Position numbers and translations under genes: made by a program | The notes under the pieces: generated by a model | Databases searched by the model: none | What the model saw: only the letters and a program-made list of their open reading frames with translations | Told to the model about the DNA's origin: nothing | DNA from: Oscillospiraceae bacterium | GTDB lineage: Bacteria > Bacillota > Clostridia > Oscillospirales > Ruminococcaceae | DNA length: 64,000 bases | Direction of reading: 5' to 3' | NCBI GenBank assembly: GCA_015067175.1 | Contig: SVMX01000006.1 | Span: forward strand, 62,001-126,000 | In this document: positions 1-64,000 of the stretch, piece after piece | Layout of the letters: the number at the start of each line of letters is the position of its first letter | Position numbering within the stretch: the first letter of the stretch is position 1

Positions 1-490
1 TCGGTACACCTGCTCTTGCTATCCTCTTGCACACCTTTTCTGCACGAAGCAGGGCAGGGAATGTCTTGGGAACGCTTTCAAGTGTTTCGGTGTAGGTGTC
101 TTGATGCTTTGATTCTTTTTTCAGAGCGTCCCAGTTTTTCAGTACATCATCGCTGCCGCTTACCTTTACCTCGCCGAAAACATGGGGGTGTCTGTAAACA
201 AGCTTCTGACAAATGTCATTGCAAACTTCATCGAACGTGAAATTACCTTGCTCACGCTCTATCTGGGTGTGAAAAACGATCTGCAGCAAAAGGTCGCCAA
301 GCTCTTCGCGAAGCATTTCGGGGCTGTTGTTGTCAATGCCCTCACATACCTCGTAAGTTTCTTCGATAAGATCAGTCCTGATGCTTTCGTGCGTCTGCAC
401 CTTATCCCAAGGACAGCCGTTCTCGGAACGCAGCAGCGCCATTATTTCCAACAGGTCGTTGATGTCATACTTTTCTTTGATTTCAAACAT
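1..490 (-). CDS. mazG: MazG nucleoside triphosphate pyrophosphohydrolase, 3' end cut by window edge
   Basis: The minus strand reads an open frame of about 163 codons from an ATG at 488-490 (preceded by GGAG) to the window edge, so the C-terminal part is missing. The N-terminus is typical of MazG: an NGCPWD motif near residue 25, then LIEETYEV and the metal-binding LREELGDLLLQIVFH stretch (E..E...D type) around residues 42-77, and YRHPHVFG near 100. MazG enzymes hydrolyse non-canonical or excess NTPs to NMP and pyrophosphate in the cytoplasm. It lies directly downstream of a SpoVB-family flippase on the same strand, the same order as yabM-yabN(mazG) in Bacillus. Forward-strand frames over this stretch are shadows. 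Confidence 0.93.
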   Translation of the reverse strand, partial: MFEIKEKYDINDLLEIMALLRSENGCPWDKVQTHESIRTDLIEETYEVCEGIDNNSPEMLREELGDLLLQIVFHTQIEREQGNFTFDEVCNDICQKLVYRHPHVFGEVKVSGSDDVLKNWDALKKESKHQDTYTETLESVPKTFPALLRAEKVCKRIARAGVP

Positions 491-539
491 AAACTTCTCC
501 AAGCCTTTTGTAAAGCCGTTTAAGGCGACCTTTAATATA

Positions 540-2258
540 TTAACCTATTTTTAGGAATTTTGCAAGCCCTTTTGTGAATTTTTTTCGCTTTTGCCGCTTT
601 ATTATTGGACTTGTACGAAAAGAAGATGTAAATATTAGTAATAATATATAAACAATACCGCCTGCTATGATTGGCACAAGCGTTGTTATCAAAGGGTTGT
701 CGCCTGTTTTCAAAGCGGAGCATACTGCTTTTGCCGTCACAGCACAGCCTGCTGAACTTAACAGCGGCTCTATTAGCGGACTTAAAATTTTAATTTGTGG
801 TATAAACTTCTTTGCAGCTATAATACACAGCACCGCCGCAATAAAGTAGCATGAAACAGTGGAAACAGCAGCGCCTGTTATGTTGATCTCAGGAATACTT
901 AACAGTATCGGGTTTAATACAGCTTTTATAACAATTGCTGCAACCATGATAATAAGCGGTATATGTCCTTTGCCTATTGCCTGAAAAACTCCCGTAAAAG
1001 CGGAGGCGATTATCATTCCGAATCCGCCTATACATAATACGATAAAGCTGTTCGTGCATACTGAGATTTCCGCAGCTCTGTCGGAGTAGAGCAGGCTAAG
1101 TATCGGCTCTGCCATCACAGCTGCGCCAAGACACGCAGGCAGACCTATCACAGCTGCGGCTTTTATCAGACCCTCTGTCCTTGCGGTGAGAGCGCTCATG
1201 TCTTTTTTCTCCCACGCCGTTGCTATTTCGGGAATTGCTGTTTTTTCCGTCATTCCCGCAAAAGATGGTATAAGCATGAAAAGCGACATCGCTATGCCTG
1301 TATAGCTGCCGTACATGAAGTTCGCAAGCTCGTCTGCGCTGATACCTCTCGAAAAGACCTCTGGAAACGCTCTTTGAAAATACTGCGGAGCAAGCTCAAC
1401 TGAAGCATTCAGCGTTCTTGTGACTGTCAGCAGATCGACAAAGGAAAAGCAATTCATTATAAGCGCAAACGCTGCTATAGGGATTAGCTCTTTTGCAATC
1501 GAAGTTGAAATGCTTCTTATCCTGTCAACAGCCAAATTGTCTTGTGAAACTCGTTTTTTTCTGCGGTCATGAATAAGCAATGTGATAAGCCCTGCAAGCT
1601 CGCTCAGCGTAACAGCGAGTATTGCTGCGGCGGCAGCCCATGGGAGAGCAGCTTCGTAGACTTCATCGAAGGTGTTGTAGCTGTTGCCTAAAAAGGACAT
1701 TCCGTTGTCATAGCAGTGCTTCGCATAGCCAATGACGCCGTAAGAAAGCGCAAGTCCGATAATTGCGCGTGAAACTGCTTCGGTAACATTTGCGGCAGCG
1801 GTAGGCATTACATTTGATTGCCCTTCGTAATAGCCGCGGATAACCGAGCCTATGCAGCAGAAAAGAACTGCGGGCGATATTGCCTTCAGTGCCGCGGAGC
1901 TTTGGGGAGAGCAGGCTATATTAGCAGCGAAAAAGCCCGACAGCAGCAGTATAAGCAGCATTCCTGCAAAGCCTACCATCGTAAACAAAAGCAGCGCCGT
2001 CTTTTTTGTGCGAACTGCATTCTGCTCGCGTCCGAGTGCAAGGTTTTTTGCTGTCAGCCGCATCATCACCGTCGGAACTCCCGCCGCTGTCAGCGCGAAT
2101 ATCGGTGAGTAAAGACCGTATGCTGTTGAAAAATAGCCCATTCCTGTGCCGCCCAAAACATTTGCAAGAGGTATTTTGAAAACTGCTCCGACTATTTTAG
2201 TTACTGCCATCGCTGAAAAAAGCAGCGCTGTGTTTTTTATATAAGTTTTGTTTGTCAT
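540..2258 (-). CDS. SpoVB/YabM-family polysaccharide (lipid-linked) flippase
   Basis: A 572-aa polytopic membrane protein of the MOP/MATE-like polysaccharide flippase superfamily with about 14 hydrophobic segments. Near the start it has ALLFSAMAVTKIVGAVFKIP and then GTGMGYFSTAYGLYSPIFAL, the usual signature of the SpoVB/YabM/MurJ-like group. SpoVB is needed for spore cortex synthesis and family members flip lipid-linked precursors across the cytoplasmic membrane. The position just upstream of mazG on the same strand matches the Bacillus yabM-yabN pair, so YabM-like is as likely as SpoVB proper. The basic tail (residues 550-572) is cytoplasmic. The start ATG has AAAGGACAG upstream. Confidence 0.85.
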   Translation of the reverse strand: MTNKTYIKNTALLFSAMAVTKIVGAVFKIPLANVLGGTGMGYFSTAYGLYSPIFALTAAGVPTVMMRLTAKNLALGREQNAVRTKKTALLLFTMVGFAGMLLILLLSGFFAANIACSPQSSAALKAISPAVLFCCIGSVIRGYYEGQSNVMPTAAANVTEAVSRAIIGLALSYGVIGYAKHCYDNGMSFLGNSYNTFDEVYEAALPWAAAAAILAVTLSELAGLITLLIHDRRKKRVSQDNLAVDRIRSISTSIAKELIPIAAFALIMNCFSFVDLLTVTRTLNASVELAPQYFQRAFPEVFSRGISADELANFMYGSYTGIAMSLFMLIPSFAGMTEKTAIPEIATAWEKKDMSALTARTEGLIKAAAVIGLPACLGAAVMAEPILSLLYSDRAAEISVCTNSFIVLCIGGFGMIIASAFTGVFQAIGKGHIPLIIMVAAIVIKAVLNPILLSIPEINITGAAVSTVSCYFIAAVLCIIAAKKFIPQIKILSPLIEPLLSSAGCAVTAKAVCSALKTGDNPLITTLVPIIAGGIVYILLLIFTSSFRTSPIIKRQKRKKFTKGLAKFLKIG

Positions 2259-2309
2259 AGCTTCACTGTCCTTTCTTGCTAAATTTTATTACAAAGGACA
2301 AGGGATTAT

Positions 2310-2343
2310 GATTTGTAACGTATTTCCGTAAGCTTCATATAAT
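2310..2343 (+). promoter_or_regulatory. candidate sigma-E-type promoter of the cotJ operon
   Basis: CATATAAT at 2336-2343 resembles the -10 element of mother-cell sigma-E promoters (CATA-rich) and lies 43 bases before the cotJA start. The cotJ operon of Bacillus is sigma-E dependent. The -35 region (around 2315-2321) is weak, so this rests on the -10 element and on what is known of the operon. Confidence 0.4.
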
Positions 2344-2385
2344 AAGTTAGCCACAAGGGCTGTAACTCATGAAAGGAGGACGATC

Positions 2386-2559
2386 ATGGATCACACAAAC
2401 AAAAAGCCGCTTTCCGTGAGAGCGGGCTATGCTTATGTTCCCGTACAGCGTCTTGATAAGGTGTACTCACCCAATAAGGCATTAAAAGCGGGAACCATTT
2501 TCCCTGAGCTTAATATTACTATTGAAGAGTACGAGAGGGGGCTGTACAATGGTAAATAA
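2386..2559 (+). CDS. cotJA: Spore coat-associated protein CotJA
   Basis: A 57-aa protein starting at an ATG with a strong AGGAGG nine bases upstream (GAAAGGAGGACGATC). The core reads AYVPVQRLDKVYSPNKALKAG, then TIFPELN, matching CotJA, whose hallmark is a Y-x-P-x-Q-x-L start and a GT-(L/I)-FPEL motif. It is the first gene of cotJA-cotJB-cotJC, a mother-cell operon for an inner-coat or spore-surface complex. The last four codons overlap the cotJB start (2549), which suggests translational coupling. The protein is short but complete. Confidence 0.9.
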   Translation: MDHTNKKPLSVRAGYAYVPVQRLDKVYSPNKALKAGTIFPELNITIEEYERGLYNGK

Positions 2560-2869
2560 TTTCAACTATAACCGTTCCTCGCAGCCTAAGCAGCATATGG
2601 CATCGAAGCCCGGCAATAGCAATGCAAGCTGCGAAGAGCTTATGCGCGCTATTATGGAAGCCGATTTCTTTGCACAGGATCTGAAGCTGTATCTTGACAC
2701 TCACCCTGATGATATGCGCGCGGTAGAGATGTACCACGAGGCTTGCAAGCAGTACAAGGCGTGCAAGGCTGCATTTGAGGATTGCTTCTATCCGCTTACT
2801 GCGTGCAGTGCAGGCAAGGACGGCGAATGGGATTGGCTTGACGGCGTTTGGCCGCCTAAGAGCGTTTAA
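2549..2869 (+). CDS. cotJB: Spore coat protein CotJB
   Basis: A 106-aa protein. The start at 2549 is chosen because GAGAGGGGG lies just upstream and because it overlaps the cotJA stop; the frame is open further upstream but that stretch is cotJA coding. The family pattern is clear: a helical region with FFAQDLKLYLDTHP, then the C-terminal WDWLDGVWPPKS block that is typical of CotJB. It has an N-terminal low-complexity tail of about 25 residues. CotJB is a small coat component of unknown biochemical activity that travels with CotJC. The next gene, cotJC, starts 14 bases downstream. Confidence 0.92.
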   Translation: MVNNFNYNRSSQPKQHMASKPGNSNASCEELMRAIMEADFFAQDLKLYLDTHPDDMRAVEMYHEACKQYKACKAAFEDCFYPLTACSAGKDGEWDWLDGVWPPKSV

Positions 2870-2883
2870 TTGGGGGTGAGATA

Positions 2884-3444
2884 ATGTTTATTTTTGAGAA
2901 GAGAACTCAAATTCCTGTGTGCATTAAAAACCGCAATCCAAAGCTTGCGGGTATTATTCTTAGCCAGTACGGCGGTCCTGACGGTGAGCTTGCCGCTTCT
3001 CTCAGATATCTCTCGCAGAGATTTACTATGCCCGATAACATAGGCAAGGCTTTGCTTACGGATATCGGCACCGAAGAACTTGCGCATTTGGAGATAATCG
3101 GCAGCGTTGTCGGACAGCTTACAGACGGCGAGGGCGCAAAGAGCTTTGACCGCTACGGTAAGGGCGACTACTACGTTGACCATGCAAACGGCGTTTATGC
3201 TGCAAATGCGGCAGGCGTACCTTTTACGGCGTCGTACATTCAGACCAAGGCTGACCCCATTGCCGATCTTGTAGAAAATCTTGCTGCTGAGCAAAAGGCG
3301 CGCGCTACCTATGACAATATCCTCAGGCTTTCCGATGACCCTGATGTAAACGAGGTCATGAAATTCCTGCGCGAGCGTGAGGTAGTTCATTTCCAGCGCT
3401 TCGGCGAGCTTCTGAACATCTACCAAGAAAAAATAAAGTGCTGA
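2884..3444 (+). CDS. cotJC: CotJC, manganese-catalase-like spore coat protein
   Basis: A 186-aa ferritin-like four-helix protein of the manganese catalase family. Likely metal ligands are E35 (GPDGEL), the EELAHLE motif near residues 63-69 and the late REVVHFQ motif near residues 165-171, which fits the usual Glu/His di-metal site. It ends the cotJABC operon, with GGGGTGAG as ribosome-binding site and a hairpin terminator after it. Family members remove hydrogen peroxide; in spores the protein sits in the coat. Length is normal for CotJC (about 190 aa). Confidence 0.93.
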   Translation: MFIFEKRTQIPVCIKNRNPKLAGIILSQYGGPDGELAASLRYLSQRFTMPDNIGKALLTDIGTEELAHLEIIGSVVGQLTDGEGAKSFDRYGKGDYYVDHANGVYAANAAGVPFTASYIQTKADPIADLVENLAAEQKARATYDNILRLSDDPDVNEVMKFLREREVVHFQRFGELLNIYQEKIKC

Positions 3445-3464
3445 TGTAGTAAGCGTATAAATAA

Positions 3465-3504
3465 AGACCTGAGAGGCACAATTGCTTTCTCAGGTCTGTT
3501 TTTA
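3465..3504 (+). terminator. Rho-independent terminator after cotJC
   Basis: A 10-bp inverted repeat (AGACCTGAGA at 3465-3474 with TCTCAGGTCT at 3488-3497) is followed by a T-rich run on the plus strand. It sits between the convergent cotJC and DUF4364 genes and may serve both. Confidence 0.85.
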
Positions 3505-4044
3505 TTCGAAATATTTGTCAAGATACGCGCTGAATTTCGCAGGGTCGCTTTTTATCTTGTCCTTAATTTTCTCCGCACCTTCCTTATCACCCGTGAAGAT
3601 GTTGAGATAATACTTCTGCTTACCTGTACCGCTGTCCTTGATTGAAATACCTATGGTACAGGAGCCGTCCTCTTTTTCGGCATATCGCACGGCATACAGC
3701 GAGCCTTTTTTCATGGCGTCGCGTGTGTAGACCTTAACAGCCTCTTCAAACATCTTTTCGCGGATAGAAGCAGGCAGAGTATTTCCAAACTCGCGCGCCG
3801 CCTGAACTCCAAGCTTTGTGTTGGAGTATATAAGGTCGCCGTCAAGCTCCTCAACAACACATAGGCGTTCTTCTATACCGTCTAGTGCTTCGCAAAGGTC
3901 GAAGTAGTTCACTGCTTGCTCAAGTGAGGTTATCTCAATAAGCTGCTGCTTTTTCAGCGGACAGCCAAGCGAATATATGAGGTGACAGACAAGTATTCGT
4001 ATTGAGTTTATGTCCGTCACCGTTATTCTTGGAATGGTGTTCAT
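3502..4044 (-). CDS. DUF4364 family protein
   Basis: A 180-aa protein resembling DUF4364, a Firmicutes family with an N-terminal winged-helix-like region (residues 1-80, DINSIRILVCHLIYSLGCPL) followed by an alpha/beta domain. The function is not established; it is usually annotated as a hypothetical regulator. It is the last gene of the leftward aroB-aroA-aroC run and follows aroC by 25 bases, so it is probably co-transcribed with the shikimate genes. Nothing suggests a direct catalytic role in that pathway. The family assignment is by overall pattern, not by a decisive motif. Confidence 0.65.
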   Translation of the reverse strand: MNTIPRITVTDINSIRILVCHLIYSLGCPLKKQQLIEITSLEQAVNYFDLCEALDGIEERLCVVEELDGDLIYSNTKLGVQAAREFGNTLPASIREKMFEEAVKVYTRDAMKKGSLYAVRYAEKEDGSCTIGISIKDSGTGKQKYYLNIFTGDKEGAEKIKDKIKSDPAKFSAYLDKYFE

Positions 4045-4069
4045 ATATTTTCCCCTTAATTATGTATGT

Positions 4070-5158
4070 TTATATATTGATGTTGTCGATAAGCGCAGAC
4101 AAAAGCGCGATATTCATTGCGGATTCAACGCAAGGAACAGCTCTATGAACTACGCAAGGGTCGTGTCTGCCTTTAATGATAAGTTCCTCGTCTGTCATTG
4201 TTTTGAAATCAACGCTTTTCTGCGGACGAGCTATCGAGGGAGTAGGCTTAAAGGCAGCTCTGAAGATAATGGGCATTCCTGAGCTTATACCGCCGAGTAT
4301 ACCGCCGTGATTGTTTGTAAGTGTAGTGACTGCGCCGTCTTTCATAGCAAACGCGTCGTTGTTCTCACTTCCGAAAAGCTCAGTGCAGCCAAAGCCGTTT
4401 CCGAACTCAATACCCTTAACAGCGGGAATTGCAAAGACCAACCTTGATATTATGTTTTCAAGCCCGTCCATCATTGGTGAGCCAATACCTGCGGGGAAAC
4501 CTACCGCGGCACATTCAACAACGCCGCCTACGCTGTCAAGCGATTCGCGGGCACTGTTTATCAGCTCGCGCATTTTTTCCTCAGCTTCGTTAGAAAGGAC
4601 AGGGAAACTGCGAGATTTAACAGCTTCAAGCTGCTCAGCTGTAATATTTACGGGGTCGAAGCTTTCGTCTTTTATGTTCTTTACGGAAGCTATATGAGCG
4701 CCCGTTGTAATGCCTCTGTGTTCAAGTATCTGCGAGCAAACCGCACCTGCAAAAACAAGCGGAGCAGTAATCCTGCCCGAAAAATGTCCGCCACCGCGTG
4801 GGTCGTTTGCGCCGTTATAGCGCAGATAGCCTGTGTAGTCAGCATGAGCGGGACGCGCGATATGAGAAATGTTTCCGTAATCACTTGAGTGCTGGTCGCT
4901 GTTCATTATCACAGCGCACAGGGGAGTGCCTGTAGTCTTGCCGTTATACAAACCTGACAGTATTTCGGGAATATCCTTTTCGCTGCGCGTGGTGCTCATT
5001 CCGTCCTTTTTGGGAGCGCGACGCGCCATAAATTCTGCTATCTTATCAAGGTCTAGCTCTTCGCCCGCGGGGAGGTTATCCAGTATAACACCGATACCCT
5101 TGCCGTGCGACTCGCCGAAAAGAGATACTTTAATACCACCGTTAAATAATGACGACAT
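4070..5158 (-). CDS. aroC: Chorismate synthase AroC
   Basis: A 362-aa protein for the last shikimate step, conversion of 5-enolpyruvylshikimate-3-phosphate to chorismate using reduced FMN. The signatures are present: GESHGKGIGVILDNLPAG near the N-terminus, RPAHADYTGYLRY and DPRGGGHFSGR (residues about 95-130), and GILGGISSGMPI followed by a RHDPCVV block near the C-terminus. The start at 5158 is preferred over a longer frame because GGAGGTG precedes it. It overlaps the end of aroA by 17 bases, so the two are probably translationally coupled. Confidence 0.96.
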   Translation of the reverse strand: MSSLFNGGIKVSLFGESHGKGIGVILDNLPAGEELDLDKIAEFMARRAPKKDGMSTTRSEKDIPEILSGLYNGKTTGTPLCAVIMNSDQHSSDYGNISHIARPAHADYTGYLRYNGANDPRGGGHFSGRITAPLVFAGAVCSQILEHRGITTGAHIASVKNIKDESFDPVNITAEQLEAVKSRSFPVLSNEAEEKMRELINSARESLDSVGGVVECAAVGFPAGIGSPMMDGLENIISRLVFAIPAVKGIEFGNGFGCTELFGSENNDAFAMKDGAVTTLTNNHGGILGGISSGMPIIFRAAFKPTPSIARPQKSVDFKTMTDEELIIKGRHDPCVVHRAVPCVESAMNIALLSALIDNINI

Positions 5159-6368
5159 CGTATTCACCTCCGATGGAACGGAAATCCTCAAAGAATGTGG
5201 GATAGGATTTTGCTACACATTCAGCGTCAGTGATGGTCAGCTTGTCGGTGCAGCGCTGAGATGCGATAGCAAGCGACATAGCGATCCTGTGGTCGTTGAA
5301 GCTGCTGCATACACCGCCCGAAAGCTCCTTGACGCCCACTATTTCCAGCTCGTCATTTACAATAGTAACGTTCGCGCCGAGAGAGTTAAGAACTGTAGAA
5401 ATGGACTCAAGTCTGTCACTTTCCTTAATACGCAGACGCTTACAGCCGCGTATATATGATGTGCCGTCCGCAAAAGCGGCAAGCACGGTGAGAATAGGCA
5501 CAAGGTCGGGAATGTCAGAAGCGTCGATATCAAACCCCGAATAATTGTCACCTATTTTTATCATCTTTTCGATTATGTCGAATATTGCACGGTCGCCCTG
5601 AACACTGTTCGGATTTATTCCAAGCAGTGTGAGATCGCTGCCGATCTGGTTTGCAACCGCAAAGAAAGCTGCCTGAGAGCAGTCGCCCTCCACGTTGTAG
5701 CTGGAGGCTTTATATTCCTGTATGCCCTTAACGGTGTAATTGCCGTTAAACTCCAGTGTTTCAACGCCGTGGTCTTTCATGCACTGGATAGTAATATCTG
5801 CGTAAGGCTTGGATTGCAGGGGAGAGGTCATAACGATGGTGCTGCTTCCCTCAATAAGCGGAAGTGCGAACAGCAGACCTGTGATGAACTGCGATGAAAC
5901 ATCACCTGGCATAGAGAAAACTCCGCTTGTGAGCTTGCCCTTGATGTGATAAGGCATTTCCGAGGAAATAAACTCGACTCCGTGTTTTTTAAACTCCTCG
6001 ATATAGGGCGTTATAGGACGTGTCGGAAGCTTTCCGCAGCCCGTGAAAACAGCCTCAACGCCGAGAGCAGCGGCAACAGGAATGAGAAAACGCAGTGTTG
6101 AGCCTGACTCTCTGCAATTTATCTCCGCGTATTTCGGTGGGTTTCTGATACCTTTGACGTAGGTCACGCCGTCTTCAGTGCGTATCTCAGCGCCGAGCGC
6201 AGTCAAGGCCTCGCAGGTAGCATCAATGTCCTCACAGCCGAGCAGGTCGGTGATCAGCGATTCGCCTTTTGAAAGTGCCGCACATATAAGCGCGCGGTGA
6301 GAAAAGCTTTTAGACGGAGGTATGCGTATCTCGCCCGAAAGGGTGTTTGGTGTTATTTCTATGTTCAT
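5142..6368 (-). CDS. aroA: 3-phosphoshikimate 1-carboxyvinyltransferase (EPSP synthase) AroA
   Basis: A 408-aa EPSP synthase that joins PEP to shikimate-3-phosphate. It shows the substrate-binding PPSKSFSHRALI motif near residue 17, ESGSTLRFLIP near 85-96, RPITPYIEEF (phosphate-binding loop region) and the late KESDRLESIS motif (about residue 315), all diagnostic. The Ser-rich SKS and the missing classic LGNAGTAxRPL loop (here CRESGSTLRFL) are typical of the class II, Gram-positive type. It sits 9 bases downstream of aroB and overlaps aroC. Confidence 0.96.
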   Translation of the reverse strand: MNIEITPNTLSGEIRIPPSKSFSHRALICAALSKGESLITDLLGCEDIDATCEALTALGAEIRTEDGVTYVKGIRNPPKYAEINCRESGSTLRFLIPVAAALGVEAVFTGCGKLPTRPITPYIEEFKKHGVEFISSEMPYHIKGKLTSGVFSMPGDVSSQFITGLLFALPLIEGSSTIVMTSPLQSKPYADITIQCMKDHGVETLEFNGNYTVKGIQEYKASSYNVEGDCSQAAFFAVANQIGSDLTLLGINPNSVQGDRAIFDIIEKMIKIGDNYSGFDIDASDIPDLVPILTVLAAFADGTSYIRGCKRLRIKESDRLESISTVLNSLGANVTIVNDELEIVGVKELSGGVCSSFNDHRIAMSLAIASQRCTDKLTITDAECVAKSYPTFFEDFRSIGGEYDVVII

Positions 6369-6377
6369 ATTATCTCC

Positions 6378-7430
6378 TTAAAGAACTCCGAGAAAGGCGG
6401 CGTATTCGTCTATTGTCATTTTATCTACCTTGCTTTCGCCTATGTCAGAGCAAATAATTATATCTATTCCCGAGCTGCTGCGCTTTTTGTCGCCGAGGGA
6501 ATACTTGTATAGTATATTCATATCAATGTCAGTGGTACAAGGAAGCGCACATTTTTCGAGCAGCTTATCAAGCTTAGCGGAAGTACCTGCATGGCAGATA
6601 CCCTTACTTTCTGCAATATGAGTGAAAACGCTCATGCCGATAGCAACGGCGTAGCCGTGTGTGATCCCGCTGAAGTTATAGTGTTTCTCGATAGCGTGAC
6701 CAAGCGTATGACCGAAATTAAGCAGGGCGCGCTCGCCTCTGTCAAACTCATCGTTTGCAACGACCTGCGCTTTTATTGAAACGCAGCGCTTGATTATATC
6801 GGGCATATTGCTTTTTATATCCTGCTCGCAAAGCAAGTCGAAAAGCTCTTTTGACCTTATCATACCATATTTTACGACCTCAGCCATGCCGTCTGCGAAA
6901 AATTCAGGCGTGAGGGTATCTAACGTGTCGGTATCGCAAATTACAAGGCTGGGCTGATGGAAAGCGCCAACAAGGTTTTTTCCGCCCGAAATATCTACGG
7001 CGGTCTTTCCGCCGACAGAGCTATCGACCTGCGACAGTACAGTAGTTGGTATCTGTATGAACTCAATGCCGCGCATATATGTCGCAGCGGCAAAGCCTGT
7101 AAGGTCGCCTACAACGCCGCCGCCTAAAGCAATAAGAATATCAGAACGTGTGAATCCGTTCTCCGCAAGGAAATCGTAGAGCTTCAGAAGAACAGAATGA
7201 GATTTTGAAGCTTCTCCATGGGGAAAAACAAACTTCACTACCGTAAAACCTGCTTTTTCGAACGATTTTACAGCTCTTTCTCCGTAATAGCGGTCTACAT
7301 TATCATCAGTGACGATAGCTGCCTTGCGTGCCTTTACAGCCTTAGCAGAAAGCTCTCCGCAGTTGTCGAGCAGACCCTTACCTATTAGAATATCATAGCA
7401 TTTGCTTGCTTTTACATTAACTGTCTCCAA
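6378..7430 (-). CDS. aroB: 3-dehydroquinate synthase AroB (TTG start)
   Basis: A 350-aa NAD- and metal-dependent enzyme making dehydroquinate from DAHP. Typical motifs are GGGVVGDLTGFAAATYMRG (about residues 103-121), QVDSSVGGKTAVD and the metal-binding NFGHTLGHAIEKH (about 240-252). The reading frame begins with TTG at 7430, with AAAAGGAG eight bases upstream and no in-frame ATG close by, so a TTG start is chosen. It is the first gene of the aro operon. A consensus promoter (7467-7495) drives it. Confidence 0.95.
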   Translation of the reverse strand: METVNVKASKCYDILIGKGLLDNCGELSAKAVKARKAAIVTDDNVDRYYGERAVKSFEKAGFTVVKFVFPHGEASKSHSVLLKLYDFLAENGFTRSDILIALGGGVVGDLTGFAAATYMRGIEFIQIPTTVLSQVDSSVGGKTAVDISGGKNLVGAFHQPSLVICDTDTLDTLTPEFFADGMAEVVKYGMIRSKELFDLLCEQDIKSNMPDIIKRCVSIKAQVVANDEFDRGERALLNFGHTLGHAIEKHYNFSGITHGYAVAIGMSVFTHIAESKGICHAGTSAKLDKLLEKCALPCTTDIDMNILYKYSLGDKKRSSSGIDIIICSDIGESKVDKMTIDEYAAFLGVL

Positions 7431-7466
7431 AAAAAACGCTCCTTTTAATCGTAAATATACATATTA

Positions 7467-7495
7467 ATTTTAATTCATTTTGACGTAAATGTCAA
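7467..7495 (-). promoter_or_regulatory. sigma-A promoter of the aroBAC operon
   Basis: On the minus strand, TTGACA (7490-7495) and TAAAAT (7467-7472) are separated by 17 bases, 37 bases before the aroB start. Confidence 0.8.
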
Positions 7496-7577
7496 TAAGA
7501 TAATGCTATATTCGTCTAAATTACCAACAATTTTTATGGTTTAACGTTATAAATCGCTAAAATTTGTGTTCAACCAC

Positions 7578-7606
7578 TTTACAGTGCTGAAATTTAGTGG
7601 TATAAT
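7578..7606 (+). promoter_or_regulatory. sigma-A promoter of the leuCDB operon
   Basis: TTTACA (7578-7583) and TATAAT (7601-7606) with a 17-base spacer, 30 bases before leuC. The leader is too short for a T-box or attenuator, so leucine control, if any, must act elsewhere. Confidence 0.85.
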
Positions 7607-7635
7607 AACTGCATAAGAAAAAAGGAGGCTTTTTT

Positions 7636-8898
7636 ATGGGCATGACAATGACTCAGAAGATACTTGCTAAGCACGCAGGACTTGACAGCGTTGTTGAAGG
7701 TCAGTTAATACGCGCAAAGCTTGATATGGTGCTTGGAAATGATATAACCAGCCCTGTTGCGATCAACGAGTTTGAGAAGATCGGGTTTGACGGGGTTTTT
7801 GACAAAGCGAAGATATCACTTGTTATGGATCACTTCACTCCTAATAAGGATATAAAGGCTGCAAAGCAGTGTCAGCAGTGCCGCGGTTTTGCAGAAAAGT
7901 ATGACATTATAAACTATTACGACGTGGGCGAAGTTGGTGTTGAGCACGCGCTTCTTCCCGAAAAGGGTCTGGTCGTGCCGTCTGACTGCGTTATCGGCGC
8001 TGACAGCCATACCTGCACCTACGGCGCACTCGGTGCTTTCTCCACAGGCGTTGGCTCTACTGATATGGCTGCAGGAATGGCGACAGGCGAAGCTTGGTTC
8101 AAGGTGCCGTCTGCAATAAAGTTCAATCTTACGGGCAAGCTTGGAAAATGGGTATCGGGCAAGGATGTTATTCTGCATATTATCGGTATGATTGGCGTTG
8201 ACGGTGCTCTGTACAAGTCTATGGAGTTTTCGGGCGAGGGACTTAAAAGCCTTTCTATGGACGACAGACTTTGCATGGCTAATATGGCTATTGAAGCAGG
8301 CGCAAAGAACGGCATTTTCGAGGTAGATGACATTACGCTTGAATATGTAAAGGGAAGAACAGACCGCAGCTTTGAAGTGATGAAAGCCGATGATGACGCT
8401 CATTATGAACGCGTTATCGACATTGACCTTTCTGCGATAAGACCCACTGTGGCTTTTCCGCATCTTCCCGAGAACACAAAGACCATTGATGAGGCTGAAA
8501 AGCTTAATATTAAGATAGATCAGGTCGTTATCGGCTCGTGTACCAACGGACGCTACTCCGACCTTGAAGCTGCAGCTGCAGTTGTTAAGGGTAAAAAAGT
8601 TGCAAAGGGCGTGCGTGCTATTGTTATACCTGCAACACAGCAGATATATCTTGACGCGCTGAGAAACGGACTTCTTGAAATTTTCGTTGAGGCAGGAATG
8701 GCTGTGTCTGCACCGACCTGCGGTCCTTGTCTTGGCGGACATATGGGCATACTCGCGCCGAATGAAAGAGCAGTTGCTACAACCAATCGTAATTTTGTGG
8801 GTAGAATGGGAGATACCACATCTGAGGTGTATCTCGCAAGCCCTGCGATAGCTGCCGCAAGTGCGCTGACAGGCTATATTTCGGGCATTAAGGAATAA
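7636..8898 (+). CDS. leuC: 3-isopropylmalate dehydratase large subunit LeuC
   Basis: A 420-aa aconitase-superfamily subunit that binds a [4Fe-4S] cluster and isomerises isopropylmalate in leucine synthesis. Visible motifs: [31 protein letters not shown] (about residues 115-137), the cluster cysteine in [10 protein letters not shown] and the CGPCLGG pair near residue 360. The length fits the archaeal/clostridial short LeuC type (about 420 aa). AAAAGGAGG precedes the start. The small subunit leuD follows by 15 bases, and the two form a heterodimer. Confidence 0.96.
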
Positions 8899-8913
8899 GG
8901 AGGTAATATAAAA

Positions 8914-9396
8914 ATGAATGCACATGGAATCGTACATAAATACGGAGATAATGTTGACACAGATGTAATTATCCCCGCAAGATACCTCAATACCTCCGAC
9001 CACAAGGAGCTTGCTTCTCACTGCATGGAGGATATCGACAAGGAGTTTGTGAATAAGGTTAAAGAAGGCGATATAATCGTTGCAGAGATGAACTTTGGCT
9101 GCGGCAGCTCGCGTGAACACGCGCCAATTGCTATCAAAGCAAGCGGAATAAGCTGTGTTATCGCCTCTACATTTGCGCGCATATTTTATCGTAATGCAAT
9201 TAATATCGGTTTGCCGATTCTTGAGTGTGATGAAGCTGCAAAAGACATCAGCGCAGGCGATGAGGTAGATATAGATTTTGATACGGGTGTGATAACGAAT
9301 GTTACAAAGGGCAAGACCTATCAGGCGCAGCCTTTTCCCGAATTTATCAAGGATATCATCAACAAGGGCGGACTTTTGAAGTCGCTCAAGGGTTAA
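8914..9396 (+). CDS. leuD: 3-isopropylmalate dehydratase small subunit LeuD
   Basis: A 160-aa swivel-domain subunit of isopropylmalate isomerase. It has the expected [14 protein letters not shown] start and the substrate-binding [10 protein letters not shown] motif near residue 62, then [18 protein letters not shown]. Length and motifs match the small LeuD partner of the 420-aa LeuC type. It is preceded by AAGGAGG and sits between leuC and leuB in one operon. Confidence 0.96.
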
Positions 9397-9411
9397 GAAA
9401 GGAACAGCATC

Positions 9412-10494
9412 ATGACAAAGAATATCGCTGTTATTAAAGGTGACGGAATAGGTCCCGAGATTGTTACCGAGGCTATTAAGGTGCTTGACAGGATCGCCGA
9501 GAAATACGGTCATACATTTTATTATGAGCAGCTTCTTATGGGCGGCTGTTCTATAGACGCAAACGGTGTTCCGTTGACCGATGAAACGATTGAGCGCTGC
9601 AAAGCTTCCGATGCGGTGCTTATGGGCAGTATCGGCGGTAACACTTCCACATCGCCGTGGTATAAGCTTCCGCCGCAGCTTCGCCCCGAAGCGGGACTTT
9701 TGGCACTTCGCAAAGCGCTTGGTTTGTTCGCAAACCTCAGACCATGTGTGTTGTTTCCGCAGCTAAGCGGTGCTTGCCCTCTTAAAGAAGAGATAAGCGC
9801 CAAGGGCTTTGATATGCTGATAATGCGCGAGCTTACGGGAGGCCTCTATTTCGGTGAGCGCAGAACTGAGGAAATAAACGGCGTAATTACTGCCGTTGAT
9901 ACGCTGAAATACGATGAAAACGAGATACGCCGCATTGCTGTAAAGGCTTTTGATGTGGCTATGAAGCGCAACAAAAAGGTTACAAGCGTAGATAAGGCAA
10001 ATGTACTTGACACCTCGCGCCTTTGGAGAAAGGTTGTTGAGGAGGTAGCTAAGGATTACCCCGAGGTGAAATACGAGCATATGCTCGTAGATAACTGCGC
10101 TATGCAGCTTGTGAAAGACCCTGCGCAGTTTGATGTTATGGTAACAGAAAATATGTTCGGAGATATCTTGTCCGACGAGGCTTCGATGATAACAGGCTCT
10201 ATCGGAATGCTTGCTTCTGCGAGCATGAACGAGAGCAAATTCGGTCTGTATGAGCCGAGCGGCGGCTCCGCACCCGATATCGCGGGACAGAACAAAGCAA
10301 ACCCAATTGCGACTATACTTTCTGCGGCAATGATGCTGCGCTATTCCTTTGATATGACAGCGGAAGCCGACGCGGTTGAAGCTGCTGTAAATAAAGTGCT
10401 TGATGCAGGCTACAGAACAGGCGATATCATGTCTGAGGGAATGAGGCTTGTGTCGTGCTCGGAAATGGGGGACAAAATTGTTGAGTTTATCTGA
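9412..10494 (+). CDS. leuB: 3-isopropylmalate dehydrogenase LeuB
   Basis: A 360-aa NAD-dependent beta-decarboxylating dehydrogenase, the third leucine-specific step. It shows the GDGIGPEIV nucleotide/substrate start, [11 protein letters not shown] (arginine substrate loop), the [14 protein letters not shown] stretch, the metal-binding [13 protein letters not shown] motif (about residue 243) and [18 protein letters not shown] near 285. All catalytic elements are present. It follows leuD by 15 bases. The first committed gene, leuA, is not in this window. Confidence 0.96.
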
Positions 10495-10509
10495 CTTGGA
10501 GGACAAACC

Positions 10510-10971
10510 ATGTGCTTGATATGCGACCGCATAGAAATGATAAAGAACGGCACTAACCCTTATTTTGTCAAGGAGCTTGAAACAGGCTATGTCGTTATCG
10601 GCGACCATCAGCATTTCAAGGGCTACACATTATTTCTTTGCAAGCAGCATAAGACTGAGCTTTTTTATCTTGACAAGGATTTTTCAGCAAAATTCATGCA
10701 GGAAATGGTGCTCGTTGCAGAAGCTGTGAAAAACGCTTTCGGCGCTGAAAAGATTAATTATGAGTGCCTAGGTCAGGGTGACGCGCATCTGCATTGGCAT
10801 CTGTCGCCGCGCAGGGCAGGGGATATCGAAAATTACGGCAACAACGGCAAAGGTCCTATATGGTGGTATCCTATGGAAAAGATGTACGATGACGCAAACC
10901 GTCCAAGCGAGCAGGAGCTTTCAGACATGAAAGAAAGACTTCTATCTGAGTTGGATAAAAAATTATCATAA
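10510..10971 (+). CDS. HIT-family (histidine triad) nucleotide hydrolase/transferase
   Basis: A 153-aa protein of the HIT superfamily. The histidine triad reads AHLHWHLSPRR (about residues 96-106), fitting the H-x-H-x-H catalytic pattern, and an N-terminal CLICDRI zinc-like cysteine pair is present. Such proteins cleave or transfer AMP from dinucleotides or nucleotide phosphoramidates; the exact substrate cannot be read from sequence. It lies 15 bases after leuB with a GGAGG site, so it is probably co-transcribed with the leucine genes, without an obvious metabolic link. Confidence 0.85.
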   Translation: MCLICDRIEMIKNGTNPYFVKELETGYVVIGDHQHFKGYTLFLCKQHKTELFYLDKDFSAKFMQEMVLVAEAVKNAFGAEKINYECLGQGDAHLHWHLSPRRAGDIENYGNNGKGPIWWYPMEKMYDDANRPSEQELSDMKERLLSELDKKLS

Positions 10972-10979
10972 ATATGACT

Positions 10980-11020
10980 AAATCACCCAGTTAGCGCTGA
11001 ATAGCTGGGTGATTTGCTGT
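10980..11020 (+). terminator. Hairpin terminator after the leu operon
   Basis: An 11-bp stem (AAATCACCCAG at 10980-10990 with CTGGGTGATTT at 11005-11015) directly after the HIT gene. The T-run is short. Confidence 0.75.
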
Positions 11021-11064
11021 GTATGAAAAAATTCATCAATTTTCATTAAATTACAAAAAATTAC

Positions 11065-11093
11065 TTGCAATTAGTTTGATTTTAGGTTATAAT
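11065..11093 (+). promoter_or_regulatory. sigma-A promoter of glyA
   Basis: TTGCAA (11065-11070), a 17-base spacer, then TATAAT (11088-11093). It leaves a leader of about 160 bases before glyA. Confidence 0.8.
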
Positions 11094-11099
11094 AAAACT

Positions 11100-11258
11100 A
11101 GCTTTTTCAAAAACCTGTGCTTTTTCGAGCTTTTTATTTGATTTTGTGTCAATCGCGAGCAATAAAGCTTCGCTGAGTTGGCATGGTGTAGTAAAAAGAG
11201 AGGCTGCGCAAGGTTTTTATGCAGTTTTATAATTCGGATTTTCGAAAGGAGTACCTGT
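11100..11258 (+). other. Long 5' leader of glyA, no recognised riboswitch
   Basis: About 160 transcribed bases separate the promoter from glyA. The CGAGCTTT at about 11128 can pair with AAAGCTTCG at about 11165. I looked for glycine, tetrahydrofolate and SAM riboswitch cores and did not recognise one. AAAGGAG just before 11259 is the ribosome-binding site. Confidence 0.4.
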
Positions 11259-12509
11259 ATGTACAACGATTTAATGGATTCTATCGGCTTCCTTGGTCAG
11301 TATGATAAGGAAGTTGCAGACGCAATGGGTCTGGAGCTTTCCCGCCAGAAGAGAAATCTGGAGCTTATCGCAAGTGAGAATATCGTATCTCCCGCAGTTA
11401 TGGCTGCAATGGGAAGCGTTCTCACAAACAAGTACGCTGAGGGTTACCCCGGAAAGAGATACTACGGCGGCTGCGAGGACGTTGACATCGTAGAAACTAT
11501 CGCTATCGAGCGCGCTAAGGAGCTTTTCGGTGCAAAATACGCAAATGTTCAGGCTCACTCGGGCGCACAGGCTAACACTGCTGTATATGTGGCTCTGCTT
11601 CAGCCCGGTGACACAGTAATGGGTATGAGTCTTGCTCACGGCGGTCACCTTACACACGGTTCTCCTGTTAATATTTCGGGTAAGATCTACAATTTCGTTC
11701 CCTACGGCACAAATGACGACGGCTTTATTGATTACGAGGATCTTTACAAGCAGGCTAACAAGTGCAAGCCCAAGCTCATCGTAGCAGGTGCTTCTGCATA
11801 TCCCAGAGCAATAGATTTTGCAAAGCTGTCCTCTATCGCAAGAGCAGTTGGCGCTTATCTTATGGTAGATATGGCACATATCGCAGGTCTTGTTGCCGCA
11901 GGCGTGCATATGAGCCCTGTTCCTTATGCTGATATCGTTACAACAACAACACATAAGACTCTGCGCGGCCCCAGAGGCGGTCTTATCCTCACAAACAACG
12001 AGTATCTTGCAAAGAAGATCGACTCTGCTATTTTCCCCGGCACACAGGGCGGTCCCCTTATGCACGTTATCGCAGGTAAGGCTGTGTGCTTCGGCGAAGC
12101 TCTGAAGCCTGAGTTCAAGGCTTACGGCGCTCAGATCGTTAAGAACGCAAAGGTGCTTGCTGATACACTGCTCGAAAAGGGCTTCAATCTTGTTTCGGGC
12201 GGTACTGACAACCACCTGATGCTCGTTGATCTGCGTCCTTTCGGCATTACAGGTAAGGATCTGCAGAACAACTGTGACGAATGCTATATTACACTTAACA
12301 AGAACGCTATCCCCAACGATCCCCAGAAGCCCGCGCTTACTTCGGGCGTAAGAATCGGTACTCCCGCTGTTACTACAAGAGGTCTTGTTGAAGACGACAT
12401 GAAGGTGATCGGCGAGTGTATCTACCTTATCTCCAAGGATTTCGAGGGCAACAAGGAAAAGGTTCGCGGTATGGTTACCGAGATCTGCGAGAAATATCCC
12501 CTTTATTAA
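11259..12509 (+). CDS. glyA: Serine hydroxymethyltransferase GlyA
   Basis: A 416-aa PLP enzyme interconverting serine and glycine with tetrahydrofolate. Motifs: [20 protein letters not shown] near residues 28-47, [32 protein letters not shown] (Schiff-base neighbourhood) and the PLP-lysine segment [14 protein letters not shown] (about 228-241). The start at 11259 is chosen because GAAAGGAG precedes it; the frame is open 27 codons upstream but that extension lacks the family N-terminus and a ribosome-binding site. It is the first gene after its own promoter. Confidence 0.96.
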
Positions 12510-12546
12510 TTTAGACTAGAAAAAACGAATAAAAGGAAGTTAAGTG

Positions 12547-13698
12547 ATGACAAATATAAAGAACACTGAAGTGCTGTATAACAACTACAATTCTGTAGCG
12601 CCTCTCGGCCTTATTGCTATGAACGGCACGCAGGAGCTTGGCGCAAAGATAAACAGCTATCTTGAAAGATGGGCTGACAGAAACGGACAGAAGCATGATG
12701 ATTTCATGATTGAGTGCGAGTGCCCCAGATTCCAGTCTGGCGACGCTAAGGGCCTTATCAAGAGCACTGTAAGAGGTAAAGATCTGTTTATTCTTGTAGA
12801 TGTAGGAAACTACAACTGCAAATATAAGCTGTTCGGTCAGGAAAACTCCATGAGCCCTGATGATCATTACATGGATCTCATGAGAATCATTCAGGCTGCA
12901 AGTGGTAAGCCTCACCGTATCAACGTTATCATGCCGCTTCTTTACGGCGGCAGACAGCACAGAAGAAGCTACCGTGAGTCGCTTGACTGTGCGGTAGCAC
13001 TGCAGGAGCTTCACAGAATCGGCGTTTCCAACGTTATTACTGTAGACGCTCACGACCCCAGAGTTTGCAATGCTGTTCCGCTCATGGGCTTTGACAACAT
13101 CATGCCGTCTTATCAGGTGCTTAAGGCGCTGCTTAAGGCGTTCCCTGATATCAATGTCAATAAGGATCACTTTATGGTAGTAAGCCCCGATGAGGGTGCT
13201 ATGAACAGAAATATGTTCTATGCATCTGTAATGGGTGTTGATCTCGGTATGTGCTACAAGCGCCGCGATTATTCCACTATCGTTAACGGCAGAAACCCCA
13301 TTGTTGCACACGAATACCTTGGAACAAGCGTTGAGGGCAAGGATGTTTTCGTTGCTGATGATATCATTGCTTCTGGTGAATCCATGCTCGACATCGCCAA
13401 GGAAATGAAGGGACGCAAGGCAAAGCGCGTATTTGCTTATGCTACCTATGGTATGTTCACAAGCGGACTTGCTTCCTTTGATAAGGCTTATGAGGACGGA
13501 ATAATTGACGGTGTGTTCGGCACAAATCTTACATACCGCACTCCTGAGCTTCTCAGCAGACCGTGGTTCCACGAGGTCGATGTTGCAAAGTATATTGCTT
13601 ATTTCATTGCTTCTATCAACCACGATACTTCTATCAGCAATGTTATCGACCCGCTTGCAAAGATAAATGCTCTCCTTAAAGAGCACAGAGGATTATAA
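12547..13698 (+). CDS. prs: Ribose-phosphate pyrophosphokinase (Prs-like)
   Basis: A 383-aa protein of the PRPP synthetase family, longer than the classic 315 aa. Recognisable parts are the GGRQHRRSYRESL catalytic region, VITVDAHDP (the D-x-H ATP/Mg motif), VVSPDEGAMNR and the PRPP loop VADDIIASGES, which differs from the textbook DDxIDTAGT form. This variant length and loop are seen in some clostridial Prs-like proteins, so a relaxed or related phosphoribosyltransferase role is possible. A GTG three bases upstream is an alternative start. rarA begins 2 bases after the stop. Confidence 0.78.
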   Translation: MTNIKNTEVLYNNYNSVAPLGLIAMNGTQELGAKINSYLERWADRNGQKHDDFMIECECPRFQSGDAKGLIKSTVRGKDLFILVDVGNYNCKYKLFGQENSMSPDDHYMDLMRIIQAASGKPHRINVIMPLLYGGRQHRRSYRESLDCAVALQELHRIGVSNVITVDAHDPRVCNAVPLMGFDNIMPSYQVLKALLKAFPDINVNKDHFMVVSPDEGAMNRNMFYASVMGVDLGMCYKRRDYSTIVNGRNPIVAHEYLGTSVEGKDVFVADDIIASGESMLDIAKEMKGRKAKRVFAYATYGMFTSGLASFDKAYEDGIIDGVFGTNLTYRTPELLSRPWFHEVDVAKYIAYFIASINHDTSISNVIDPLAKINALLKEHRGL

Positions 13699-13700
13699 TT

Positions 13701-14951
13701 ATGCCTTTAGCAGACAGAATTCGCCCCACCACATTAAACGATGTAGTGGGGCAATCCCATTTGATTGGAAAAAACAAGCCGCTTTCGCGCGTTATCGAAT
13801 CGGGTAAGATACCGAACATGATCTTTTACGGACCATCGGGTGTAGGCAAGACCACAATAGCGCGAATTATTGCTGAGTCAGCTAATATGCGGCTTCATAA
13901 GCTCAACGGAACATCTGCTTCGACCGCTGATATAAAGAGCATTGTGTCTGAAATAGACACTTTTTTCGGCAGCAGCGGAATTTTGCTGTATCTTGATGAG
14001 ATTCAATATCTCAACAAAAAGCAGCAGCAGAGCTTGCTTGAGTATATTGAGGACGGAAGTATCACACTGATAGCTTCAACCACAGAAAATCCGTATTTCT
14101 ATGTTTATAATGCCATTCTTTCAAGAAGCACAGTGTTTGAGTTCAAGCCTGTCACTCCCGAGGAGCTTGAAAAGGCCATAAGGCGCGGATTTGATGTTCT
14201 TTCTGAGGAAAACGGTGTAAAATATAAGCTTGATGACGAAGCTGTGAAGTATATCAGCCGCGGCTGCGGGGGAGATGTTAGAAAATCTCTCAACACTGTA
14301 GAGTTTTGTGCGCTTTCCTGTGAGGACGGTAATATCACACTTCAGCTCGCTCAGGAGCTTACACAGCGCAGCAATATGCGCTATGACCGTGACGGCGATC
14401 AGCATTACGATCTGCTTTCAGCGCTTCAGAAGTCAATACGAGGCTCTGATGAAAACGCTGCTATACATTACGCTGCGCGTTTGATGGCAGCAGGGGATAT
14501 AATCTCCCTTTCGCGCCGATTGCTTGTGATTGCAAGCGAGGATATCGGGCTTGCGTATCCTCAGGCTGTTCCAATAGTCAAGGCGTGTGTTGACAGCGCA
14601 ATGCAGCTTGGACTGCCCGAAGCGCGTATTCCTCTTGCTGAGGCGGTTATCCTGCTTGCCACAGCGCCTAAATCGAACAGCGCTTATCTTGCTATAAATG
14701 CCGCGATCGCCGATATTGAGAACGGGGAAGTGGGCGACTTTCCGCGTCATCTTCAGAATGAGCATTGCGACGGTGTGGACGCTAAGATAAAGGGTCAGCA
14801 TTATCTGTATCCGCATGATTATCCCAATCATTGGGTACAGCAGCAATATCTGCCCGATAATCTTAGGGATAAGATATATTACACCTATGGCGATAATAAG
14901 CTGGAAAAGGGTGCGGAGGAATACTGGAAAAAGATCAAAAATCAGTCCTGA
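13701..14951 (+). CDS. rarA: RarA/MgsA replication-associated recombination ATPase
   Basis: A 416-aa AAA+ ATPase related to clamp loaders and RuvB. It begins MPLADRIRPTTLNDVVGQSHLIG, has Walker A GPSGVGKTT (about residues 49-57), Walker B LLYLDEIQYLNK (about 94-105), sensor-1 STTENPYF and the C-terminal tetramer domain with ASEDIGLAYPQA. RarA acts at stalled replication forks. The start lies 2 bases after prs with no strong site of its own, so translational coupling is likely. The 3' end overlaps the convergent S1-domain gene by 17 bases. Confidence 0.94.
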   Translation: MPLADRIRPTTLNDVVGQSHLIGKNKPLSRVIESGKIPNMIFYGPSGVGKTTIARIIAESANMRLHKLNGTSASTADIKSIVSEIDTFFGSSGILLYLDEIQYLNKKQQQSLLEYIEDGSITLIASTTENPYFYVYNAILSRSTVFEFKPVTPEELEKAIRRGFDVLSEENGVKYKLDDEAVKYISRGCGGDVRKSLNTVEFCALSCEDGNITLQLAQELTQRSNMRYDRDGDQHYDLLSALQKSIRGSDENAAIHYAARLMAAGDIISLSRRLLVIASEDIGLAYPQAVPIVKACVDSAMQLGLPEARIPLAEAVILLATAPKSNSAYLAINAAIADIENGEVGDFPRHLQNEHCDGVDAKIKGQHYLYPHDYPNHWVQQQYLPDNLRDKIYYTYGDNKLEKGAEEYWKKIKNQS

Positions 14952-15855
14952 TGATTTTATCGCAGTCCTTTGCCGAATATACCCAACTGTCGATATGACC
15001 CGAATTAATGAAATAATCTATATTGTTGTCAGCATAGGTATTGTCCGAAGCGCTGACGATTATCAGCTTTATTTTCATTTTTTCGGGTATTATTGCTTTT
15101 ATGTAAACGCTTGCGTGGCAGTTTACTTTGATACCGCTTCTAGGCTCAGCAAGACCTGCGAGATTGGGTGCGAGCTCAATAAAAACTCCGTAATCTTCAA
15201 TCGAGCGTACTATGCCGGTTACCGTTTCGCCTTGTTCAAAACGCGATATGTTTTGTTCCCATGTACCGAGAAGCTCTTTGTGTGTAAGGCAAATGCGCGT
15301 ATCTTCAACGCTTTTGACGACGGCTTTTATCTTCTGACCAACGAAAAATCTGTCTGACGGGTGAGATATCCTTGATACCGATATTAGGTCAATTGGAATA
15401 AGAGAGGGAATACCACATCCTATGTCAACAAAACAGCCGAACTGCTCAAGGTGCGTCACGGTAGCGGAAATAACATCTCCGGGCTTAAGCTTGCTCAGGT
15501 ATTCTCGTATGCAATCTAACTGTGCGCTTTTTCGGGAAAGTACTGCGTATATGTTATCATTTTCATCGCGCTTAAAGTCGGTGACTTTAAAACACACAGG
15601 TTTATTTACACGTGAAATGAGTGCAATATCCTTAGTAGTACCTTCGCTTATACCGATTGCACCTTCTTCGCGTGGGATAACCCCGCGCATACATCCCATA
15701 TCAACGATAAGATTATGTTTGCTGTCACATATGATACACGGTGCTTCGATTATTTGTCCATTATTAAGACAGTCCTGCAGCGAAAAATATGAATGCAGAC
15801 AGCTTTGATTTTCGATAGTGTCTAACAAAAAGCCTTCAGGCAGATACTCAGCCAT
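14935..15855 (-). CDS. S1-domain RNA-binding protein (RpsA-like, short form)
   Basis: A 306-aa protein with S1 repeats. The first is partial (about residues 25-95, ending SRKSAQLD), the second is clear at about 105-180 (KPGDVISATVTHLEQFGCFVDIGCGIPSLIPI) and the third at about 190-265 (GETVTGIVRSIEDYGVFIELAPNLAGL). These bind single-stranded RNA. Gram-positive genomes often have such short S1-like proteins that are not true ribosomal S1; a general RNA-binding role is all that can be supported. It is divergent from the xer gene across the ancestral attachment region. Confidence 0.82.
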   Translation of the reverse strand: MAEYLPEGFLLDTIENQSCLHSYFSLQDCLNNGQIIEAPCIICDSKHNLIVDMGCMRGVIPREEGAIGISEGTTKDIALISRVNKPVCFKVTDFKRDENDNIYAVLSRKSAQLDCIREYLSKLKPGDVISATVTHLEQFGCFVDIGCGIPSLIPIDLISVSRISHPSDRFFVGQKIKAVVKSVEDTRICLTHKELLGTWEQNISRFEQGETVTGIVRSIEDYGVFIELAPNLAGLAEPRSGIKVNCHASVYIKAIIPEKMKIKLIIVSASDNTYADNNIDYFINSGHIDSWVYSAKDCDKIIRTDF

Positions 15856-16053
15856 TTTGTACCTCCAGTTTTGTATTAGTTACTGTACATAATATGTGTT
15901 CTGGTGGTTGAATATACCTCTTGGCTTTCTAATCGTCAGTGTGTCCGCACTGGCGATTTTATTTTATACCTTGTTTTTACATTGTCGTTGCTGAAAGTCG
16001 TATTAGTTGCTACTGCGGCGGCTTTTTCTTTTGGAGTTATGAAAAAGTAAAAA
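15856..16053. other. Chromosomal flank upstream of the left attachment site
   Basis: About 200 non-coding bases. A hairpin at 15931-15958 (AATCGtCAGTG with CACTGgCGATT, then a T-rich run) looks like a rightward terminator. The stretch 15912-15958 resembles pieces of prophage sequence at 17689-17704 and 17783-17813 and may be a relic of an earlier related element. The minus-strand frame across 15936-16145 crosses the attachment repeat and is unlikely to be a gene. Confidence 0.5.
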
Positions 16054-16128
16054 AGCTTGTAAAAACGGCGCGTATGATGTATAATAACGAATAGGGAATA
16101 AATAACAGCTAATTTCGTAAAATAAAAA
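16054..16128 (+). repeat. Left 75-bp direct repeat (attL half)
   Basis: Identical over 75 bases to 28534-28608. It carries a sigma-A promoter (TTGTAA 16057-16062, TATAAT 16080-16085) and the left arm plus centre of a dif-like site. Identity stops exactly at 16128/28608, the end of the 6-bp centre. Confidence 0.95.
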
Positions 16129-16139
16129 GTTTGCTCAAA
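16112..16139 (+). other. attL: hybrid dif-like site
   Basis: Left arm ATTTCGTAAAA (16112-16122), centre TAAAAA (16123-16128), then a diverged right arm GTTTGCTCAAA (16129-16139) that should be the phage-derived arm. Compare the symmetric site at 28592-28619. Confidence 0.8.
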
Positions 16140-16164
16140 GCACATACAAATATTGCCAAAAGGG

Positions 16165-16190
16165 AAAGGGCTAGTAAATTCTAGCCCTTT
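16165..16190 (-). terminator. Bidirectional terminator at the left prophage end
   Basis: A perfect 10-bp stem (AAAGGGCTAG at 16165-16174 with CTAGCCCTTT at 16181-16190) flanked by T-rich sequence on either strand. It ends the leftward accessory operon and would also stop read-through from the attL promoter. Confidence 0.85.
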
Positions 16191-16197
16191 TGATATT

Positions 16198-16215
16198 TTG
16201 AGACTTAACTTTCAA
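16198..16215 (+). repeat. Module-boundary repeat copy 1 (TTGAGACTTAACTTTCAA)
   Basis: One of six near-identical 18-mers, all in the same orientation; this copy overlaps the stop codon of the leftward gene at 16212. Confidence 0.85.
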
Positions 16216-16439
16216 ATTTGCTTTGCGTTCTGTAATGCGCTTAGTATGCCGTTAAACCATTTCAAACGCACTGTCGTGACTTCAAGCTGTGTGCGTGTAT
16301 TTGCGTCATAATCGCCTTGCGCTTGTTCTTTGATTTCATGCTGTTGTTTTATAGTATACTGTGCTTGGTCATTTAGATATCTGATTAACTGGTCACGCTG
16401 ACTTTCAGACAGCTTGACATTGTATGTCGGTTTTGCCAT
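16212..16439 (-). CDS. Small helical phage protein of unknown function
   Basis: A 75-aa, mostly helical, polar protein beginning MAKPTYNVKLSESQRDQLI. The start at 16439 is chosen because AAAGGAG lies just upstream; eleven further codons are open but not supported. No domain was recognised. It is the last gene of the leftward operon that starts near 18021 and ends at the terminator at 16165-16190. Its length and charge would fit a small DNA-binding or regulatory protein, but there is no direct evidence for that. Confidence 0.65.
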   Translation of the reverse strand: MAKPTYNVKLSESQRDQLIRYLNDQAQYTIKQQHEIKEQAQGDYDANTRTQLEVTTVRLKWFNGILSALQNAKQI

Positions 16440-16449
16440 GTGGTCTCCT

Positions 16450-16692
16450 TTAATCTTTTGTGCAAGATGCATAGAACTTACATAAGTTGTAACAACTAAA
16501 AAAAGGCTCGTAGATAGGCTCGGACATCATGAAACAATCGTGATGAATTTCTTTCAAATCTTCGTTGTTCTCCTGCCTGCAATGTTCCGTGTCGCCTGTT
16601 AGACCCGTTCTTTGATAGTCACAAGGTTTATTATCAACACGACAATTTCCGTTGTCAAGCTTATGCTTGCAAATTCCTTCGTAGCAATTCAT
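16450..16692 (-). CDS. Cysteine-rich small phage protein
   Basis: An 80-aa protein with nine cysteines in spaced pairs (CYEGICKHK, CRVDNKPCDY, CYNLCKFYASC), which suggests metal binding or disulfides. The start at 16692 is taken because AGGAGG lies 12 bases upstream; a longer frame of 103 codons would run through the hairpin at 16718-16739 and is less likely. The pattern recalls the Cys-rich proteins near the right end of the prophage (27587-28441). Function is not known. Confidence 0.6.
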   Translation of the reverse strand: MNCYEGICKHKLDNGNCRVDNKPCDYQRTGLTGDTEHCRQENNEDLKEIHHDCFMMSEPIYEPFFSCYNLCKFYASCTKD

Positions 16693-16717
16693 TATTTTGT
16701 TATTCCTCCTCATAGAG

Positions 16718-16746
16718 TGGCGGTACTTTCGCACCGCCATTTTTTT
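16718..16746 (+). terminator. Hairpin with T-run, plus-strand orientation
   Basis: TGGCGGT (16718-16724) pairs with ACCGCCA (16733-16739) and is followed by seven Ts. The orientation fits a rightward terminator, although flanking genes run left; it may block antisense transcription. Confidence 0.55.
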
Positions 16747-16761
16747 AAACTTAACTTTCAA
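16744..16761 (+). repeat. Module-boundary repeat copy 2 (TTTAAACTTAACTTTCAA)
   Basis: Matches 17 of 18 bases of the consensus TTGAAACTTAACTTTCAA; overlaps the stop codon of the SprT-like gene. Confidence 0.8.
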
Positions 16762-17408
16762 TTTTCTGTTGCTTCTGTAAAGTATACGAAATTATTATCG
16801 GTGGTACATTCGCCGCACATAACGGAAATGTCTTTCGTTACTCTTACGATGTTACTGCACAAGGGGCAAATAAGCTTTTTCATGCTCTGCTTTTTACTCT
16901 TGCCTTTCGGTGCTTGCTCTGCAATGCGCTTGTATATGTTAATACCCTTGATATTGATGTTGTTCTTTATCCATTCCTTAGTGCTGTCGGGTAAGCTCGT
17001 CAAGCTCCAACCAATAGCTTCGTGGAAGTCGATTTTCAGCCCGTGCGCTTCTGCGGTTTCTTTGAATTTCTTGTTGTGATAAACGCCGCCGCGTGATGTA
17101 TCTTTGATGTTGTTTATCAGATTGTAAAGGTGCGCCATTTCGTGCATGAGTGTTCCGATAGTGTTTTCAACGCTTCGCGTGCCGATGTAATCAACACTGA
17201 TATTGATTTCGTAACGCTCGTTTTTGCCTTGTACCCATTGCTTATGCATTTCTGTCCAGCCATATTTGGATTTACGCGCGCCCTCTTTGAATGTGATAAC
17301 GACTTTTTCAAGCTCGTTATTATAGAAATGTTCATTGATTGCGTTAAACGCTGCTGTGAGCGCAGCGTTTAACTCGGTCATAGTTGTAATTGTTCGTATT
17401 CGTGGCAT
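16758..17408 (-). CDS. SprT-like zinc metalloprotease
   Basis: A 216-aa protein with the SprT-like fold pattern: a zinc-binding HEMAH motif (HExxH) in TLMHEMAHLYN near residue 90, a downstream YHNKKFKETAEAHGL segment that supplies the third ligand region, and a C-terminal zinc ribbon (CPLC near 186, CGEC near 199). SprT-like proteins are related to SPRTN/Wss1 and often occur on phages and mobile elements; a role in removing DNA-bound protein is plausible but unproven here. It lies in the leftward accessory operon. Confidence 0.82.
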   Translation of the reverse strand: MPRIRTITTMTELNAALTAAFNAINEHFYNNELEKVVITFKEGARKSKYGWTEMHKQWVQGKNERYEINISVDYIGTRSVENTIGTLMHEMAHLYNLINNIKDTSRGGVYHNKKFKETAEAHGLKIDFHEAIGWSLTSLPDSTKEWIKNNINIKGINIYKRIAEQAPKGKSKKQSMKKLICPLCSNIVRVTKDISVMCGECTTDNNFVYFTEATEN

Positions 17409-17430
17409 TGATTACGCTCCTTTGTGACGT

Positions 17431-17682
17431 TTATGTGAGTTCGTTGAGCTTGCGGATTAACGGCTTGAACTCTGCGAGGTCGCCATAATCTTTAATGAAT
17501 TGCTCTAAGTTGATAGTGTTCTTTAATTCCTCGAAGCTGTCGCAAAAATCTAATGTTTCTGAAATGTGCTGATATCCTTGCCGTGTTCTATATCCGTCCT
17601 CATTAAGTAGGTTTCTGCAATATGCGTAGGTGAGATGTGCTTCAATCTTGTCTACATGGTTACAGTAGTCGATAAAGTTCAT
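17431..17682 (-). CDS. Hypothetical phage protein
   Basis: An 83-aa, acidic, probably helical protein (MNFIDYCNHVDKIEAHL...). No family was recognised. AAGAGG lies before the ATG. It sits between the SprT-like gene and the 69-aa protein in the leftward operon, with 22 bases to the next gene. The length and solubility are compatible with a regulatory or anti-host factor, but nothing in the sequence decides this. Confidence 0.6.
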   Translation of the reverse strand: MNFIDYCNHVDKIEAHLTYAYCRNLLNEDGYRTRQGYQHISETLDFCDSFEELKNTINLEQFIKDYGDLAEFKPLIRKLNELT

Positions 17683-17782
17683 TATATATACCTCTTGACT
17701 TTCTCTCGCGGTTGTGATATACTTAACTCAACGGCATGAGCGCCGCCGCGAGGTTTCGGCGCTCTCCGTCTTTTGGGTTAGA

Positions 17783-17813
17783 CCGTCAGCACTCCAACTG
17801 CTGGCGGTTTTTT
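17783..17813 (+). terminator. Hairpin with six Ts, plus-strand orientation
   Basis: CCGTCAGCA (17783-17791) pairs with TGCTGGCGG (17799-17807), followed by TTTTTT. It overlaps the 3' end of the leftward gene at 17812 and would stop rightward transcription. Confidence 0.55.
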
Positions 17814-18021
17814 ACGTCTTAATGCTGTACAGTGTAGCGATTAAATCGTCAAGCTTGTTGCGCTCTTTGATTAGGCTTTGCATTTCGCCGTCTGCTTTGC
17901 TGATATTGAAATCTTCTGTGCTTGCTTTGGTAAGCTTGTCGCTCACTATTTCCCTTGCGGCTTTTAGATATTCGATAATATCAAGTATTTGCCTTACTGT
18001 TAAGTTTTTCATAAAATCCAT
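17812..18021 (-). CDS. Small coiled-coil phage protein
   Basis: A 69-aa protein that is almost wholly helical with heptad-like hydrophobic spacing (ILDIIEYLKAAREIVSDKL, then LIKERNKLDDLIATLY), so a dimeric coiled coil is likely. GAGGAGAAAG precedes the first ATG; a second in-frame ATG lies three codons in. It is the first gene downstream of the strong leftward promoter at 18079-18107 and is divergent from the RHH regulator. The function is unknown. Confidence 0.6.
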   Translation of the reverse strand: MDFMKNLTVRQILDIIEYLKAAREIVSDKLTKASTEDFNISKADGEMQSLIKERNKLDDLIATLYSIKT

Positions 18022-18078
18022 GTTTTCTTTCTCCTCGCGGTCAATAGGTTTTTGGGCTTATCCCTAACCTCTGTATAT

Positions 18079-18107
18079 ATTATAGCATACATGCATGTAT
18101 TTGTCAA
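18079..18107 (-). promoter_or_regulatory. Consensus leftward sigma-A promoter with an operator in its spacer
   Basis: On the minus strand TTGACA (18102-18107) and TATAAT (18079-18084) are exactly 17 bases apart, a perfect consensus. The spacer holds the palindrome ATACATGCATGTAT, so a bound repressor would exclude RNA polymerase. It drives the leftward accessory operon. Confidence 0.85.
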
Positions 18108-18178
18108 GCATGCATGCATGTTTTCTGCTTTTTGTACAAATTGCATACATGCATTTTGTGCACAATTACATGCATGTA
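18087..18178. promoter_or_regulatory. Operator array of ACATGCATGT-type palindromes
   Basis: Four related sites lie between divergent promoters: ATACATGCATGTAT (18087-18100), GCATGCATGCATG (18108-18120), GCATACATGCAT (18143-18154) and TACATGCATGTA (18167-18178). Close, regularly spaced palindromes next to a gene for an Arc-type regulator fit cooperative RHH binding. Confidence 0.75.
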
Positions 18179-18182
18179 TGTC

Positions 18183-18211
18183 TTGAAATTCACGCAGATA
18201 TTTGATATAAT
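18183..18211 (+). promoter_or_regulatory. sigma-A promoter of the RHH regulator gene
   Basis: TTGAAA (18183-18188), 17-base spacer, TATAAT (18206-18211). The last operator palindrome ends 4 bases before the -35, so autoregulation is likely. Confidence 0.85.
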
Positions 18212-18233
18212 AGGGAAAAGGAGTGTGAAAAGT

Positions 18234-18443
18234 ATGTCCCCCGTATCAAAAGCAAAGTTGGCAAGCAATGCGCGTTATAGAGAGAAACAAGAATTTATTC
18301 AACTGCGTGTTGGAGCAGGCGAGCGCGCCCGCTATAAAGCCGCCGCCGAACAACTCGGCGTATCGGTCAACCAACTGTTTATAAACGCCGTTGAACAGTT
18401 TATCGCAGATAATCTCGCGGAACCATTGAATAACGAGGATTGA
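18234..18443 (+). CDS. Ribbon-helix-helix (Arc/CopG-type) transcription regulator
   Basis: A 69-aa protein. Residues about 20-60 fit the RHH fold: a beta strand FIQLRVGAGE, helix RARYKAAAEQLG, turn, and helix SVNQLFINAVEQFIADNL; the N-terminus is basic. Such proteins dimerise and bind palindromic operators with the strand pair. AAAAGGAGTG precedes the ATG. The palindrome array directly upstream is its probable target, making it a candidate repressor of both itself and the leftward operon. Alone it could also be read as an antitoxin, but no toxin gene is adjacent. Confidence 0.8.
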   Translation: MSPVSKAKLASNARYREKQEFIQLRVGAGERARYKAAAEQLGVSVNQLFINAVEQFIADNLAEPLNNED

Positions 18444-18816
18444 ATTATCCTTTTGAGGCTCGCTTTTGCTTCTTTTGGCGAGACAAAAGAAGAGAAACCT
18501 ATAAATAATCGCCATCTATCCTTGACATAAAAGTTTTTTCGCGTCTTGATAGGTTCTTTCAGCGGTGGTACAATAGACTACCCGACGGAGAGCGATTTTC
18601 TGTTTCTGAACTATCCTCCGTCGGCGAAGCCATTCAACCGCCGCTGAAAGGTTCTGTCAAGACCCGACATTGTCCATGAGCGTACCGCAACATAGAAAAT
18701 TTGAGCCATCTATCAAAAGCGAATGGGAACAATGTCGAGCCATCGAAAAAAGTTTTCTGTCAACGTGCAAAGCTTTACCAATAACACGCGGGGCGTAAGC
18801 CCCGCTAAAAACTATA

Positions 18817-18850
18817 GCCGCCCCTGCGCTTCAGCGCGGGGCGGCTTTTT
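18817..18850 (+). terminator. Strong GC-rich terminator in the non-coding region
   Basis: A 12-bp stem with one bulge (GCCGCCCC-t-GCGC, loop TTCA, GCGCGGGGCGGC) followed by five Ts; probably ends rightward transcription from the RHH gene. Confidence 0.75.
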
Positions 18851-19020
18851 ACACGGCAAATTTGAGCCGATTTAGGGCGAATACTCCCCTGGTAATACGG
18901 AGTATTCGCTTACACACGGAATATCCCTCGGAGCAGTATTCGTGCGGCTTTAGGGGACATAAAATTTTCCCCGCTTTTGTGCGCCAGTATTTTCCAACTG
19001 GACAAAAACGGGAGTATTTT

Positions 19021-19038
19021 TTGAAACTTAACTTTCAA
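19021..19038 (+). repeat. Module-boundary repeat copy 3 (TTGAAACTTAACTTTCAA)
   Basis: Exact consensus copy at the right edge of the structured region, 3' of the leftward coiled-coil gene. Confidence 0.85.
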
Positions 19039-19058
19039 AAATCGCGACAAAAGGAAAG

Positions 19059-19074
19059 CCCCGAATAATCGGGG
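19059..19074 (-). terminator. Terminator of the leftward coiled-coil gene
   Basis: CCCCGA (19059-19064) pairs with TCGGGG (19069-19074); on the minus strand it is followed by a pyrimidine-rich CTTTCCTTTT tract and lies directly after the stop codon. Confidence 0.65.
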
Positions 19075-19317
19075 TCAATTCATTTTAATTATCTTGTCTT
19101 CAACAGGGAAAGGGTATTGATCGCGGAAGTTATAATCAATCCATTTAACGATTTCGTTTGTAACAGCTCTTGTTACCTCGGTGTTTTCTTCAATGATATC
19201 AAGTCTTTCTTCAATGTTGTCTAAGCGTCCCTCAATGTTATCTAACTTTTCATTGATAGGATTGATTTTTTCGTCTATTAACTGTGACAGCAATTTAATG
19301 TCCTCGGGTGTCAGCAT
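19075..19317 (-). CDS. Coiled-coil protein with repeated LDNIEERLD heptads
   Basis: An 80-aa protein in which residues 10-50 form tandem heptads (EKLDNIEGRLDNIEERLDII), a strong coiled coil, followed by a polar tail (IVKWIDYNFRDQYPFP). AAAGGAGAT precedes the start. Similar small coiled-coil proteins are common in Firmicutes phages and have been annotated as hypothetical or hemolysin-XhlA-like, but no membrane segment is seen here. Role unknown; it could act as an oligomeric scaffold or bind DNA-associated proteins. Confidence 0.65.
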   Translation of the reverse strand: MLTPEDIKLLSQLIDEKINPINEKLDNIEGRLDNIEERLDIIEENTEVTRAVTNEIVKWIDYNFRDQYPFPVEDKIIKMN

Positions 19318-19419
19318 GATGTATCTCCTTTCATGAAGTGGTGTTTTTATTCTAGCACACGTTTATGATTTTGTCAATCCTTGCTTATCAGTGTTTTTTA
19401 ATCATTGGTAAAAGTAATC

Positions 19420-19713
19420 TTAAAAACGTTTCTTATTAAAAAGGATTTTAATAGCTTCTATCATACCTTGTAAGATCGAGCAGTGTTTTAAGGCATAATT
19501 CCATAATTTGATTAAAGTTGAAATGATAAGTCCGAGAACGATAATGAAACTAATGACAATTGTTAAAATAAGCCAAATCTTGTTATTTTGAATGCAATTA
19601 TATATGAATGCAAAAATGTTTATAAATACAACCATAACGATTGTAGCATACTGCATTACTTTTAATGGATTTTTAGGCATTTTAATTTTTAATGTTTTAT
19701 GCTTGCGTTTCAT
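19420..19713 (-). CDS. Small membrane protein with two transmembrane helices
   Basis: A 97-aa protein: basic N-terminus (MKRKHKTLKIKMPKNP), a helix at about residues 19-41, a second at about 45-68, and a basic C-terminus ending FNKKRF. The two-helix hairpin with positive ends on both sides predicts cytoplasmic termini. It lies 11 bases downstream of the XRE repressor on the same strand. Membrane-bound partners of phage repressors include immunity or superinfection-exclusion proteins, which is a possibility only. Confidence 0.55.
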   Translation of the reverse strand: MKRKHKTLKIKMPKNPLKVMQYATIVMVVFINIFAFIYNCIQNNKIWLILTIVISFIIVLGLIISTLIKLWNYALKHCSILQGMIEAIKILFNKKRF

Positions 19714-19724
19714 ATTTCACTTTG

Positions 19725-19940
19725 CTAGTTTGTTTTTATAATACCGAAAAGCCAATCAGTACTTACATTGTATAGTTCTGCTAATAGTCCTATTGTTTCA
19801 ATATTGGGTTCTAATGCGCCTGTTTCGTATTTAGTTATATTACTACGTGAAGTATTAAGCGTATCTGCTACCTCTTGTTGTGTCATTTTAGAACTTTGTC
19901 TTGCTCTTTTTAAGTTTGTTGCGAAATTCTCTTTAAACAT
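19725..19940 (-). CDS. XRE-family (HTH_3) repressor
   Basis: A 71-aa single-domain Cro/CI-type DNA-binding protein. The helix-turn-helix is clear: NLKRARQSSKMTQQEVADTL, then NTSRSNITKYETGALEPNIETI, with the classic Q-x-x-V-A and Y-E-x-G features. The start at 19940 is chosen because AAGGGTGACC precedes it and because longer frames run into the operator region. It is a good candidate for the lysogeny repressor of the prophage. Four similar 15-bp sites lie directly upstream. Confidence 0.85.
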   Translation of the reverse strand: MFKENFATNLKRARQSSKMTQQEVADTLNTSRSNITKYETGALEPNIETIGLLAELYNVSTDWLFGIIKTN

Positions 19941-19958
19941 ATAGGTCACCCTTTCTTT

Positions 19959-20065
19959 GTTCCATTGTAGCACTATTGTACATAATTTTGTGTTCTTTTT
20001 TGGCACATTTGACAGTTCCATTTTAGAACGTAATGTGTTATAATATAATTGTTCCAAAAAAGAAC
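19959..20065. promoter_or_regulatory. Four GTTC-N-GAAC-like operators upstream of the XRE gene
   Basis: Related 15-mers: GTTCCATTGTAGCAC (19959-19973), GTTCTTTTTTGGCAC (19992-20006), GTTCCATTTTAGAAC (20015-20029) and GTTCCAAAAAAGAAC (20051-20065). They are inverted-repeat sites of the kind bound by dimeric XRE repressors. TTGACA and TATAAT sequences lie among them but not at a standard spacing. Confidence 0.65.
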
Positions 20066-20090
20066 ATTGCACCCTGCCCGAAAAGAAAAA

Positions 20091-20108
20091 CCCCGCCTAA
20101 CAGCGGGG
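20091..20108 (-). terminator. Terminator of the leftward 62-aa membrane protein gene
   Basis: CCCCGC (20091-20096) pairs with GCGGGG (20103-20108); the minus strand continues TTTTTCTTTTC. Confidence 0.85.
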
Positions 20109-20115
20109 AGAGGTA

Positions 20116-20304
20116 TTAGCGTTTCTTCTTGAACTTTTGCATTATTTCGCCTAGCACTAAGCCAATGCCCATACAAGATAAGGCTATAGCACCGAGTGCA
20201 ACAAAATTTCTTTCTCTTATTAAGTAGGCAAAATAACCGCAGACTGGTAAAAGAAACGGCGTAATAAATGCCGCTAGTTCTAGATTTCTTTTTGCTTTTC
20301 TCAT
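20116..20304 (-). CDS. Small membrane protein with two transmembrane helices
   Basis: A 62-aa protein: basic N-terminus (MRKAKRNLEL), helix about residues 10-28 (AAFITPFLLPVCGYFAYLI), a short RER turn, helix about 33-52, and a basic tail ending FKKKR. It has its own promoter (20350-20378), an AAGGAGG ribosome-binding site and its own terminator, so it is a separate leftward transcription unit between the XRE gene and the rightward structural operon. The function is unknown; constitutive expression would suit an immunity or exclusion role. Confidence 0.65.
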   Translation of the reverse strand: MRKAKRNLELAAFITPFLLPVCGYFAYLIRERNFVALGAIALSCMGIGLVLGEIMQKFKKKR

Positions 20305-20349
20305 GGCTGAATGCCTCCTTTGTAATGGTTAATATAGTGTGTCAGCTTA

Positions 20350-20378
20350 ATTATACCATAAATCGGGTAGGTGTGCAA
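20350..20378 (-). promoter_or_regulatory. sigma-A promoter of the 62-aa membrane protein gene
   Basis: On the minus strand TTGCAC (20373-20378) and TATAAT (20350-20355) with a 17-base spacer. Confidence 0.75.
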
Positions 20379-20391
20379 CAAATTAATACTA

Positions 20392-20418
20392 TTCCGCAAA
20401 GGAAACTGCGCAAAGCAG
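20392..20418 (+). promoter_or_regulatory. Twin GCAAA-loop hairpins, leader of the 20434 gene
   Basis: Two small stem-loops with identical GCAAA loops: TTCC-GCAAA-GGAA (20392-20404) and CTGC-GCAAA-GCAG (20406-20418), sixteen bases before the start codon. A second pair with the same loops precedes the candidate ssDNA-binding protein gene. Looks like a protein-binding RNA (or ssDNA) motif. Confidence 0.65.
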
Positions 20419-20433
20419 AGAAAGAGGTATTTT

Positions 20434-21021
20434 ATGAGCGAAGAGAAATTTTATGACAAGTGCATGGTATCAGATTACAACACATCATTTGAGTATTTCG
20501 TTGATTATTACGGCGAAACCGCAACAGTAAAGGCTGTCATTGAATGCGGTATTTACTTTCTAGTGTTGTCGGAAAGTACACCATATTATGGTGATGATAC
20601 ACAGATAGATTTGCTTGTGTGTTCAAACGATTTTGCGGATTCAATTCACCGTGCATTTTTTGTCACTCGCGGCATTTTAGGAGAAAAAAGCGTTGATAAG
20701 GTCAAAGATATATTTTCTACATTATGTCAAATGTCCTGTCAAATATCCTTTTTACGCCGTCGCTCTGAAAAAATGTATGTATATACTGCCGATGGCTCAC
20801 GAGAGGAATTAACGCTAACATCTGAAAACTTACAGCTAAGAATGATTGAGGCGTTTATAAAAGCTGGGCTTCAACTTAATAAAAGGTCGATTGATGATTT
20901 ATGCTTTGGGGCTTTTCATAAACATTGCAAAGAACTTTCAATTCTGCTTAGTCAAGATAAAGGTAAGCTTTTAGCAGACTTAGCGACATTAATTGACAGC
21001 GAGAGCGAGGCTGACAAATGA
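20434..21021 (+). CDS. Hypothetical phage protein at the start of the rightward operon
   Basis: A 195-aa soluble, acidic protein (MSEEKFYDKCMVSDYNTSFE...). The start at 20434 is chosen because AAAGAGG lies upstream and because the longer frame would pass through the twin hairpins. No domain was recognised; residues 20-95 look alpha/beta and 130-195 helical. It is the first gene of the rightward operon that leads into the membrane, ssDNA-binding and coat genes. An ATGA overlap joins it to the next small gene. Confidence 0.65.
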   Translation: MSEEKFYDKCMVSDYNTSFEYFVDYYGETATVKAVIECGIYFLVLSESTPYYGDDTQIDLLVCSNDFADSIHRAFFVTRGILGEKSVDKVKDIFSTLCQMSCQISFLRRRSEKMYVYTADGSREELTLTSENLQLRMIEAFIKAGLQLNKRSIDDLCFGAFHKHCKELSILLSQDKGKLLADLATLIDSESEADK

Positions 21022-21134
21022 GTATACCGTTTATTGATTTGATCTATATATGTGCATTCGCAGCCTCTCCATTAATAGTTTTTTTATCGTTCGTGTTTAT
21101 AAAATATTTTAAAGATAAGGGGGACGACCAATGA
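21018..21134 (+). CDS. 38-aa single-helix membrane peptide
   Basis: A short frame MSIPFIDLIYICAFAASP followed by LIVFLSFVFIKYF and an acidic tail KDKGDDQ. One transmembrane helix spans about residues 8-31. Both ends overlap neighbours by ATGA (21018-21021 and 21131-21134), strong evidence that it is translated. Small one-helix proteins are typical of inovirus minor coat or assembly components; which one cannot be told. Confidence 0.6.
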   Translation: MSIPFIDLIYICAFAASPLIVFLSFVFIKYFKDKGDDQ

Positions 21135-21523
21135 CAACAATTGATTTATCCTTGATGGAAAATTTATGGGGTTTTATGCTTGCGCTTGGCACTTTTACGG
21201 CTGCATTCTTTTTCTTGTTTGAATATTTGCTTCAAGCAGTTGTGTGGCTTATTCAGCGCATAAAGCTTCACCATTTCAAAGCAAAGGTAAAGACAAAATT
21301 CAATATGTCGGATTTCAATATCAAACCTTGTCCGTTCTGCGGCTGTGAACATATAAAGGTAGTGAAAAAGGACTTTTTAAAGGTTGAGCAATTCGCTTTA
21401 AAATGTGCCGCTTGCGACATGGGTACTCCGTATGGCGCACCTACTTATATAGTCAGCAGTTGGAACAACCGCGCAACAGACACCACGTTTTCAACGGCGA
21501 CAGCCGGTGATATAAATAACTAA
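21131..21523 (+). CDS. Membrane-anchored Lar-like zinc-ribbon protein
   Basis: A 130-aa protein with an N-terminal transmembrane helix (about residues 12-42, WGFMLALGTFTAAFFFLFEYLL in part) and a cytosolic C-terminal domain like the Lar restriction-alleviation family: IKPCPFCGCEHI near 65-76, CAACDMG near 91-97, and the late SSWNNRA motif that mirrors the family's W-N-x-R end. Lar proteins are normally soluble; a membrane-tethered form is unusual. It overlaps the upstream 38-aa gene by ATGA. Confidence 0.65.
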   Translation: MTTIDLSLMENLWGFMLALGTFTAAFFFLFEYLLQAVVWLIQRIKLHHFKAKVKTKFNMSDFNIKPCPFCGCEHIKVVKKDFLKVEQFALKCAACDMGTPYGAPTYIVSSWNNRATDTTFSTATAGDINN

Positions 21524-21530
21524 AAAACCT

Positions 21531-21567
21531 CTGCGCAAAGCAGAAAAATGATGTGTCCGCAAAGGAC
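21531..21567 (+). promoter_or_regulatory. Twin GCAAA-loop hairpins, leader of the ssDNA-binding protein gene
   Basis: CTGC-GCAAA-GCAG (21531-21543) and GTCC-GCAAA-GGAC (21555-21567) lie 16 bases before the start at 21584. Compared with 20392-20418 the loops are identical while one stem differs with compensating changes (TTCC/GGAA versus GTCC/GGAC). Confidence 0.7.
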
Positions 21568-21583
21568 AGAAAGTGAGGAAATT

Positions 21584-21898
21584 ATGGCATTTGTAGTAAG
21601 AAGTGCAAAGCACAAGAAAGGTACATACGAGGGCAAAGATTACGATAATATCAATATCTTTTGCGAGAATCCTTACAGCGAAAATGAACAGGTGCTTTTC
21701 GGTCCCGAAATCGAGATACTCAAAGTAAAGTACACGGATTTCACGGCGGCTTTTCAGCGCAACAAGGCAAACGGCTTCTCCATGATACAGGAGATGGAGG
21801 GAAACCTCATTCAGCCCGTATATGATAAGTTCGGCAATGTTGTTGACTTCACACTGTACAAGGCTGAAACAGAGCCAGAAACAAAAACCAACAAGTAA
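21584..21898 (+). CDS. Candidate phage ssDNA-binding protein (gV-like role)
   Basis: A 104-aa protein, beta-rich and charged: MAFVVRSAKHKKGTYEGKDY, then DNINIFCENPYS, with an acidic-to-basic C-terminal tail (AETEPETKTNK). No family was recognised with certainty. Size, beta pattern, the flexible charged tail and the place directly before the major coat gene match the gene V (ssDNA-binding) slot of filamentous phages. GTGAGG precedes the start at 21584. If correct it coats the phage single strand and may repress translation through the hairpins in its leader. Confidence 0.5.
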   Translation: MAFVVRSAKHKKGTYEGKDYDNINIFCENPYSENEQVLFGPEIEILKVKYTDFTAAFQRNKANGFSMIQEMEGNLIQPVYDKFGNVVDFTLYKAETEPETKTNK

Positions 21899-21937
21899 GC
21901 TTCCTTGACATAATCAATATGGAAAGGGGGTGAGAAT

Positions 21938-22138
21938 ATGGACGAGGTTACAGCTGTAGATACTAGCACTGTAATGGACAAGGTCACCGCAGGTCTTGAG
22001 GGTGGTTTTACAATGGGCACAAAAGCCTTTAACTTCCTTATGGACAATCCTCTGACATCGTTCATTATCGGTATTGGCTTTTGCTATACCGCGCTTGGCA
22101 TTATAAGACGTGCGCTCCGTGTGTCTAAGCGTATGTAA
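21938..22138 (+). CDS. Inovirus major coat protein (pVIII-like)
   Basis: A 66-aa protein with the classic layout: an acidic, flexible N-terminus (MDEVTAVDTSTVMDK), one helix crossing the membrane (about residues 38-58, LTSFIIGIGFCYTALGII) and a strongly basic C-terminus (RRALRVSKRM) to contact the packaged DNA. There is no cleavable signal peptide, as in Pf3. AAAGGGGGTGAG gives a strong ribosome-binding site and a GAAA-loop terminator-like hairpin follows, as expected for the most abundant virion protein. The C-terminal 43 residues recur in the protein at 22343. Confidence 0.85.
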   Translation: MDEVTAVDTSTVMDKVTAGLEGGFTMGTKAFNFLMDNPLTSFIIGIGFCYTALGIIRRALRVSKRM

Positions 22139-22144
22139 AAGGTG

Positions 22145-22175
22145 ATGGGGGGCAGAAATGCTCCCCATTAAATTT
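22145..22175 (+). terminator. Hairpin terminator after the major coat gene
   Basis: A 10-bp stem (22145-22154 with 22159-22168, one G-T pair) with a GAAA tetraloop, followed by TAAATTTT. Ff phages also place a terminator just after gene VIII. Confidence 0.7.
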
Positions 22176-22192
22176 TGAAACTTAACTTTCAA
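22175..22192 (+). repeat. Module-boundary repeat copy 4 (TTGAAACTTAACTTTCAA)
   Basis: Exact consensus copy between the coat terminator and the 33-aa peptide gene. Confidence 0.85.
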
Positions 22193-22209
22193 AAAAAGGG
22201 GTGAAATAA

Positions 22210-22311
22210 ATGAAACGCGCAAAAATCAATTGGCTGTTGATTTTCGGTATACTTTGCATGGCTGCTGGTGTTGGCTTTCTTGTGTTGTCAGCAGTAGGCT
22301 TGTTTGTATAA
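22210..22311 (+). CDS. 33-aa single-helix peptide, candidate minor coat protein
   Basis: Frame MKRAKINWLLIFGILCMA followed by AGVGFLVLSAVGLFV: three basic residues at the start and then one hydrophobic helix that fills the rest. AAAGGGGTG precedes the ATG. It is the size of Ff pVII and pIX (about 33 aa), the blunt-end proteins, and lies between the two coat-type genes. The assignment is by size, hydrophobicity and place only. Confidence 0.55.
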   Translation: MKRAKINWLLIFGILCMAAGVGFLVLSAVGLFV

Positions 22312-22342
22312 ATGTATTCGGATAAAAGGGAGGGGGTGAAAC

Positions 22343-22876
22343 ATGAAAAAGGTAAGATTATGTTTGACGTGTATCGCTTTGGCGCTGATGATGATTGTCT
22401 GCTCGGTCGGTGCTTCTGCCGCTTTGCTGTTCGATGCTGTAATACCCGATGATTTTGTTGATGATTTTTTCATTGGTGAGGCTGATGTAACAGTTAACGA
22501 AGCGGTTTATGCTATATCTGAGTATTTGGGCGTGCCTACTGACGATGTTGCGAAAAGTCTTGAATTTACATTGGAAGCTGATAAGAAACGCATTATGGTT
22601 TATGAGGCTGACGAACTTGTCGAGATCGTTTTAAAGGACAGTTCGGGCGCTGTGTGCTTAATGGCGGCGCAGTATTCTGTAGTGATTGAGAACGGAACAA
22701 CGAAAGAAATTATAACAAATCTTAGCGTTGGTATGTCGAGCGGTTTCACAATGGGTACAAAAGCCTTTAACTTCCTTGTGGATAATTCATTGACTTCATT
22801 TGTAATCGGTGTAGGCTTCTGCAGTGCGGCATTTGGATTAATAAAACGCGCATTGCGTGTATCGAAACGTATGTAA
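22343..22876 (+). CDS. Secreted-domain/coat-protein fusion (major coat paralogue)
   Basis: A 177-aa protein in three parts: a signal peptide (residues 1-26, ending SVGASA), an extracellular acidic domain (about 27-130), and a C-terminal copy of the major coat protein (about 134-177). The last part (SGFTMGTKAFNFLVDN, LTSFVIGVGFC, KRALRVSKRM) is nearly identical to residues 23-66 of the 21938 protein. It should sit in the filament through the coat-like segment and expose the other domain, as a cap or display protein. AGGGAGGGGGTGA is a strong ribosome-binding site. Confidence 0.75.
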   Translation: MKKVRLCLTCIALALMMIVCSVGASAALLFDAVIPDDFVDDFFIGEADVTVNEAVYAISEYLGVPTDDVAKSLEFTLEADKKRIMVYEADELVEIVLKDSSGAVCLMAAQYSVVIENGTTKEIITNLSVGMSSGFTMGTKAFNFLVDNSLTSFVIGVGFCSAAFGLIKRALRVSKRM

Positions 22877-22882
22877 GTTATG

Positions 22883-22912
22883 ATGGGGAGTTTTCACATT
22901 CCCCATTGTATT
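22883..22912 (+). terminator. Hairpin after the coat-fusion gene
   Basis: ATGGGGA (22883-22889) pairs with TCCCCAT (22900-22906), then TGTATTTT. It mirrors the hairpin after the major coat gene, in line with duplication of the whole gene-plus-terminator unit. Confidence 0.6.
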
Positions 22913-22930
22913 TTGAGACTTAACTTTCAA
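22913..22930 (+). repeat. Module-boundary repeat copy 5 (TTGAGACTTAACTTTCAA)
   Basis: One mismatch to the consensus; lies between the second hairpin and the tip-protein gene. Confidence 0.85.
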
Positions 22931-22944
22931 AAAGGGGTGTTTGA

Positions 22945-24486
22945 ATGAAAAAAGTAATCGGTATTTTGCTTGTGGCTTTGCTTTGTTGTTGTACCTTTGT
23001 GTCAACGGTTGCGCCTGTTGTATATGCCGAAAACGGTGATTCATTCTTTAATTCACTGACAGATTTTGCACAAGTTTCTGATGATAAGCTTAATGAGCTT
23101 GTAGGCTCTTATGTGGACTTTTATCAAGAGCTCGGAAGCGGTGATATACTCGGTGCATTGACTACGGGTGCAGTAGATATTCCGCTTGAATGGCTCGGCT
23201 TTGCAGGTCAAAGCTTAATCGAAACGGCTGACGCTTGTAACGTTACGGGTGTAAGTTCAAGTACTTTGGTCATGGCTGCGGATAAATTAAAGAATGATTC
23301 CGATTTAATGTATATGGTTTCTGATGTGGGTGAACTTCTGGTGTATGACGGGGTTAATAAGCTTATTCGTCCCGTCGAAGCTACCGACGTCCCGAAGATT
23401 GACGGCTCAACATTCAAAGAGCTTTGCAATGAATATAGTTCAACCTACTGCCCGAAAAACACGAAAGATTTCATATCATGGCGAACAAGGACATTTGACG
23501 AAGCGAATACAAATGCGTTTTTACTCATGTATAGAAATACTTTCTTCTGTAGTGATATATGGCCAGAGGTATATTTGCTTCCGTTCTATACCGATGGCAA
23601 GGAAACGTATTATAGCACTTATCAGTTCCATTTCTATAAAAAAATAGTACAGAATGAAGACGGTACATATACAACGACCTTGTATTGTGATGTTTGGAGC
23701 TTGCTCGATAATACAGAGCCTAAGACATATACAATTGATGATATTTCTAAATATGAATACATTGAAATCAGTCCTTTTATATGGAGTTCGGGTGCGTTAT
23801 CTCTTGATTATTATAGTACGGATTCGGAATATATTACACGTGACAATACAAGCGGAGATATTTTTCATTTTGATTTAATAAATTCTGTTTATCCTGCAGA
23901 GTATTTTTCTACTGATTTAGGTAGCAGCCTTGAGCCTGATGATGTCCCGTTTAGAGTTACCACAGATGACCATGATAGTTCATGTAATTGCAACGGCGGT
24001 CACGATATCGGCTTCTACTGCAATAACAAGCCTATAGAAAAGGATTTTGCATTAGTAGATTTCACAAAGTTTGCTGATGATGATATCGTTACCTTAAAAG
24101 GCGATACCATATATGATTACACAATCACCAATAAAGAGGGCGATATAACAACCATAAACAACTATATCACTAACAATTACACTTACCCTGTGACAGATAC
24201 GGGCGACAGCGGGGAAGAGGACAGCGGAACAAACACGGGCGGTTCTGGTGACGTGAATGTGAATGTTGACGTTAATGTGAATAATACGATAGGCGGCTAT
24301 GGTGATACAAGTGCTTATGAATATGAACAGGCGAATGTTGCCGAAGCTTTGGGACAGATACCCGAAGTAAGTGATGGTTTTATAGGTTTCTTTACTAAGG
24401 TGTTTGACTGGCTTCCGCCGCCTATTTTCGGACTTATAGTCGGCGGTCTTGGTTTGGCTATAGTTCTACGCATTGCGGGGCGGTGA
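22945..24486 (+). CDS. pIII-like minor coat / adsorption (tip) protein
   Basis: A 513-aa secreted, membrane-anchored protein. It has a signal peptide (residues 1-28, ending PVVYA), a long extracellular region with an aromatic, Asp-rich middle part and a CNCNGGHDIGFYC cysteine cluster near residue 350, then a low-complexity linker rich in Gly, Asp, Asn and Val (about 415-450, e.g. VNVNVDVNVNNTIGG), and a final helix PPPIFGLIVGGLGLAIVL with a short basic tail. This is the architecture of filamentous-phage receptor-binding proteins. No known N-domain fold was recognised, so the receptor is unknown. Confidence 0.75.
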   Translation: MKKVIGILLVALLCCCTFVSTVAPVVYAENGDSFFNSLTDFAQVSDDKLNELVGSYVDFYQELGSGDILGALTTGAVDIPLEWLGFAGQSLIETADACNVTGVSSSTLVMAADKLKNDSDLMYMVSDVGELLVYDGVNKLIRPVEATDVPKIDGSTFKELCNEYSSTYCPKNTKDFISWRTRTFDEANTNAFLLMYRNTFFCSDIWPEVYLLPFYTDGKETYYSTYQFHFYKKIVQNEDGTYTTTLYCDVWSLLDNTEPKTYTIDDISKYEYIEISPFIWSSGALSLDYYSTDSEYITRDNTSGDIFHFDLINSVYPAEYFSTDLGSSLEPDDVPFRVTTDDHDSSCNCNGGHDIGFYCNNKPIEKDFALVDFTKFADDDIVTLKGDTIYDYTITNKEGDITTINNYITNNYTYPVTDTGDSGEEDSGTNTGGSGDVNVNVDVNVNNTIGGYGDTSAYEYEQANVAEALGQIPEVSDGFIGFFTKVFDWLPPPIFGLIVGGLGLAIVLRIAGR

Positions 24487-24490
24487 TGAT

Positions 24491-24664
24491 ATGGGCTTTT
24501 GGGATTTTCTATCTTTTCTTTGGAATAGCGCTTGTGATTTTATGAGCCTTGAAATAACAATTTTTGGCGAGGGCGCGATATTTACTTTGTGGGAGTTCGC
24601 GCTCGGCTCTGCAATTTTTCTGCTTGTGATGTATGTGGTCATGCGTATAATTACGGGAGATTGA
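24491..24664 (+). CDS. 57-aa membrane protein, candidate minor coat/assembly protein
   Basis: Begins MGFWDFLSFLWNSACDFMSLEI and continues into one transmembrane helix (about residues 33-53, LWEFALGSAIFLLVMYVVM). GCGGTGATGAT gives only a weak ribosome-binding site; the gene starts 4 bases after the tip-protein stop, so coupling is likely. The start at 24491 is preferred to a frame beginning inside the upstream gene. Its place after the tip protein fits a pVI-like anchor role, by analogy only. Confidence 0.6.
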   Translation: MGFWDFLSFLWNSACDFMSLEITIFGEGAIFTLWEFALGSAIFLLVMYVVMRIITGD

Positions 24665-24675
24665 GAGGTTTTGAC

Positions 24676-25089
24676 ATGGGTTTTCTTGATTTTCTTACAG
24701 CCCTTAAATGGACGGCTGAGGGTATCGAGTGGATAACTTCAATTGGCGAAGATGGCAATACAATTTTAACTTACGGAGAAGATACAGACGGTGACGGTGT
24801 ACCCGATACCGATGTTTTAGAATATATACTACCTCAGACAGAAACGACCGTTGAGAAGTCTATAATCATAATGTCCGCTGATGGGACAATGACGGTATAT
24901 GACGAGGGCGGCAATATTACTGCTGAGGATTGCGATACAGCTTATTCGCTGTGGGTGTCTGAAAATGGCATTATGGAAAAAAGTCTTGACAATTATTCGG
25001 TAACAGAGGGTTTGTTGTTGTGTGTGCTTCTGATGGGCGCTTTCTATTTTATAAAGTCGCTTTTCAGAAAGAAAGATATATACAGGTGA
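24676..25089 (+). CDS. Membrane protein with a calcium-binding-like DTDGDGVPDTD loop
   Basis: A 137-aa protein whose first residues (MGFLDFLTALKW) resemble the start of the preceding 57-aa protein. A loop near residue 36 (DTDGDGVPDTD) has the aspartate spacing of EF-hand or thrombospondin type 3 calcium sites. A C-terminal helix (about residues 111-129, LLLCVLLMGAFYFI) and basic tail (KSLFRKKD) anchor it with the acidic part outside. It may be a virion-end or assembly component; the family is not recognised. Confidence 0.55.
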   Translation: MGFLDFLTALKWTAEGIEWITSIGEDGNTILTYGEDTDGDGVPDTDVLEYILPQTETTVEKSIIIMSADGTMTVYDEGGNITAEDCDTAYSLWVSENGIMEKSLDNYSVTEGLLLCVLLMGAFYFIKSLFRKKDIYR

Positions 25090-25093
25090 TAAT

Positions 25094-25264
25094 ATGGAGT
25101 TCTTTTTCTTTCCTACAGATTATCAGAAATTTTCAATGTTTATTGAATGGGTGTTCAATAAGGCTTTGGATATAGTGTTTTTGGTATGGATAATGAACTA
25201 TTTATTTAGCACTTTACAGCGCATTACAAGGTGCTTGTCACATAATGGGGGTAGAATGCTATGA
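25094..25264 (+). CDS. 56-aa membrane peptide
   Basis: Begins MEFFFFPTDYQKFSMFIEW with a hydrophobic helix around residues 20-40 (FNKALDIVFLVWIMNYLF) and a basic end (RITRCLSHNGGRML). AGGTGATAAT precedes the ATG, and the stop overlaps the next start (ATGA at 25261-25264). This tight overlap with genes on both sides supports it as coding despite its size. It is one of a chain of small membrane proteins between the tip protein and Zot. Confidence 0.55.
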   Translation: MEFFFFPTDYQKFSMFIEWVFNKALDIVFLVWIMNYLFSTLQRITRCLSHNGGRML

Positions 25265-25425
25265 GTGGTATATTAACGCTTGGTAAGTGGCTTAATGAGG
25301 GTGCAAGCTTCGGTGTTCTTATCAGTGCAATATCTCAATCGGTTTTACCTTGGGTGTTCTGCCTGTGGGTTGCTAAGTGGCTTTACGATATACTGATTGA
25401 TATGGGAAACGGGGGTAGAAAGTAA
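25261..25425 (+). CDS. 54-aa membrane peptide
   Basis: Begins MSGILTLGKWLNEGASFG; the helix covers about residues 17-44 (VLISAISQSVLPWVFCLWVAKW) and the tail is MGNGGRK. The start overlaps the preceding stop and the stop overlaps the Zot start (TAATG at 25423-25427). GGGGGTAG lies before the start. Its role is unknown; the position directly before Zot recalls the small membrane proteins used in inovirus assembly. Confidence 0.55.
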   Translation: MSGILTLGKWLNEGASFGVLISAISQSVLPWVFCLWVAKWLYDILIDMGNGGRK

Positions 25426-26243
25426 TGGAGGGTCTAAGCTTATTTTTTAGGCGTTTGTTTAAGTTTCCGAAGTTTCTTATGCTCTTTATCCGTGATCTAT
25501 ATGACTATCTGAAAAATCATAGATGGCAGAAGTTTGAGGGTTGGGGCTTACATATTTATTGCGGAAAATTCGGCGCGGGAAAAACCTGCACAATGGTGAG
25601 GGATTGTTATAATCTGTGTTGTAAGTATAAAGGTCTTACGGTCATAACGAATCTTAAATTGAACAATTTCCCCGAAGATACAACAATACTTCCTCTTAAC
25701 AGTATCGAGGACATTCTTAACGCTCCCGATAACACAATAGTCCTTGTTGACGAAATAGGTACGATATTCAATAGCCGCGATTTTATGGGAAAGAAAGAGG
25801 GCTGTTTGCCTAAAATCCTGTTTCAGCATTTATGCCAGTGCAGACATCGTTTCATGATGATAATGGGAACTGTACAGCGTTGGGGCTTCTTGGATAAACA
25901 GCTTAGAGATATCACAAGTGATGTGACTTTGTGTTCAACGTTTCCTGCGCACCCGTTTAGTCGCATGGTGACTAATTGTTGCTATGATGCAGAGGAATAT
26001 GACTTGTTTTATCAATCGCCTATGCGCCCGCTTATTGCAATTAGCCTAGAGGTTTGGCTTCAAACGGATTTCATGCGCGGCTTGTATGATACCAAAGAAA
26101 TGGTGAATACAATGCTTACTCAACAATATGTGTCTGACGAAGAGATTAACCGCAACCGTGCTTTTGATAGTATAGGAATACCTATTACATCAATGGATAA
26201 AAGGGAAGAGCGTAAGCTCAGAAAACAGGTACATCACCGCTAA
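25425..26243 (+). CDS. zot: Zot/pI-like filamentous phage assembly ATPase
   Basis: A 272-aa P-loop protein. Walker A is CGKFGAGKTCT (about residues 46-56) and Walker B is NTIVLVDEIGT (about 103-113), followed by the CQCRHRF and GTVQRWGFLDKQLRD stretches typical of the Zot N-terminal domain. The hydrophobic N-terminus (LFKFPKFLMLFI) may contact the membrane. Zot/pI drives virion extrusion through the cytoplasmic membrane and is the hallmark gene of inoviruses. It lacks the long periplasmic C-domain found in diderm phages, which fits a host without an outer membrane. Confidence 0.88.
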   Translation: MEGLSLFFRRLFKFPKFLMLFIRDLYDYLKNHRWQKFEGWGLHIYCGKFGAGKTCTMVRDCYNLCCKYKGLTVITNLKLNNFPEDTTILPLNSIEDILNAPDNTIVLVDEIGTIFNSRDFMGKKEGCLPKILFQHLCQCRHRFMMIMGTVQRWGFLDKQLRDITSDVTLCSTFPAHPFSRMVTNCCYDAEEYDLFYQSPMRPLIAISLEVWLQTDFMRGLYDTKEMVNTMLTQQYVSDEEINRNRAFDSIGIPITSMDKREERKLRKQVHHR

Positions 26244-26244
26244 A

Positions 26245-26262
26245 TTGAAACTTAACTTTCAA
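26245..26262 (+). repeat. Module-boundary repeat copy 6 (TTGAAACTTAACTTTCAA)
   Basis: Exact consensus copy directly after the Zot stop codon and before the replication gene. Confidence 0.85.
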
Positions 26263-26286
26263 AAAAATCATAAAGGACTGATATAA

Positions 26287-27573
26287 ATGGAGAGCTCGCT
26301 CGACTGGCTCACACTTACCTTAACACCCGAAAACAAAGCAATACCATCAGAGGAGAATCACGCTAGAGCGTTGGATATTTTGCGTGATACTCTGCTTTTG
26401 GACGAACTGTTTACAATGCTTGAATTTAAGGGTGTGGCGCGTTTCTACGGTGTACGTCTTGAGTATGACGATGTAAATATTAAGATAGCAGACCCCGAAA
26501 AGTTTAATAGCCAGGGTTTGTGTATTGAGCTTTCAAGCAATGGCTTGAAATATTTCACGGAGTACCTTGCGACTTACGGTTTAACGCTTCGCTTGTGGTG
26601 CGCTCGTTTTCGCGCGTTATGCACTGAGGGTTGGATAACTAAGTGCACACGTTATGACTTCGCTATGGACGATATTTGTCATGATGACGATGTTCCAAAG
26701 CTTACAATGAAACGCGTGCTTAATTGCATTTGTGACGATGAGGTTGTTTGTTCCGCGCGTACATATTCGGACGATTGCAAGAATTATATAAGCTTTAAGC
26801 GCAATTACAAACGCAGAAACGGTAAAGGACTTTGGGGTACTACTGTCTATTTAGGACAGCGTGAATCGGGGCTTATAGTACGCTTTTATGATAAGAAGAT
26901 AGAGCAGGAGCAAAAAGGGAAGACCCTGCCCGAAAATTTAAAGTCGTGGGTACGCTGTGAATTTGAATTTCATAATGAAAAGGCTACAGCTTGCTTCAAT
27001 GCTTTCATAGATCTGCCGCCCGAAGATTTTAAAAAATATATGTGCGGTGTCTGCAATGGTTCTGTGCGGTTTGTATATAGAACTGTTACTAATGTGAGCC
27101 GTTGCCCTGTCAAGCGTTGGTGGCGCGAGTTTCTAAACGGTTGTACTGACCGCTTTCGTTTGCCTAAGCGCAAGCCTATCCGTACAGCGTTAGCACGATG
27201 TGAACGCGGTATAAGACAGTATACAAGAAAATTTTATACATTGCTTCTACAATTAGGCTCTGAGGGCTTTTTGAAAATGATAATGGCTTTTGGTGTTGAA
27301 TTGGCACAAAAAGGAAAAGAGGTTATTGACCCCGAACTTGTGAATAATCTGCGTGAGCATAAACGCGATTATGAGGAAATAGACGGCTTCAAGTGGTATG
27401 ATTATACTACCGAAGTAAGTAATTTAAGGTCTGTTATAGCTCTTGATAAATACGAATACAACTGGAATCTGCGGCGCTTAGAGAATAGCGGCGAGGACGG
27501 GCGACAGTATTTGATATCTGAGCTTGCGGACGTGTATAGACCTTATAAAGTGCGCGGATATGGCGCGTGCTGA
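26287..27573 (+). CDS. rep: Rolling-circle replication initiator, Rep_trans family
   Basis: A 428-aa protein matching the replication initiation factor family (Rep_trans type). Signature stretches are TRYDFAMDDI (R-x-D-x-x-x-D, about residues 120-129), WGTTVYLGQRESGLIVRFYDKKIEQ in two pieces (near 184-208) and WVRCEFEFHN (near 221-230). These proteins nick the double-strand origin with a tyrosine and start rolling-circle synthesis, as pII does in Ff. AAAGGACTGATAT lies before the start. The target nick site is probably in the hairpin region at 18.5-18.9 kb. Confidence 0.82.
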   Translation: MESSLDWLTLTLTPENKAIPSEENHARALDILRDTLLLDELFTMLEFKGVARFYGVRLEYDDVNIKIADPEKFNSQGLCIELSSNGLKYFTEYLATYGLTLRLWCARFRALCTEGWITKCTRYDFAMDDICHDDDVPKLTMKRVLNCICDDEVVCSARTYSDDCKNYISFKRNYKRRNGKGLWGTTVYLGQRESGLIVRFYDKKIEQEQKGKTLPENLKSWVRCEFEFHNEKATACFNAFIDLPPEDFKKYMCGVCNGSVRFVYRTVTNVSRCPVKRWWREFLNGCTDRFRLPKRKPIRTALARCERGIRQYTRKFYTLLLQLGSEGFLKMIMAFGVELAQKGKEVIDPELVNNLREHKRDYEEIDGFKWYDYTTEVSNLRSVIALDKYEYNWNLRRLENSGEDGRQYLISELADVYRPYKVRGYGAC

Positions 27574-27586
27574 TGGGTGTGTGTAT

Positions 27587-28039
27587 ATGATAACTGGAAA
27601 AATCAATCCCGTATGCTATAAATGCATTTGTCGTGCTTGTGGTCAAGCAACGTGTCCCCATCGGGATTATAAGTATAAACGCTGCTTCGGTGTCTGCATG
27701 AGAAAAAAGGAATACCGTCCTATACTCGATTGTAAGAATTTTTATTTGAAATGCTTCCCGAAGTATAAAATTAGGAGAGTGTACAAGCGCCCTCAGCTTC
27801 GCTATGTCGATAAGACAAATGCGGACGATATCCGCGTTATGCTTTCCGAAATACTGCGCTTGCTTCGCCCGGAGAGCGCGGCGGCTAACGCTGATATTAA
27901 TTGCATAAAGCATGAATGTATTTGCGTAAAGTGTCCGCTTTCTGATAAGTGCATGGAGCGTTGCGGCTTGTGTAAGGACTATAAGGGTCAAAATCCCGTG
28001 CGGCTCTGTGCGCGGCGTGCACAGTTTTTAAGGGGGTGA
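27587..28039 (+). CDS. Cysteine-rich zinc-finger-like phage protein
   Basis: A 150-aa basic protein with about 16 cysteines. An N-terminal cluster (CYKCICRACGQATCPH) and a C-terminal one (CIKHECICVKCPLSDKC, then CGLCKDY) look like zinc-binding modules. Start choice is open: ATG at 27587 gives 150 aa, ATG at 27560 gives 159 aa and overlaps the end of rep; neither has a strong ribosome-binding site. It probably binds nucleic acid or metal; no family was recognised. Confidence 0.6.
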   Translation: MITGKINPVCYKCICRACGQATCPHRDYKYKRCFGVCMRKKEYRPILDCKNFYLKCFPKYKIRRVYKRPQLRYVDKTNADDIRVMLSEILRLLRPESAAANADINCIKHECICVKCPLSDKCMERCGLCKDYKGQNPVRLCARRAQFLRG

Positions 28040-28043
28040 TTTA

Positions 28044-28298
28044 GTGCTTTTTAAGAGGAAGTTCATCATGAAAATTCTTAACGAGGGCGGTTATTTTGTG
28101 GTTGTTTGCCCTAAAGTGCCGCGCTGTTGTTCTGAATTCATAGATGTATATTTATTTGATCGTCAAGGCTATTTTGTTATGAAAGTAAGTAGAAAGTTCT
28201 TCGAAAAAACGTGGGTTGTTAGCAAAGTCGTCTTTGAACGTTTGACTACAGTCGCTGAATTTGGCATGATATGCTTTTACTATTATATAAAGGAGTGA
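28044..28298 (+). CDS. Hypothetical 84-aa phage protein (GTG start)
   Basis: An 84-aa basic, beta-rich protein starting with GTG, preceded by AAGGGGGTGATTTA, a good ribosome-binding site. An in-frame ATG eight codons later is a weaker alternative. Features include a CCSEF pair and aromatic strands (GYFVVVC, GYFVMKVSRKFF). It is part of a tight chain of genes after rep. No family was recognised and no membrane segment is clear. Confidence 0.55.
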   Translation: MLFKRKFIMKILNEGGYFVVVCPKVPRCCSEFIDVYLFDRQGYFVMKVSRKFFEKTWVVSKVVFERLTTVAEFGMICFYYYIKE

Positions 28299-28300
28299 TA

Positions 28301-28441
28301 ATGATGGATTGCAGTAACTGTATATTTCATTGTAAAAATATGTTAGGTATCGACTTTTGTGATGTCAGCGATAGCTACATAGAAGATACAAAGGAATGGG
28401 CGGAAAAATGCCCGTTTTATCATGATGATAGCAAGGAGTGA
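28301..28441 (+). CDS. 46-aa cysteine-rich peptide
   Basis: Starts ATGATG after AAAGGAGTG; the sequence begins MMDCSNCIFHCKNML and continues IDFCDV and WAEKCPFYHDD. Five cysteines in an otherwise acidic peptide suggest a small metal-binding knuckle. The good ribosome-binding site and tight spacing support translation. It resembles the 80-aa Cys-rich protein of the left arm in style but not clearly in sequence. Confidence 0.5.
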   Translation: MMDCSNCIFHCKNMLGIDFCDVSDSYIEDTKEWAEKCPFYHDDSKE

Positions 28442-28445
28442 TATT

Positions 28446-28535
28446 GTGCGTTTCATCGGTCATATATTGTGTGGCTTGGGTCGCGGCATTGGTTACGGTC
28501 TGAGCCGTGTAATAATGTCAATATTTAGAAAATAG
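28446..28535 (+). CDS. 29-aa glycine-rich amphipathic peptide (GTG start)
   Basis: Frame begins GTG at 28446 after AAGGAGTGATATT and reads MRFIGHILCGLGRGIGYG followed by LSRVIMSIFRK. It is hydrophobic with basic ends, similar in size to inovirus end-cap proteins. The stop codon (28533-28535) overlaps the first two bases of the right 75-bp repeat, so the last phage gene ends exactly where the repeat starts. Coding status is inferred from the ribosome-binding site and spacing. Confidence 0.4.
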   Translation: MRFIGHILCGLGRGIGYGLSRVIMSIFRK

Positions 28536-28608
28536 CTTGTAAAAACGGCGCGTATGATGTATAATAACGAATAGGGAATAAATAACAGCTAATTTCGTAA
28601 AATAAAAA
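28534..28608 (+). repeat. Right 75-bp direct repeat (attR half)
   Basis: Identical to 16054-16128, offset 12,480 bases. This copy supplies the promoter now used by the xer gene. Confidence 0.95.
28537..28565 (+). promoter_or_regulatory. sigma-A promoter of the xer gene, inside the repeat
   Basis: TTGTAA (28537-28542), 17-base spacer, TATAAT (28560-28565). The same promoter is present in the left copy. Confidence 0.85.
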
Positions 28609-28619
28609 TTTTACGAAAT
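28592..28619 (+). other. dif-like Xer recombination site (attR)
   Basis: A perfect 11-6-11 site: arm ATTTCGTAAAA (28592-28602), centre TAAAAA (28603-28608), arm TTTTACGAAAT (28609-28619), the arms being exact reverse complements. The left arm agrees at 9 of 11 positions with the general bacterial dif left-arm consensus. It lies in the xer leader, 15 bases before the start codon. Confidence 0.8.
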
Positions 28620-28634
28620 AGAGAGGAGGCATAA

Positions 28635-29684
28635 ATGCCTAAAAAGCATAATTACGACAATGCGCCGCAATTGCTTAGAGATTTTATTATATATTTGCAG
28701 CTTGTAAAAAATCGTTCTGAGTTAACTGTACTGAACTATTATACTGATCTGCGTTCATTTCTGCGATTTTACAAGATAAAACTCGGTCGTGCTTCGTCTG
28801 ATCCAGATGAGTTCTCAAAGATTGATATAATCGATATCACTGAAGCTGAGATCAAAGCTGTTGATCTGATGCTTGTACAGGAATTTCTTATATTTGAAAA
28901 GACAGAGAAATCCAACGAACACAAGGCTCGTTATCGTAAGGCTGTGGCACTCAGACAGTTCTTTAAATTCCTTACAAACAACAAAGGTCTGTTTGAAGTT
29001 AATCCTATGACTAATCTCGAGCTACCATCTCCGAAGCCTGCGCTGCCTAAATATCTCACGCTCGAACAATCGCTCGAAATGCTTACAAATATAGATACGC
29101 CTGATCAGAAGCGCGATTACTGTATAGTAGTGTTCTTTCTGAACTGTGGTATGCGATTAAGTGAGTTAGTTGGCATAAATATCAGCGATATCAGAGCTAC
29201 GCATGACGCAAATGGTAATGAACTTTACTCGCTTAAAGTGCTCGGTAAAGGCAGTAAAGAACGCATTGTGTATTTAAATAATGCTTGTGTAAACGCTTAC
29301 ATGGATTACATTGATCCAAGTATAACCGACGAAGAAACTCGCCAAAAGAACGGAAATCGCCCACTAAATGCTAAGGAGGACGCATTGTTCTTAAGCCGCC
29401 GCGGTACGAGGATATCAAACCGACGCGTTCAGCAGATAGTTGAACAGTGTTTCAAGAGCTGCGGGCTTGATAATATGGGGCTTTCCGTTCATAAATTGCG
29501 TCATACTGCGGCTACGCTCATGTATCAGAACGGCGTTGATGTGCGTGTTTTAAAGGACGTTCTGGGTCATGAAAATCTTAATACAACTCAGATATACACA
29601 CACGTTTCCAACGCACAGATGCAGAGCGCTATGCAGAACAATCCACTCAGTAATGTGACTAATAAAAAGAAAAAGGAGCAATGA
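28635..29684 (+). CDS. xer: Xer-type tyrosine recombinase
   Basis: A 349-aa tyrosine recombinase. The N-terminal SAM-like core-binding domain covers about residues 8-130; the catalytic residues are R in NCGMRLSEL (about 176), K in LGKGSKER (about 202), H-x-L-R in VHKLRHTAA (about 290), H in LGHENLNTT (about 316) and the nucleophile Y in TQIYTHV (about 325). GAGAGGAGG precedes the ATG. It lies outside the prophage boundaries and next to a dif-like site, as in the XerS/difSL arrangement of streptococci, so it is read as the host chromosome-dimer resolvase rather than a phage integrase. Confidence 0.85.
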   Translation: MPKKHNYDNAPQLLRDFIIYLQLVKNRSELTVLNYYTDLRSFLRFYKIKLGRASSDPDEFSKIDIIDITEAEIKAVDLMLVQEFLIFEKTEKSNEHKARYRKAVALRQFFKFLTNNKGLFEVNPMTNLELPSPKPALPKYLTLEQSLEMLTNIDTPDQKRDYCIVVFFLNCGMRLSELVGINISDIRATHDANGNELYSLKVLGKGSKERIVYLNNACVNAYMDYIDPSITDEETRQKNGNRPLNAKEDALFLSRRGTRISNRRVQQIVEQCFKSCGLDNMGLSVHKLRHTAATLMYQNGVDVRVLKDVLGHENLNTTQIYTHVSNAQMQSAMQNNPLSNVTNKKKKEQ

Positions 29685-29894
29685 AAATATGAAAGTTGTA
29701 AAGCAGATCGTTGCTGGTGTAATGATTCGTTGATTATAGCCTTAGAAATGCTATTTGTTCAATTCTTCTCTTGGTCACTTGCAAAGTTAACGCTTTATTT
29801 TGTTGATAAATCGCAGACAAAATCATAATTCCATAAATTTAAAAGCAGTATCATTGATTTGATACTGCTTTTTGTATATTCAGGTATTTCCCTA
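29685..29894. other. Intergenic region between xer and ligA
   Basis: About 210 bases. Apart from the terminator at 29841-29875 I see nothing supported; a 14-codon frame at 29690 has no good evidence. Confidence 0.5.
29841..29875 (+). terminator. Bidirectional terminator between xer and ligA
   Basis: A 13-bp stem (AAAAGCAGTATCA at 29841-29853 with TGATACTGCTTTT at 29860-29872), T-rich on both sides. Confidence 0.85.
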
Positions 29895-31883
<1,989 letters not shown>

Positions 31884-31894
31884 TCAAGGTGATT

Positions 31895-32587
31895 TTACGA
31901 AAATGTATCAGCCTCGTAGTCCTCTAAAGTTCCTACAAGGTCGCCGTCGCTTGAAACGACATGAGTGTATGCGTCGGGTACGCGGCCAACTATGATAGTT
32001 TCCGCTGCTATCAGCGAAGTCTTCACTTCCACATTTGTTGAATAGCCCGGTATTATCGCGTCAGCAACAACTGTGATATCAATGATGATACGATGCCGAG
32101 TTTGATTTATACCTGCTTCGGTGAACTCGCTGATTATTTTCGTCTGTGGGTAACCCATAGGCTCAACGGTCATACCGATATCAAAGCCCTTGCCGTGAAG
32201 AAGCTGGATACCGCTGAGTGTTCCGATGGGAATATCAATATTTATTTCTCTTATCTGATGAAGCTCGCGTTCAAGCCGCTTGGTAATACCGCTTTTCATA
32301 AGGTTGATGTTGACGACGTTGCTCTCGACTGAGATGACCTCACCGTCGGAATTTGTCGTGATGTCAACAAGCTTTGAATAGCTGATATCCTCGCGCTGAA
32401 GCTCTTCCTCTACCGCTGTCGTGATAATTTCACTGACTGCCAAATGACATTCGTAAGCATTTACAGTTTCCACTATCGGACGAATGCTCAGGTCTATCAT
32501 AACGGCTAGTCCCATGAAAATAAGCGCTACAGAAATTAGCTTAAAGCCAAGAGAGCGCAATATGCGGCGTGTCTTATCAGATAACAT
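31895..32587 (-). CDS. yunB: Sporulation protein YunB
   Basis: A 230-aa protein with an N-terminal membrane anchor (about residues 13-34, GFKLISVALIFMGLAVMIDLSI in part) and an extracytoplasmic domain. Conserved stretches are SVESNVVNINLMKSGIT, the IPIGTLSGIQLLHGKGFDI segment (about 140-158) and VEPMGYPQT. YunB is produced in the mother cell during sporulation and is needed for normal spore formation; its biochemical role is not known. It is on the same strand as ligA, 23 bases upstream. Confidence 0.88.
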   Translation of the reverse strand: MLSDKTRRILRSLGFKLISVALIFMGLAVMIDLSIRPIVETVNAYECHLAVSEIITTAVEEELQREDISYSKLVDITTNSDGEVISVESNVVNINLMKSGITKRLERELHQIREINIDIPIGTLSGIQLLHGKGFDIGMTVEPMGYPQTKIISEFTEAGINQTRHRIIIDITVVADAIIPGYSTNVEVKTSLIAAETIIVGRVPDAYTHVVSSDGDLVGTLEDYEADTFS

Positions 32588-32643
32588 TAAAATTCACCCC
32601 TCTGTACATATTATGTTTATGCACAGAGGACTGTGATTATAGG

Positions 32644-34047
32644 TCAAGCATTGATAAAAGCTTCAAATGCTTTATAAGCTGCATAGACGTCGGTCTTTGC
32701 AGTTATTTCAAACGGTGCGTGCATGGAAAGCACGGGAACGCCGATGTCGATAGTGTCAACATCAAGGTTTGCTATATAAGCCGCAACAGTTCCGCCACCG
32801 CCGATATCTATCTTTCCAAGCTCACCTGTCTGCCAGATGACCTTTTTCTTGTCAAGAAGCGCTCTTATCTCACCGACAAATTCCGCGGAAGCGTCTGATG
32901 TGCCGCTCTTGCCGCGTGAGCCTGTATATTTTGTTACACAAACGCCGCCGTTCAGCACAGCGCTGTTTCTCTTTTCAAAAACATCGGGGAATGTCGGGTC
33001 GTATGCTGCATTAACATCAGCGGAGAGACACTTTGACGCAGTGAGTACTGTTCTGCCCTTAGCACCAAAGCAGTTAGCAAGATCGGAAATGAAATACTTG
33101 AGATATGCAGAGCGCAGACCTGTATTTCCGTCGCTGCCTGTTTCCTCTTTATCAGTGAGTATTGCAACAGCCGTTCTTTTAGGAGCTTTTGCTTCAAGTA
33201 TAGCCATAAGCTCGGTATATGCGCAAACTCTGTCGTCCTGACCGTAAGCGCCTACAAGGCTTCTGTCAAAGCCGATATCCTTTGCTTTGAACGCAGGAAC
33301 AGCTTCAAGCTCAGCCGACAGGAAATCAGATTCAGTAATTCCGTACTTTTCGTTCAGGATAAGCATGAGATTAAGCTTTACAAGCTCGCTGCCCTCGTCG
33401 TCCTTGAACGGACGTGAGCCGATGATGATATTAAGCTCCTCGCCCTTGATAAGTTCGGTAGAGGGGCGCTTATACTGTGTTGAAGCAAGGTGCGGCAGCA
33501 GATCTGATACGCAGAAAACGGGATCGTTATCGTCCTCACCGATAGAAACGGTGATCTTTGTGCCGTCAGCCTTAACTATAACGCCGTGCAGAGAAAGCGG
33601 AACTGTAGGCCACTGATATTTTTTGATACCGCCGTAATAGTGAGTCTTGAAGTAGCCAACTTCGTCCTTTTCGTAAAGCGGATTTTGTTTCAGGTCAAGT
33701 CTCGGGGAGTCGATATGTGCCGCGAGAAGATTTACGCCTTTCTCGATAGGCTCTTTACCTATAACTGCGAGAATAACGGATTTTTCGCGGTTTACATAGT
33801 ATATCTTGTCGCCAGCCTTGTACTTTGCATTCTTGTCGAACTGAACAAAGCCCTTAGCGATAGCCTGCTTTTCAATGAATGCGGTAGCTTCTCTTTCGGT
33901 TTTTGCAGCATCGAGAAACTGTTTGTAACCCTCGCAGAACTTATCGCACTTTTTCAAATCAGCGTCGCTCATGATAAGAGCGGCATTTTTCTTGTTCATA
34001 AAAAGCTTTTCTTTGAGTTCTTTTGAGGTGTTTTCTTTCTTTGCCAT
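32644..34047 (-). CDS. M18-family metalloaminopeptidase
   Basis: A 467-aa zinc aminopeptidase of the M18 (aspartyl aminopeptidase/LAP4) family. Metal-binding stretches are LLAAHIDSPRLDLKQNP (His ligand, about residue 132), the LTDKEETGSDGNTG block (catalytic and bridging Glu, about 296) and late VLSMHAPFEITAKTDVY (His ligand, about 440). The enzyme removes N-terminal, often acidic, residues from peptides in the cytoplasm. It is a single gene unit, 57 bases upstream of yunB and 15 bases downstream of the transglycosylase gene. Confidence 0.92.
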   Translation of the reverse strand: MAKKENTSKELKEKLFMNKKNAALIMSDADLKKCDKFCEGYKQFLDAAKTEREATAFIEKQAIAKGFVQFDKNAKYKAGDKIYYVNREKSVILAVIGKEPIEKGVNLLAAHIDSPRLDLKQNPLYEKDEVGYFKTHYYGGIKKYQWPTVPLSLHGVIVKADGTKITVSIGEDDNDPVFCVSDLLPHLASTQYKRPSTELIKGEELNIIIGSRPFKDDEGSELVKLNLMLILNEKYGITESDFLSAELEAVPAFKAKDIGFDRSLVGAYGQDDRVCAYTELMAILEAKAPKRTAVAILTDKEETGSDGNTGLRSAYLKYFISDLANCFGAKGRTVLTASKCLSADVNAAYDPTFPDVFEKRNSAVLNGGVCVTKYTGSRGKSGTSDASAEFVGEIRALLDKKKVIWQTGELGKIDIGGGGTVAAYIANLDVDTIDIGVPVLSMHAPFEITAKTDVYAAYKAFEAFINA

Positions 34048-34061
34048 ACTATTGTCCTTTC

Positions 34062-34658
34062 TTATTGGTTTTTGTTATCATAAAGCTCGATATAGATATC
34101 CATAGCTTTTGTAATTTTGTTTACATAATGCGCGGTGTCCTTTATTGGAATATTATCAAGATGTATTCCGTCTGACGAATACTGCGGGTCTTTAAGCCAC
34201 GAATTCACGCTTCCGCGTCCTGCGTGATATGCTGCCGCCGCTGTTTCGATATTTCCAAATTCGTTGTAGAGATATCCGAGAAAAAAGCAGCCATATCGGA
34301 TATTATCCTCTGCAATGAACATATTTGCATACTCGGTTTCTTCGTCACCAAGCTTGAACTTTATCCAGTCGAAAGTATCCTCCATTATCTGCATAAGACC
34401 GCGCGCACCGACGTTAGAAACGGCAGACGGGTCAAAGCCGCTTTCGGTCTTGATAACAGCGTACACGAAGTATTTATCGACATTGTATTCCTCCGCGTAT
34501 CGTTCCACATAATTTGAATATTTTATCGGGTGCGTGTGACTTATCCAGTATTTATATCCGAAATAAGCAGCGGCGCACAGAAACACCAATATCAGTGTAA
34601 TTACTATCAAAAATGGCGCTTTGCTTTTTTTCTTTTTACGTTGTTGTCTTACCATCAT
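34062..34658 (-). CDS. Lytic transglycosylase (SLT domain)
   Basis: A 198-aa membrane-anchored murein enzyme. Basic N-terminus (RQQRKKKKSK), signal anchor about residues 15-38, then a SLT domain: catalytic glutamate in AVIKTESGFDPSAVS (about residue 72), GARGLMQIM (about 85), the ADNIRYGCFFLGYL-like AEDN stretch and AAAYHAGRGSVNSWL. It cleaves peptidoglycan glycan strands outside the membrane. It overlaps the coaE stop by 4 bases (ATGA), so these unrelated functions share one transcript. Confidence 0.92.
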   Translation of the reverse strand: MMVRQQRKKKKSKAPFLIVITLILVFLCAAAYFGYKYWISHTHPIKYSNYVERYAEEYNVDKYFVYAVIKTESGFDPSAVSNVGARGLMQIMEDTFDWIKFKLGDEETEYANMFIAEDNIRYGCFFLGYLYNEFGNIETAAAAYHAGRGSVNSWLKDPQYSSDGIHLDNIPIKDTAHYVNKITKAMDIYIELYDNKNQ

Positions 34659-35257
34659 TTACCTTTCAGTGTTTTTATTACAGTCTGTGCTTGTGCGAAA
34701 AGTGAATCCTTTTCGCCGTTGTTTATAATGCAATGTGTGGAATGTTTTTGAAACCAGCCGACATCGCGCTGAGAGCCAAGCCTCGCCCGAGCATGCTCTT
34801 CTGTAATGCCGTCACGCTGCATTATACGCTCAACGCAAATGTCGGTATTAGCACACACCGAGATTATTTCTGTGCATATGCCATCAAGCCTTGCATCGAA
34901 AAGTGTAGGCGCGTCAAGCAAAATATCACGATTTGCTGCTTTTATCTTATGAACAACATTATATGTTATATACGGATAAATAATTCTGTTAAAAACGGCA
35001 CGCTTTTCGCTGTCATTGAATATCATTTCGCCTGTAAGACGTCTGTTCAGCGTTCCGTCATCGGAAATAAGCTTCGGCGAAAGCTCAGCAGCAAGCTCTT
35101 TCAGCGCAGGCATACCTGCTTTAACGACCTCGCGTGAAACTATGTCGCAGTCAATGATATGGAAACCATTATCCGCAAAAGCTTTGCATACAGTGGACTT
35201 TCCTGCGCCCGACATTCCTGTCAGACCAATAATCTTATGCTGAGTAAGCTCAATCAT
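34655..35257 (-). CDS. coaE: Dephospho-CoA kinase CoaE
   Basis: A 200-aa P-loop kinase for the last step of coenzyme A synthesis. It has the Walker A motif GLTGMSGAGKST (residues 11-22), DCDIVSREV (the D-x-D substrate motif near 38), LLDAPTLFDARLD near 112 and the late R-dense LID region RMQRDGITEEHARARLGSQ. The length is normal. It overlaps tsaC upstream by 8 bases and the transglycosylase downstream, in a compact leftward operon prfA-tsaC-coaE-slt. Confidence 0.94.
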   Translation of the reverse strand: MIELTQHKIIGLTGMSGAGKSTVCKAFADNGFHIIDCDIVSREVVKAGMPALKELAAELSPKLISDDGTLNRRLTGEMIFNDSEKRAVFNRIIYPYITYNVVHKIKAANRDILLDAPTLFDARLDGICTEIISVCANTDICVERIMQRDGITEEHARARLGSQRDVGWFQKHSTHCIINNGEKDSLFAQAQTVIKTLKGK

Positions 35258-36251
35258 ATTTTACTACCTCAAAGCCTGCCGCACGGAGCAGTCGGTTGTA
35301 TACAGCAAGACCAACTCCATCTTTTGATGGCATTTCCACAAAAACGGTATCTACCCCGCTGTCGTCAGCCTTACGAAGCAGCGAAAACAGCCTTTGCGCC
35401 TGCAGCTCGGGAGTTTTTCCGTAGTCAACAAAGATACCGCTTTCATCAACGCCTGCACCGAGCGCAAGCGTGTTTCCTACGGAGTGCTCCAAGCAGAAAT
35501 CAGCAAAATGCTTTCCGTGTTCGTCAACAATAATTACATTTGCTTTCGGAGAGTAGTGCTTATACTTCATGCCCGGAGAAAGCACCTTTTCATTTTCTGC
35601 GGGCTTCGCGCATACAGCCTTGTCAATAGTAACATCTGCATATTGGGACAGCATTTCGGCTGTAACTCCGCCCGGACGAAGTACATGAATACCGCCGTTT
35701 CTGAAGCAGATAACAGTGCTTTCAACGCCGCAGCTGCATTCTCCGCCGTCTATTATCATTGGTATTCTGCCATTCATATCGTCATAAACGTGCTGCGCAG
35801 TCGTAGGGCTTGGACTGCCCGAAAGGTTGGCAGACGGAGCGGCAATCGGAACTCCGGCAGCTTCTATCAGCGCTCTTGCCGCTTCACTCTGAGGCATTCT
35901 CACCGCAACTGTATCAAGTCCGCCGCTTGTGACACTTGGAATGATATCCGCTTTCGGGAATATCATCGTAAGTGGGCCGCCCCAAAAATTTTCTGCAAGA
36001 TCTTTAGCTGTCTGAGGAATCTCACGAACGAGCGTCGGAAGCATTTCGATATCGCTGATATGAACTATAAGCGGATTATCCTGCGGTCTGCCCTTGGCTT
36101 CAAAGATAGAGCGCACTGCATTTTCGTCAAGTGCATTTGCGGCAAGACCATACACTGTTTCTGTCGGCATACCGACCAGACCGCCTTTTTTTATGATATC
36201 GGCGGCCTTAGCAATATTTTCGCTGTTATATGGCAGTATTTGTGTGTTCAT
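35250..36251 (-). CDS. tsaC: L-threonylcarbamoyladenylate synthase (Sua5/YwlC type)
   Basis: A 333-aa protein for the first step of the tRNA t6A modification. The YrdC-like domain (about residues 10-195) shows GGLVGMPTETVYGLAANA, KGRPQDNPLIVHI, the KxR-type active-site region, and APSANLSGSPSPTTAQHV; the C-terminal Sua5 domain (about 215-333) has LSPGMKYKHYSPKA. The long two-domain form is the Sua5/YwlC type. It sits 4 bases after prfA, a pairing frequent in bacteria. Confidence 0.93.
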   Translation of the reverse strand: MNTQILPYNSENIAKAADIIKKGGLVGMPTETVYGLAANALDENAVRSIFEAKGRPQDNPLIVHISDIEMLPTLVREIPQTAKDLAENFWGGPLTMIFPKADIIPSVTSGGLDTVAVRMPQSEAARALIEAAGVPIAAPSANLSGSPSPTTAQHVYDDMNGRIPMIIDGGECSCGVESTVICFRNGGIHVLRPGGVTAEMLSQYADVTIDKAVCAKPAENEKVLSPGMKYKHYSPKANVIIVDEHGKHFADFCLEHSVGNTLALGAGVDESGIFVDYGKTPELQAQRLFSLLRKADDSGVDTVFVEMPSKDGVGLAVYNRLLRAAGFEVVKYD

Positions 36252-36255
36252 TGGG

Positions 36256-37329
36256 TCAATCCTTTTGCTTCAAAAGCTTTGCTGTCTGGTCGGCGAGGCG
36301 CAGTGCCTCGAAAATCTCATCGCAGTCGCCGTTCATAATGTTATCAAGCTTGTACAAAGTAAGTCCAATGCGATGGTCAGTGACACGCGATTGAGGATAA
36401 TTGTATGTGCGTATGCGCTCTGAACGGTCGCCTGTTCCTACCTGAATGCGGCGTTCCTCGGCAATCTGAGAGTCACGCGCAGTGAGCTTTGCTTCATACA
36501 GCTTGCTGTAGAGCATCTTCATAGCTTTTTCTTTGTTTTTAAACTGGGAGCGCTCCTCCTGACATTCAACTACCACGCCTGTGGGGTTATGGATAATTCT
36601 GATAGCTGATTCGGTCTTGTTGATATGCTGACCGCCTGCACCGCTTGAACGGTATGTCTGTATCGTGAGGTCGGCGGGGTTGATGTCAACATCGACTTCC
36701 TCTACTTCGGGAAGTACCGCAACAGTTATCGTCGAGGTGTGTATTCGTCCCTGTGATTCGGTTTCGGGGACACGTTGAACGCGGTGAACACCACTCTCAT
36801 ATTTCATCTTAGCATAGGCTCCATCGCCTACAACGCTGAAAGAGACCTCCTTGTAGCCGCCAAGCTCTGTGGGATTGGCGCTTAAAATCTCGATCTTCCA
36901 GCCCTGCGACTGCGCGTACATCGTATACATTCTGAACAGTGAGTTTGCGAAAAGCGCCGCCTCATCGCCGCCTGCGCCGCCGCGTATTTCTACGATAACA
37001 CTGCGGTCATCATCGGGGTCTTTTGGCAGAAGTAGGATCTTAAGCTCCTCTGTAAGAGCCTCCATGCGCTCCTTGCTGTCGGAGTACTCCTCTTGTGCCA
37101 TTTCGCGAAGCTCAGCGTCGTTTCCCGCATCTTCAAGAGTGGCTAACGCGTCGTTGAAATCACTCTCCGCCTTTTGATAGCAGCGAAAGGCTTCAATAAG
37201 TGGTGTGAGATTTTTATATTCTTTCATAAGCTGTCTGTAAAGCTCGTTATCGGATATTACCGACGGGTCGGACAGCTTATTGTTAAGCTCGTCATATCGT
37301 GCGTCTGCCGCACGAAGCTTGTCCATCAT
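36256..37329 (-). CDS. prfA: Peptide chain release factor 1 PrfA
   Basis: A 357-aa class I release factor recognising UAA and UAG. It has the catalytic GGQ in [15 protein letters not shown] (about residue 233), the stop-codon recognition loop [13 protein letters not shown] (about 188-200; P-x-T type of RF1, not SPF of RF2), and the C-terminal [11 protein letters not shown] motif. The length is normal. prmC is not adjacent. It heads the leftward operon with tsaC, coaE and the transglycosylase. Confidence 0.96.
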
Positions 37330-37367
37330 AAATAGTTACCTCCGAAAACAGAAATGTTAGAAAGCTA

Positions 37368-37568
37368 CTAAACTTCAGCGTTATTCGAGCTGCGTATCAC
37401 ATTTCTGATTTTCTTTTCACATTTTGAGCGCGGTATCATGAAGCTATGACCGCAGCCCTTGCAGCAAAGTCTGAAATCAGCACCTGAGCGCTGAACAAGC
37501 ATCTGATTGCTTCCACAGCCGGGGTGTGGCTTTTTCATTTCAAGGATATCTCCGGGCTGTATGTCCAT
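37368..37568 (-). CDS. DUF951 family small zinc-ribbon-like protein
   Basis: A 66-aa protein starting MDIQPGDILEMKKPHPGCG and containing a C-x(n)-CCKGCG pattern (residues 18 and about 35-39) with the late IPRSKCEKKIR motif; this is the DUF951 pattern, a near-universal Firmicutes family of unknown function often located by ychF or release-factor genes. The four cysteines suggest a zinc ribbon. AGGCGG precedes the ATG. A leftward promoter at 37603-37631 drives it. Confidence 0.85.
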   Translation of the reverse strand: MDIQPGDILEMKKPHPGCGSNQMLVQRSGADFRLCCKGCGHSFMIPRSKCEKKIRNVIRSSNNAEV

Positions 37569-37602
37569 GTTTGCACCGCCTTTATATTACATTCATCTTA
37601 TT

Positions 37603-37631
37603 AGTATACCATAAAATCACTGAGTTTGCAA
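37603..37631 (-). promoter_or_regulatory. sigma-A promoter of the DUF951-prfA operon
   Basis: On the minus strand TTGCAA (37626-37631) and TATACT (37603-37608) with a 17-base spacer. Confidence 0.75.
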
Positions 37632-37725
37632 TATAATAGAATTGTTTTTAGCAAAATTACTCACGGTTTGAATGGAGTTTCAGGCTTTATTTACTGTTTT
37701 TTTGCCGTAAAACGATCAAAATCTA

Positions 37726-37754
37726 TTGACAATATTCTCACAATAATTTATAAT
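37726..37754 (+). promoter_or_regulatory. sigma-A promoter of the YbhN/MprF-like gene
   Basis: TTGACA (37726-37731), 17-base spacer, TATAAT (37749-37754): a full consensus. Confidence 0.85.
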
Positions 37755-37799
37755 AATAAAGTATGTATTGTGAAATTAAACTTTTTGAGGTAATAATAT

Positions 37800-38906
37800 A
37801 TGGAAAAAAAGAAAAAGAAAGGCAAAAAGCTTAATCTAATAATATGCTGCGTTGCCTTTGTAGTAATGCTTGTATATCTGTTTTGTGTAGACGGCATTGA
37901 CAATGTAGCGACAGCAATAAGTAAAATAAATCCCATCTTCATTTTAATATGTATAGCTTTTATGGTTATGTATTGGCTTTGTGAGATGGGAACAGTTCAT
38001 GTTATGCTGAAGTCGATGTACCCCGAGCACCGCGCATGGAACACTTGGCTAGTAACCATTATAGGACAATATTTTAACTGTATAACCCCCAGTGCCTCGG
38101 GCGGTCAGCCTATGCAGGCATACTATCTTGTAAAATTCGGAATACCGCTCGGCTCTGCCATGACGGCACTGCTTTCAAGATTTATCGTTTATCAGTTCAC
38201 GCTGACTATCTATTCGATATTTACTCTTATAGTCGGTTTTAACGAGTTCGGTGCAGATCTTCAGGCTAAGGGGCTTATGCCGTTTGTGTTTATTGGCTTT
38301 GTCGTTAATTCCGCCGTTATCGTGTTCCTTATTGCTATTGCACTGTGGAAGAACGGCACTATCAAAGCGGCAAACTGGATCATATCTATCGGCGTAAAGC
38401 TTCGCATTATTAAGCACCCCACAAAATGGAGAGTTTATATAACACGCGAAGTCGAAAAGTTCCATAAGAATTTCAATTTTATAAAGAAAAACACATGGAT
38501 AATCGTTAAATCGCTTATACTAAACATCATACAGCTTACCTTGTACCTCAGCATATCTTATATGCTTTGTCTTGGCTTTGGCATCACGAATGTTAGCCTG
38601 CTTCGGGTTATTTCCTATCAGGCATTCGTGCTTATGATATCGTCGTTTATTCCGCTTCCCGGTGCAATGGGAGCAGCAGAGCTTGGATACTCAGGCTTTT
38701 TCGGCGATATTTTCGGTGATTACATCAATGTTTCGACCATGCTGTGGAGAATATTCACTTTCTATCTGCCGATAATGGTGGGTCTGTTCTTTACAATGAC
38801 CATGAAAACAAAAGGCATTGACGAGCCGACTGACCTTGAAACCAAGGAAAATATGTATAATATGGAGCAGGCTTATGAAAGCTCCGACGTAAATTCTGAT
38901 ACTTAA
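37800..38906 (+). CDS. YbhN/MprF-N-type integral membrane protein (possible lipid flippase)
   Basis: A 368-aa protein of the lysylphosphatidylglycerol-synthase transmembrane family (UPF0104/AglD/YbhN). Basic start (MEKKKKKGKK), about eight helices, and the family motifs TPSASGGQPMQAYYL (about residues 99-113) and PLPGAMGAAELGYSGFF (about 284-300). There is no aminoacyl-transferase domain, so it is the flippase-like half only. Members are thought to move lipids across the membrane; the substrate here is unknown. Its own promoter lies upstream, and prfC follows by 23 bases. Confidence 0.85.
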   Translation: MEKKKKKGKKLNLIICCVAFVVMLVYLFCVDGIDNVATAISKINPIFILICIAFMVMYWLCEMGTVHVMLKSMYPEHRAWNTWLVTIIGQYFNCITPSASGGQPMQAYYLVKFGIPLGSAMTALLSRFIVYQFTLTIYSIFTLIVGFNEFGADLQAKGLMPFVFIGFVVNSAVIVFLIAIALWKNGTIKAANWIISIGVKLRIIKHPTKWRVYITREVEKFHKNFNFIKKNTWIIVKSLILNIIQLTLYLSISYMLCLGFGITNVSLLRVISYQAFVLMISSFIPLPGAMGAAELGYSGFFGDIFGDYINVSTMLWRIFTFYLPIMVGLFFTMTMKTKGIDEPTDLETKENMYNMEQAYESSDVNSDT

Positions 38907-38929
38907 AAACAAAAAAGGAAGACAACAAC

Positions 38930-40534
38930 ATGGCTGATTTAAAAAAAGAAATTGAAAAACGCCGCACCTTTGCGATAATCTCGCATCCTGACGCGGGTAA
39001 AACAACACTCACAGAAAAGTTTCTGCTCTATGGCGGAGCTATTTCTCTCGCAGGTGCAGTTAAGGGCAAGAAGAGCGCACGTCACGCTACCTCCGACTGG
39101 ATGGAGATAGAAAAACAGCGTGGTATCTCGGTGACATCTTCGGTAATGCAGTTCAACTATGATGGTTATTGCATAAATATTCTCGACACTCCCGGACATC
39201 AGGACTTTTCTGAGGATACCTACCGTACCCTTATGGCAGCAGACAGCGCAGTAATGGTCATCGATGCGGCTAAGGGCGTAGAAAACCAGACACGAAAGCT
39301 GTTCAAGGTCTGTGTTATGAGAAATATTCCCATTTTCACATTTATCAACAAGATGGACAGAGAGTCGCAAAATCCTTTTGATCTTCTTGATGAGATCGAA
39401 AACGAGCTTGGCATAAAGACCTATCCCGTAAACTGGCCTATCGGCAGCGGCAAGGATTTTAAGGGCGTTTATGAGCGCTCGACACGCAGAATTATTTCTT
39501 TTGAAGCAAACAACGGCTCGCGTGAGGTTGCCGCTACAGAGGTAGACCTTGGTGACGCGTCTCTTGCTGATATCATCGGACAGAACAACTATGATACGCT
39601 TATCGAAGACGTTGAGCTTCTCGATGGCGCAAGCGAGGAATTTGATATCGACGCTATAAACAACGGTAAGCTTTCCCCGGTATTCTTTGGCTCGGCGCTC
39701 ACAAACTTCGGTGTGGAGCCTTTCCTTGAGCACTTTTTACAGATGACCACTTCTCCCCTGCCACGCAACACAGTTGACGGCGTTGTTGACCCGTTTGACG
39801 AGGAGTTCTCTGCGTTTGTATTCAAGATACAGGCTAATATGAACAAGGCTCACCGCGACAGAATAGCTTTCATGCGCATATGCAGCGGAAAGTTTGAAAA
39901 GGACATGGAGGTGCTTCATGTTCAGAATAACCGAACAATGCGTCTTTCACAGCCTCAGCAGATAATGGCAAGCGAGCGCGAGGTCATTTCTGAAGCGTAC
40001 GCTGGCGATATCATGGGCGTGTTTGACCCCGGTGTGTTTTCGATCGGAGATACGCTGTGTTCGCCTAAGAAAAAAGTTACTTTTGAGGGTATTCCCACAT
40101 TTGCTCCCGAGCATTTTGCAAGGATACGTCAGAAGGACACACTGAAAAGAAAGCAGTTTATCAAGGGCACCACGCAGATTGCACAAGAGGGTGCTATTCA
40201 GATATTCTCCGAGCCGCAGACAGGCTTTGAGGAAGTAATAGTCGGCGTTGTTGGCGTGCTTCAGTTTGAGGTGCTTGAGTATAGACTTAAGAACGAATAC
40301 AATGTTGACATAATCCGCGAGGGTCTTCCCTATCAGTATATCAGATGGATAACCAGTGAAAAGCATATCGCGGGCGGTCTTGACGAGCTTAACAAGCTTG
40401 TGCTGACCTCTGATACAAAGCTTATTCAGGACGTTAAAGGCAACTATCTGCTGATATTCACAAGCGAGTGGAATATAAAATGGGCGCTCGACAAAAACGA
40501 GGGTCTGGAGCTTGCGGAGTTCAACCGCGACTAA
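38930..40534 (+). CDS. prfC: Peptide chain release factor 3 PrfC
   Basis: A 534-aa translational GTPase that recycles class I release factors. G motifs: SHPDAGKTTLTEK (G1, about residues 18-30), ISVTSS (G2), DTPGHQDFSEDT (G3, about 87-98) and NKMDRES (G4, about 141). The insert IIGQNNYDTLIEDVELL and the C-terminal domain VGVLQFEVLEYRLKNEY are RF3-type. The length is normal. AAAGGAAGACAAC precedes the start and a strong terminator follows. Confidence 0.95.
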   Translation: MADLKKEIEKRRTFAIISHPDAGKTTLTEKFLLYGGAISLAGAVKGKKSARHATSDWMEIEKQRGISVTSSVMQFNYDGYCINILDTPGHQDFSEDTYRTLMAADSAVMVIDAAKGVENQTRKLFKVCVMRNIPIFTFINKMDRESQNPFDLLDEIENELGIKTYPVNWPIGSGKDFKGVYERSTRRIISFEANNGSREVAATEVDLGDASLADIIGQNNYDTLIEDVELLDGASEEFDIDAINNGKLSPVFFGSALTNFGVEPFLEHFLQMTTSPLPRNTVDGVVDPFDEEFSAFVFKIQANMNKAHRDRIAFMRICSGKFEKDMEVLHVQNNRTMRLSQPQQIMASEREVISEAYAGDIMGVFDPGVFSIGDTLCSPKKKVTFEGIPTFAPEHFARIRQKDTLKRKQFIKGTTQIAQEGAIQIFSEPQTGFEEVIVGVVGVLQFEVLEYRLKNEYNVDIIREGLPYQYIRWITSEKHIAGGLDELNKLVLTSDTKLIQDVKGNYLLIFTSEWNIKWALDKNEGLELAEFNRD

Positions 40535-40552
40535 ACTAATATAAGCGTTTTG

Positions 40553-40599
40553 GCGCACGGAAAGGTTTTTCGACCTATTCCGTGCGCTTTTATTTTTTT
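40553..40599 (+). terminator. Terminator after prfC
   Basis: GCGCACGGA (40553-40561) pairs with TCCGTGCGC (40579-40587), followed by a long T-rich tract. Confidence 0.88.
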
Positions 40600-40632
40600 A
40601 TTTGATAAAATAACAGGCTGCGCTCCTGTCCT

Positions 40633-40665
40633 TTTACATAATTCGCGTGGTGTTTGATATATAAT
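40633..40665 (+). promoter_or_regulatory. Candidate spoIIG-type promoter with a long spacer
   Basis: TTTACA (40633-40638) and TATAAT (40660-40665) are 21 bases apart. The Bacillus spoIIG promoter is known for an over-long (22-base) spacer and activation by Spo0A. No clear 0A box was found. Confidence 0.45.
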
Positions 40666-40684
40666 ATTCAAGCGGGGTGATGCT

Positions 40685-41503
40685 ATGACGATATATGTAG
40701 ATGTGCTCCTTGCCGTAAATCTGTACATAAACTACTTTCTTATAAGGGGCGCTGCGGTGCTTATGCGCCGCGAAATAAGCTCACGCCGATGTCTGATCGC
40801 AGCAGGTGCGGGCGCGGTTCTTGCGCTCGTTATACTGCTGCCTGAGCTTCCTTTTTGGCTATCTGCGATAATTAAAGCCGCGAGTGCTGCTGTCATTGTG
40901 CTTATTGCTTTCGGTAAGTCTAAGTTGCCTCAGCTTATTATAAATTTGCTGTGTTTTCTGGTGATAAGCTTTGTCTATGCAGGGCTTATGCTTGCGCTGT
41001 GGCTGTTTTTTGCACCGTTTGGTATGTATTACAGAAACGGTACGGCGTACTTCGATATACCTCTTACAGCTGTTGCGTTGTTCACAGCAGCGGGTTATGT
41101 AATAGTGCGTTTTTTGCGCTATATCTCCGATAGGAGAAGCATTGGCGCAATTACATTTGAAGTAAAAATAATCGCCGCTCAGGAGGTCGTACTTAAAGGC
41201 ATAGCGGACACAGGCAACGCGCTTTGCGATCCTTTCAGCGGCAAGGCTGTCATAATCTGCGAAGCTGACAAGATAGCGGCAATCGTCCCTGATGGCATTA
41301 AACACTATTTGAACGGCTCTACAGAGAATATTGACGGGATACGTCTTGTTCCGTGCCGAACTATTTCGGGCGAAACACTGCTGCCTGTTTTCTTTGCACA
41401 AGGTATAACAATAGGCGGAAAGCCAGTTGAAGCTGCTGTGGGTGTATGCTCAAAGCCAATTGGCACAGATTGTATATTTGACCCTAAATTAATTTCACTA
41501 TAG
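40685..41503 (+). CDS. spoIIGA: Sigma-E processing peptidase SpoIIGA
   Basis: A 272-aa protein: five transmembrane helices in the first 150 residues (IYVDVLLAVNLYINYFLI...), then an aspartic-protease-like domain with IADTGNALCDPFSGKAVII (about residues 174-192), the same DTGN-x-L-x-DP motif that carries the catalytic Asp in Bacillus. It cleaves the pro-sequence of sigma-E in the mother-cell membrane during asymmetric septation. AGCGGGGTGATGCT lies before the ATG. sigE follows by 12 bases, as in Bacillus. Confidence 0.94.
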   Translation: MTIYVDVLLAVNLYINYFLIRGAAVLMRREISSRRCLIAAGAGAVLALVILLPELPFWLSAIIKAASAAVIVLIAFGKSKLPQLIINLLCFLVISFVYAGLMLALWLFFAPFGMYYRNGTAYFDIPLTAVALFTAAGYVIVRFLRYISDRRSIGAITFEVKIIAAQEVVLKGIADTGNALCDPFSGKAVIICEADKIAAIVPDGIKHYLNGSTENIDGIRLVPCRTISGETLLPVFFAQGITIGGKPVEAAVGVCSKPIGTDCIFDPKLISL

Positions 41504-41515
41504 CGGAGGTTTGAA

Positions 41516-42244
41516 ATGAGAAAATACCTTAAACAGATATTGTACGAAGGGTTGTTTGCCTTTCTGCACTATTTTACGGAGGCAAGCGCCGACAACGTGC
41601 ATTATGTCAATGGCTCGGATACGCTTCCTCCTCCCCTGTCAGCCGAGGAGGAACAGGAAGCTTTTCATCTGCTTGAAACTGATTTCGAGGCGGCACGTGA
41701 CAAGCTTATCATACATAATCTGCGCCTTGTGGTGTATATTGCAAAGAAATTTGAAAGCACGGGTATAGGTCTTGAGGATCTTGTGTCGATAGGAACTATC
41801 GGGCTTATCAAAGCGGTAAATACGTTCAGTGTTCACAAAAACATAAAACTTGCGACCTATGCTTCGCGCTGCATTGAAAATGAGATATTGATGTATCTGC
41901 GTAAATCCAACCACTACAAAAACGAGGTTTCTATTGACGAGCCTCTCAATATCGACTGGGACGGCAATGAGCTTCTCCTTTCCGATGTTCTCGGCACTGA
42001 AACTGATTGTGTAAACGCACACCTTGACAGCGAGGTTGAGAAAAAACTGTTGCATGACGCGATCGATAAGCTGAGTGCTCGGGAAAAGCTTATCATGGAA
42101 ATGCGTTTTGGGTTGAACGGCAGAAAGGAGAAAACTCAAAAAGAGGTAGCCGATGAGATCGGTATATCTCAAAGCTATATCTCACGCCTTGAAAAGCGAA
42201 TTATTAAGCAGCTTCGCGACGAGCTTGAAAAGGTGTGCAGCTAG
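41516..42244 (+). CDS. sigE: Sporulation sigma factor SigE (pro-form)
   Basis: A 242-aa sigma-70-family factor, the first mother-cell sigma. The first ~28 residues form the membrane-binding pro-sequence ([20 protein letters not shown]), cut before [15 protein letters not shown] by SpoIIGA. Region 2 contains [17 protein letters not shown] and [40 protein letters not shown] is a hallmark of SigE; region 4 ends [22 protein letters not shown]. The stop codon lies in a CTAG that also provides the stop of the convergent sigG. Confidence 0.97.
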
Positions 42245-43011
42245 ATCCTGTTTTTTATCTTTTGCAGCGCGCCTTTCTCAAGACGTGACACCTGTGCCTG
42301 ACTTATCCCTATCTCCTTTGCGACCTCTACCTGTGTTTTTCCGCGGAAAAAGCGCAGTCCGAGAATACGTTTTTCACGCTGACCAAGCTGAAGCATTGCT
42401 TCTTTGAGGGATATTTCGTCCAGCCAATTGTCGTCATCGTTATGGTCGCCTATCTGGTCAAGAACGTAGATAGTGTCGCCCGATTCTGAAAAAACAGGCT
42501 CATAAAGCGAAATAGGTTCGCTTATGGCTTCAAGTGCAATTACGACCTCTTGTCGGCTGACGTCGATCTCTTTTGCGACTTGTTCGATAGTAGGCTCCTT
42601 GCCGAGCTTTACGGTAAGCTGTTCCTTTGCCTGCATTGCACGGTAAGCAAGATCGCGTATCGAGCGGCTGACGCGCACAGGTGCATTATCGCGCAGATAT
42701 CTTCTAAGCTCGCCTTGTATCATAGGCACAGCATAAGTCGAGAACTTTACAGGCTGAGTGATATCAAAATTGTCTATTGCTTTTATAAGTCCGATACATC
42801 CGACCTGAAACAGATCGTCCGCATTCTCTCCCCTACCCGAAAAACGCTGGATAACGCTGAGTACTAGACGCAGATTTCCGTTTATAAGCTCCTCTCGCGC
42901 CTGCATATCGCCTTGCTTCACTTTTTTCAGCAGAGCCATCTTCTCGGCTTCCTTAAGCACCTTTAGTTTTGAGGTGTTGACGCCGCTTATTTCAACTTTA
43001 TTATAATACAA
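42241..43011 (-). CDS. sigG: Sporulation sigma factor SigG (TTG start)
   Basis: A 256-aa forespore sigma factor. It begins [18 protein letters not shown], matching the Bacillus SigG start, with [19 protein letters not shown] and [19 protein letters not shown] in region 2, [17 protein letters not shown] in region 3 and [21 protein letters not shown] in region 4. The start is TTG at 43009-43011, seven bases after AGGAG; a frame six codons longer is open but would put the ribosome-binding site inside the coding region. The leader forms a long hairpin over that site. Unlike in Bacillus, it is convergent with sigE. Confidence 0.95.
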
Positions 43012-43070
43012 AAAACCACTCCTGAACAATAGACTTGATCGTACAAGTATTATTGTCCGTGAGTGGTTTT
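43012..43070 (-). promoter_or_regulatory. Long hairpin covering the sigG ribosome-binding site
   Basis: In the minus-strand RNA, AAAACCACTC (43061-43070) pairs with GAGTGGTTTT (43012-43021), GGACAATA pairs with TATTGTTC, and ACTTG pairs with CAAGT. The AGGAG of sigG is inside the stem. A run of Ts follows the stem, so it might also work as a terminator for the upstream DUF368 gene. Confidence 0.75.
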
Positions 43071-43086
43071 GTTATGCCTGAATTTT

Positions 43087-44241
43087 TTACTTTTCCTCTG
43101 TAGCGCCGCCAAGCTTATCTATCAAAACTGATGTCAATATGCCGACAAACAGCATCATAAAGCCATATCCTGTTTCAAGATTAAAGCCAAAGCCTGTCGG
43201 AAGTATTGCATATACAGAGCCTATCACAAGTCCCATGATGGCGCTGTACACCATAAGGCTGTATTTTTTCAAAAGCGTTGAAATCAGCTTAGCACCGAGG
43301 ATTATTCCCATAACAGCGCCTACTGCACATGGAATGATTATCATAATATCAAAGTTCTTGATAGCGGCGATAACAGTGGAATAAACGCCCAGCAGCATCA
43401 TGACGAAGCTGCCCGAAACACCAGGGATTATCATTGCTACAGCGGCAATGAAAAGCGCCGCGAGCATCGTTAGGAAAAATCCTATATCCATTGAATAGCT
43501 GACACCAAGCTCCATATTATCGGGAGTAAAGCTGTCTAAAGTTCTGTAGGATACTGTATACGAGCTGTGCGCGGGTATAACACTGTCAGACAAAGAAACG
43601 ATTCGGTTGCGGATATTGGGAACATCACCGCCGAACAGTTTTTTTATCTTATCGCCAATTGAATGATAAGAAGTATGCTCAGCGCCGCTGATTTCGTCTT
43701 TATACTCAAATCCGCTATCGGTATCTATGTCTATATACCAGCTTTCGATCTCTCTGTCGCTGTTATTGCTGATCGTGATATAGGTCGTGTCACCAACTAC
43801 CTCGGAAGTCATTGCATATGCCTCTCCCGTATTGGCGTTTTCAAGTATTGTAAGCCCTACAACAGCGGCAAGACCAATAACAAACGGCAAAATGCACAGA
43901 GGCTTTACCTTTTCGGTCTTTGTAGCAGTGCGCACGATAAGCGGGACGCTGCCGAGGATAAGTCCGATAAAGAACATATTCGTCTGAACTCCGAACTGTT
44001 CAAACAGCCATGTGATGATAAAAGCAAATCCGAGTATCCCTGAACCTGCGCCAATCGCAAAAGACAGCAAAAAGCCGAAGTTCTTCAGTATTGCTTTAAC
44101 TCCCGATATAGCTTCAGTGAGTTTGTCGTAAATACCGAATACCACAAGCATCGTGCCGCCGCTTACACCGGGAATAACGTTAGCAATGCCGAAAGCGAGA
44201 CCGCTGATGAAAAATTTTAGATACAATATGAATTTATTCAT
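43087..44241 (-). CDS. DUF368 membrane protein (PopT-like undecaprenyl phosphate translocase)
   Basis: A 384-aa polytopic protein. It opens with GLAFGIANVIPGVSGGTMLVVFGIYDKL, the DUF368 signature, and repeats the motif as IIPGVSGSFVMMLLGVYSTV near residue 270, reflecting the internal duplication. DUF368 members (PopT) have been shown to recycle undecaprenyl phosphate across the membrane. A ~100-residue non-membrane insert (about 145-245, YITISNNSDREIESWYIDID...) between helices is unusual. It lies just upstream of sigG, 9 bases after the ATPase-like gene. Confidence 0.88.
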   Translation of the reverse strand: MNKFILYLKFFISGLAFGIANVIPGVSGGTMLVVFGIYDKLTEAISGVKAILKNFGFLLSFAIGAGSGILGFAFIITWLFEQFGVQTNMFFIGLILGSVPLIVRTATKTEKVKPLCILPFVIGLAAVVGLTILENANTGEAYAMTSEVVGDTTYITISNNSDREIESWYIDIDTDSGFEYKDEISGAEHTSYHSIGDKIKKLFGGDVPNIRNRIVSLSDSVIPAHSSYTVSYRTLDSFTPDNMELGVSYSMDIGFFLTMLAALFIAAVAMIIPGVSGSFVMMLLGVYSTVIAAIKNFDIMIIIPCAVGAVMGIILGAKLISTLLKKYSLMVYSAIMGLVIGSVYAILPTGFGFNLETGYGFMMLFVGILTSVLIDKLGGATEEK

Positions 44242-44250
44242 TTTAGAACC

Positions 44251-46710
44251 TTATTTGAATTTAATTAGATATTTTACGATAGCGTAACCGATAATCGGGA
44301 TAATACCCGTTATTATCGAAATAAACATTGCAAGACCATCTATAGCGGTAAGACCGAACGCGCTGTTTATGAACGGAATGTATATCAGCAACAGCGGTAC
44401 AAGCATGACCGCGAGATAGCACCAAAGCGTTTTGTCGCGCGCGCTTATAATAGATTTTATCGGCGTTTTGAAAGATATACCCATCAATCCAAACAGACCA
44501 AAGCTTACGCAGAAAGAGATGAGTGAACAGCTTCTTGCAAAATCGGTATTTGCGCCGTTATACATAAACATATACGATGCAATGGAAACCGCTCCGCAAA
44601 GTAGTCCTATTATTAACGCATTCAATATAAAGAAATAGTTGATGCGCCTTTGTGCAACATAATTCGACGGCGGCATCTCTCCGTTCATGTCGTTCTTGTT
44701 GCCGACATAAGCAAGTGCCGCAAGCGGTATGAATATCATGGTAAGCAACGCAATCAACGGCGCGTTCAGCATGAGCCTTGTATCATCACCGAAAAGGTTA
44801 AGTATCATGAGAACAAGAAGTGCAGCGTATCCCGATATCATAACACTAACGCCACGCTTGATATTGCGGTGTATCTGACGAGCGGATGTTATCATATTTG
44901 CTATAGAGGCAAGGTTGTCGTCGTTCATGATTATGTCGGACGCCTCATAAGCGCTGCCCGCTGTATGCTGTGCTATCGTGATTCCCACATCAGCAAGCTC
45001 AAGTGCCTCAGCGTCGGTAGTTCTGGTACCCGTCATAGCCACGACTTCGCCTTGCTTTTTGAGGTTATCCAGTATATAAAGCTTTTGCTCAGGGGTAACT
45101 TTCGCATAAATATCGGCGTCAAAAGTCATCTCAGAGCCATATTTTACGGAATCGGATATCTGCTTGCCCGTTATCGTCTTGCCCGAAAGTCCTACCATCT
45201 TAGCGGTAGCTTCTGCAACATGAGGGCTATCCTCGGCAAGCATTACGACCTTTACGCCCGACATTCCGCAGGACTTGACAGAGCCTGTCACAGCGTCCCT
45301 TAACGGAGCGGAGAAAGCAACAAATCCTACAAAGGTGTAGGCAAAGCCTGCGGTAGCATCGCAATCGCGCTCTGCTGCGTCAGCACAAGCTATCGCCATA
45401 ACTCTGTAACCTGCGGCATAGTATTCGTGTTGCTTTTTTTGTACATTAAAGAGCTGATCTCCCTTGAACTTACAAAGCGGAAGTATCTGCTCGGGTGTGC
45501 CCTTGACGCAATAAAGCTTGGATTCTCCTACCTGCCACAGCGAGCCGCTGACTACGCCGTTATTTTCGGGTATTTTTTCTAAAAACGTATTATCGTTGTA
45601 TATCTCAGAGATGTTTTCATCGAAGAAGCCTGCTTTGACCATCAATGCACGCTCTGCTTCATCAGTTGTGTTTTTATCGCAGGCAAGCATTGCAACTTTG
45701 TACAAAAGCTCCTCGCTTTTGGTATAAACGCTTCTGACTTCAAGGTGATTCTTTGAGATAGCGCCCTGCTTTTCAATACAAAGAACAGAAACGGAATTCA
45801 GACTTTCCACATCGCACAGTGATTTAACCACAGCGGACCTCGATATCATATCGGTTGCGCCCTTTACATAGTAGAAGCGTATCACTGATGAAATGCCCGT
45901 GGGAATAAAGCACAATCCGAGTGTGATGCCTCTCAGTGCGGAATCTACAACAGTATTTCCGCCGAGCAGCCAGCATATGAGCGATATAAGCGTGATAACA
46001 GCTGCTATTGCAGAAGCAAATGGTACTATGTCACGAACGGCGCGCTCCATGCGAGTGTAGTAATGGTGATTATCGGTCTTCTCGCCTATCTTTTGGTAAT
46101 ACTTCGTGTCAACGCCCGTTGCGCTGACCTTGCATATTGCCATACCTGTAAGGATAGTCGTTCCGCTGTACACAAATGAACCGCTCAGTTCCGTTTTTGA
46201 CTCGGCGCCTGTAAACTTCATTACAGGTTTGTTTGAGCCTGTAAAAATACTCTCATCAGCGGACAGATCGCGCGCTTCCTGTATAAAAGCGTCGGCAGGA
46301 ACACGTTCTCCCGACTGCACCACAATGATATCCTCGGGAACGATAAATTCCTTTTCGATAAGCTCGAGCTTGCCGCTTCTGATAACGCGGAACCGCATAG
46401 CTGTTGATTCTTTTATATCAGACAGCTTTTTATCGGAAACAGTGCCGAAATATATCTCAGAAAAAGCATAGGCGGCATCTATAAGCAGAATTAATATTCC
46501 CGAAGCTATGTTGCTGCCGAACAGGCTCAGCACACCTGCGATAAACATGAGCAAAAATGATGGTGACAATATCACCTTGACAGGTGAAAAGGCCTCCGCC
46601 TTTTTCTCGCTCTTTGTGTATATATTATAGCCGTAAAGCTCGGTGTTCTTTTCTATATTGGATTCGGTCAGACCGTAATAATCGCCGCTGAAATTGAAAA
46701 ATCGTGCCAT
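44251..46710 (-). CDS. P-type ATPase homologue lacking catalytic motifs
   Basis: An 819-aa protein with P-type ATPase layout: actuator region, about ten helices, P and N domains. The key motifs are all altered: the phosphorylation loop is CIEKQGAIS (E313 in place of the Asp of DKTGT), the actuator loop is TGSN (157-160) instead of TGES, the membrane motif is IPTG (269-272) instead of PEGL, and the hinge reads MTGTRTTDAEAL instead of TGDGxNDAPAL. The KGTPE nucleotide-domain motif remains. The open frame is intact, so it is not a fresh pseudogene; a non-pumping role is inferred. Confidence 0.85.
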   Translation of the reverse strand: MARFFNFSGDYYGLTESNIEKNTELYGYNIYTKSEKKAEAFSPVKVILSPSFLLMFIAGVLSLFGSNIASGILILLIDAAYAFSEIYFGTVSDKKLSDIKESTAMRFRVIRSGKLELIEKEFIVPEDIIVVQSGERVPADAFIQEARDLSADESIFTGSNKPVMKFTGAESKTELSGSFVYSGTTILTGMAICKVSATGVDTKYYQKIGEKTDNHHYYTRMERAVRDIVPFASAIAAVITLISLICWLLGGNTVVDSALRGITLGLCFIPTGISSVIRFYYVKGATDMISRSAVVKSLCDVESLNSVSVLCIEKQGAISKNHLEVRSVYTKSEELLYKVAMLACDKNTTDEAERALMVKAGFFDENISEIYNDNTFLEKIPENNGVVSGSLWQVGESKLYCVKGTPEQILPLCKFKGDQLFNVQKKQHEYYAAGYRVMAIACADAAERDCDATAGFAYTFVGFVAFSAPLRDAVTGSVKSCGMSGVKVVMLAEDSPHVAEATAKMVGLSGKTITGKQISDSVKYGSEMTFDADIYAKVTPEQKLYILDNLKKQGEVVAMTGTRTTDAEALELADVGITIAQHTAGSAYEASDIIMNDDNLASIANMITSARQIHRNIKRGVSVMISGYAALLVLMILNLFGDDTRLMLNAPLIALLTMIFIPLAALAYVGNKNDMNGEMPPSNYVAQRRINYFFILNALIIGLLCGAVSIASYMFMYNGANTDFARSCSLISFCVSFGLFGLMGISFKTPIKSIISARDKTLWCYLAVMLVPLLLIYIPFINSAFGLTAIDGLAMFISIITGIIPIIGYAIVKYLIKFK

Positions 46711-46834
46711 TATTTACACCTTTCAAGTAACTGTTAAAAATTTACAATATAGAGATATCTATATATATTATTTTCTCACATTTTGCTGTAAAAATCAAGG
46801 GGTTTTTAAGAATAATTGACGAAAAGCAGAAAAA

Positions 46835-46859
46835 GACCGCGCAAATGAAATGCGCGGTC
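46835..46859 (-). terminator. Terminator of the ABC exporter operon
   Basis: GACCGCGCA (46835-46843) pairs with TGCGCGGTC (46851-46859); on the minus strand TTTTTCTGCTTTT follows. Confidence 0.88.
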
Positions 46860-46864
46860 AGGAT

Positions 46865-48634
46865 TTAAACGGATTGAGCTGTGTAAAGCTTGTAATAGTC
46901 GCCTTTTCTTGCCATAAGCTCGTCATGGGTTCCTGCTTCGGTGATACCCTTATTCGAGATATACATTATCCTGTCGCAGTTTCTGACAGTTGACAAACGG
47001 TGCGCTATAATGAAAGAGGTGCGGCCTTTAAGCAGATGATTGAGACCGTTTTGCAGATAACGCTCGGTCTTTGCGTCAATTGAGGAGGTCGCTTCATCAA
47101 GCACTAGTATCTTAGGGTCTGATACGATAGTTCTTGCAAAAGCAATAAGCTGTTTTTGTCCCTGTGAAAGACCTGCGCCGCGCTCGTTTACGACAGTATC
47201 ATAGCCGTCCTTTTGTGACATGATGTAGTCATCAATACCAACGATTTTGCAGGCTGCTCTCACTTGCTCGTCGGTCGCGTCAAGATTGCCGTACTTTATA
47301 TTGTCGCGTATCGTTCCGCTGAAAATAAAGCTGTCCTGAAGCATAATACCCATCTGTGAACGAAGAGATTTCAGTGTCACTTTGGAAATATCGCTGTTGT
47401 CGATGGAAACAGTGCCCGAATTTATGTTGTAGAATCGGGATATAAGGTTTACTATAGTAGTTTTTCCTGCGCCTGTAGGACCGACAAGGGCGATACTCTC
47501 GCCTGCTTTAACGTCAAAGCTCAGGTCTTCAAGGATATTTATGCCCTCATCATAGGCGAATGTTACGTTCTTAAAGTGAACATCACCCTTAATCTGAGGC
47601 ATTTCTTCTGCATTTTCGATATCATCGACTGTAACAGGCTCGTCCATCATTTCAAATATACGTTCGAGATAAGCAACTGCGTTTATGAAAGTGTTCATGA
47701 GGTTGGAAAGGTTCATAAGCGGCTGCCAGAAGCGCGCGGAATAATCCGTCATTGCAAGGATAGTACCAAGCGTTATCACATCTCCGAGGCAAAGCAGACC
47801 TACTCCGAAAATACCAGCTCTTACGATTATCGAGATTATGTCGGTCGTTGGCCATACAAGGTTTGAGTAGCTTACTGCCTTAATCCATGATTTTTTGTAT
47901 GCTTTTGCAAGCTTGTCGTTGATCTCGGCGTTCTCCTCCTCACGGGTGAATATCTGCGATATTTTTACGCCGACAATGCTTTCATGCAGATATGCGTTCA
48001 TGTTGGAGCTTTTGTTTGAAACCTGCTGCCAAGCCTTGCGCTGATGGTTCTTGATAGTAAGCATTACGATAGCGAATATGGGAAGTCCAGCCATGGTGAC
48101 CAATGCAAGCTGCCAGCAGACAAAGAACATGAATATCGTGATGAATATGAGGTTGAATATCTCAAGGATAAAGTTGATAAGACCGTTCGTCATGAGGTCT
48201 GAGATGGAGTTGATGTAGTTTATTATCCTTGTTAGTATCTTACCGTGAGGACGGCTGTCGTAATACTCAAAAGAAAGGCGCTGCATATGCTCAAACAGGT
48301 CTTTTCTTATGTCATAAACGATGTCCTGTCCTACCTGCGTCATCATTTTTGAGCGCAGCTTCGAGAAAACTACGCTGATAACGATACAGGAAAGCACGCC
48401 AAGACCGCTTAAAAGAAGCTGAGGTATAGTGTCGGTGCTGCTCATGTAGTTATCTATAGCATTCTGAACGATAAGCGGAGAAAGCAGACCTATAATAACA
48501 GCAACCGCACTGAGGGAAAGCGACAGCGCAACCTTTTTCTTGTAACGTCCGACGTAAATCAGCGCACGCTTTAAATGCCGTATGTCAAATGGTGTTTCCA
48601 GCGTTTCATCGACATCAAATTTGTTTCTAGCCAC
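46865..48634 (-). CDS. ABC exporter half-transporter, subunit 2 (canonical Walker B)
   Basis: A 589-aa protein with a six-helix membrane domain (about 1-330) and an ATPase domain: Walker A GPTGAGKTT (about 381), signature LSQGQKQL (Gln in place of the second-last Gly of LSGGQ), Walker B ILVLDEATSSID with the catalytic Glu, and switch HRLSTVRN. Together with the upstream partner it should form a heterodimeric multidrug or peptide exporter in the cytoplasmic membrane. The mixed motifs fit one intact ATP site made from this Walker B and the partner's LSGGQ. Confidence 0.92.
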   Translation of the reverse strand: MARNKFDVDETLETPFDIRHLKRALIYVGRYKKKVALSLSLSAVAVIIGLLSPLIVQNAIDNYMSSTDTIPQLLLSGLGVLSCIVISVVFSKLRSKMMTQVGQDIVYDIRKDLFEHMQRLSFEYYDSRPHGKILTRIINYINSISDLMTNGLINFILEIFNLIFITIFMFFVCWQLALVTMAGLPIFAIVMLTIKNHQRKAWQQVSNKSSNMNAYLHESIVGVKISQIFTREEENAEINDKLAKAYKKSWIKAVSYSNLVWPTTDIISIIVRAGIFGVGLLCLGDVITLGTILAMTDYSARFWQPLMNLSNLMNTFINAVAYLERIFEMMDEPVTVDDIENAEEMPQIKGDVHFKNVTFAYDEGINILEDLSFDVKAGESIALVGPTGAGKTTIVNLISRFYNINSGTVSIDNSDISKVTLKSLRSQMGIMLQDSFIFSGTIRDNIKYGNLDATDEQVRAACKIVGIDDYIMSQKDGYDTVVNERGAGLSQGQKQLIAFARTIVSDPKILVLDEATSSIDAKTERYLQNGLNHLLKGRTSFIIAHRLSTVRNCDRIMYISNKGITEAGTHDELMARKGDYYKLYTAQSV

Positions 48635-48646
48635 TTTTCTCCCTCC

Positions 48647-50386
48647 TTACTTCTGAAGCTCATATACCTCACGATAGTAGCCGTTTTGTGTTATCAGCTC
48701 ATCATGAGTGCCCTGTTCAAGTATCTTGCCGTCTTTGATAACGATTATCTTATCCGCATTGCGCGAAGTCGAAATTCTCTGTGCAACGATAATTTTCGTA
48801 CACTGGAAATCCAAAGAATTGAGTGCATCTTGAATGTGTTTTTCTGTTTCAAGGTCAACAGCGGAGGTCGTGTCGTCAAGTATCAGTATCGCAGGCTTTA
48901 CTGCAAGCGCTCTCGCAAGCGAGATACGCTGCTTCTGTCCGCCCGAAAGACCAACACCGCGCTCACCGACAATTGTGTTGTAGCCATCACTGAGTCTTTG
49001 GATAAATCCGTCTGCATCAGCTGCCTTTGCGTATTTCTGAACATCTTCCTCTGACATTGAGGTATCGCCGAAGCAGATGTTGCCGTCGATGGTATCGGAA
49101 TAGAGCAGCACGTCCTGCGTTGCGACGCCGATATTACCGCGAAGCTGTTCAAGCTTCAAGTTTGTTACATTTATGCCGTCGACCTTTACAGCACCCGACT
49201 CAACATCATAAATACGCGGTATAAGGTCAATGAGGGTCGTTTTACCGGAGCCTGTTTCGCCCATTATAACGACAGTTTCGCCGGGGTTTACCTCAAATGA
49301 AACATCGTCAAGCACCTTTGTTTTTCCATAGGAAAAGCTTACATGCTCAAATTCTACCCTGCCCTCAAAGCGCTCGGGCTTGTCAACAGCGTCGCTGCGA
49401 GTGAGGATACGCGGACTGCCGTAGTATACCTCGATTATCTTGTTAGCAGAGGCCGTAAAGCGCTGGAGGTCGTTTACTATGTTTCCGAGTGTACGCATGG
49501 GGTTTGACAGCGTCCATATAAGTCCCGAGAAAGCAGTGTATTCACCGAAGCTTATCCTACCGCCGATTACGAACAGACCGCCGCAAACAAGCATTACAAC
49601 GGAAAGAGCCTGTGCGGTTATCTCAAGATACGGGAAAAATTTGAGCCACATAAAGGCTGCGTTTTTGTTTGCGGTACTATAAGCCTTGCTACACTCATCG
49701 AAGCGCTTCATTTCATGATCCTCGCGAGCGAATGCCTTGATAACGCGGTTACCCGAGATGTTCTCCTCCGCTGCTGTATTCATGATAGAAAGACGTTCAC
49801 GAAGCTCAACATACATAGGGCCTACCCTGCGCTTGAAAAGCCATGTAATAAACATGATTACAGGAGTAAGAGCGATAAGGCACAGCGCCATTAGCCAATC
49901 TATAGAAAAGAAGAATATAAGCGAAACCGAGAACAGCACAACGCACTCAAGCATGGTTTTGATTATCCATGCAACGGAGTGGCGGACCATTTCAAGGTCG
50001 CCTGTCACGCGCGTCATGATGTCGCCTGTGCGATAGATGTTGTAGAACGCTGCGTCCTGCTTTTCGATATTGTCAAAAAGCACCTTACGCACGTTATAGA
50101 TAAGCTTTTGCGATGAGTGCTCATACATAAGGTTGCCGCTGTATTGCAGAATACCTCTGAGCAGCGTAAATCCGACCATTGCAAAAAGCATTGCAATAAG
50201 CGTGTCAGAGTGGTTTTGCAGATTTTCAGCCGCATTTTCGTTTACGATAAATGTGTCGGTTATCTGCTGTGTGAAATACGGCGTCAGAATGTACATCGAC
50301 TGACAGATCAGCGTGATGAACAAAGCGACGATGTATATGCCTCGGCAGCCTTTCATGTTCTTCCAAAGCCATCTGAACAGAAACAT
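48647..50386 (-). CDS. ABC exporter half-transporter, subunit 1 (degenerate Walker B)
   Basis: A 579-aa half-transporter: membrane domain about 1-315, Walker A GETGSGKTT (about 365), canonical signature LSGGQKQR, Walker B ILILDDTTSAVD with Asp instead of the catalytic Glu, and Gln replacing the switch His (AQRISTS). These are the marks of the subunit that carries the degenerate site in heterodimeric exporters (TM287/288, BmrCD, LmrCD types). It is the first gene of the pair, 12 bases upstream of subunit 2, behind a promoter and inverted repeat. Confidence 0.92.
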   Translation of the reverse strand: MFLFRWLWKNMKGCRGIYIVALFITLICQSMYILTPYFTQQITDTFIVNENAAENLQNHSDTLIAMLFAMVGFTLLRGILQYSGNLMYEHSSQKLIYNVRKVLFDNIEKQDAAFYNIYRTGDIMTRVTGDLEMVRHSVAWIIKTMLECVVLFSVSLIFFFSIDWLMALCLIALTPVIMFITWLFKRRVGPMYVELRERLSIMNTAAEENISGNRVIKAFAREDHEMKRFDECSKAYSTANKNAAFMWLKFFPYLEITAQALSVVMLVCGGLFVIGGRISFGEYTAFSGLIWTLSNPMRTLGNIVNDLQRFTASANKIIEVYYGSPRILTRSDAVDKPERFEGRVEFEHVSFSYGKTKVLDDVSFEVNPGETVVIMGETGSGKTTLIDLIPRIYDVESGAVKVDGINVTNLKLEQLRGNIGVATQDVLLYSDTIDGNICFGDTSMSEEDVQKYAKAADADGFIQRLSDGYNTIVGERGVGLSGGQKQRISLARALAVKPAILILDDTTSAVDLETEKHIQDALNSLDFQCTKIIVAQRISTSRNADKIIVIKDGKILEQGTHDELITQNGYYREVYELQK

Positions 50387-50435
50387 GTCTTCCCCTCTTT
50401 CTTCTTGTAAACGTTTTCTTAATCTTCCTTAAATC

Positions 50436-50469
50436 AAGTGCTGCACAGAAATATTGTTGTACAGCACTT
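50436..50469. promoter_or_regulatory. 12-bp inverted repeat in the ABC exporter leader
   Basis: AAGTGCTGCACA (50436-50447) and TGTACAGCACTT (50458-50469), one mismatch, 10-base loop. It lies just downstream of the promoter, so it may be an operator or an RNA hairpin. Confidence 0.6.
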
Positions 50470-50474
50470 ATGTA

Positions 50475-50502
50475 ATTATATCAGAAATTGTCAATTTGTA
50501 AA
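50475..50502 (-). promoter_or_regulatory. sigma-A promoter of the ABC exporter operon
   Basis: On the minus strand TTTACA (50497-50502), 16-base spacer, TATAAT (50475-50480). Confidence 0.7.
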
Positions 50503-50518
50503 GGGGGGTAAAAGAAAA

Positions 50519-50556
50519 ATAATTCACAAAAATCGCTAGATGTTTTTGTGAATTAT
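50519..50556 (-). terminator. Terminator after the ABC-F / small membrane protein unit
   Basis: A perfect 14-bp stem (ATAATTCACAAAAA at 50519-50532 with 50543-50556), followed on the minus strand by TTTTCTTTTACC. Confidence 0.88.
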
Positions 50557-50583
50557 TTATAAATATGCTGTTTTTACGGTATT

Positions 50584-50916
50584 TTACAGTTTTTCCAGCT
50601 TGTAATAGATGGTGTAAAGCTCCTGAACAGAGTTTTCAAGGAAATAGTAATGCTTGATATACGGCACCAGCAGCACCAGAAAAAGCCCTGTCAGAACTAA
50701 AATGCCAAGCTGTTTCAGTATAAGCGCCATAAAAAGCGAAAGCAGAAAGAACAATGCAAACGCAAGTGTTACAAGCAAATGTATCAGTCGTTCGTGCTGA
50801 TAAAACTGTATGCGCTTTAATAAAAGAGAGCGCTGAGCAATGAGTTCATCATTGGTATGCCCACTGCTCATAAATTCGCGCATAAACATAAGATACTCTC
50901 TTATCTGTTTTGTCAT
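50584..50916 (-). CDS. Hypothetical membrane protein with two helices
   Basis: A 110-aa protein: an amphipathic basic N-terminus (residues 1-44, rich in R and Q), two adjacent helices at about 46-66 (LLVTLAFALFFLLSLFMALI) and 69-88 (GILVLTGLFLVLLVPYI), and a C-terminal helix with aromatic residues. It overlaps the ABC-F stop by 4 bases, so it is the second gene of that unit. No family was recognised. Confidence 0.65.
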   Translation of the reverse strand: MTKQIREYLMFMREFMSSGHTNDELIAQRSLLLKRIQFYQHERLIHLLVTLAFALFFLLSLFMALILKQLGILVLTGLFLVLLVPYIKHYYFLENSVQELYTIYYKLEKL

Positions 50917-52820
50917 TGGTCAAATTCCTCCAGTGCAAGCGAGGCTTCCTCCCAAATGGACATGACCTCCTCTTGTCGGGTACGAAGCTGCTCTATCTTA
51001 TTGGACAGCTCCATAGCAGCTTGATAATCGGTAAGACCCGAAAGCTCGTTGGTCTTTTCCTCAATCAGCGCGTCAAGCTCTTCTATCTCGGCTTCTGCGC
51101 GGGATATTTTTGTGTTTAGCTTGCGGCGCTCCGATTCGCGCTCTTTTTTCAGCTTGTAGTCATTTACCTTATGCTCTTTAACAGGCTTTACGGTATTAGT
51201 AGTAGCCTCTTCAACGTTCTGAACTGTCAGCGCATAAGCGTCATAGGAGCCGAGATATTCCTTCACTCCGTCGGGTGTGAGATAATATATCCTGTCAGCA
51301 AGCTTATTGATAAGATAACGGTCATGAGAGATTATAAACATCGTTCCGTCATAGCTCATAAGCGCGTTTTCAAGCGCCTCGCATGATGTTATGTCAAGAT
51401 GGTTCGTAGGCTCGTCAAGCAGAAGAAAGTTTGCGCCCGACAGCATCAGCTTCAGCAGTGCTATTCTTGCGCGCTCGCCGCCGCTAAGCTCTGATATCTT
51501 TTTAAACACTGCGTCGCCTTTGAACAAAAACGAACCGAGCGCCGTGCGCACTTGAGTTTCAGTCATGCGCGGATATTCGTCCCATATCTCGTCAATGGCA
51601 GTTTTGCTTTCAGTAAGTCCTGCCTGCGCCTGATCGAAATAACCCATCTGAACACGCGTTCCAAAATTGTAATCTCCGTGGTCTGCCGTGTATTGACCTG
51701 TAAAAACTTTAAAAAGTGAGGTCTTGCCGCAGCCGTTGCTGCCGAGAAGAAATACCCTCTCCCCTTTTTTGATATCTACATTAACTCCGCGAAACAGCCT
51801 TTTGCCATCAAATCCGAGTGCTATGTCGGAAGCGTGGAAAACGTCATTTCCGCAGCCGTCAGCAGACTTAAAGCTGAATTTCAGTGCCTCGGGAGCTTCC
51901 TCGGGCTTTACAAGAGTGGCTTCAAGGCGGTCTATGGATTTCTGCTTGCTTGCGATAGTCACATAGTTGTGCGCCTGGTTCCAGCGTTTTTGCTGGTCGA
52001 TTATGCCCTCAATGCGCTTTATCTCCTTGACGGTGCTGTCATAAACCTTGCGGCGGCGTTCCATTTCTTCGGCTTTTAGCTGTAAAAAGCGTGTGTAGCC
52101 GCCTTTGTAGTCGTCAAGAATACAGTTCTCAAGCTCCAAAGTACGGGTCGTGACCTTATCAAGAAAATAACGGTCATGCGATATAACGATATAAGCGCCG
52201 CGATAATCATTCAGAAAGCGCTCAAGCCACTCAACGGACTTTATGTCAAGATGGTTCGTCGGCTCGTCAAGCAGCAAAAGATTTGCATTTGACAGCAGCA
52301 GCTTTGCAAGCTGAAGCTTAGATTTCTGACCGCCGCTGAGAACCCCAACCGACAGCTTGAAATCGCTCTCTGAAAATCCCAGACCTATCAGTGCAGAAGC
52401 AGTGCGGCTTTTGTAGGTAAGTCCTCCCTCGCGTTCAAACTGCTCAGTAAGCAGAGATTGCTTTTCAATCGTTTCGGCGCTGTGGTCGCCCATGTCTATC
52501 TTGTCATGAAGCTCCTCAAGCTGAAGCTCCATTTCCTCAAGCTCGGCAAATACAGTCAGCGCCTCGTCCATAACCGTGCGCTGTGTATCTTTACAGGAAA
52601 ACTGCTCCATAAAACCCATTTTGCAGCTTCCCGCAATGTGTATTCCACCCTCATCGGGCGTGTGTTCGCCTTTTAAAAGGCGAAACAGCGTAGTCTTGCC
52701 GCAGCCATTAACTCCGACAAGGCCTATTCTGTCATCATCGTAGACGTCGAAAGTCACGCCTGAGAATAATTCTCTGTCGGCAAATGACATTGCAACGCCG
52801 TTTAAACTCATAAGTAGCAT
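50913..52820 (-). CDS. ABC-F family ATPase (ribosome-associated)
   Basis: A 635-aa protein with two ABC ATPase domains and no membrane segment, the ABC-F plan. Domain 1 has VGVNGCGKTTLF (about 36-47), LSGGQKSKLQLA and LLLLDEPTNHLD (about 185); domain 2 has LLGSNGCGKTSLF (about 345), LSGGERARIALL and LLLLDEPTNHLD (about 465). The linker is between residues 235 and 300; the C-terminal 90 residues are a coiled coil like that of Uup. ABC-F proteins act on ribosomes; some protect against antibiotics, which cannot be inferred here. Confidence 0.92.
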   Translation of the reverse strand: MLLMSLNGVAMSFADRELFSGVTFDVYDDDRIGLVGVNGCGKTTLFRLLKGEHTPDEGGIHIAGSCKMGFMEQFSCKDTQRTVMDEALTVFAELEEMELQLEELHDKIDMGDHSAETIEKQSLLTEQFEREGGLTYKSRTASALIGLGFSESDFKLSVGVLSGGQKSKLQLAKLLLSNANLLLLDEPTNHLDIKSVEWLERFLNDYRGAYIVISHDRYFLDKVTTRTLELENCILDDYKGGYTRFLQLKAEEMERRRKVYDSTVKEIKRIEGIIDQQKRWNQAHNYVTIASKQKSIDRLEATLVKPEEAPEALKFSFKSADGCGNDVFHASDIALGFDGKRLFRGVNVDIKKGERVFLLGSNGCGKTSLFKVFTGQYTADHGDYNFGTRVQMGYFDQAQAGLTESKTAIDEIWDEYPRMTETQVRTALGSFLFKGDAVFKKISELSGGERARIALLKLMLSGANFLLLDEPTNHLDITSCEALENALMSYDGTMFIISHDRYLINKLADRIYYLTPDGVKEYLGSYDAYALTVQNVEEATTNTVKPVKEHKVNDYKLKKERESERRKLNTKISRAEAEIEELDALIEEKTNELSGLTDYQAAMELSNKIEQLRTRQEEVMSIWEEASLALEEFDQ

Positions 52821-52840
52821 TATTTTTTCACCTTAGGACA

Positions 52841-53275
52841 TCATAACCACTGTATAAACGCGGTCTTGTCCTGTCTGTTATAGCCTGCGCGTTCGTAAAA
52901 TTTCAGAGTGCTTTCAAGTTTTGAGCCTGTAAGCAACATCAGCTTATAGCAACTATTCTTTTGCGCTATCTCCCTAGCGTAGTCAAGACAAGCTGTAGCC
53001 AGTCCCCTGCCGCGATACTGCGGGTCAGTCACTACGTTTTCGATAAGCGCATATGGCTGCTGCGCGTGTGTCAGATTAGGAATAATCACACATACACACG
53101 ATGACACTATGCGGTCATTCTCAACAGCAACGACTATGTGATGGTCTTTATCATTCAAAATTCGCTGCCATAATGCTAAGATTTCGCCGCTTTTTTGGGG
53201 AATAGGATTGTCATGCAAATGCGTATACAGCTGCATAAGGCCATCAAAATCGTTCTCAGTAAGCTCTCTTATCAT
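52841..53275 (-). CDS. GNAT-family N-acetyltransferase
   Basis: A 144-aa GCN5-related acetyltransferase. It has the acetyl-CoA pyrophosphate-binding motif with VTDPQYRGRGLATACL (about residues 86-101; the Q/R-x-x-G-x-G/A element) and the substrate-side strand VAVENDRIVSSCVCV. The last part YERAGYNRQDKTAF matches the family end. The acceptor substrate is not predictable. It is on the same strand as the ABC-F gene, 20 bases upstream. Confidence 0.88.
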   Translation of the reverse strand: MIRELTENDFDGLMQLYTHLHDNPIPQKSGEILALWQRILNDKDHHIVVAVENDRIVSSCVCVIIPNLTHAQQPYALIENVVTDPQYRGRGLATACLDYAREIAQKNSCYKLMLLTGSKLESTLKFYERAGYNRQDKTAFIQWL

Positions 53276-53332
53276 AAAATCTCTCCATAAAACCGCACCG
53301 CTCTCGTGGTTCGAAAGCGGGCGGAATTCTGT

Positions 53333-54568
53333 TTACTTTTCAGCAGGTAAAAAAGGCTTGTAGGAATGAGGTGCATACTTAGTATCAACAAGATAGCTGT
53401 CAAGCTCTACAGTATAAGACTCTGAAGCAGCAGCAAGATACTCATAAAACTCATCGTATTTAAGCTCTGAAAGAATGGAAAGTTTGTTATCTTCCTTCCA
53501 CTTCGAGTTGGTAATAACATTATCACGAATAATCAGATAAGAGCTAAGTTCAGACTCATAGTAATAAGCCTTACCGTCGACAGGGGTCTTTTTTATAAAG
53601 TCGTTCAGCTCAGTTGAAAGCGAATTTGATTCGAGAGAAACAACATCCTGCAGTTCCTCAAGACTTTCAGCTTTTTCTGCGGTTGCGCCCTTCTTTGCTT
53701 CTTCAATATATGCATCGAAATCAGCGGGCTGTTCAGCGCCATCTTCCTCGAGAGCTTCTTCAGCCTCTGCCATAGCCTTATTCTGCGCAAGCATGAGGGC
53801 GTGGTCATAATAGATGTCGATATAGCTTTCGCCGTTGTTGTAGCGGTCAACATAGGATTTTGCGGTATCCTTGAGCGCTTGTATTTCAGCATCATCAGTA
53901 AGATTAATACCGAAATAGTCATCATAAGGAACTTCGATATACTTCACGCCCATATAATTTTCAAGAAGATAAGCGTCGATATCCGCATCGGAGACTTTTG
54001 TTTCCTCGTTGTTGCCGTATACCTCAAGGAAAAGTGCCTCTTCCTTAAGAGTATTAAGTTCCATATCCTTTAAGCTGTCTAAACCGATACCAATGGATTC
54101 GTAGTATTCACCCAAAGTGGGATAACCATAGACAGAATCAACAGGAATAGTGAAACCATAATAGTTCAAGGACTCAGAGTCCCATGTTTCTTTCATCTCA
54201 GCGTTTATAGCTGAAACTTTGTCGGCATCAAGTGTTAAGCCTTCCTTTTCGAAAAGGCGCTCGATAGCGACATAACGCTTCGAAAGTTTGAGAGTTTCGT
54301 CTTTTATCCACTGCTCGGCATTAACGCCGTCTATAGTCTCAGAGAAAACATCTGTGATCTCAGAGGTATCGCCGGCTTCTTTCTTAACATCATAAATATT
54401 ATTAGTACCGTTGGTATGTGCTGTGGTCATCAAGGAGAGATAGATACCATTGCGAAGTTGAAAACCATCTATCGTGCCCATATATCCATTGTCTGCACAG
54501 CCTGTCATAGAAGCTGCACAAACTAGCGCAGTAGTAAGTGCTGCGTACTTTCTAAAAGTTAATGCCAT
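53333..54568 (-). CDS. Lipoprotein, SurA-N/foldase-like
   Basis: A 411-aa predicted lipoprotein. Signal peptide with lipobox SMTGC (Cys at about residue 23), then an extracytoplasmic helical region with EQWIKDETLKLSKRYVAIERLFEKEG and KEEALFLEVYG repeats of the SurA/PrsA N-terminal type and an acidic Ala/Glu-rich stretch around residue 270. No parvulin isomerase motif was seen. The start at 54568 is chosen because AGGAGGATAAC precedes it. It follows pheT by 14 bases, probably on the same transcript. Confidence 0.7.
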   Translation of the reverse strand: MALTFRKYAALTTALVCAASMTGCADNGYMGTIDGFQLRNGIYLSLMTTAHTNGTNNIYDVKKEAGDTSEITDVFSETIDGVNAEQWIKDETLKLSKRYVAIERLFEKEGLTLDADKVSAINAEMKETWDSESLNYYGFTIPVDSVYGYPTLGEYYESIGIGLDSLKDMELNTLKEEALFLEVYGNNEETKVSDADIDAYLLENYMGVKYIEVPYDDYFGINLTDDAEIQALKDTAKSYVDRYNNGESYIDIYYDHALMLAQNKAMAEAEEALEEDGAEQPADFDAYIEEAKKGATAEKAESLEELQDVVSLESNSLSTELNDFIKKTPVDGKAYYYESELSSYLIIRDNVITNSKWKEDNKLSILSELKYDEFYEYLAAASESYTVELDSYLVDTKYAPHSYKPFLPAEK

Positions 54569-54582
54569 TGTTATCCTCCTAA

Positions 54583-56970
54583 TCAAGTTCTGAGAACTAT
54601 ATCACGCTCAGCGAGAGCCTTGAGAACGCGGTCAACGGAGCTGTCTGCTTCCTCATCGGTAAGTGTTCCGTCCTTGCGGAGCACCAACTTGTAAGAAAGG
54701 CTCTTCTTACCGTTGGGAACTTGCTCTCCCTTGTACATATCAAAGATAGAAACGCTTTCAAGAAACTTTGCGTTCTTCTTGATGATCTCTATTATCGTAT
54801 CAGAAGTAACCTCATCATCGCAAAGAAGACTAAGGTCACGGGTCATAGCAGGATACTTGGGGAGCGGCTTGTACTTGCGCTCATCGCCCATTGCGTCAAA
54901 CATCTTGCCCATGAAAAGCTCTGCTGCGTATACGCGGCAGGATACATCATATTCTTCGGCAGCGGACGGGTGAAGCTCGCCTACAGTACCGATTACAGTA
55001 TCACCGCATACGATATCTGCACATCTTCCGGGGTGATAAGTTTTGTTATCCTTAACAGGAACAAACTTAGCATCGATGACCATATCCTCAAAGATCTCTT
55101 CGATAACACCCTTGATGGAGTAGAAATCCTCGTCAGCGCCATAACAGCACATACCGAGCACATCTTCCTCTACAGGCAGACGGTCGCTTGTGGGAGTGAA
55201 CACTCTGCCTATCTCAAACAGACGAGCTGCGAGGTTTCTGCTTGCAACATTGGTAGAAACGCAGGTCATCATAGAGGGCAGCATGGAAGTTCTCATAACG
55301 CTGGTATCCTCGCCGAGCGGGTTTGTAAGAACTACGCTGTTCTTTTTAGTATCGGCAAAATTCAGCTTCTCATAGGATTTCGGTGAGATAAAGCTGAAAG
55401 TCATGGTCTCATAGAAGCCCTGAGATACCATTATATCAACAATGCGCTTTTCAAAGTGCTGGATAGGTGTTATCCTGCTGTTTGAGGAAAGCTTGGGAAC
55501 TGTAGAGGGAATTTTGTTGTAGCCGTAGATACGAGCAACTTCCTCGGCAAGATCACACTGACGCTCAATGTCAATTCTTGTGTTAGGCGCGGTTACATAG
55601 CCGTCCTCATAAGTGAAGCCGAGCTTTTTGAAGATGTCGATCTGCTGCTGCTCGGGAATCTCGATACCGAGGTGATCGCTTATCCACTGAGCGTCATGCT
55701 TCAGCTTTACAGGCTGCTTTGTGATGTTGTCAACGTCAATATACTCGCGAACGACTTCACCGCAGCCGAGCATTTCAACAAGCTCCAGCGCTCTCATAAG
55801 AGCGGGCTTTGCGTTGATGGGGTCGATATCCTTTTCAAATCTCGAGGAAGCGTCTGTGCGCTTACCGATGTTCTTGGCTGTCATACGAACGGAAACACCG
55901 TCAAAGCAAGCAGCCTCAAACACTACAGTCTGTGTGTCCTCCATGATTCCGCTGAACTCGCCGCCCATTACGCCTGCAACGGCAATAGGCTTCTTAGCGT
56001 CGGCAATAACCAGCATCTCGGGGCTAAGTGTTACCTCGGAACCGTCAAGAATGGTTATCTTTTCGTTAGCTTCAGCGTTTCTTACAACGATCTTTGCATC
56101 GTCAACATAACGCAGATCGAATGCGTGCATGGGGTGACCATATTCCAGCATTACGAAATTAGTGATATCTACAAAATTATTGATAGCTCTCACACCGCTT
56201 GCATTCAGGCGCTCAACCATCCAGCGCGGAGAGGGGCCGATCTTTACATTCTTAACAACTGCTGCCATATAGCGAGAGCAGAGCTGTGTGTTCTTTACCT
56301 CGACATTGATGTAATCAGATGCCTTACCGTCAACACCTGTGAATTTAGGCTCGGTGTAGTTGAAAGGCAGGTCAAATGTCGCGGAAGCCTCTCTTGCAAG
56401 ACCAAGCACAGAAAGGCAGTCAGGTCTGTTGTTTGTTATTTCAAACTCAACTGTTGTATCGTTGAAACCGAGCGCGTCATGGATATCCATGCCTACGCTC
56501 ATCTTATCGAAATCGGGGTCGTCATTAAGGATAAGAATACCCTCTGCGCTGGAATAAGGCACATCAGCAAGAGTGAGATTAAGCTCCTCGTAGGAACACA
56601 TCATACCCTCGCTCTTTATGCCGCGCATATTACCCTTCTTTATCTTCATAAAGCTCATGTCTTTATGATTGTAGCAGGTAGCGCCGTGCAGTGCTACAGG
56701 GAGGAAAGCTCCCTCAAAAACATTCTGTGCAGATGTAACGATCTGAACAGGCTCAGCCGCACCGATATCGACTTTGCAGACCCAAAGAGTGTCAGCGTCG
56801 GGGTGTTTTTCGATAGCAACGCACTTGCCGACAACAACGTTTGTTATGTCAGCGCCTTGAACGGAGTAGGTCTCAACCTTGCTTCCGCTCATGGTCATGC
56901 CGTCACAGAATTCTTTTATAGGCATATCGGTCTTAACGAAATCGTTAAGCCACTTCATTGAAAGATCCAC
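54583..56970 (-). CDS. pheT: Phenylalanyl-tRNA synthetase beta chain PheT
   Basis: A 795-aa protein with the bacterial PheT order: tRNA-binding domain near the start (VVVGKCVAIEKHPDADTLWVCKVD, about 45-68), B3/4 editing domain with ITNNRPDCLSVLGLAREA (about 178) and YGHPMHAFDLRY, B5, the synthetase-like core with MVSQGFYETMTFSF, and the C-terminal ferredoxin-fold anticodon-binding domain ending DREVTSDT...VDRVLKALAERDIVLRT type. Together with PheS it forms an alpha2-beta2 enzyme. The gene follows pheS by 26 bases. Confidence 0.96.
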   Translation of the reverse strand: MDLSMKWLNDFVKTDMPIKEFCDGMTMSGSKVETYSVQGADITNVVVGKCVAIEKHPDADTLWVCKVDIGAAEPVQIVTSAQNVFEGAFLPVALHGATCYNHKDMSFMKIKKGNMRGIKSEGMMCSYEELNLTLADVPYSSAEGILILNDDPDFDKMSVGMDIHDALGFNDTTVEFEITNNRPDCLSVLGLAREASATFDLPFNYTEPKFTGVDGKASDYINVEVKNTQLCSRYMAAVVKNVKIGPSPRWMVERLNASGVRAINNFVDITNFVMLEYGHPMHAFDLRYVDDAKIVVRNAEANEKITILDGSEVTLSPEMLVIADAKKPIAVAGVMGGEFSGIMEDTQTVVFEAACFDGVSVRMTAKNIGKRTDASSRFEKDIDPINAKPALMRALELVEMLGCGEVVREYIDVDNITKQPVKLKHDAQWISDHLGIEIPEQQQIDIFKKLGFTYEDGYVTAPNTRIDIERQCDLAEEVARIYGYNKIPSTVPKLSSNSRITPIQHFEKRIVDIMVSQGFYETMTFSFISPKSYEKLNFADTKKNSVVLTNPLGEDTSVMRTSMLPSMMTCVSTNVASRNLAARLFEIGRVFTPTSDRLPVEEDVLGMCCYGADEDFYSIKGVIEEIFEDMVIDAKFVPVKDNKTYHPGRCADIVCGDTVIGTVGELHPSAAEEYDVSCRVYAAELFMGKMFDAMGDERKYKPLPKYPAMTRDLSLLCDDEVTSDTIIEIIKKNAKFLESVSIFDMYKGEQVPNGKKSLSYKLVLRKDGTLTDEEADSSVDRVLKALAERDIVLRT

Positions 56971-56996
56971 TTTTTTATTCTCCTTATGTCACTTAA

Positions 56997-58016
56997 TCAG
57001 AACTGCTTCAGGAAACGCATATCATTCTCATAAATATAGCGCATATCGTCAATTTCATAACGCAGCATGGTAATTCGCTCAATACCGATTCCAAAAGCAA
57101 AACCGCTGTATTCCTCAGAATCGATACCGCAGTTTTCAAGGACCTCGGGACGCACTACACCTGCACCGAGAATTTCTATCCAACCTTCTCCTTTACACAT
57201 TGGACAGCCCTTGCCGCCACAACGGAAGCACTGGAAATCTATCTCACAGCTAGGCTCTGTATACGGGAAGTGGTGAGGTCTGAACTTCAATTTCATGCCC
57301 TCGCCGTAAAGACGCTTTGCAAACTCTTCAAGAGTGCCCTTAAGGTCAGCAAATGTAAGATTTTTGTCAACTACCAGACCTTCACACTGATGGAATATAG
57401 GAGAGTGTGTTGCATCGACCTCATCACGTCTGTAAACGCGACCGGGGCTGATTATAGCAAATGGAGGTTTTTCAGCAAGCATTTGTCTTATCTGCACCGA
57501 AGAAGTCTGAGTTCTGAGCAATACTTCATCAGTAATATAAAATGTATCCTGCGGGTCACGCGCAGGGTGTCCTTCTTTGGTAAGAAGCATGTCGAAAACA
57601 TATTTTGTTTCTTCAACTTCAGGCCCATCAACTACTGTGTAACCCATGCCGCGGAATATCTCCTTAAGCTCGTCAAGCACGATGTTCATGGGGTGACGTC
57701 TGCCGTTTGCGAAACGCTTGCCGGGCATGGTAACATCGATTGCCTCAGCTTTCAGACGAAGCTCGGTCTCGGCAGATTTCAGCGCGTCGGACTTGTCCTT
57801 GATTGCGCTCTCGATAGCGGTTCTTACATCATTTGCAAGCTGACCGATTATCGGACGCTCTTCAGCGGAAAGTCCGCCCATCTGCTTTAAGATAGCGGTA
57901 AGCTCGCCCTTTTTTCCGAGATACTTAACACGAAGCGCATCAAGCTCTTTAAGATCCGAGCAGCCGTTTACCGCACCAAGCGCGGAATCTTTAATGCTTT
58001 GTAACTGTTCTTTCAT
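56997..58016 (-). CDS. pheS: Phenylalanyl-tRNA synthetase alpha chain PheS
   Basis: A 339-aa class II synthetase catalytic subunit. The N-terminal coiled coil (residues 1-85) is followed by motif 2 with SPGRVYRRDEVDATHSPIFHQCEGL (about 203-227) and motif 3 with GIGIERITMLRY (about 308-319). An IEILGAGVVRPEVL stretch carries the phenylalanine pocket. The start at 58016 is supported by AAGGAAGG; a frame 30 codons longer is unlikely. No T-box leader is present: the promoter is about 80 bases upstream. Confidence 0.96.
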   Translation of the reverse strand: MKEQLQSIKDSALGAVNGCSDLKELDALRVKYLGKKGELTAILKQMGGLSAEERPIIGQLANDVRTAIESAIKDKSDALKSAETELRLKAEAIDVTMPGKRFANGRRHPMNIVLDELKEIFRGMGYTVVDGPEVEETKYVFDMLLTKEGHPARDPQDTFYITDEVLLRTQTSSVQIRQMLAEKPPFAIISPGRVYRRDEVDATHSPIFHQCEGLVVDKNLTFADLKGTLEEFAKRLYGEGMKLKFRPHHFPYTEPSCEIDFQCFRCGGKGCPMCKGEGWIEILGAGVVRPEVLENCGIDSEEYSGFAFGIGIERITMLRYEIDDMRYIYENDMRFLKQF

Positions 58017-58094
58017 TATTTTTGTCCAATCCTTCCTTGACGGAAATATTTTTAGCCTGTCGGCATAATATACTTTTTTCTTTACCAAAACATC

Positions 58095-58123
58095 ATTATA
58101 GCACAAAACAGCACGTTTTGCAA
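58095..58123 (-). promoter_or_regulatory. sigma-A promoter of pheST
   Basis: On the minus strand TTGCAA (58118-58123), 17-base spacer, TATAAT (58095-58100). The short leader leaves no room for a T-box. Confidence 0.78.
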
Positions 58124-58126
58124 GTT

Positions 58127-58957
58127 TTAAGAAGCTTCCTTTGTTTCGGGTGAATAGTCCGAGAAGCTTATCGAAAGCAGAGTGTTCTGGTCGTTCCAGC
58201 GGCCGATGGTGTATTCCATATACTTTTCTGGCGATACTTCCATGCCGTTGATACCTGTAACGGTAGCAAGTGCAGGAGGAAGATAGCCTACAACAAGACG
58301 GTATGTGCCGTTGTCCTCTGTCATCTCTACGACCTGCGGAGCATAGGTCAGATATCTTATATTTTTGCTCGCGCTGTAAACGTGGTTTGCTTCATCATAG
58401 GTAAAACGAACCTCGCCTGTACCCACAGACTGATGCTCAAGCGTTATTGCGCTGCCGAAGATCTCCTTGCAGGACGCAGTAACATCATATTCGGGTATCA
58501 CAAGCTCGCCTGTGCCGTTGTCGTAATGAGATGTATCCTTTAAAATAAGAATATTCCAGATAGCGCAGGTAACTTTAGATGTATTTGGGATATCCTCTGT
58601 GCTCTCAAACGGTGCTATATCGTTTACTACGACCGGGAAAATGAACTGTTCAAATTCGTTTTTCAGCGAAGTATTATCCAAAAGCTTTGCGGTAAAATCT
58701 GCAACAAAGCCAATAGTGGAAATGCAGCCAACGATTGCCATTACGATCACAAATACCGCGAATCCGAAGAAAAATCGTCTTTTCTTCTCGGTCTGAGGTA
58801 TCTCGGGAACAACCTCGACGGTGTCCTCGCCGCCAAGCTCTGCGATGTCACCCTCTATATCGTTGTCATCGTCAAGCGAACCCAAAAGCTGATTAATTAC
58901 TTTATCACCATTTCGATCCACAGGCTGGGAAGAGCCTTTTCTCTTTTTTCTTGCCAT
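58127..58957 (-). CDS. Hypothetical single-pass membrane protein
   Basis: A 276-aa protein: a basic start (MARKKRKGSS), an acidic linker (about 28-50), one transmembrane helix near residues 62-85 (FFFGFAVFVIVMAIVGCIST), and an extracytoplasmic domain of about 185 residues rich in beta strands. No family was recognised. AAAGGATAAAC lies before the start. It is 15 bases downstream of proA and therefore probably in the proBA operon. Confidence 0.7.
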   Translation of the reverse strand: MARKKRKGSSQPVDRNGDKVINQLLGSLDDDNDIEGDIAELGGEDTVEVVPEIPQTEKKRRFFFGFAVFVIVMAIVGCISTIGFVADFTAKLLDNTSLKNEFEQFIFPVVVNDIAPFESTEDIPNTSKVTCAIWNILILKDTSHYDNGTGELVIPEYDVTASCKEIFGSAITLEHQSVGTGEVRFTYDEANHVYSASKNIRYLTYAPQVVEMTEDNGTYRLVVGYLPPALATVTGINGMEVSPEKYMEYTIGRWNDQNTLLSISFSDYSPETKEAS

Positions 58958-58972
58958 TGTTTATCCTTTCGG

Positions 58973-60217
58973 TTATCCTCTGATCTGACCGTTTCCGTTG
59001 ATCAGATATTTATATGTTGTAAGCGCTTCAAGTCCCATCGGGCCTCTTGCGTGAAGCTTCTGAGTTGAAATGCCGATCTCTGCACCAAGACCGAATTCAA
59101 AGCCGTCTGTAAATCTGGTGCTTGCGTTTACATAAACAGCAGCCGCATCAACCATCTTCTGGAATTTCTCAGCGTTATTTAGATCAGATGTTATGATACA
59201 TTCGCTGTGCTTTGTGCCGAAACGATTGATGTGCGCGATAGCTTCATCAACACTATCAACGATCTTTGCGGAAATTTTGTAATCAAGAAACTCAGTTGCA
59301 AAATCGTTGTCATCGGCGATTTTTTCAACACTAATGAGCTTAGATACAGCTTCGTCGCCGATAACGCTGACCTTATCCTGCCAAAGAGCACTGATTTTCT
59401 CGAAGAAAGCAGGAGCAGCGTCTTTGTGAACAAGCACGTTTTCGATAGCGTTGCATACGGAGGGGCGCTGAGTTTTAGCATTGTTTACGATGTTCACAGC
59501 CATTTCGATATCAGCGGATGCGTCAACATAAACGTGGCAGTTGCCCTCACCTGTCTGAATAACAGGGATAGTTGCGTTCTCAATAACGGTACGGATAAGT
59601 CCGCCGCCGCCGCGAGGAATGAGCAGATCGATATACTTGTTGAGCTTCATCATGGCATTTGCAACGGAACGCGAGGTATCCTCAACAAGCTGGATTGCAT
59701 TCTCATCAAATCCACAGTCCTTAACAGCCGCGCGCATAAGCTTTACGAGCGCCTTGTTGGAATTGATAGCGTCGCTGCCGCCTCTGAGGATAACTGTATT
59801 ACCCGCCTTGAAGCACAAAGCTGCCGCATCAACTGTTACATTGGGACGGCTCTCGAAAATAATGCCGATAGTACCGATAGGAACGCGCTTTTTAACTACA
59901 CGAAGCCCATTTGCAAGCTCGCTGCCGCCGATAACGGAGCCGATAGGATCAGGCAGAGCGATAACAGTGTCAACGCCCTCGGCCATGCCCTCAATTCTCG
60001 CCTCGGTGAGAGTCAGACGGTCGATCATAGCCTTGCTCATGCCATTCTTTTCTGCAGCGGCGATATCAAGGGCGTTAGCCTCGATAAGAACCGCGCTGTC
60101 ACGGCGGAGACGCTTTGCTATCTCAGCAAGAACTGCATTTTTCTCGGATACCTTTAAAGATGTGATAACAGGCTCAGCGGTCTTAGCCTTTAAGCCGAGT
60201 TCTTCAATATATTCCAT
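58973..60217 (-). CDS. proA: Glutamate-5-semialdehyde dehydrogenase ProA
   Basis: A 414-aa aldehyde-dehydrogenase-superfamily enzyme that reduces glutamyl-5-phosphate in proline synthesis. Motifs include IGTIGIIFESRPNVTVDAAALC (about 112-133), LRGGSDAINSN, IPRGGGGLIRTV and the catalytic cysteine region QRPSVCNAIENVL (about 255-267), with ASTRFTDGFEFGLGAEIGISTQ near 365-386. All expected parts are present. It follows proB by 9 bases. Confidence 0.96.
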   Translation of the reverse strand: MEYIEELGLKAKTAEPVITSLKVSEKNAVLAEIAKRLRRDSAVLIEANALDIAAAEKNGMSKAMIDRLTLTEARIEGMAEGVDTVIALPDPIGSVIGGSELANGLRVVKKRVPIGTIGIIFESRPNVTVDAAALCFKAGNTVILRGGSDAINSNKALVKLMRAAVKDCGFDENAIQLVEDTSRSVANAMMKLNKYIDLLIPRGGGGLIRTVIENATIPVIQTGEGNCHVYVDASADIEMAVNIVNNAKTQRPSVCNAIENVLVHKDAAPAFFEKISALWQDKVSVIGDEAVSKLISVEKIADDNDFATEFLDYKISAKIVDSVDEAIAHINRFGTKHSECIITSDLNNAEKFQKMVDAAAVYVNASTRFTDGFEFGLGAEIGISTQKLHARGPMGLEALTTYKYLINGNGQIRG

Positions 60218-60226
60218 ATTAGGACC

Positions 60227-61033
60227 TCACATTCTGTTAGCTTTAAAATATGTACACTTGGCTTCACCCTCGAAAAGCTCATAAAGCTTCTTAGGATCAT
60301 CGCCATTAATTATTATAGTGTCAATCCCTGCTTCGGTAGCGATCTTTGCAGCTTCTATCTTGGTGAGCATACCGCCCGTGCCAAGATTGCTGCCCGCACC
60401 CTGAGCTACAGAGATTATCTCAGGCGTGATCGCATCAACTTCGCTGATAAGCTTTGATTCGGGAAGCTTCGGATCACCGTCATAAAGACCGTCAACATCA
60501 GTAAGCATGATGAGCAGATCAGCTTCGCACAGTGATGCAACGATAGCCGAAAGAGTATCGTTCTCATCGAAATCAAGCTGCTTTATGGAAACGGCGTCGT
60601 TTGCGTTTATTATCGGGATAACACCCATCTCGAAAAGCTTTGTAAACGTATTGACAACGTTGAACTTACGCTCAGAGTTTGAAATCACATCACGGGTGAG
60701 CAAAATCTGCGCTACCTTATGATTGAATTTACCGAAGTTTTCGCTGTAAAAAGTCATAAGCTCAGACTGACCGATAGCGGCACAAGCCTGTTTTGACGGC
60801 ATATCTGTCGGCTTTTTGGGAAGTCCCGCTCTCGCAGCGCCAACTCCTTGTGCGCCTGAAGTGACGAACACGACCTCCTTGCCCGAATTTTTGAGATCGG
60901 ACATAACTTCGATAAGCTCATAGCACTTTCTTATATTAAGATGTCCTGTGGGATAAGCAAGGGTTGAGCTTCCCACTTTTATAACTATTCGCTTTTTATC
61001 TGCAAAACAAGGCAAGATAATTCCTCTTTTCAT
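60227..61033 (-). CDS. proB: Glutamate 5-kinase ProB (short form without PUA domain)
   Basis: A 268-aa amino-acid kinase that phosphorylates glutamate at the start of proline synthesis. It shows IVIKVGSSTLAYP (about 16-28), the FVTSGAQGVGAARAGL loop (about 57-72), FNENDAVSIKQLDF-type INANDAVSIKQLDFDEND (about 144-161), and LTDVDGLYDGDP near 180. The C-terminal PUA domain of the 367-aa enzymes is absent, as in many clostridia; the proline feedback site lies in the kinase domain. Confidence 0.95.
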   Translation of the reverse strand: MKRGIILPCFADKKRIVIKVGSSTLAYPTGHLNIRKCYELIEVMSDLKNSGKEVVFVTSGAQGVGAARAGLPKKPTDMPSKQACAAIGQSELMTFYSENFGKFNHKVAQILLTRDVISNSERKFNVVNTFTKLFEMGVIPIINANDAVSIKQLDFDENDTLSAIVASLCEADLLIMLTDVDGLYDGDPKLPESKLISEVDAITPEIISVAQGAGSNLGTGGMLTKIEAAKIATEAGIDTIIINGDDPKKLYELFEGEAKCTYFKANRM

Positions 61034-61063
61034 ATATGATCTGCGTATAAACGTACATTTTAT

Positions 61064-61092
61064 ATTATATCAAATTCACTCAAAAAAAGCAA
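61064..61092 (-). promoter_or_regulatory. sigma-A promoter of proBA
   Basis: On the minus strand TTGCTT (61087-61092), 17-base spacer, TATAAT (61064-61069), about 30 bases before proB. Confidence 0.75.
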
Positions 61093-61183
61093 TAGAATTT
61101 GAATAATATCACATAATTTTTACTTCACATGGTTTTTTCAACAAAAAACAGCCGTGATTTTATGCGAATTATATAAAAACCTA

Positions 61184-61212
61184 TTGATTTTTTAGTGATG
61201 TTATGATATAAT
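61184..61212 (+). promoter_or_regulatory. sigma-A promoter of the 61272 gene and acpS
   Basis: TTGATT (61184-61189), 17-base spacer, TATAAT (61207-61212). Confidence 0.8.
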
Positions 61213-61271
61213 AGTTAAAAATAATAAAGTTTTTTATGTGTTTTTTGCATAAAAATGTAAGGAGTTACAAA

Positions 61272-61790
61272 ATGGATACCTTTTCCGAACAGATCGTCAC
61301 CCGCCAGTCAAACGGAAGCGATCTTGCCAAAAAAATATTGATCTCAGCGGCGGCAATACTGATTGCCTCTTTTCTTATGTATATGTCCATTGTATATGGT
61401 TTTCTGGTGCTCGTAGTTCCTGCTGTCGGCGTTCTGTATGGCGGTGTGTGGCTGCTTGGCAGCTTCAGCGTTGAGTATGAATACATCATTACAAACGAAG
61501 AGTTGGACGTTGATAAGATAATCGGCAGAAGGAAGCGCAAAAGAATGATAACGCTCGACTTAAGATCTGCTGAGGATTTCGCCCCTTATACTTCCGACAC
61601 CTCAATACAGGTCGACGCAACAGTTCATGCTACGACAGGTCTTGAAAAGGACGCACATTATTTACTGGTGCAGCATAACTCTTACGGAAAGGTAATGTTG
61701 ATATTCAATCCCAACCAAAAAACAAGGGAGGCAATTATGCAGGAGATTCCGAACGCGCTCCGCATAAAATTAACACACGATGCCAAGTAA
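61272..61790 (+). CDS. Small membrane protein (DUF6106-like)
   Basis: A 172-aa protein with two adjacent transmembrane helices (about residues 20-40 and 44-65) followed by a cytosolic beta-rich domain that begins VEYEYIITNEELDVDKIIGRRKRKRM, a pattern like bacterial PH-type or DUF6106 proteins. GTAAGGAG lies before the ATG at 61272; a longer frame has no support. The function is unknown. Its stop lies 11 bases inside the acpS frame, so both are likely coupled. Confidence 0.68.
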   Translation: MDTFSEQIVTRQSNGSDLAKKILISAAAILIASFLMYMSIVYGFLVLVVPAVGVLYGGVWLLGSFSVEYEYIITNEELDVDKIIGRRKRKRMITLDLRSAEDFAPYTSDTSIQVDATVHATTGLEKDAHYLLVQHNSYGKVMLIFNPNQKTREAIMQEIPNALRIKLTHDAK

Positions 61791-62172
61791 TAATATTTTT
61801 ATCAGAGTAGGTACTTCGATAGTTGAGATCGATCGAATCAGAAGAATAGCAAGAAACCCTAAGTTCCTGTCTAAATATTTTTCGGCTGACGAGATACGCT
61901 ACATAGTAAATCACAACCTTTCCCCTTCTCTGCTTGCCGAAAACTACTGCGCAAAGGCAGCTTTTGCAAAGGCTATAGGCACAGGCACCCGTGTTGTACC
62001 GCCGTGTGATGTTACGGTTTTGCGTGACCGTCTGGATTCGCCGTTTATCATCACTTTGGGTCGCGCGAAGATGCTTGCCGAGCGTGAAAACTATGTTTTC
62101 AACCTTTCTGTTTCGCACTGTAAGAAATATGCGACAGCAACAGTTATAGTCAATAAAAACGGTAAGAAATAA
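61780..62172 (+). CDS. acpS: Holo-ACP synthase (AcpS) homologue with altered metal site
   Basis: A 130-aa protein of the AcpS phosphopantetheinyl transferase family. The pattern VGTSIVEIDRI (residues 10-20), then CAKAAFAKAIGTG (57-69) and SVSHCKKYATATVIV near the end aligns with the family. However, the two acidic magnesium ligands of typical AcpS (Asp in G-x-D-I-x-E-I and Glu in A-K-E-A) are Ser13 and Ala60 here. Activity is therefore doubtful. It has no clear ribosome-binding site and overlaps the preceding gene by 11 bases. Confidence 0.8.
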   Translation: MPSNNIFIRVGTSIVEIDRIRRIARNPKFLSKYFSADEIRYIVNHNLSPSLLAENYCAKAAFAKAIGTGTRVVPPCDVTVLRDRLDSPFIITLGRAKMLAERENYVFNLSVSHCKKYATATVIVNKNGKK

Positions 62173-62178
62173 TCAACT

Positions 62179-62217
62179 CACTGTGCAGCAAATACATATC
62201 TGCACAGTGATTTTTTT
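62179..62217 (+). terminator. Terminator after acpS
   Basis: CACTGTGCAG (62179-62188) pairs with CTGCACAGTG (62200-62209), followed by seven Ts. Confidence 0.9.
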
Positions 62218-62234
62218 GCAAAGGAAGTTTTTAT

Positions 62235-64000
62235 ATGAAACGTATTGTAATAGGAATGCTTGCTCACGTCGATTCGGGAAAAACTACATTGTCAGAGGCT
62301 TTGCTGTTTAAATCAGGCAGCACGCGCAAGCTAGGTCGTGTTGACCACGGCGACGCTTTTCTCGACACTGATAGCATGGAGCGCAACCGCGGAATTACGA
62401 TATTTTCTAAGCAAGCTGTCATCAACTATGCTGACAGCGAGCTTGTGCTTCTCGATACCCCGGGTCATATAGATTTCTCGGCTGAAATGGAAAGAACGCT
62501 GCAGGTGCTTGATTATGCGGTTCTTGTCATAAGCGGCACTGACGGCGTACAAAGCCACACCGAAACACTTTGGCAGCTGCTGATACGTTATAATATCCCT
62601 ACCTTCATTTTCATAAACAAAATGGATATCTCTTTTCTCGCAAAGGAATCACTGATGAAAGAGCTGAAAAAGCGTCTGTCCTCTGGGTGCGTATGCTTTG
62701 ACGGTAGCTCTGAATTCGGTGATATTTCCGAAGAGCTTGCCGAGTGCAGCGAGGATATGATGAATTCATACCTCGACAGCGGCGAAATAAGAGATGAAGA
62801 TATTGTAAAAGCGATAAAAGATCGCAAGGTTTTTCCGTGCTGCTTTGGCTCGGCGTTAAAGCTGCAGGGTATCGACAGCCTGTTGAATATAATTGACAAG
62901 TACGCGGTCGCTCCCATATATCCCGAAAGCTTCGGTGCTAAGATATTCAAAATAACCCGTGACGAACAAGGCGGACGTTTGACTCATTTGAAAATAACAG
63001 GCGGAAGCTTGAAAGTTAGAAGTGTGATAAGCGGCGCTGATTGGCAGGAGAAGATAAATCAGATAAGAGTGTATTCAGGCGAAAAGTTTACTGCTTTTGA
63101 CGAGCTTCCTGCGGGCTGTATATGTGCAGTTACGGGATTGAGCAAGACCTATGCGGGAGAGGGCCTCGGAAATGACAGCAACACCTCTGCCCCGCTGCTT
63201 GAGCCTGTTCTCACCTACAAGCTGCTGCTTCCTCCTAAAGCCGACCCACAAAAAGTGCTGCCTCAGATGCGTATTCTTGAGGAGCAAGATCCTCAGCTTC
63301 ATGTTGTATGGAACGAGCAGCACCGTGAGATAAGCGTTCAGCTCATGGGCGAGATACAGCTTGAGATACTGAAAACAATGATATCTGAGCGCTTCGGGCT
63401 TGATGTTGACTTTGACCGCGGAAGTATAAGCTACAAGGAAACGATCGCTGCTCCCGTTCTTGGAATGGGCCATTACGAGCCGCTTCGCCATTATGCCGAG
63501 GTGCAGCTTTTAATGGAGCCTGCCGAAAGAGGCACAGGACTTCAATTCGGCGTAGAGCTTCAGCGTGACAGTCTTGATATTAACTGGCAAAGGCTCGTTC
63601 TTACCCATCTTGAGGAGAAAACTCATATCGGTGCGCTTACAGGCTCGCCGATAACAGATATGAAGATAACGCTTGTAGCAGGAAAAGCACATCTAAAGCA
63701 CACAGAGGGTGGAGATTTCAGACAGGCTACCTACCGCGCTGTGCGGCAAGGATTACGTTCCGCAGCTCCGATACTGCTGGAGCCTTGGTATGATTTCAAG
63801 CTAGATATTCCCTCAGACTGCGTGGGAAGAGCACTGACAGACCTGCAGCGCATGGAAAGCAAGGATATTGCTCAGATAACAACTGAAACAGGAGTAACAA
63901 TAACAGGCAGTGCGCCTGTTTCGGAAATGCGTGACTATCAGACTGAGCTTATGAATTACACACGCGGAAAAGGACGCATTTCATGTATTGCAAAGGGATT
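62235..64000 (+). CDS. TetM/EF-G-like translational GTPase, 3' end cut by window edge
   Basis: At least 588 codons, open to the window edge. G motifs: GMLAHVDSGKTTLSEAL (G1), RGITIF (G2), LDTPGHIDFSAEM (G3) and FINKMDIS (G4), then domains II-IV like those of ribosomal protection proteins (TetM/TetO/TetW) and EF-G. The start at 62235 follows AAAGGAAG. It is in an ordinary chromosomal setting after acpS, with no mobile-element signs or Tet leader peptide, so it may be a housekeeping paralogue; tetracycline protection cannot be claimed from this sequence. Confidence 0.82.
   Translation, partial: MKRIVIGMLAHVDSGKTTLSEALLFKSGSTRKLGRVDHGDAFLDTDSMERNRGITIFSKQAVINYADSELVLLDTPGHIDFSAEMERTLQVLDYAVLVISGTDGVQSHTETLWQLLIRYNIPTFIFINKMDISFLAKESLMKELKKRLSSGCVCFDGSSEFGDISEELAECSEDMMNSYLDSGEIRDEDIVKAIKDRKVFPCCFGSALKLQGIDSLLNIIDKYAVAPIYPESFGAKIFKITRDEQGGRLTHLKITGGSLKVRSVISGADWQEKINQIRVYSGEKFTAFDELPAGCICAVTGLSKTYAGEGLGNDSNTSAPLLEPVLTYKLLLPPKADPQKVLPQMRILEEQDPQLHVVWNEQHREISVQLMGEIQLEILKTMISERFGLDVDFDRGSISYKETIAAPVLGMGHYEPLRHYAEVQLLMEPAERGTGLQFGVELQRDSLDINWQRLVLTHLEEKTHIGALTGSPITDMKITLVAGKAHLKHTEGGDFRQATYRAVRQGLRSAAPILLEPWYDFKLDIPSDCVGRALTDLQRMESKDIAQITTETGVTITGSAPVSEMRDYQTELMNYTRGKGRISCIAKG

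Follow-up and report, generated by a model that had tools for sequence, protein, structure and literature searches.

A filamentous prophage at the dif site beside xer in a bacterium of a Gram-positive gut order: probable integration through host Xer and a possible replacement for the xer promoter

A prophage of 12,480 bp, measured between the ends of identity (16129 to 28608, forward strand), is inserted at a dif site adjoining a host xer gene in the window, the whole 64,000-nucleotide stretch of Oscillospiraceae bacterium DNA analysed here. Our preferred reading, to which we give a probability of a little over three in four, is that this filamentous prophage integrates by exploiting host Xer at dif, and compensates for the loss of the xer promoter with a promoter that it carries. 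Both junctions, the empty sites, the terminus location, the recurrence of the junction in other species and an exchange of arm alleles can be read directly from the sequence. Being inserted at host dif with a dif-like attachment sequence, and with no recombinase found inside it, the element has the sequence features of an integrative mobile element exploiting Xer (IMEX), and probably represents this class in a Gram-positive order whose dif system works with one recombinase.

The right end, attR (28592-28619, forward strand), reads ATTTCGTAAAA-TAAAAA-TTTTACGAAAT and is the perfect 11-6-11 palindrome that a first-pass annotation of this DNA had reported, 11 of 11 arm bases being complementary. 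The same annotation had described a left end with an identical left arm and centre and another right arm, and repeat identity stopping at the last base of the centre, and both descriptions were borne out. The left end, attL (16112-16139, forward strand), reads ATTTCGTAAAA-TAAAAA-GTTTGCTCAAA, its left arm and centre the same as those of attR and its right arm degenerate; and the exact repeat, of 75 bp (16054-16128 and 28534-28608, both forward strand), is bounded on both outer sides by bases that differ and ends with the final base of the centre. Of its bases 58 precede the arm and 17 make up the left arm and the centre; the first part contains a promoter-like sequence and a leader. The window holds two perfect 11-6-11 palindromes, at 28592 and 29843, where 100 first-order Markov controls averaged 0.02; the second, shortly 3' of xer, is at a guess a terminator. 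A degenerate-pattern scan of the bacterium's own genome (83.8% complete), allowing up to three mismatches, returned just C2:90592 and C2:78112, the dif and the attL half-site, and thus no different dif elsewhere, which the annotation had named as telling against its reading. From the palindrome, the GC skew and the linkage to xer in the genus, attR is taken to be a complete dif, and would function as one.

The host xer gene (28635-29684, forward strand; PF00589, PF02899) starts 15 bp past dif and encodes a Xer-type tyrosine recombinase; it is the sole PF00589 match on this contig, among 10 in the genome. The enzyme scores below the cut-offs of the NCBIfam equivalog models for XerC (201.9 against 335.15) and XerD (192.8 against 329.6). 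An identification as XerS was likewise discarded, on a score of 114.7 bits against a cut-off of 267 for the NCBIfam model and on a site of 28 bp with a 6-bp centre and perfect arms, unlike the streptococcal difSL, for which the available text of PMC5357621 gives a length of 31 bp, a centre of 11 bp and arms that are unequal. The left flank carries what we take to be a rarA-like gene (13701-14951, forward strand), followed by an S1-domain gene (14935-15855, reverse strand; PF00575), and the right flank what is presumably a ligA-like gene (29895-31871, reverse strand).

Empty sites were found in two sister species, at L011 and L013 (L numbers denote loci or contigs compared, and G numbers genomes, G000 being that of the window). 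As the annotation had anticipated for prophage-free relatives, both show the S1-domain gene, dif and xer in that order without the prophage. Their Xer proteins are 91% (L011) and 88% (L013) identical to that of the window, their S1-domain genes, upstream of dif-xer, 76% and 80%, and their rarA-like genes 93% and, over the part present in L013, 92%; L013 also has the ligA-like flank (92% identity) on the far side of dif-xer. The suggestion that GC skew would place the site at the terminus fared equally well: in G000 the cumulative skew of the contig reaches its maximum at 91,739, and the site, at 90,592, is about 1.1 kb away. The corresponding positions are 85,291 and 90,051 in G032 (4.8 kb apart) and 227,075 and 232,642 in G042 (5.6 kb), the skew being computed on one contig per genome and, for G032 and G042, on its first 400 kb.

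Linkage of such a palindrome to xer extends through the genus and beyond. An xer orthologue is present in 40 of 43 genomes of the genus, and 39 of these 40 have the palindrome (up to two mismatches) on the xer contig. The distance to the xer match is no more than 130 bp in 33 of them and 205-1,278 bp in the other 6; the one remaining genome has the palindrome on a separate contig. Fifty upstream stretches of up to 600 bp from other genera yielded a perfect 11-6-11 site in the same layout in 18 and, on visual classification, a site matching at 9 or 10 of 11 arm positions in 6 more; the 26 stretches without a site include some that are short or masked, and a perfect but unlike palindrome in G099 was not counted. 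Two of the genomes without a site in the scanned stretch, G077 and G098, have a perfect one about 1 kb upstream. The arms of these palindromes in other genera are different and lineage-specific. Orthologue-grade xer matches (E under 1e-58, by our own count) were found in 91 of 100 genomes, own included, and some Xer match at E 0.001 in 97; three of the nine genomes without an orthologue-grade match (G017, G030 and G056) are at least 90% complete. Within the genus such a match is missing from G017, G024 and G030; a single divergent dif-like site was seen in G030, on contig C88. Some relatives have extra dif-like palindromes, which were rejected as dif: in the two genomes inspected, G016 and G032, the extra site lies between hisH-like and hisA-like genes, and in G032 and G042 the extra palindromes are more distant from the skew peak than the xer-linked site. 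A second dif-like palindrome with the centre GTTTTC lies between hisH-like and hisA-like genes, by eye, in L104 (16229-16256) and L103 (16889-16916), and sites with this centre occur in eight further genomes of the genus (G001, G006, G011, G013, G026, G028, G036 and G039).

By gene content the element is a filamentous-phage genome, with candidate coat and adsorption genes assigned by size and place. A Zot/gene I-type assembly ATPase (25425-26243, forward strand; PF05707 at 23.4 bits against a cut-off of 20.3, phrog_197, phrog_1675) and a rolling-circle replication initiator of the Rep_trans type (26287-27573, forward strand; PF02486, 3e-27) occur together in a small genome of 12,480 bp, the gene combination by which an inovirus is recognised. 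Two candidate coat genes (21938-22138 and 22343-22876, both forward strand) were picked out by size, a membrane segment and place, and are connected by a 147-nt repeat, D1; the former has no PHROG match and the sole Pfam match of the latter is below cut-off. The candidate adsorption protein (22945-24486, forward strand), proposed from size and place, has no family match in Pfam or PHROG and shows 65% identity over 421 residues in the viral contig L163. Other frames encode a SprT-like protein (16758-17408, reverse strand; PF10263), a helix-turn-helix regulator that is a candidate repressor (19725-20072, reverse strand; PF01381) and a Lar-like restriction alleviation protein (21131-21523, forward strand; phrog_599 at 2.6e-10, slightly below the Pfam cut-off). 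Adjoining the right end is a cysteine-rich protein without a Pfam match (27524-28039, forward strand), a candidate helper of integration or excision; it is 95% identical over 154 residues in L163, yet the Rep proteins of the two phages are only 32% identical, and frames resembling it were seen by eye in G020 and G021. A 29-codon frame with a GTG start (28446-28535, forward strand), its DNA conserved in L163 and partly in L012, has a stop touching the promoter module. A 23-nt repeat around TTGAAACTTAACTTTCAA has five copies across the phage, at 16198, 19021, 22175, 22913 and 26245. The annotation had noted no integrase inside the element, and indeed no recombinase was found there by a PF00589 scan of the whole genome together with Pfam searches of 17 of its larger frames. 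In a collection of named phages 16 records match the Zot protein, with 25-30% identity among the ten matches listed. An evenly drawn sample of the order gave a Zot match at 1e-30 in 2 of 394 genomes, this one and G154, so the phage is not common.

The same junction recurs in other species. Both ends were located for six prophages, in G000, G006, G027, G039, G041 and G154. The first four are simple cases, in which attP has the shape seen in TLCphi, one arm and the centre matching dif and the other arm degenerate, and in which exact identity spans 17 or 18 bases from the start of the arm. In G006 an 8,072-bp phage has left arm and centre repeated; in G027 attL is beside an S1 gene (81% identical) on one contig, with attR and xer on another; and in G039 attL shares a contig with the Zot gene. 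In G041 the pieces are spread over three contigs. Its attL has the host left arm ATTTCGTAAAA, the right end of the phage has the phage arm ATTGCGTAAAA, which differs from it in one base, and near xer the dif reads ATTGCGTAAAA-TAGAAA-TTTTACGAAAT. Rejoined, the separated host arms would form a perfect palindrome; the phage arm now occupies the place of the left arm. The contig that carries the phage right end breaks off with the final base of the centre, just where a second junction, if there is one, would be expected to make the assembly fork. G154, of another genus, repeats this arm-replacement pattern with a Zot phage and a second, 1.9-kb element in tandem at dif, the arm at dif stemming from the inner element. 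In reverse-complement coordinates of L289 (G154) the sites are at 3593, 10182 and 12121, and the 1.9-kb element has two frames that by eye resemble a recombinase, the frame being short, and a HUH-Rep.

Zot matches numbered 15, in 13 of 100 genomes. Nine adjoin dif or share a contig that has its half-site at one end (G000, G006, G020, G021, G031, G038, G039, G041 and G047), in three a tyrosine recombinase adjoins Rep (G003, a second copy in G021, and G035), and three are fragments or weak (a second piece in G039, G044 and G053). Seven viral contigs were found through Zot: L163, a mosaic relative of this phage whose Xer is 97% identical to that of the window, L164 and L165 have phage, dif and xer in that order; a frame for a tyrosine recombinase is present in L166 and L169; and L167 and L168 show neither dif-xer nor such a frame. 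On the Zot tree the dif label needs four changes, at least three of them forced by well supported branches, and its clustering does not exceed that of shuffled labels (189 of 500 shuffles were as low), so no single origin is claimed. Searches for attL found none for G020, G038, G012 and G004, and for G021 just a half-site, 12,073 bp away and with three mismatches. G020 and G021 also have palindromes 11.5 kb upstream of dif, but these were dismissed as attL on account of centres unlike that of dif.

A promoter-like sequence, matching the consensus as TTGTAA-17-TATAAT, is present at each end: one copy (16057-16085, forward strand) is now directed into the left end of the phage, and the other (28537-28565, forward strand), at the phage right end, is directed toward xer from 26 bp before dif. 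The annotation had remarked neither on this right-end sequence, nor on the position of dif in the xer leader, nor on the left-end hairpin described below. In phage-free relatives dif usually lies between a predicted, consensus-like promoter and xer, and insertion of a phage at dif therefore parts xer from its promoter. Promoter scoring was entered with 24 loci of the genus, of which 7 could not be oriented and 15, free of phage, were scored; 11 of the 15 have at least 10 of 12 consensus matches, each 25-38 bp before dif, and the others fall below this (9 in G008 and G029, 8 in G042, 6 in G009). At the empty sister sites L011 and L013 the match before dif is weak, at 9 and 10 of 13. Twelve of 16 element right ends have a predicted promoter 13-43 bp before dif (G000, G006, G038, G012, G004, G021, G031, G027 at L012, the Zot phage of G154, L163, L164 and L165), G012 and G004 being remnants; all twelve score 11 or more out of 13 points and have a spacer of 17 bp, and at most 2.3% of single-base shuffles reach such a score. 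One scan of the window gave promoter hits no more numerous than in shuffles. The promoter module is found in no other of 44 genomes beyond one weak match, and is present in one viral contig. Just inside the left end a terminator-like hairpin (16164-16191, forward strand, from sequence) lies in the direction of the host promoter; such a hairpin faces the host promoter in four of six prophages (G000, G006, G027 and G154) and has the opposite orientation in G039 and G041. In G021 an insertion sequence, by look with an IS110-type transposase (L098, 15497-16667), lies between dif and xer, and its last frame runs through dif. The S1-to-dif gap at attL, 256 bp, is 88 bp longer than the 168 bp of the empty site L011; its last bases, in the stretch 15930-16053, align with the right end of phage L163, and this stretch may hold the remnant of an earlier prophage.

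Insertion through homologous recombination across the 75-bp repeat, with the boundary at dif a coincidence, would explain the exactness of that repeat in the window, and also G039, where 79 of 80 bases upstream of the arm are identical. It is nevertheless improbable: G006 and G027 share just 18 or 17 bases from the start of the arm and 1 or 2 before it, 19 contiguous bases in all, too few for ordinary homologous recombination; identity stops at the end of the centre or one base after it in all four simple cases; and arm alleles have been exchanged in G041. Integration by another tyrosine recombinase of the host, for instance that in L001, might be entertained in view of the 10 PF00589 matches in the genome, but we consider it highly improbable, since across the genus no recombinase other than this xer is known to be linked to the palindrome, and xer orthologues in other genera have palindromes with other arms upstream. 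The position of xer next to the right end, and the recombinase gene that follows Rep in some relatives (the three named above), could suggest that Xer is the integrase of the phage itself and that the element truly includes xer. We give this almost no credence, as orthologue-grade xer is in 91 of the 100 genomes and the Zot profile in 13, and xer stands at the GC-skew peak; its presence in the empty sites refutes that reading for this locus.

The origin of the right-end promoter is a separate matter, and here an unselected passenger, either captured host DNA or the remnant of an earlier phage at the site, is unlikely though it deserves to be taken seriously. In G000, G039 and G154 the right-end and left-end copies are the same or almost the same in sequence, and the left flank of the window aligns with the right end of L163 from 16039, and with its own right end only from 16049. 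Against a passenger, the two promoters of G006 and G027, host and phage, differ in sequence and yet both fit the consensus, and the exact repeat of G000 and of G154 opens three bases before the -35 box. Moreover, the four right ends without a promoter match near dif (G041, G020, G047 and the inner element of G154) include two with a predicted promoter between dif and xer, about 800 bp (G041) and 82 bp (G020) before the gene, at scores reached by 4 and 1 of 300 shuffles, and one, G047, with a predicted promoter 92 bp before dif, within the last phage frame.

Integration through host Xer, with compensation for the lost promoter, is therefore the reading that we favour. The attP site would consist of one good Xer arm, the centre and a degenerate second arm; the single Xer of the host would pair it with chromosomal dif and carry out strand exchange at the centre, so that the end far from xer is left with a half-site and the end adjoining xer with a complete dif. 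Catalysis by this Xer is the step that the shape of the junctions suggests. Such an insertion would cut xer off from its promoter, and the promoter carried just before the phage half-site would make good the loss, so that the lysogen would still make the recombinase needed by both phage and host. The phage thus probably replaces the xer promoter with its own, if, as their consensus matches imply, the promoter-like sequences are active and compensation is their purpose. A more tentative proposal, toward which we lean slightly less than evenly, is that the phage controls its recombinase, ending the host transcript at its left end and providing a promoter of its own at the right, and in this way sets the Xer level of the lysogen and, with it, its own excision and the dimer resolution of the host.

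Several known systems share parts of this arrangement. In the available text of PMC4246890, TLCphi and VGJphi of Vibrio are likewise a filamentous phage or satellite inserting at dif via host Xer, and TLCphi, whose attP has one good arm and centre and a degenerate other arm, is the nearest in attP shape; they use XerC and XerD in a Gram-negative host, in contrast to the single Xer of a Gram-positive one here, and that part of the source makes no mention, for the Vibrio elements, of an xer gene beside dif or of promoter replacement. LME-1 of Legionella, called phage-like in the corresponding portion of PMC9765430, is also a mobile element at a single-recombinase dif (that of XerL) with long symmetric arms, its att being 22 bp of dif, and leaves an intact dif at one end and an altered one at the other; however, dif and xerL are more than 400 kb apart in Legionella, and 15 bp separate dif and xer here. 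The streptococcal XerS/difSL system (PMC5357621, available text) likewise combines a single recombinase with a dif adjoining its gene, in Firmicutes. The same portion of PMC9765430 sets apart two traits, long symmetric arms (Legionella) and dif beside xer (XerS, XerH), and the dif system described here unites both. Inoviruses of Enterocloster and other Gram-positives resemble the present element in their gene I homologue, their occurrence as Clostridia prophages and their direct-repeat flanks (PMC10061712, PMC6813254), and Xer is not named in the main text of either paper as available. In the available text of PMC3025954, dif was predicted in 97 of 100 single-chromosome Firmicutes, assuming XerCD, and Ruminococcus is not named there. 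Searches of an open-access library showed no earlier report of the present arrangement among the papers that they listed.

With this element, the range of dif piracy by filamentous phages comes to include a Gram-positive gut order, and a dif system that relies on one recombinase, has arms of perfect symmetry and lies beside the recombinase gene. Since many genera have a palindrome upstream of xer, with arms particular to the lineage, dif could perhaps be predicted across the order. The parasite severs the gene of its helper enzyme from its promoter, and seems to mend the damage with a promoter of its own; and if the phage does control Xer, then the attachment module of this phage group would be a promoter plus half a dif, and not dif alone.
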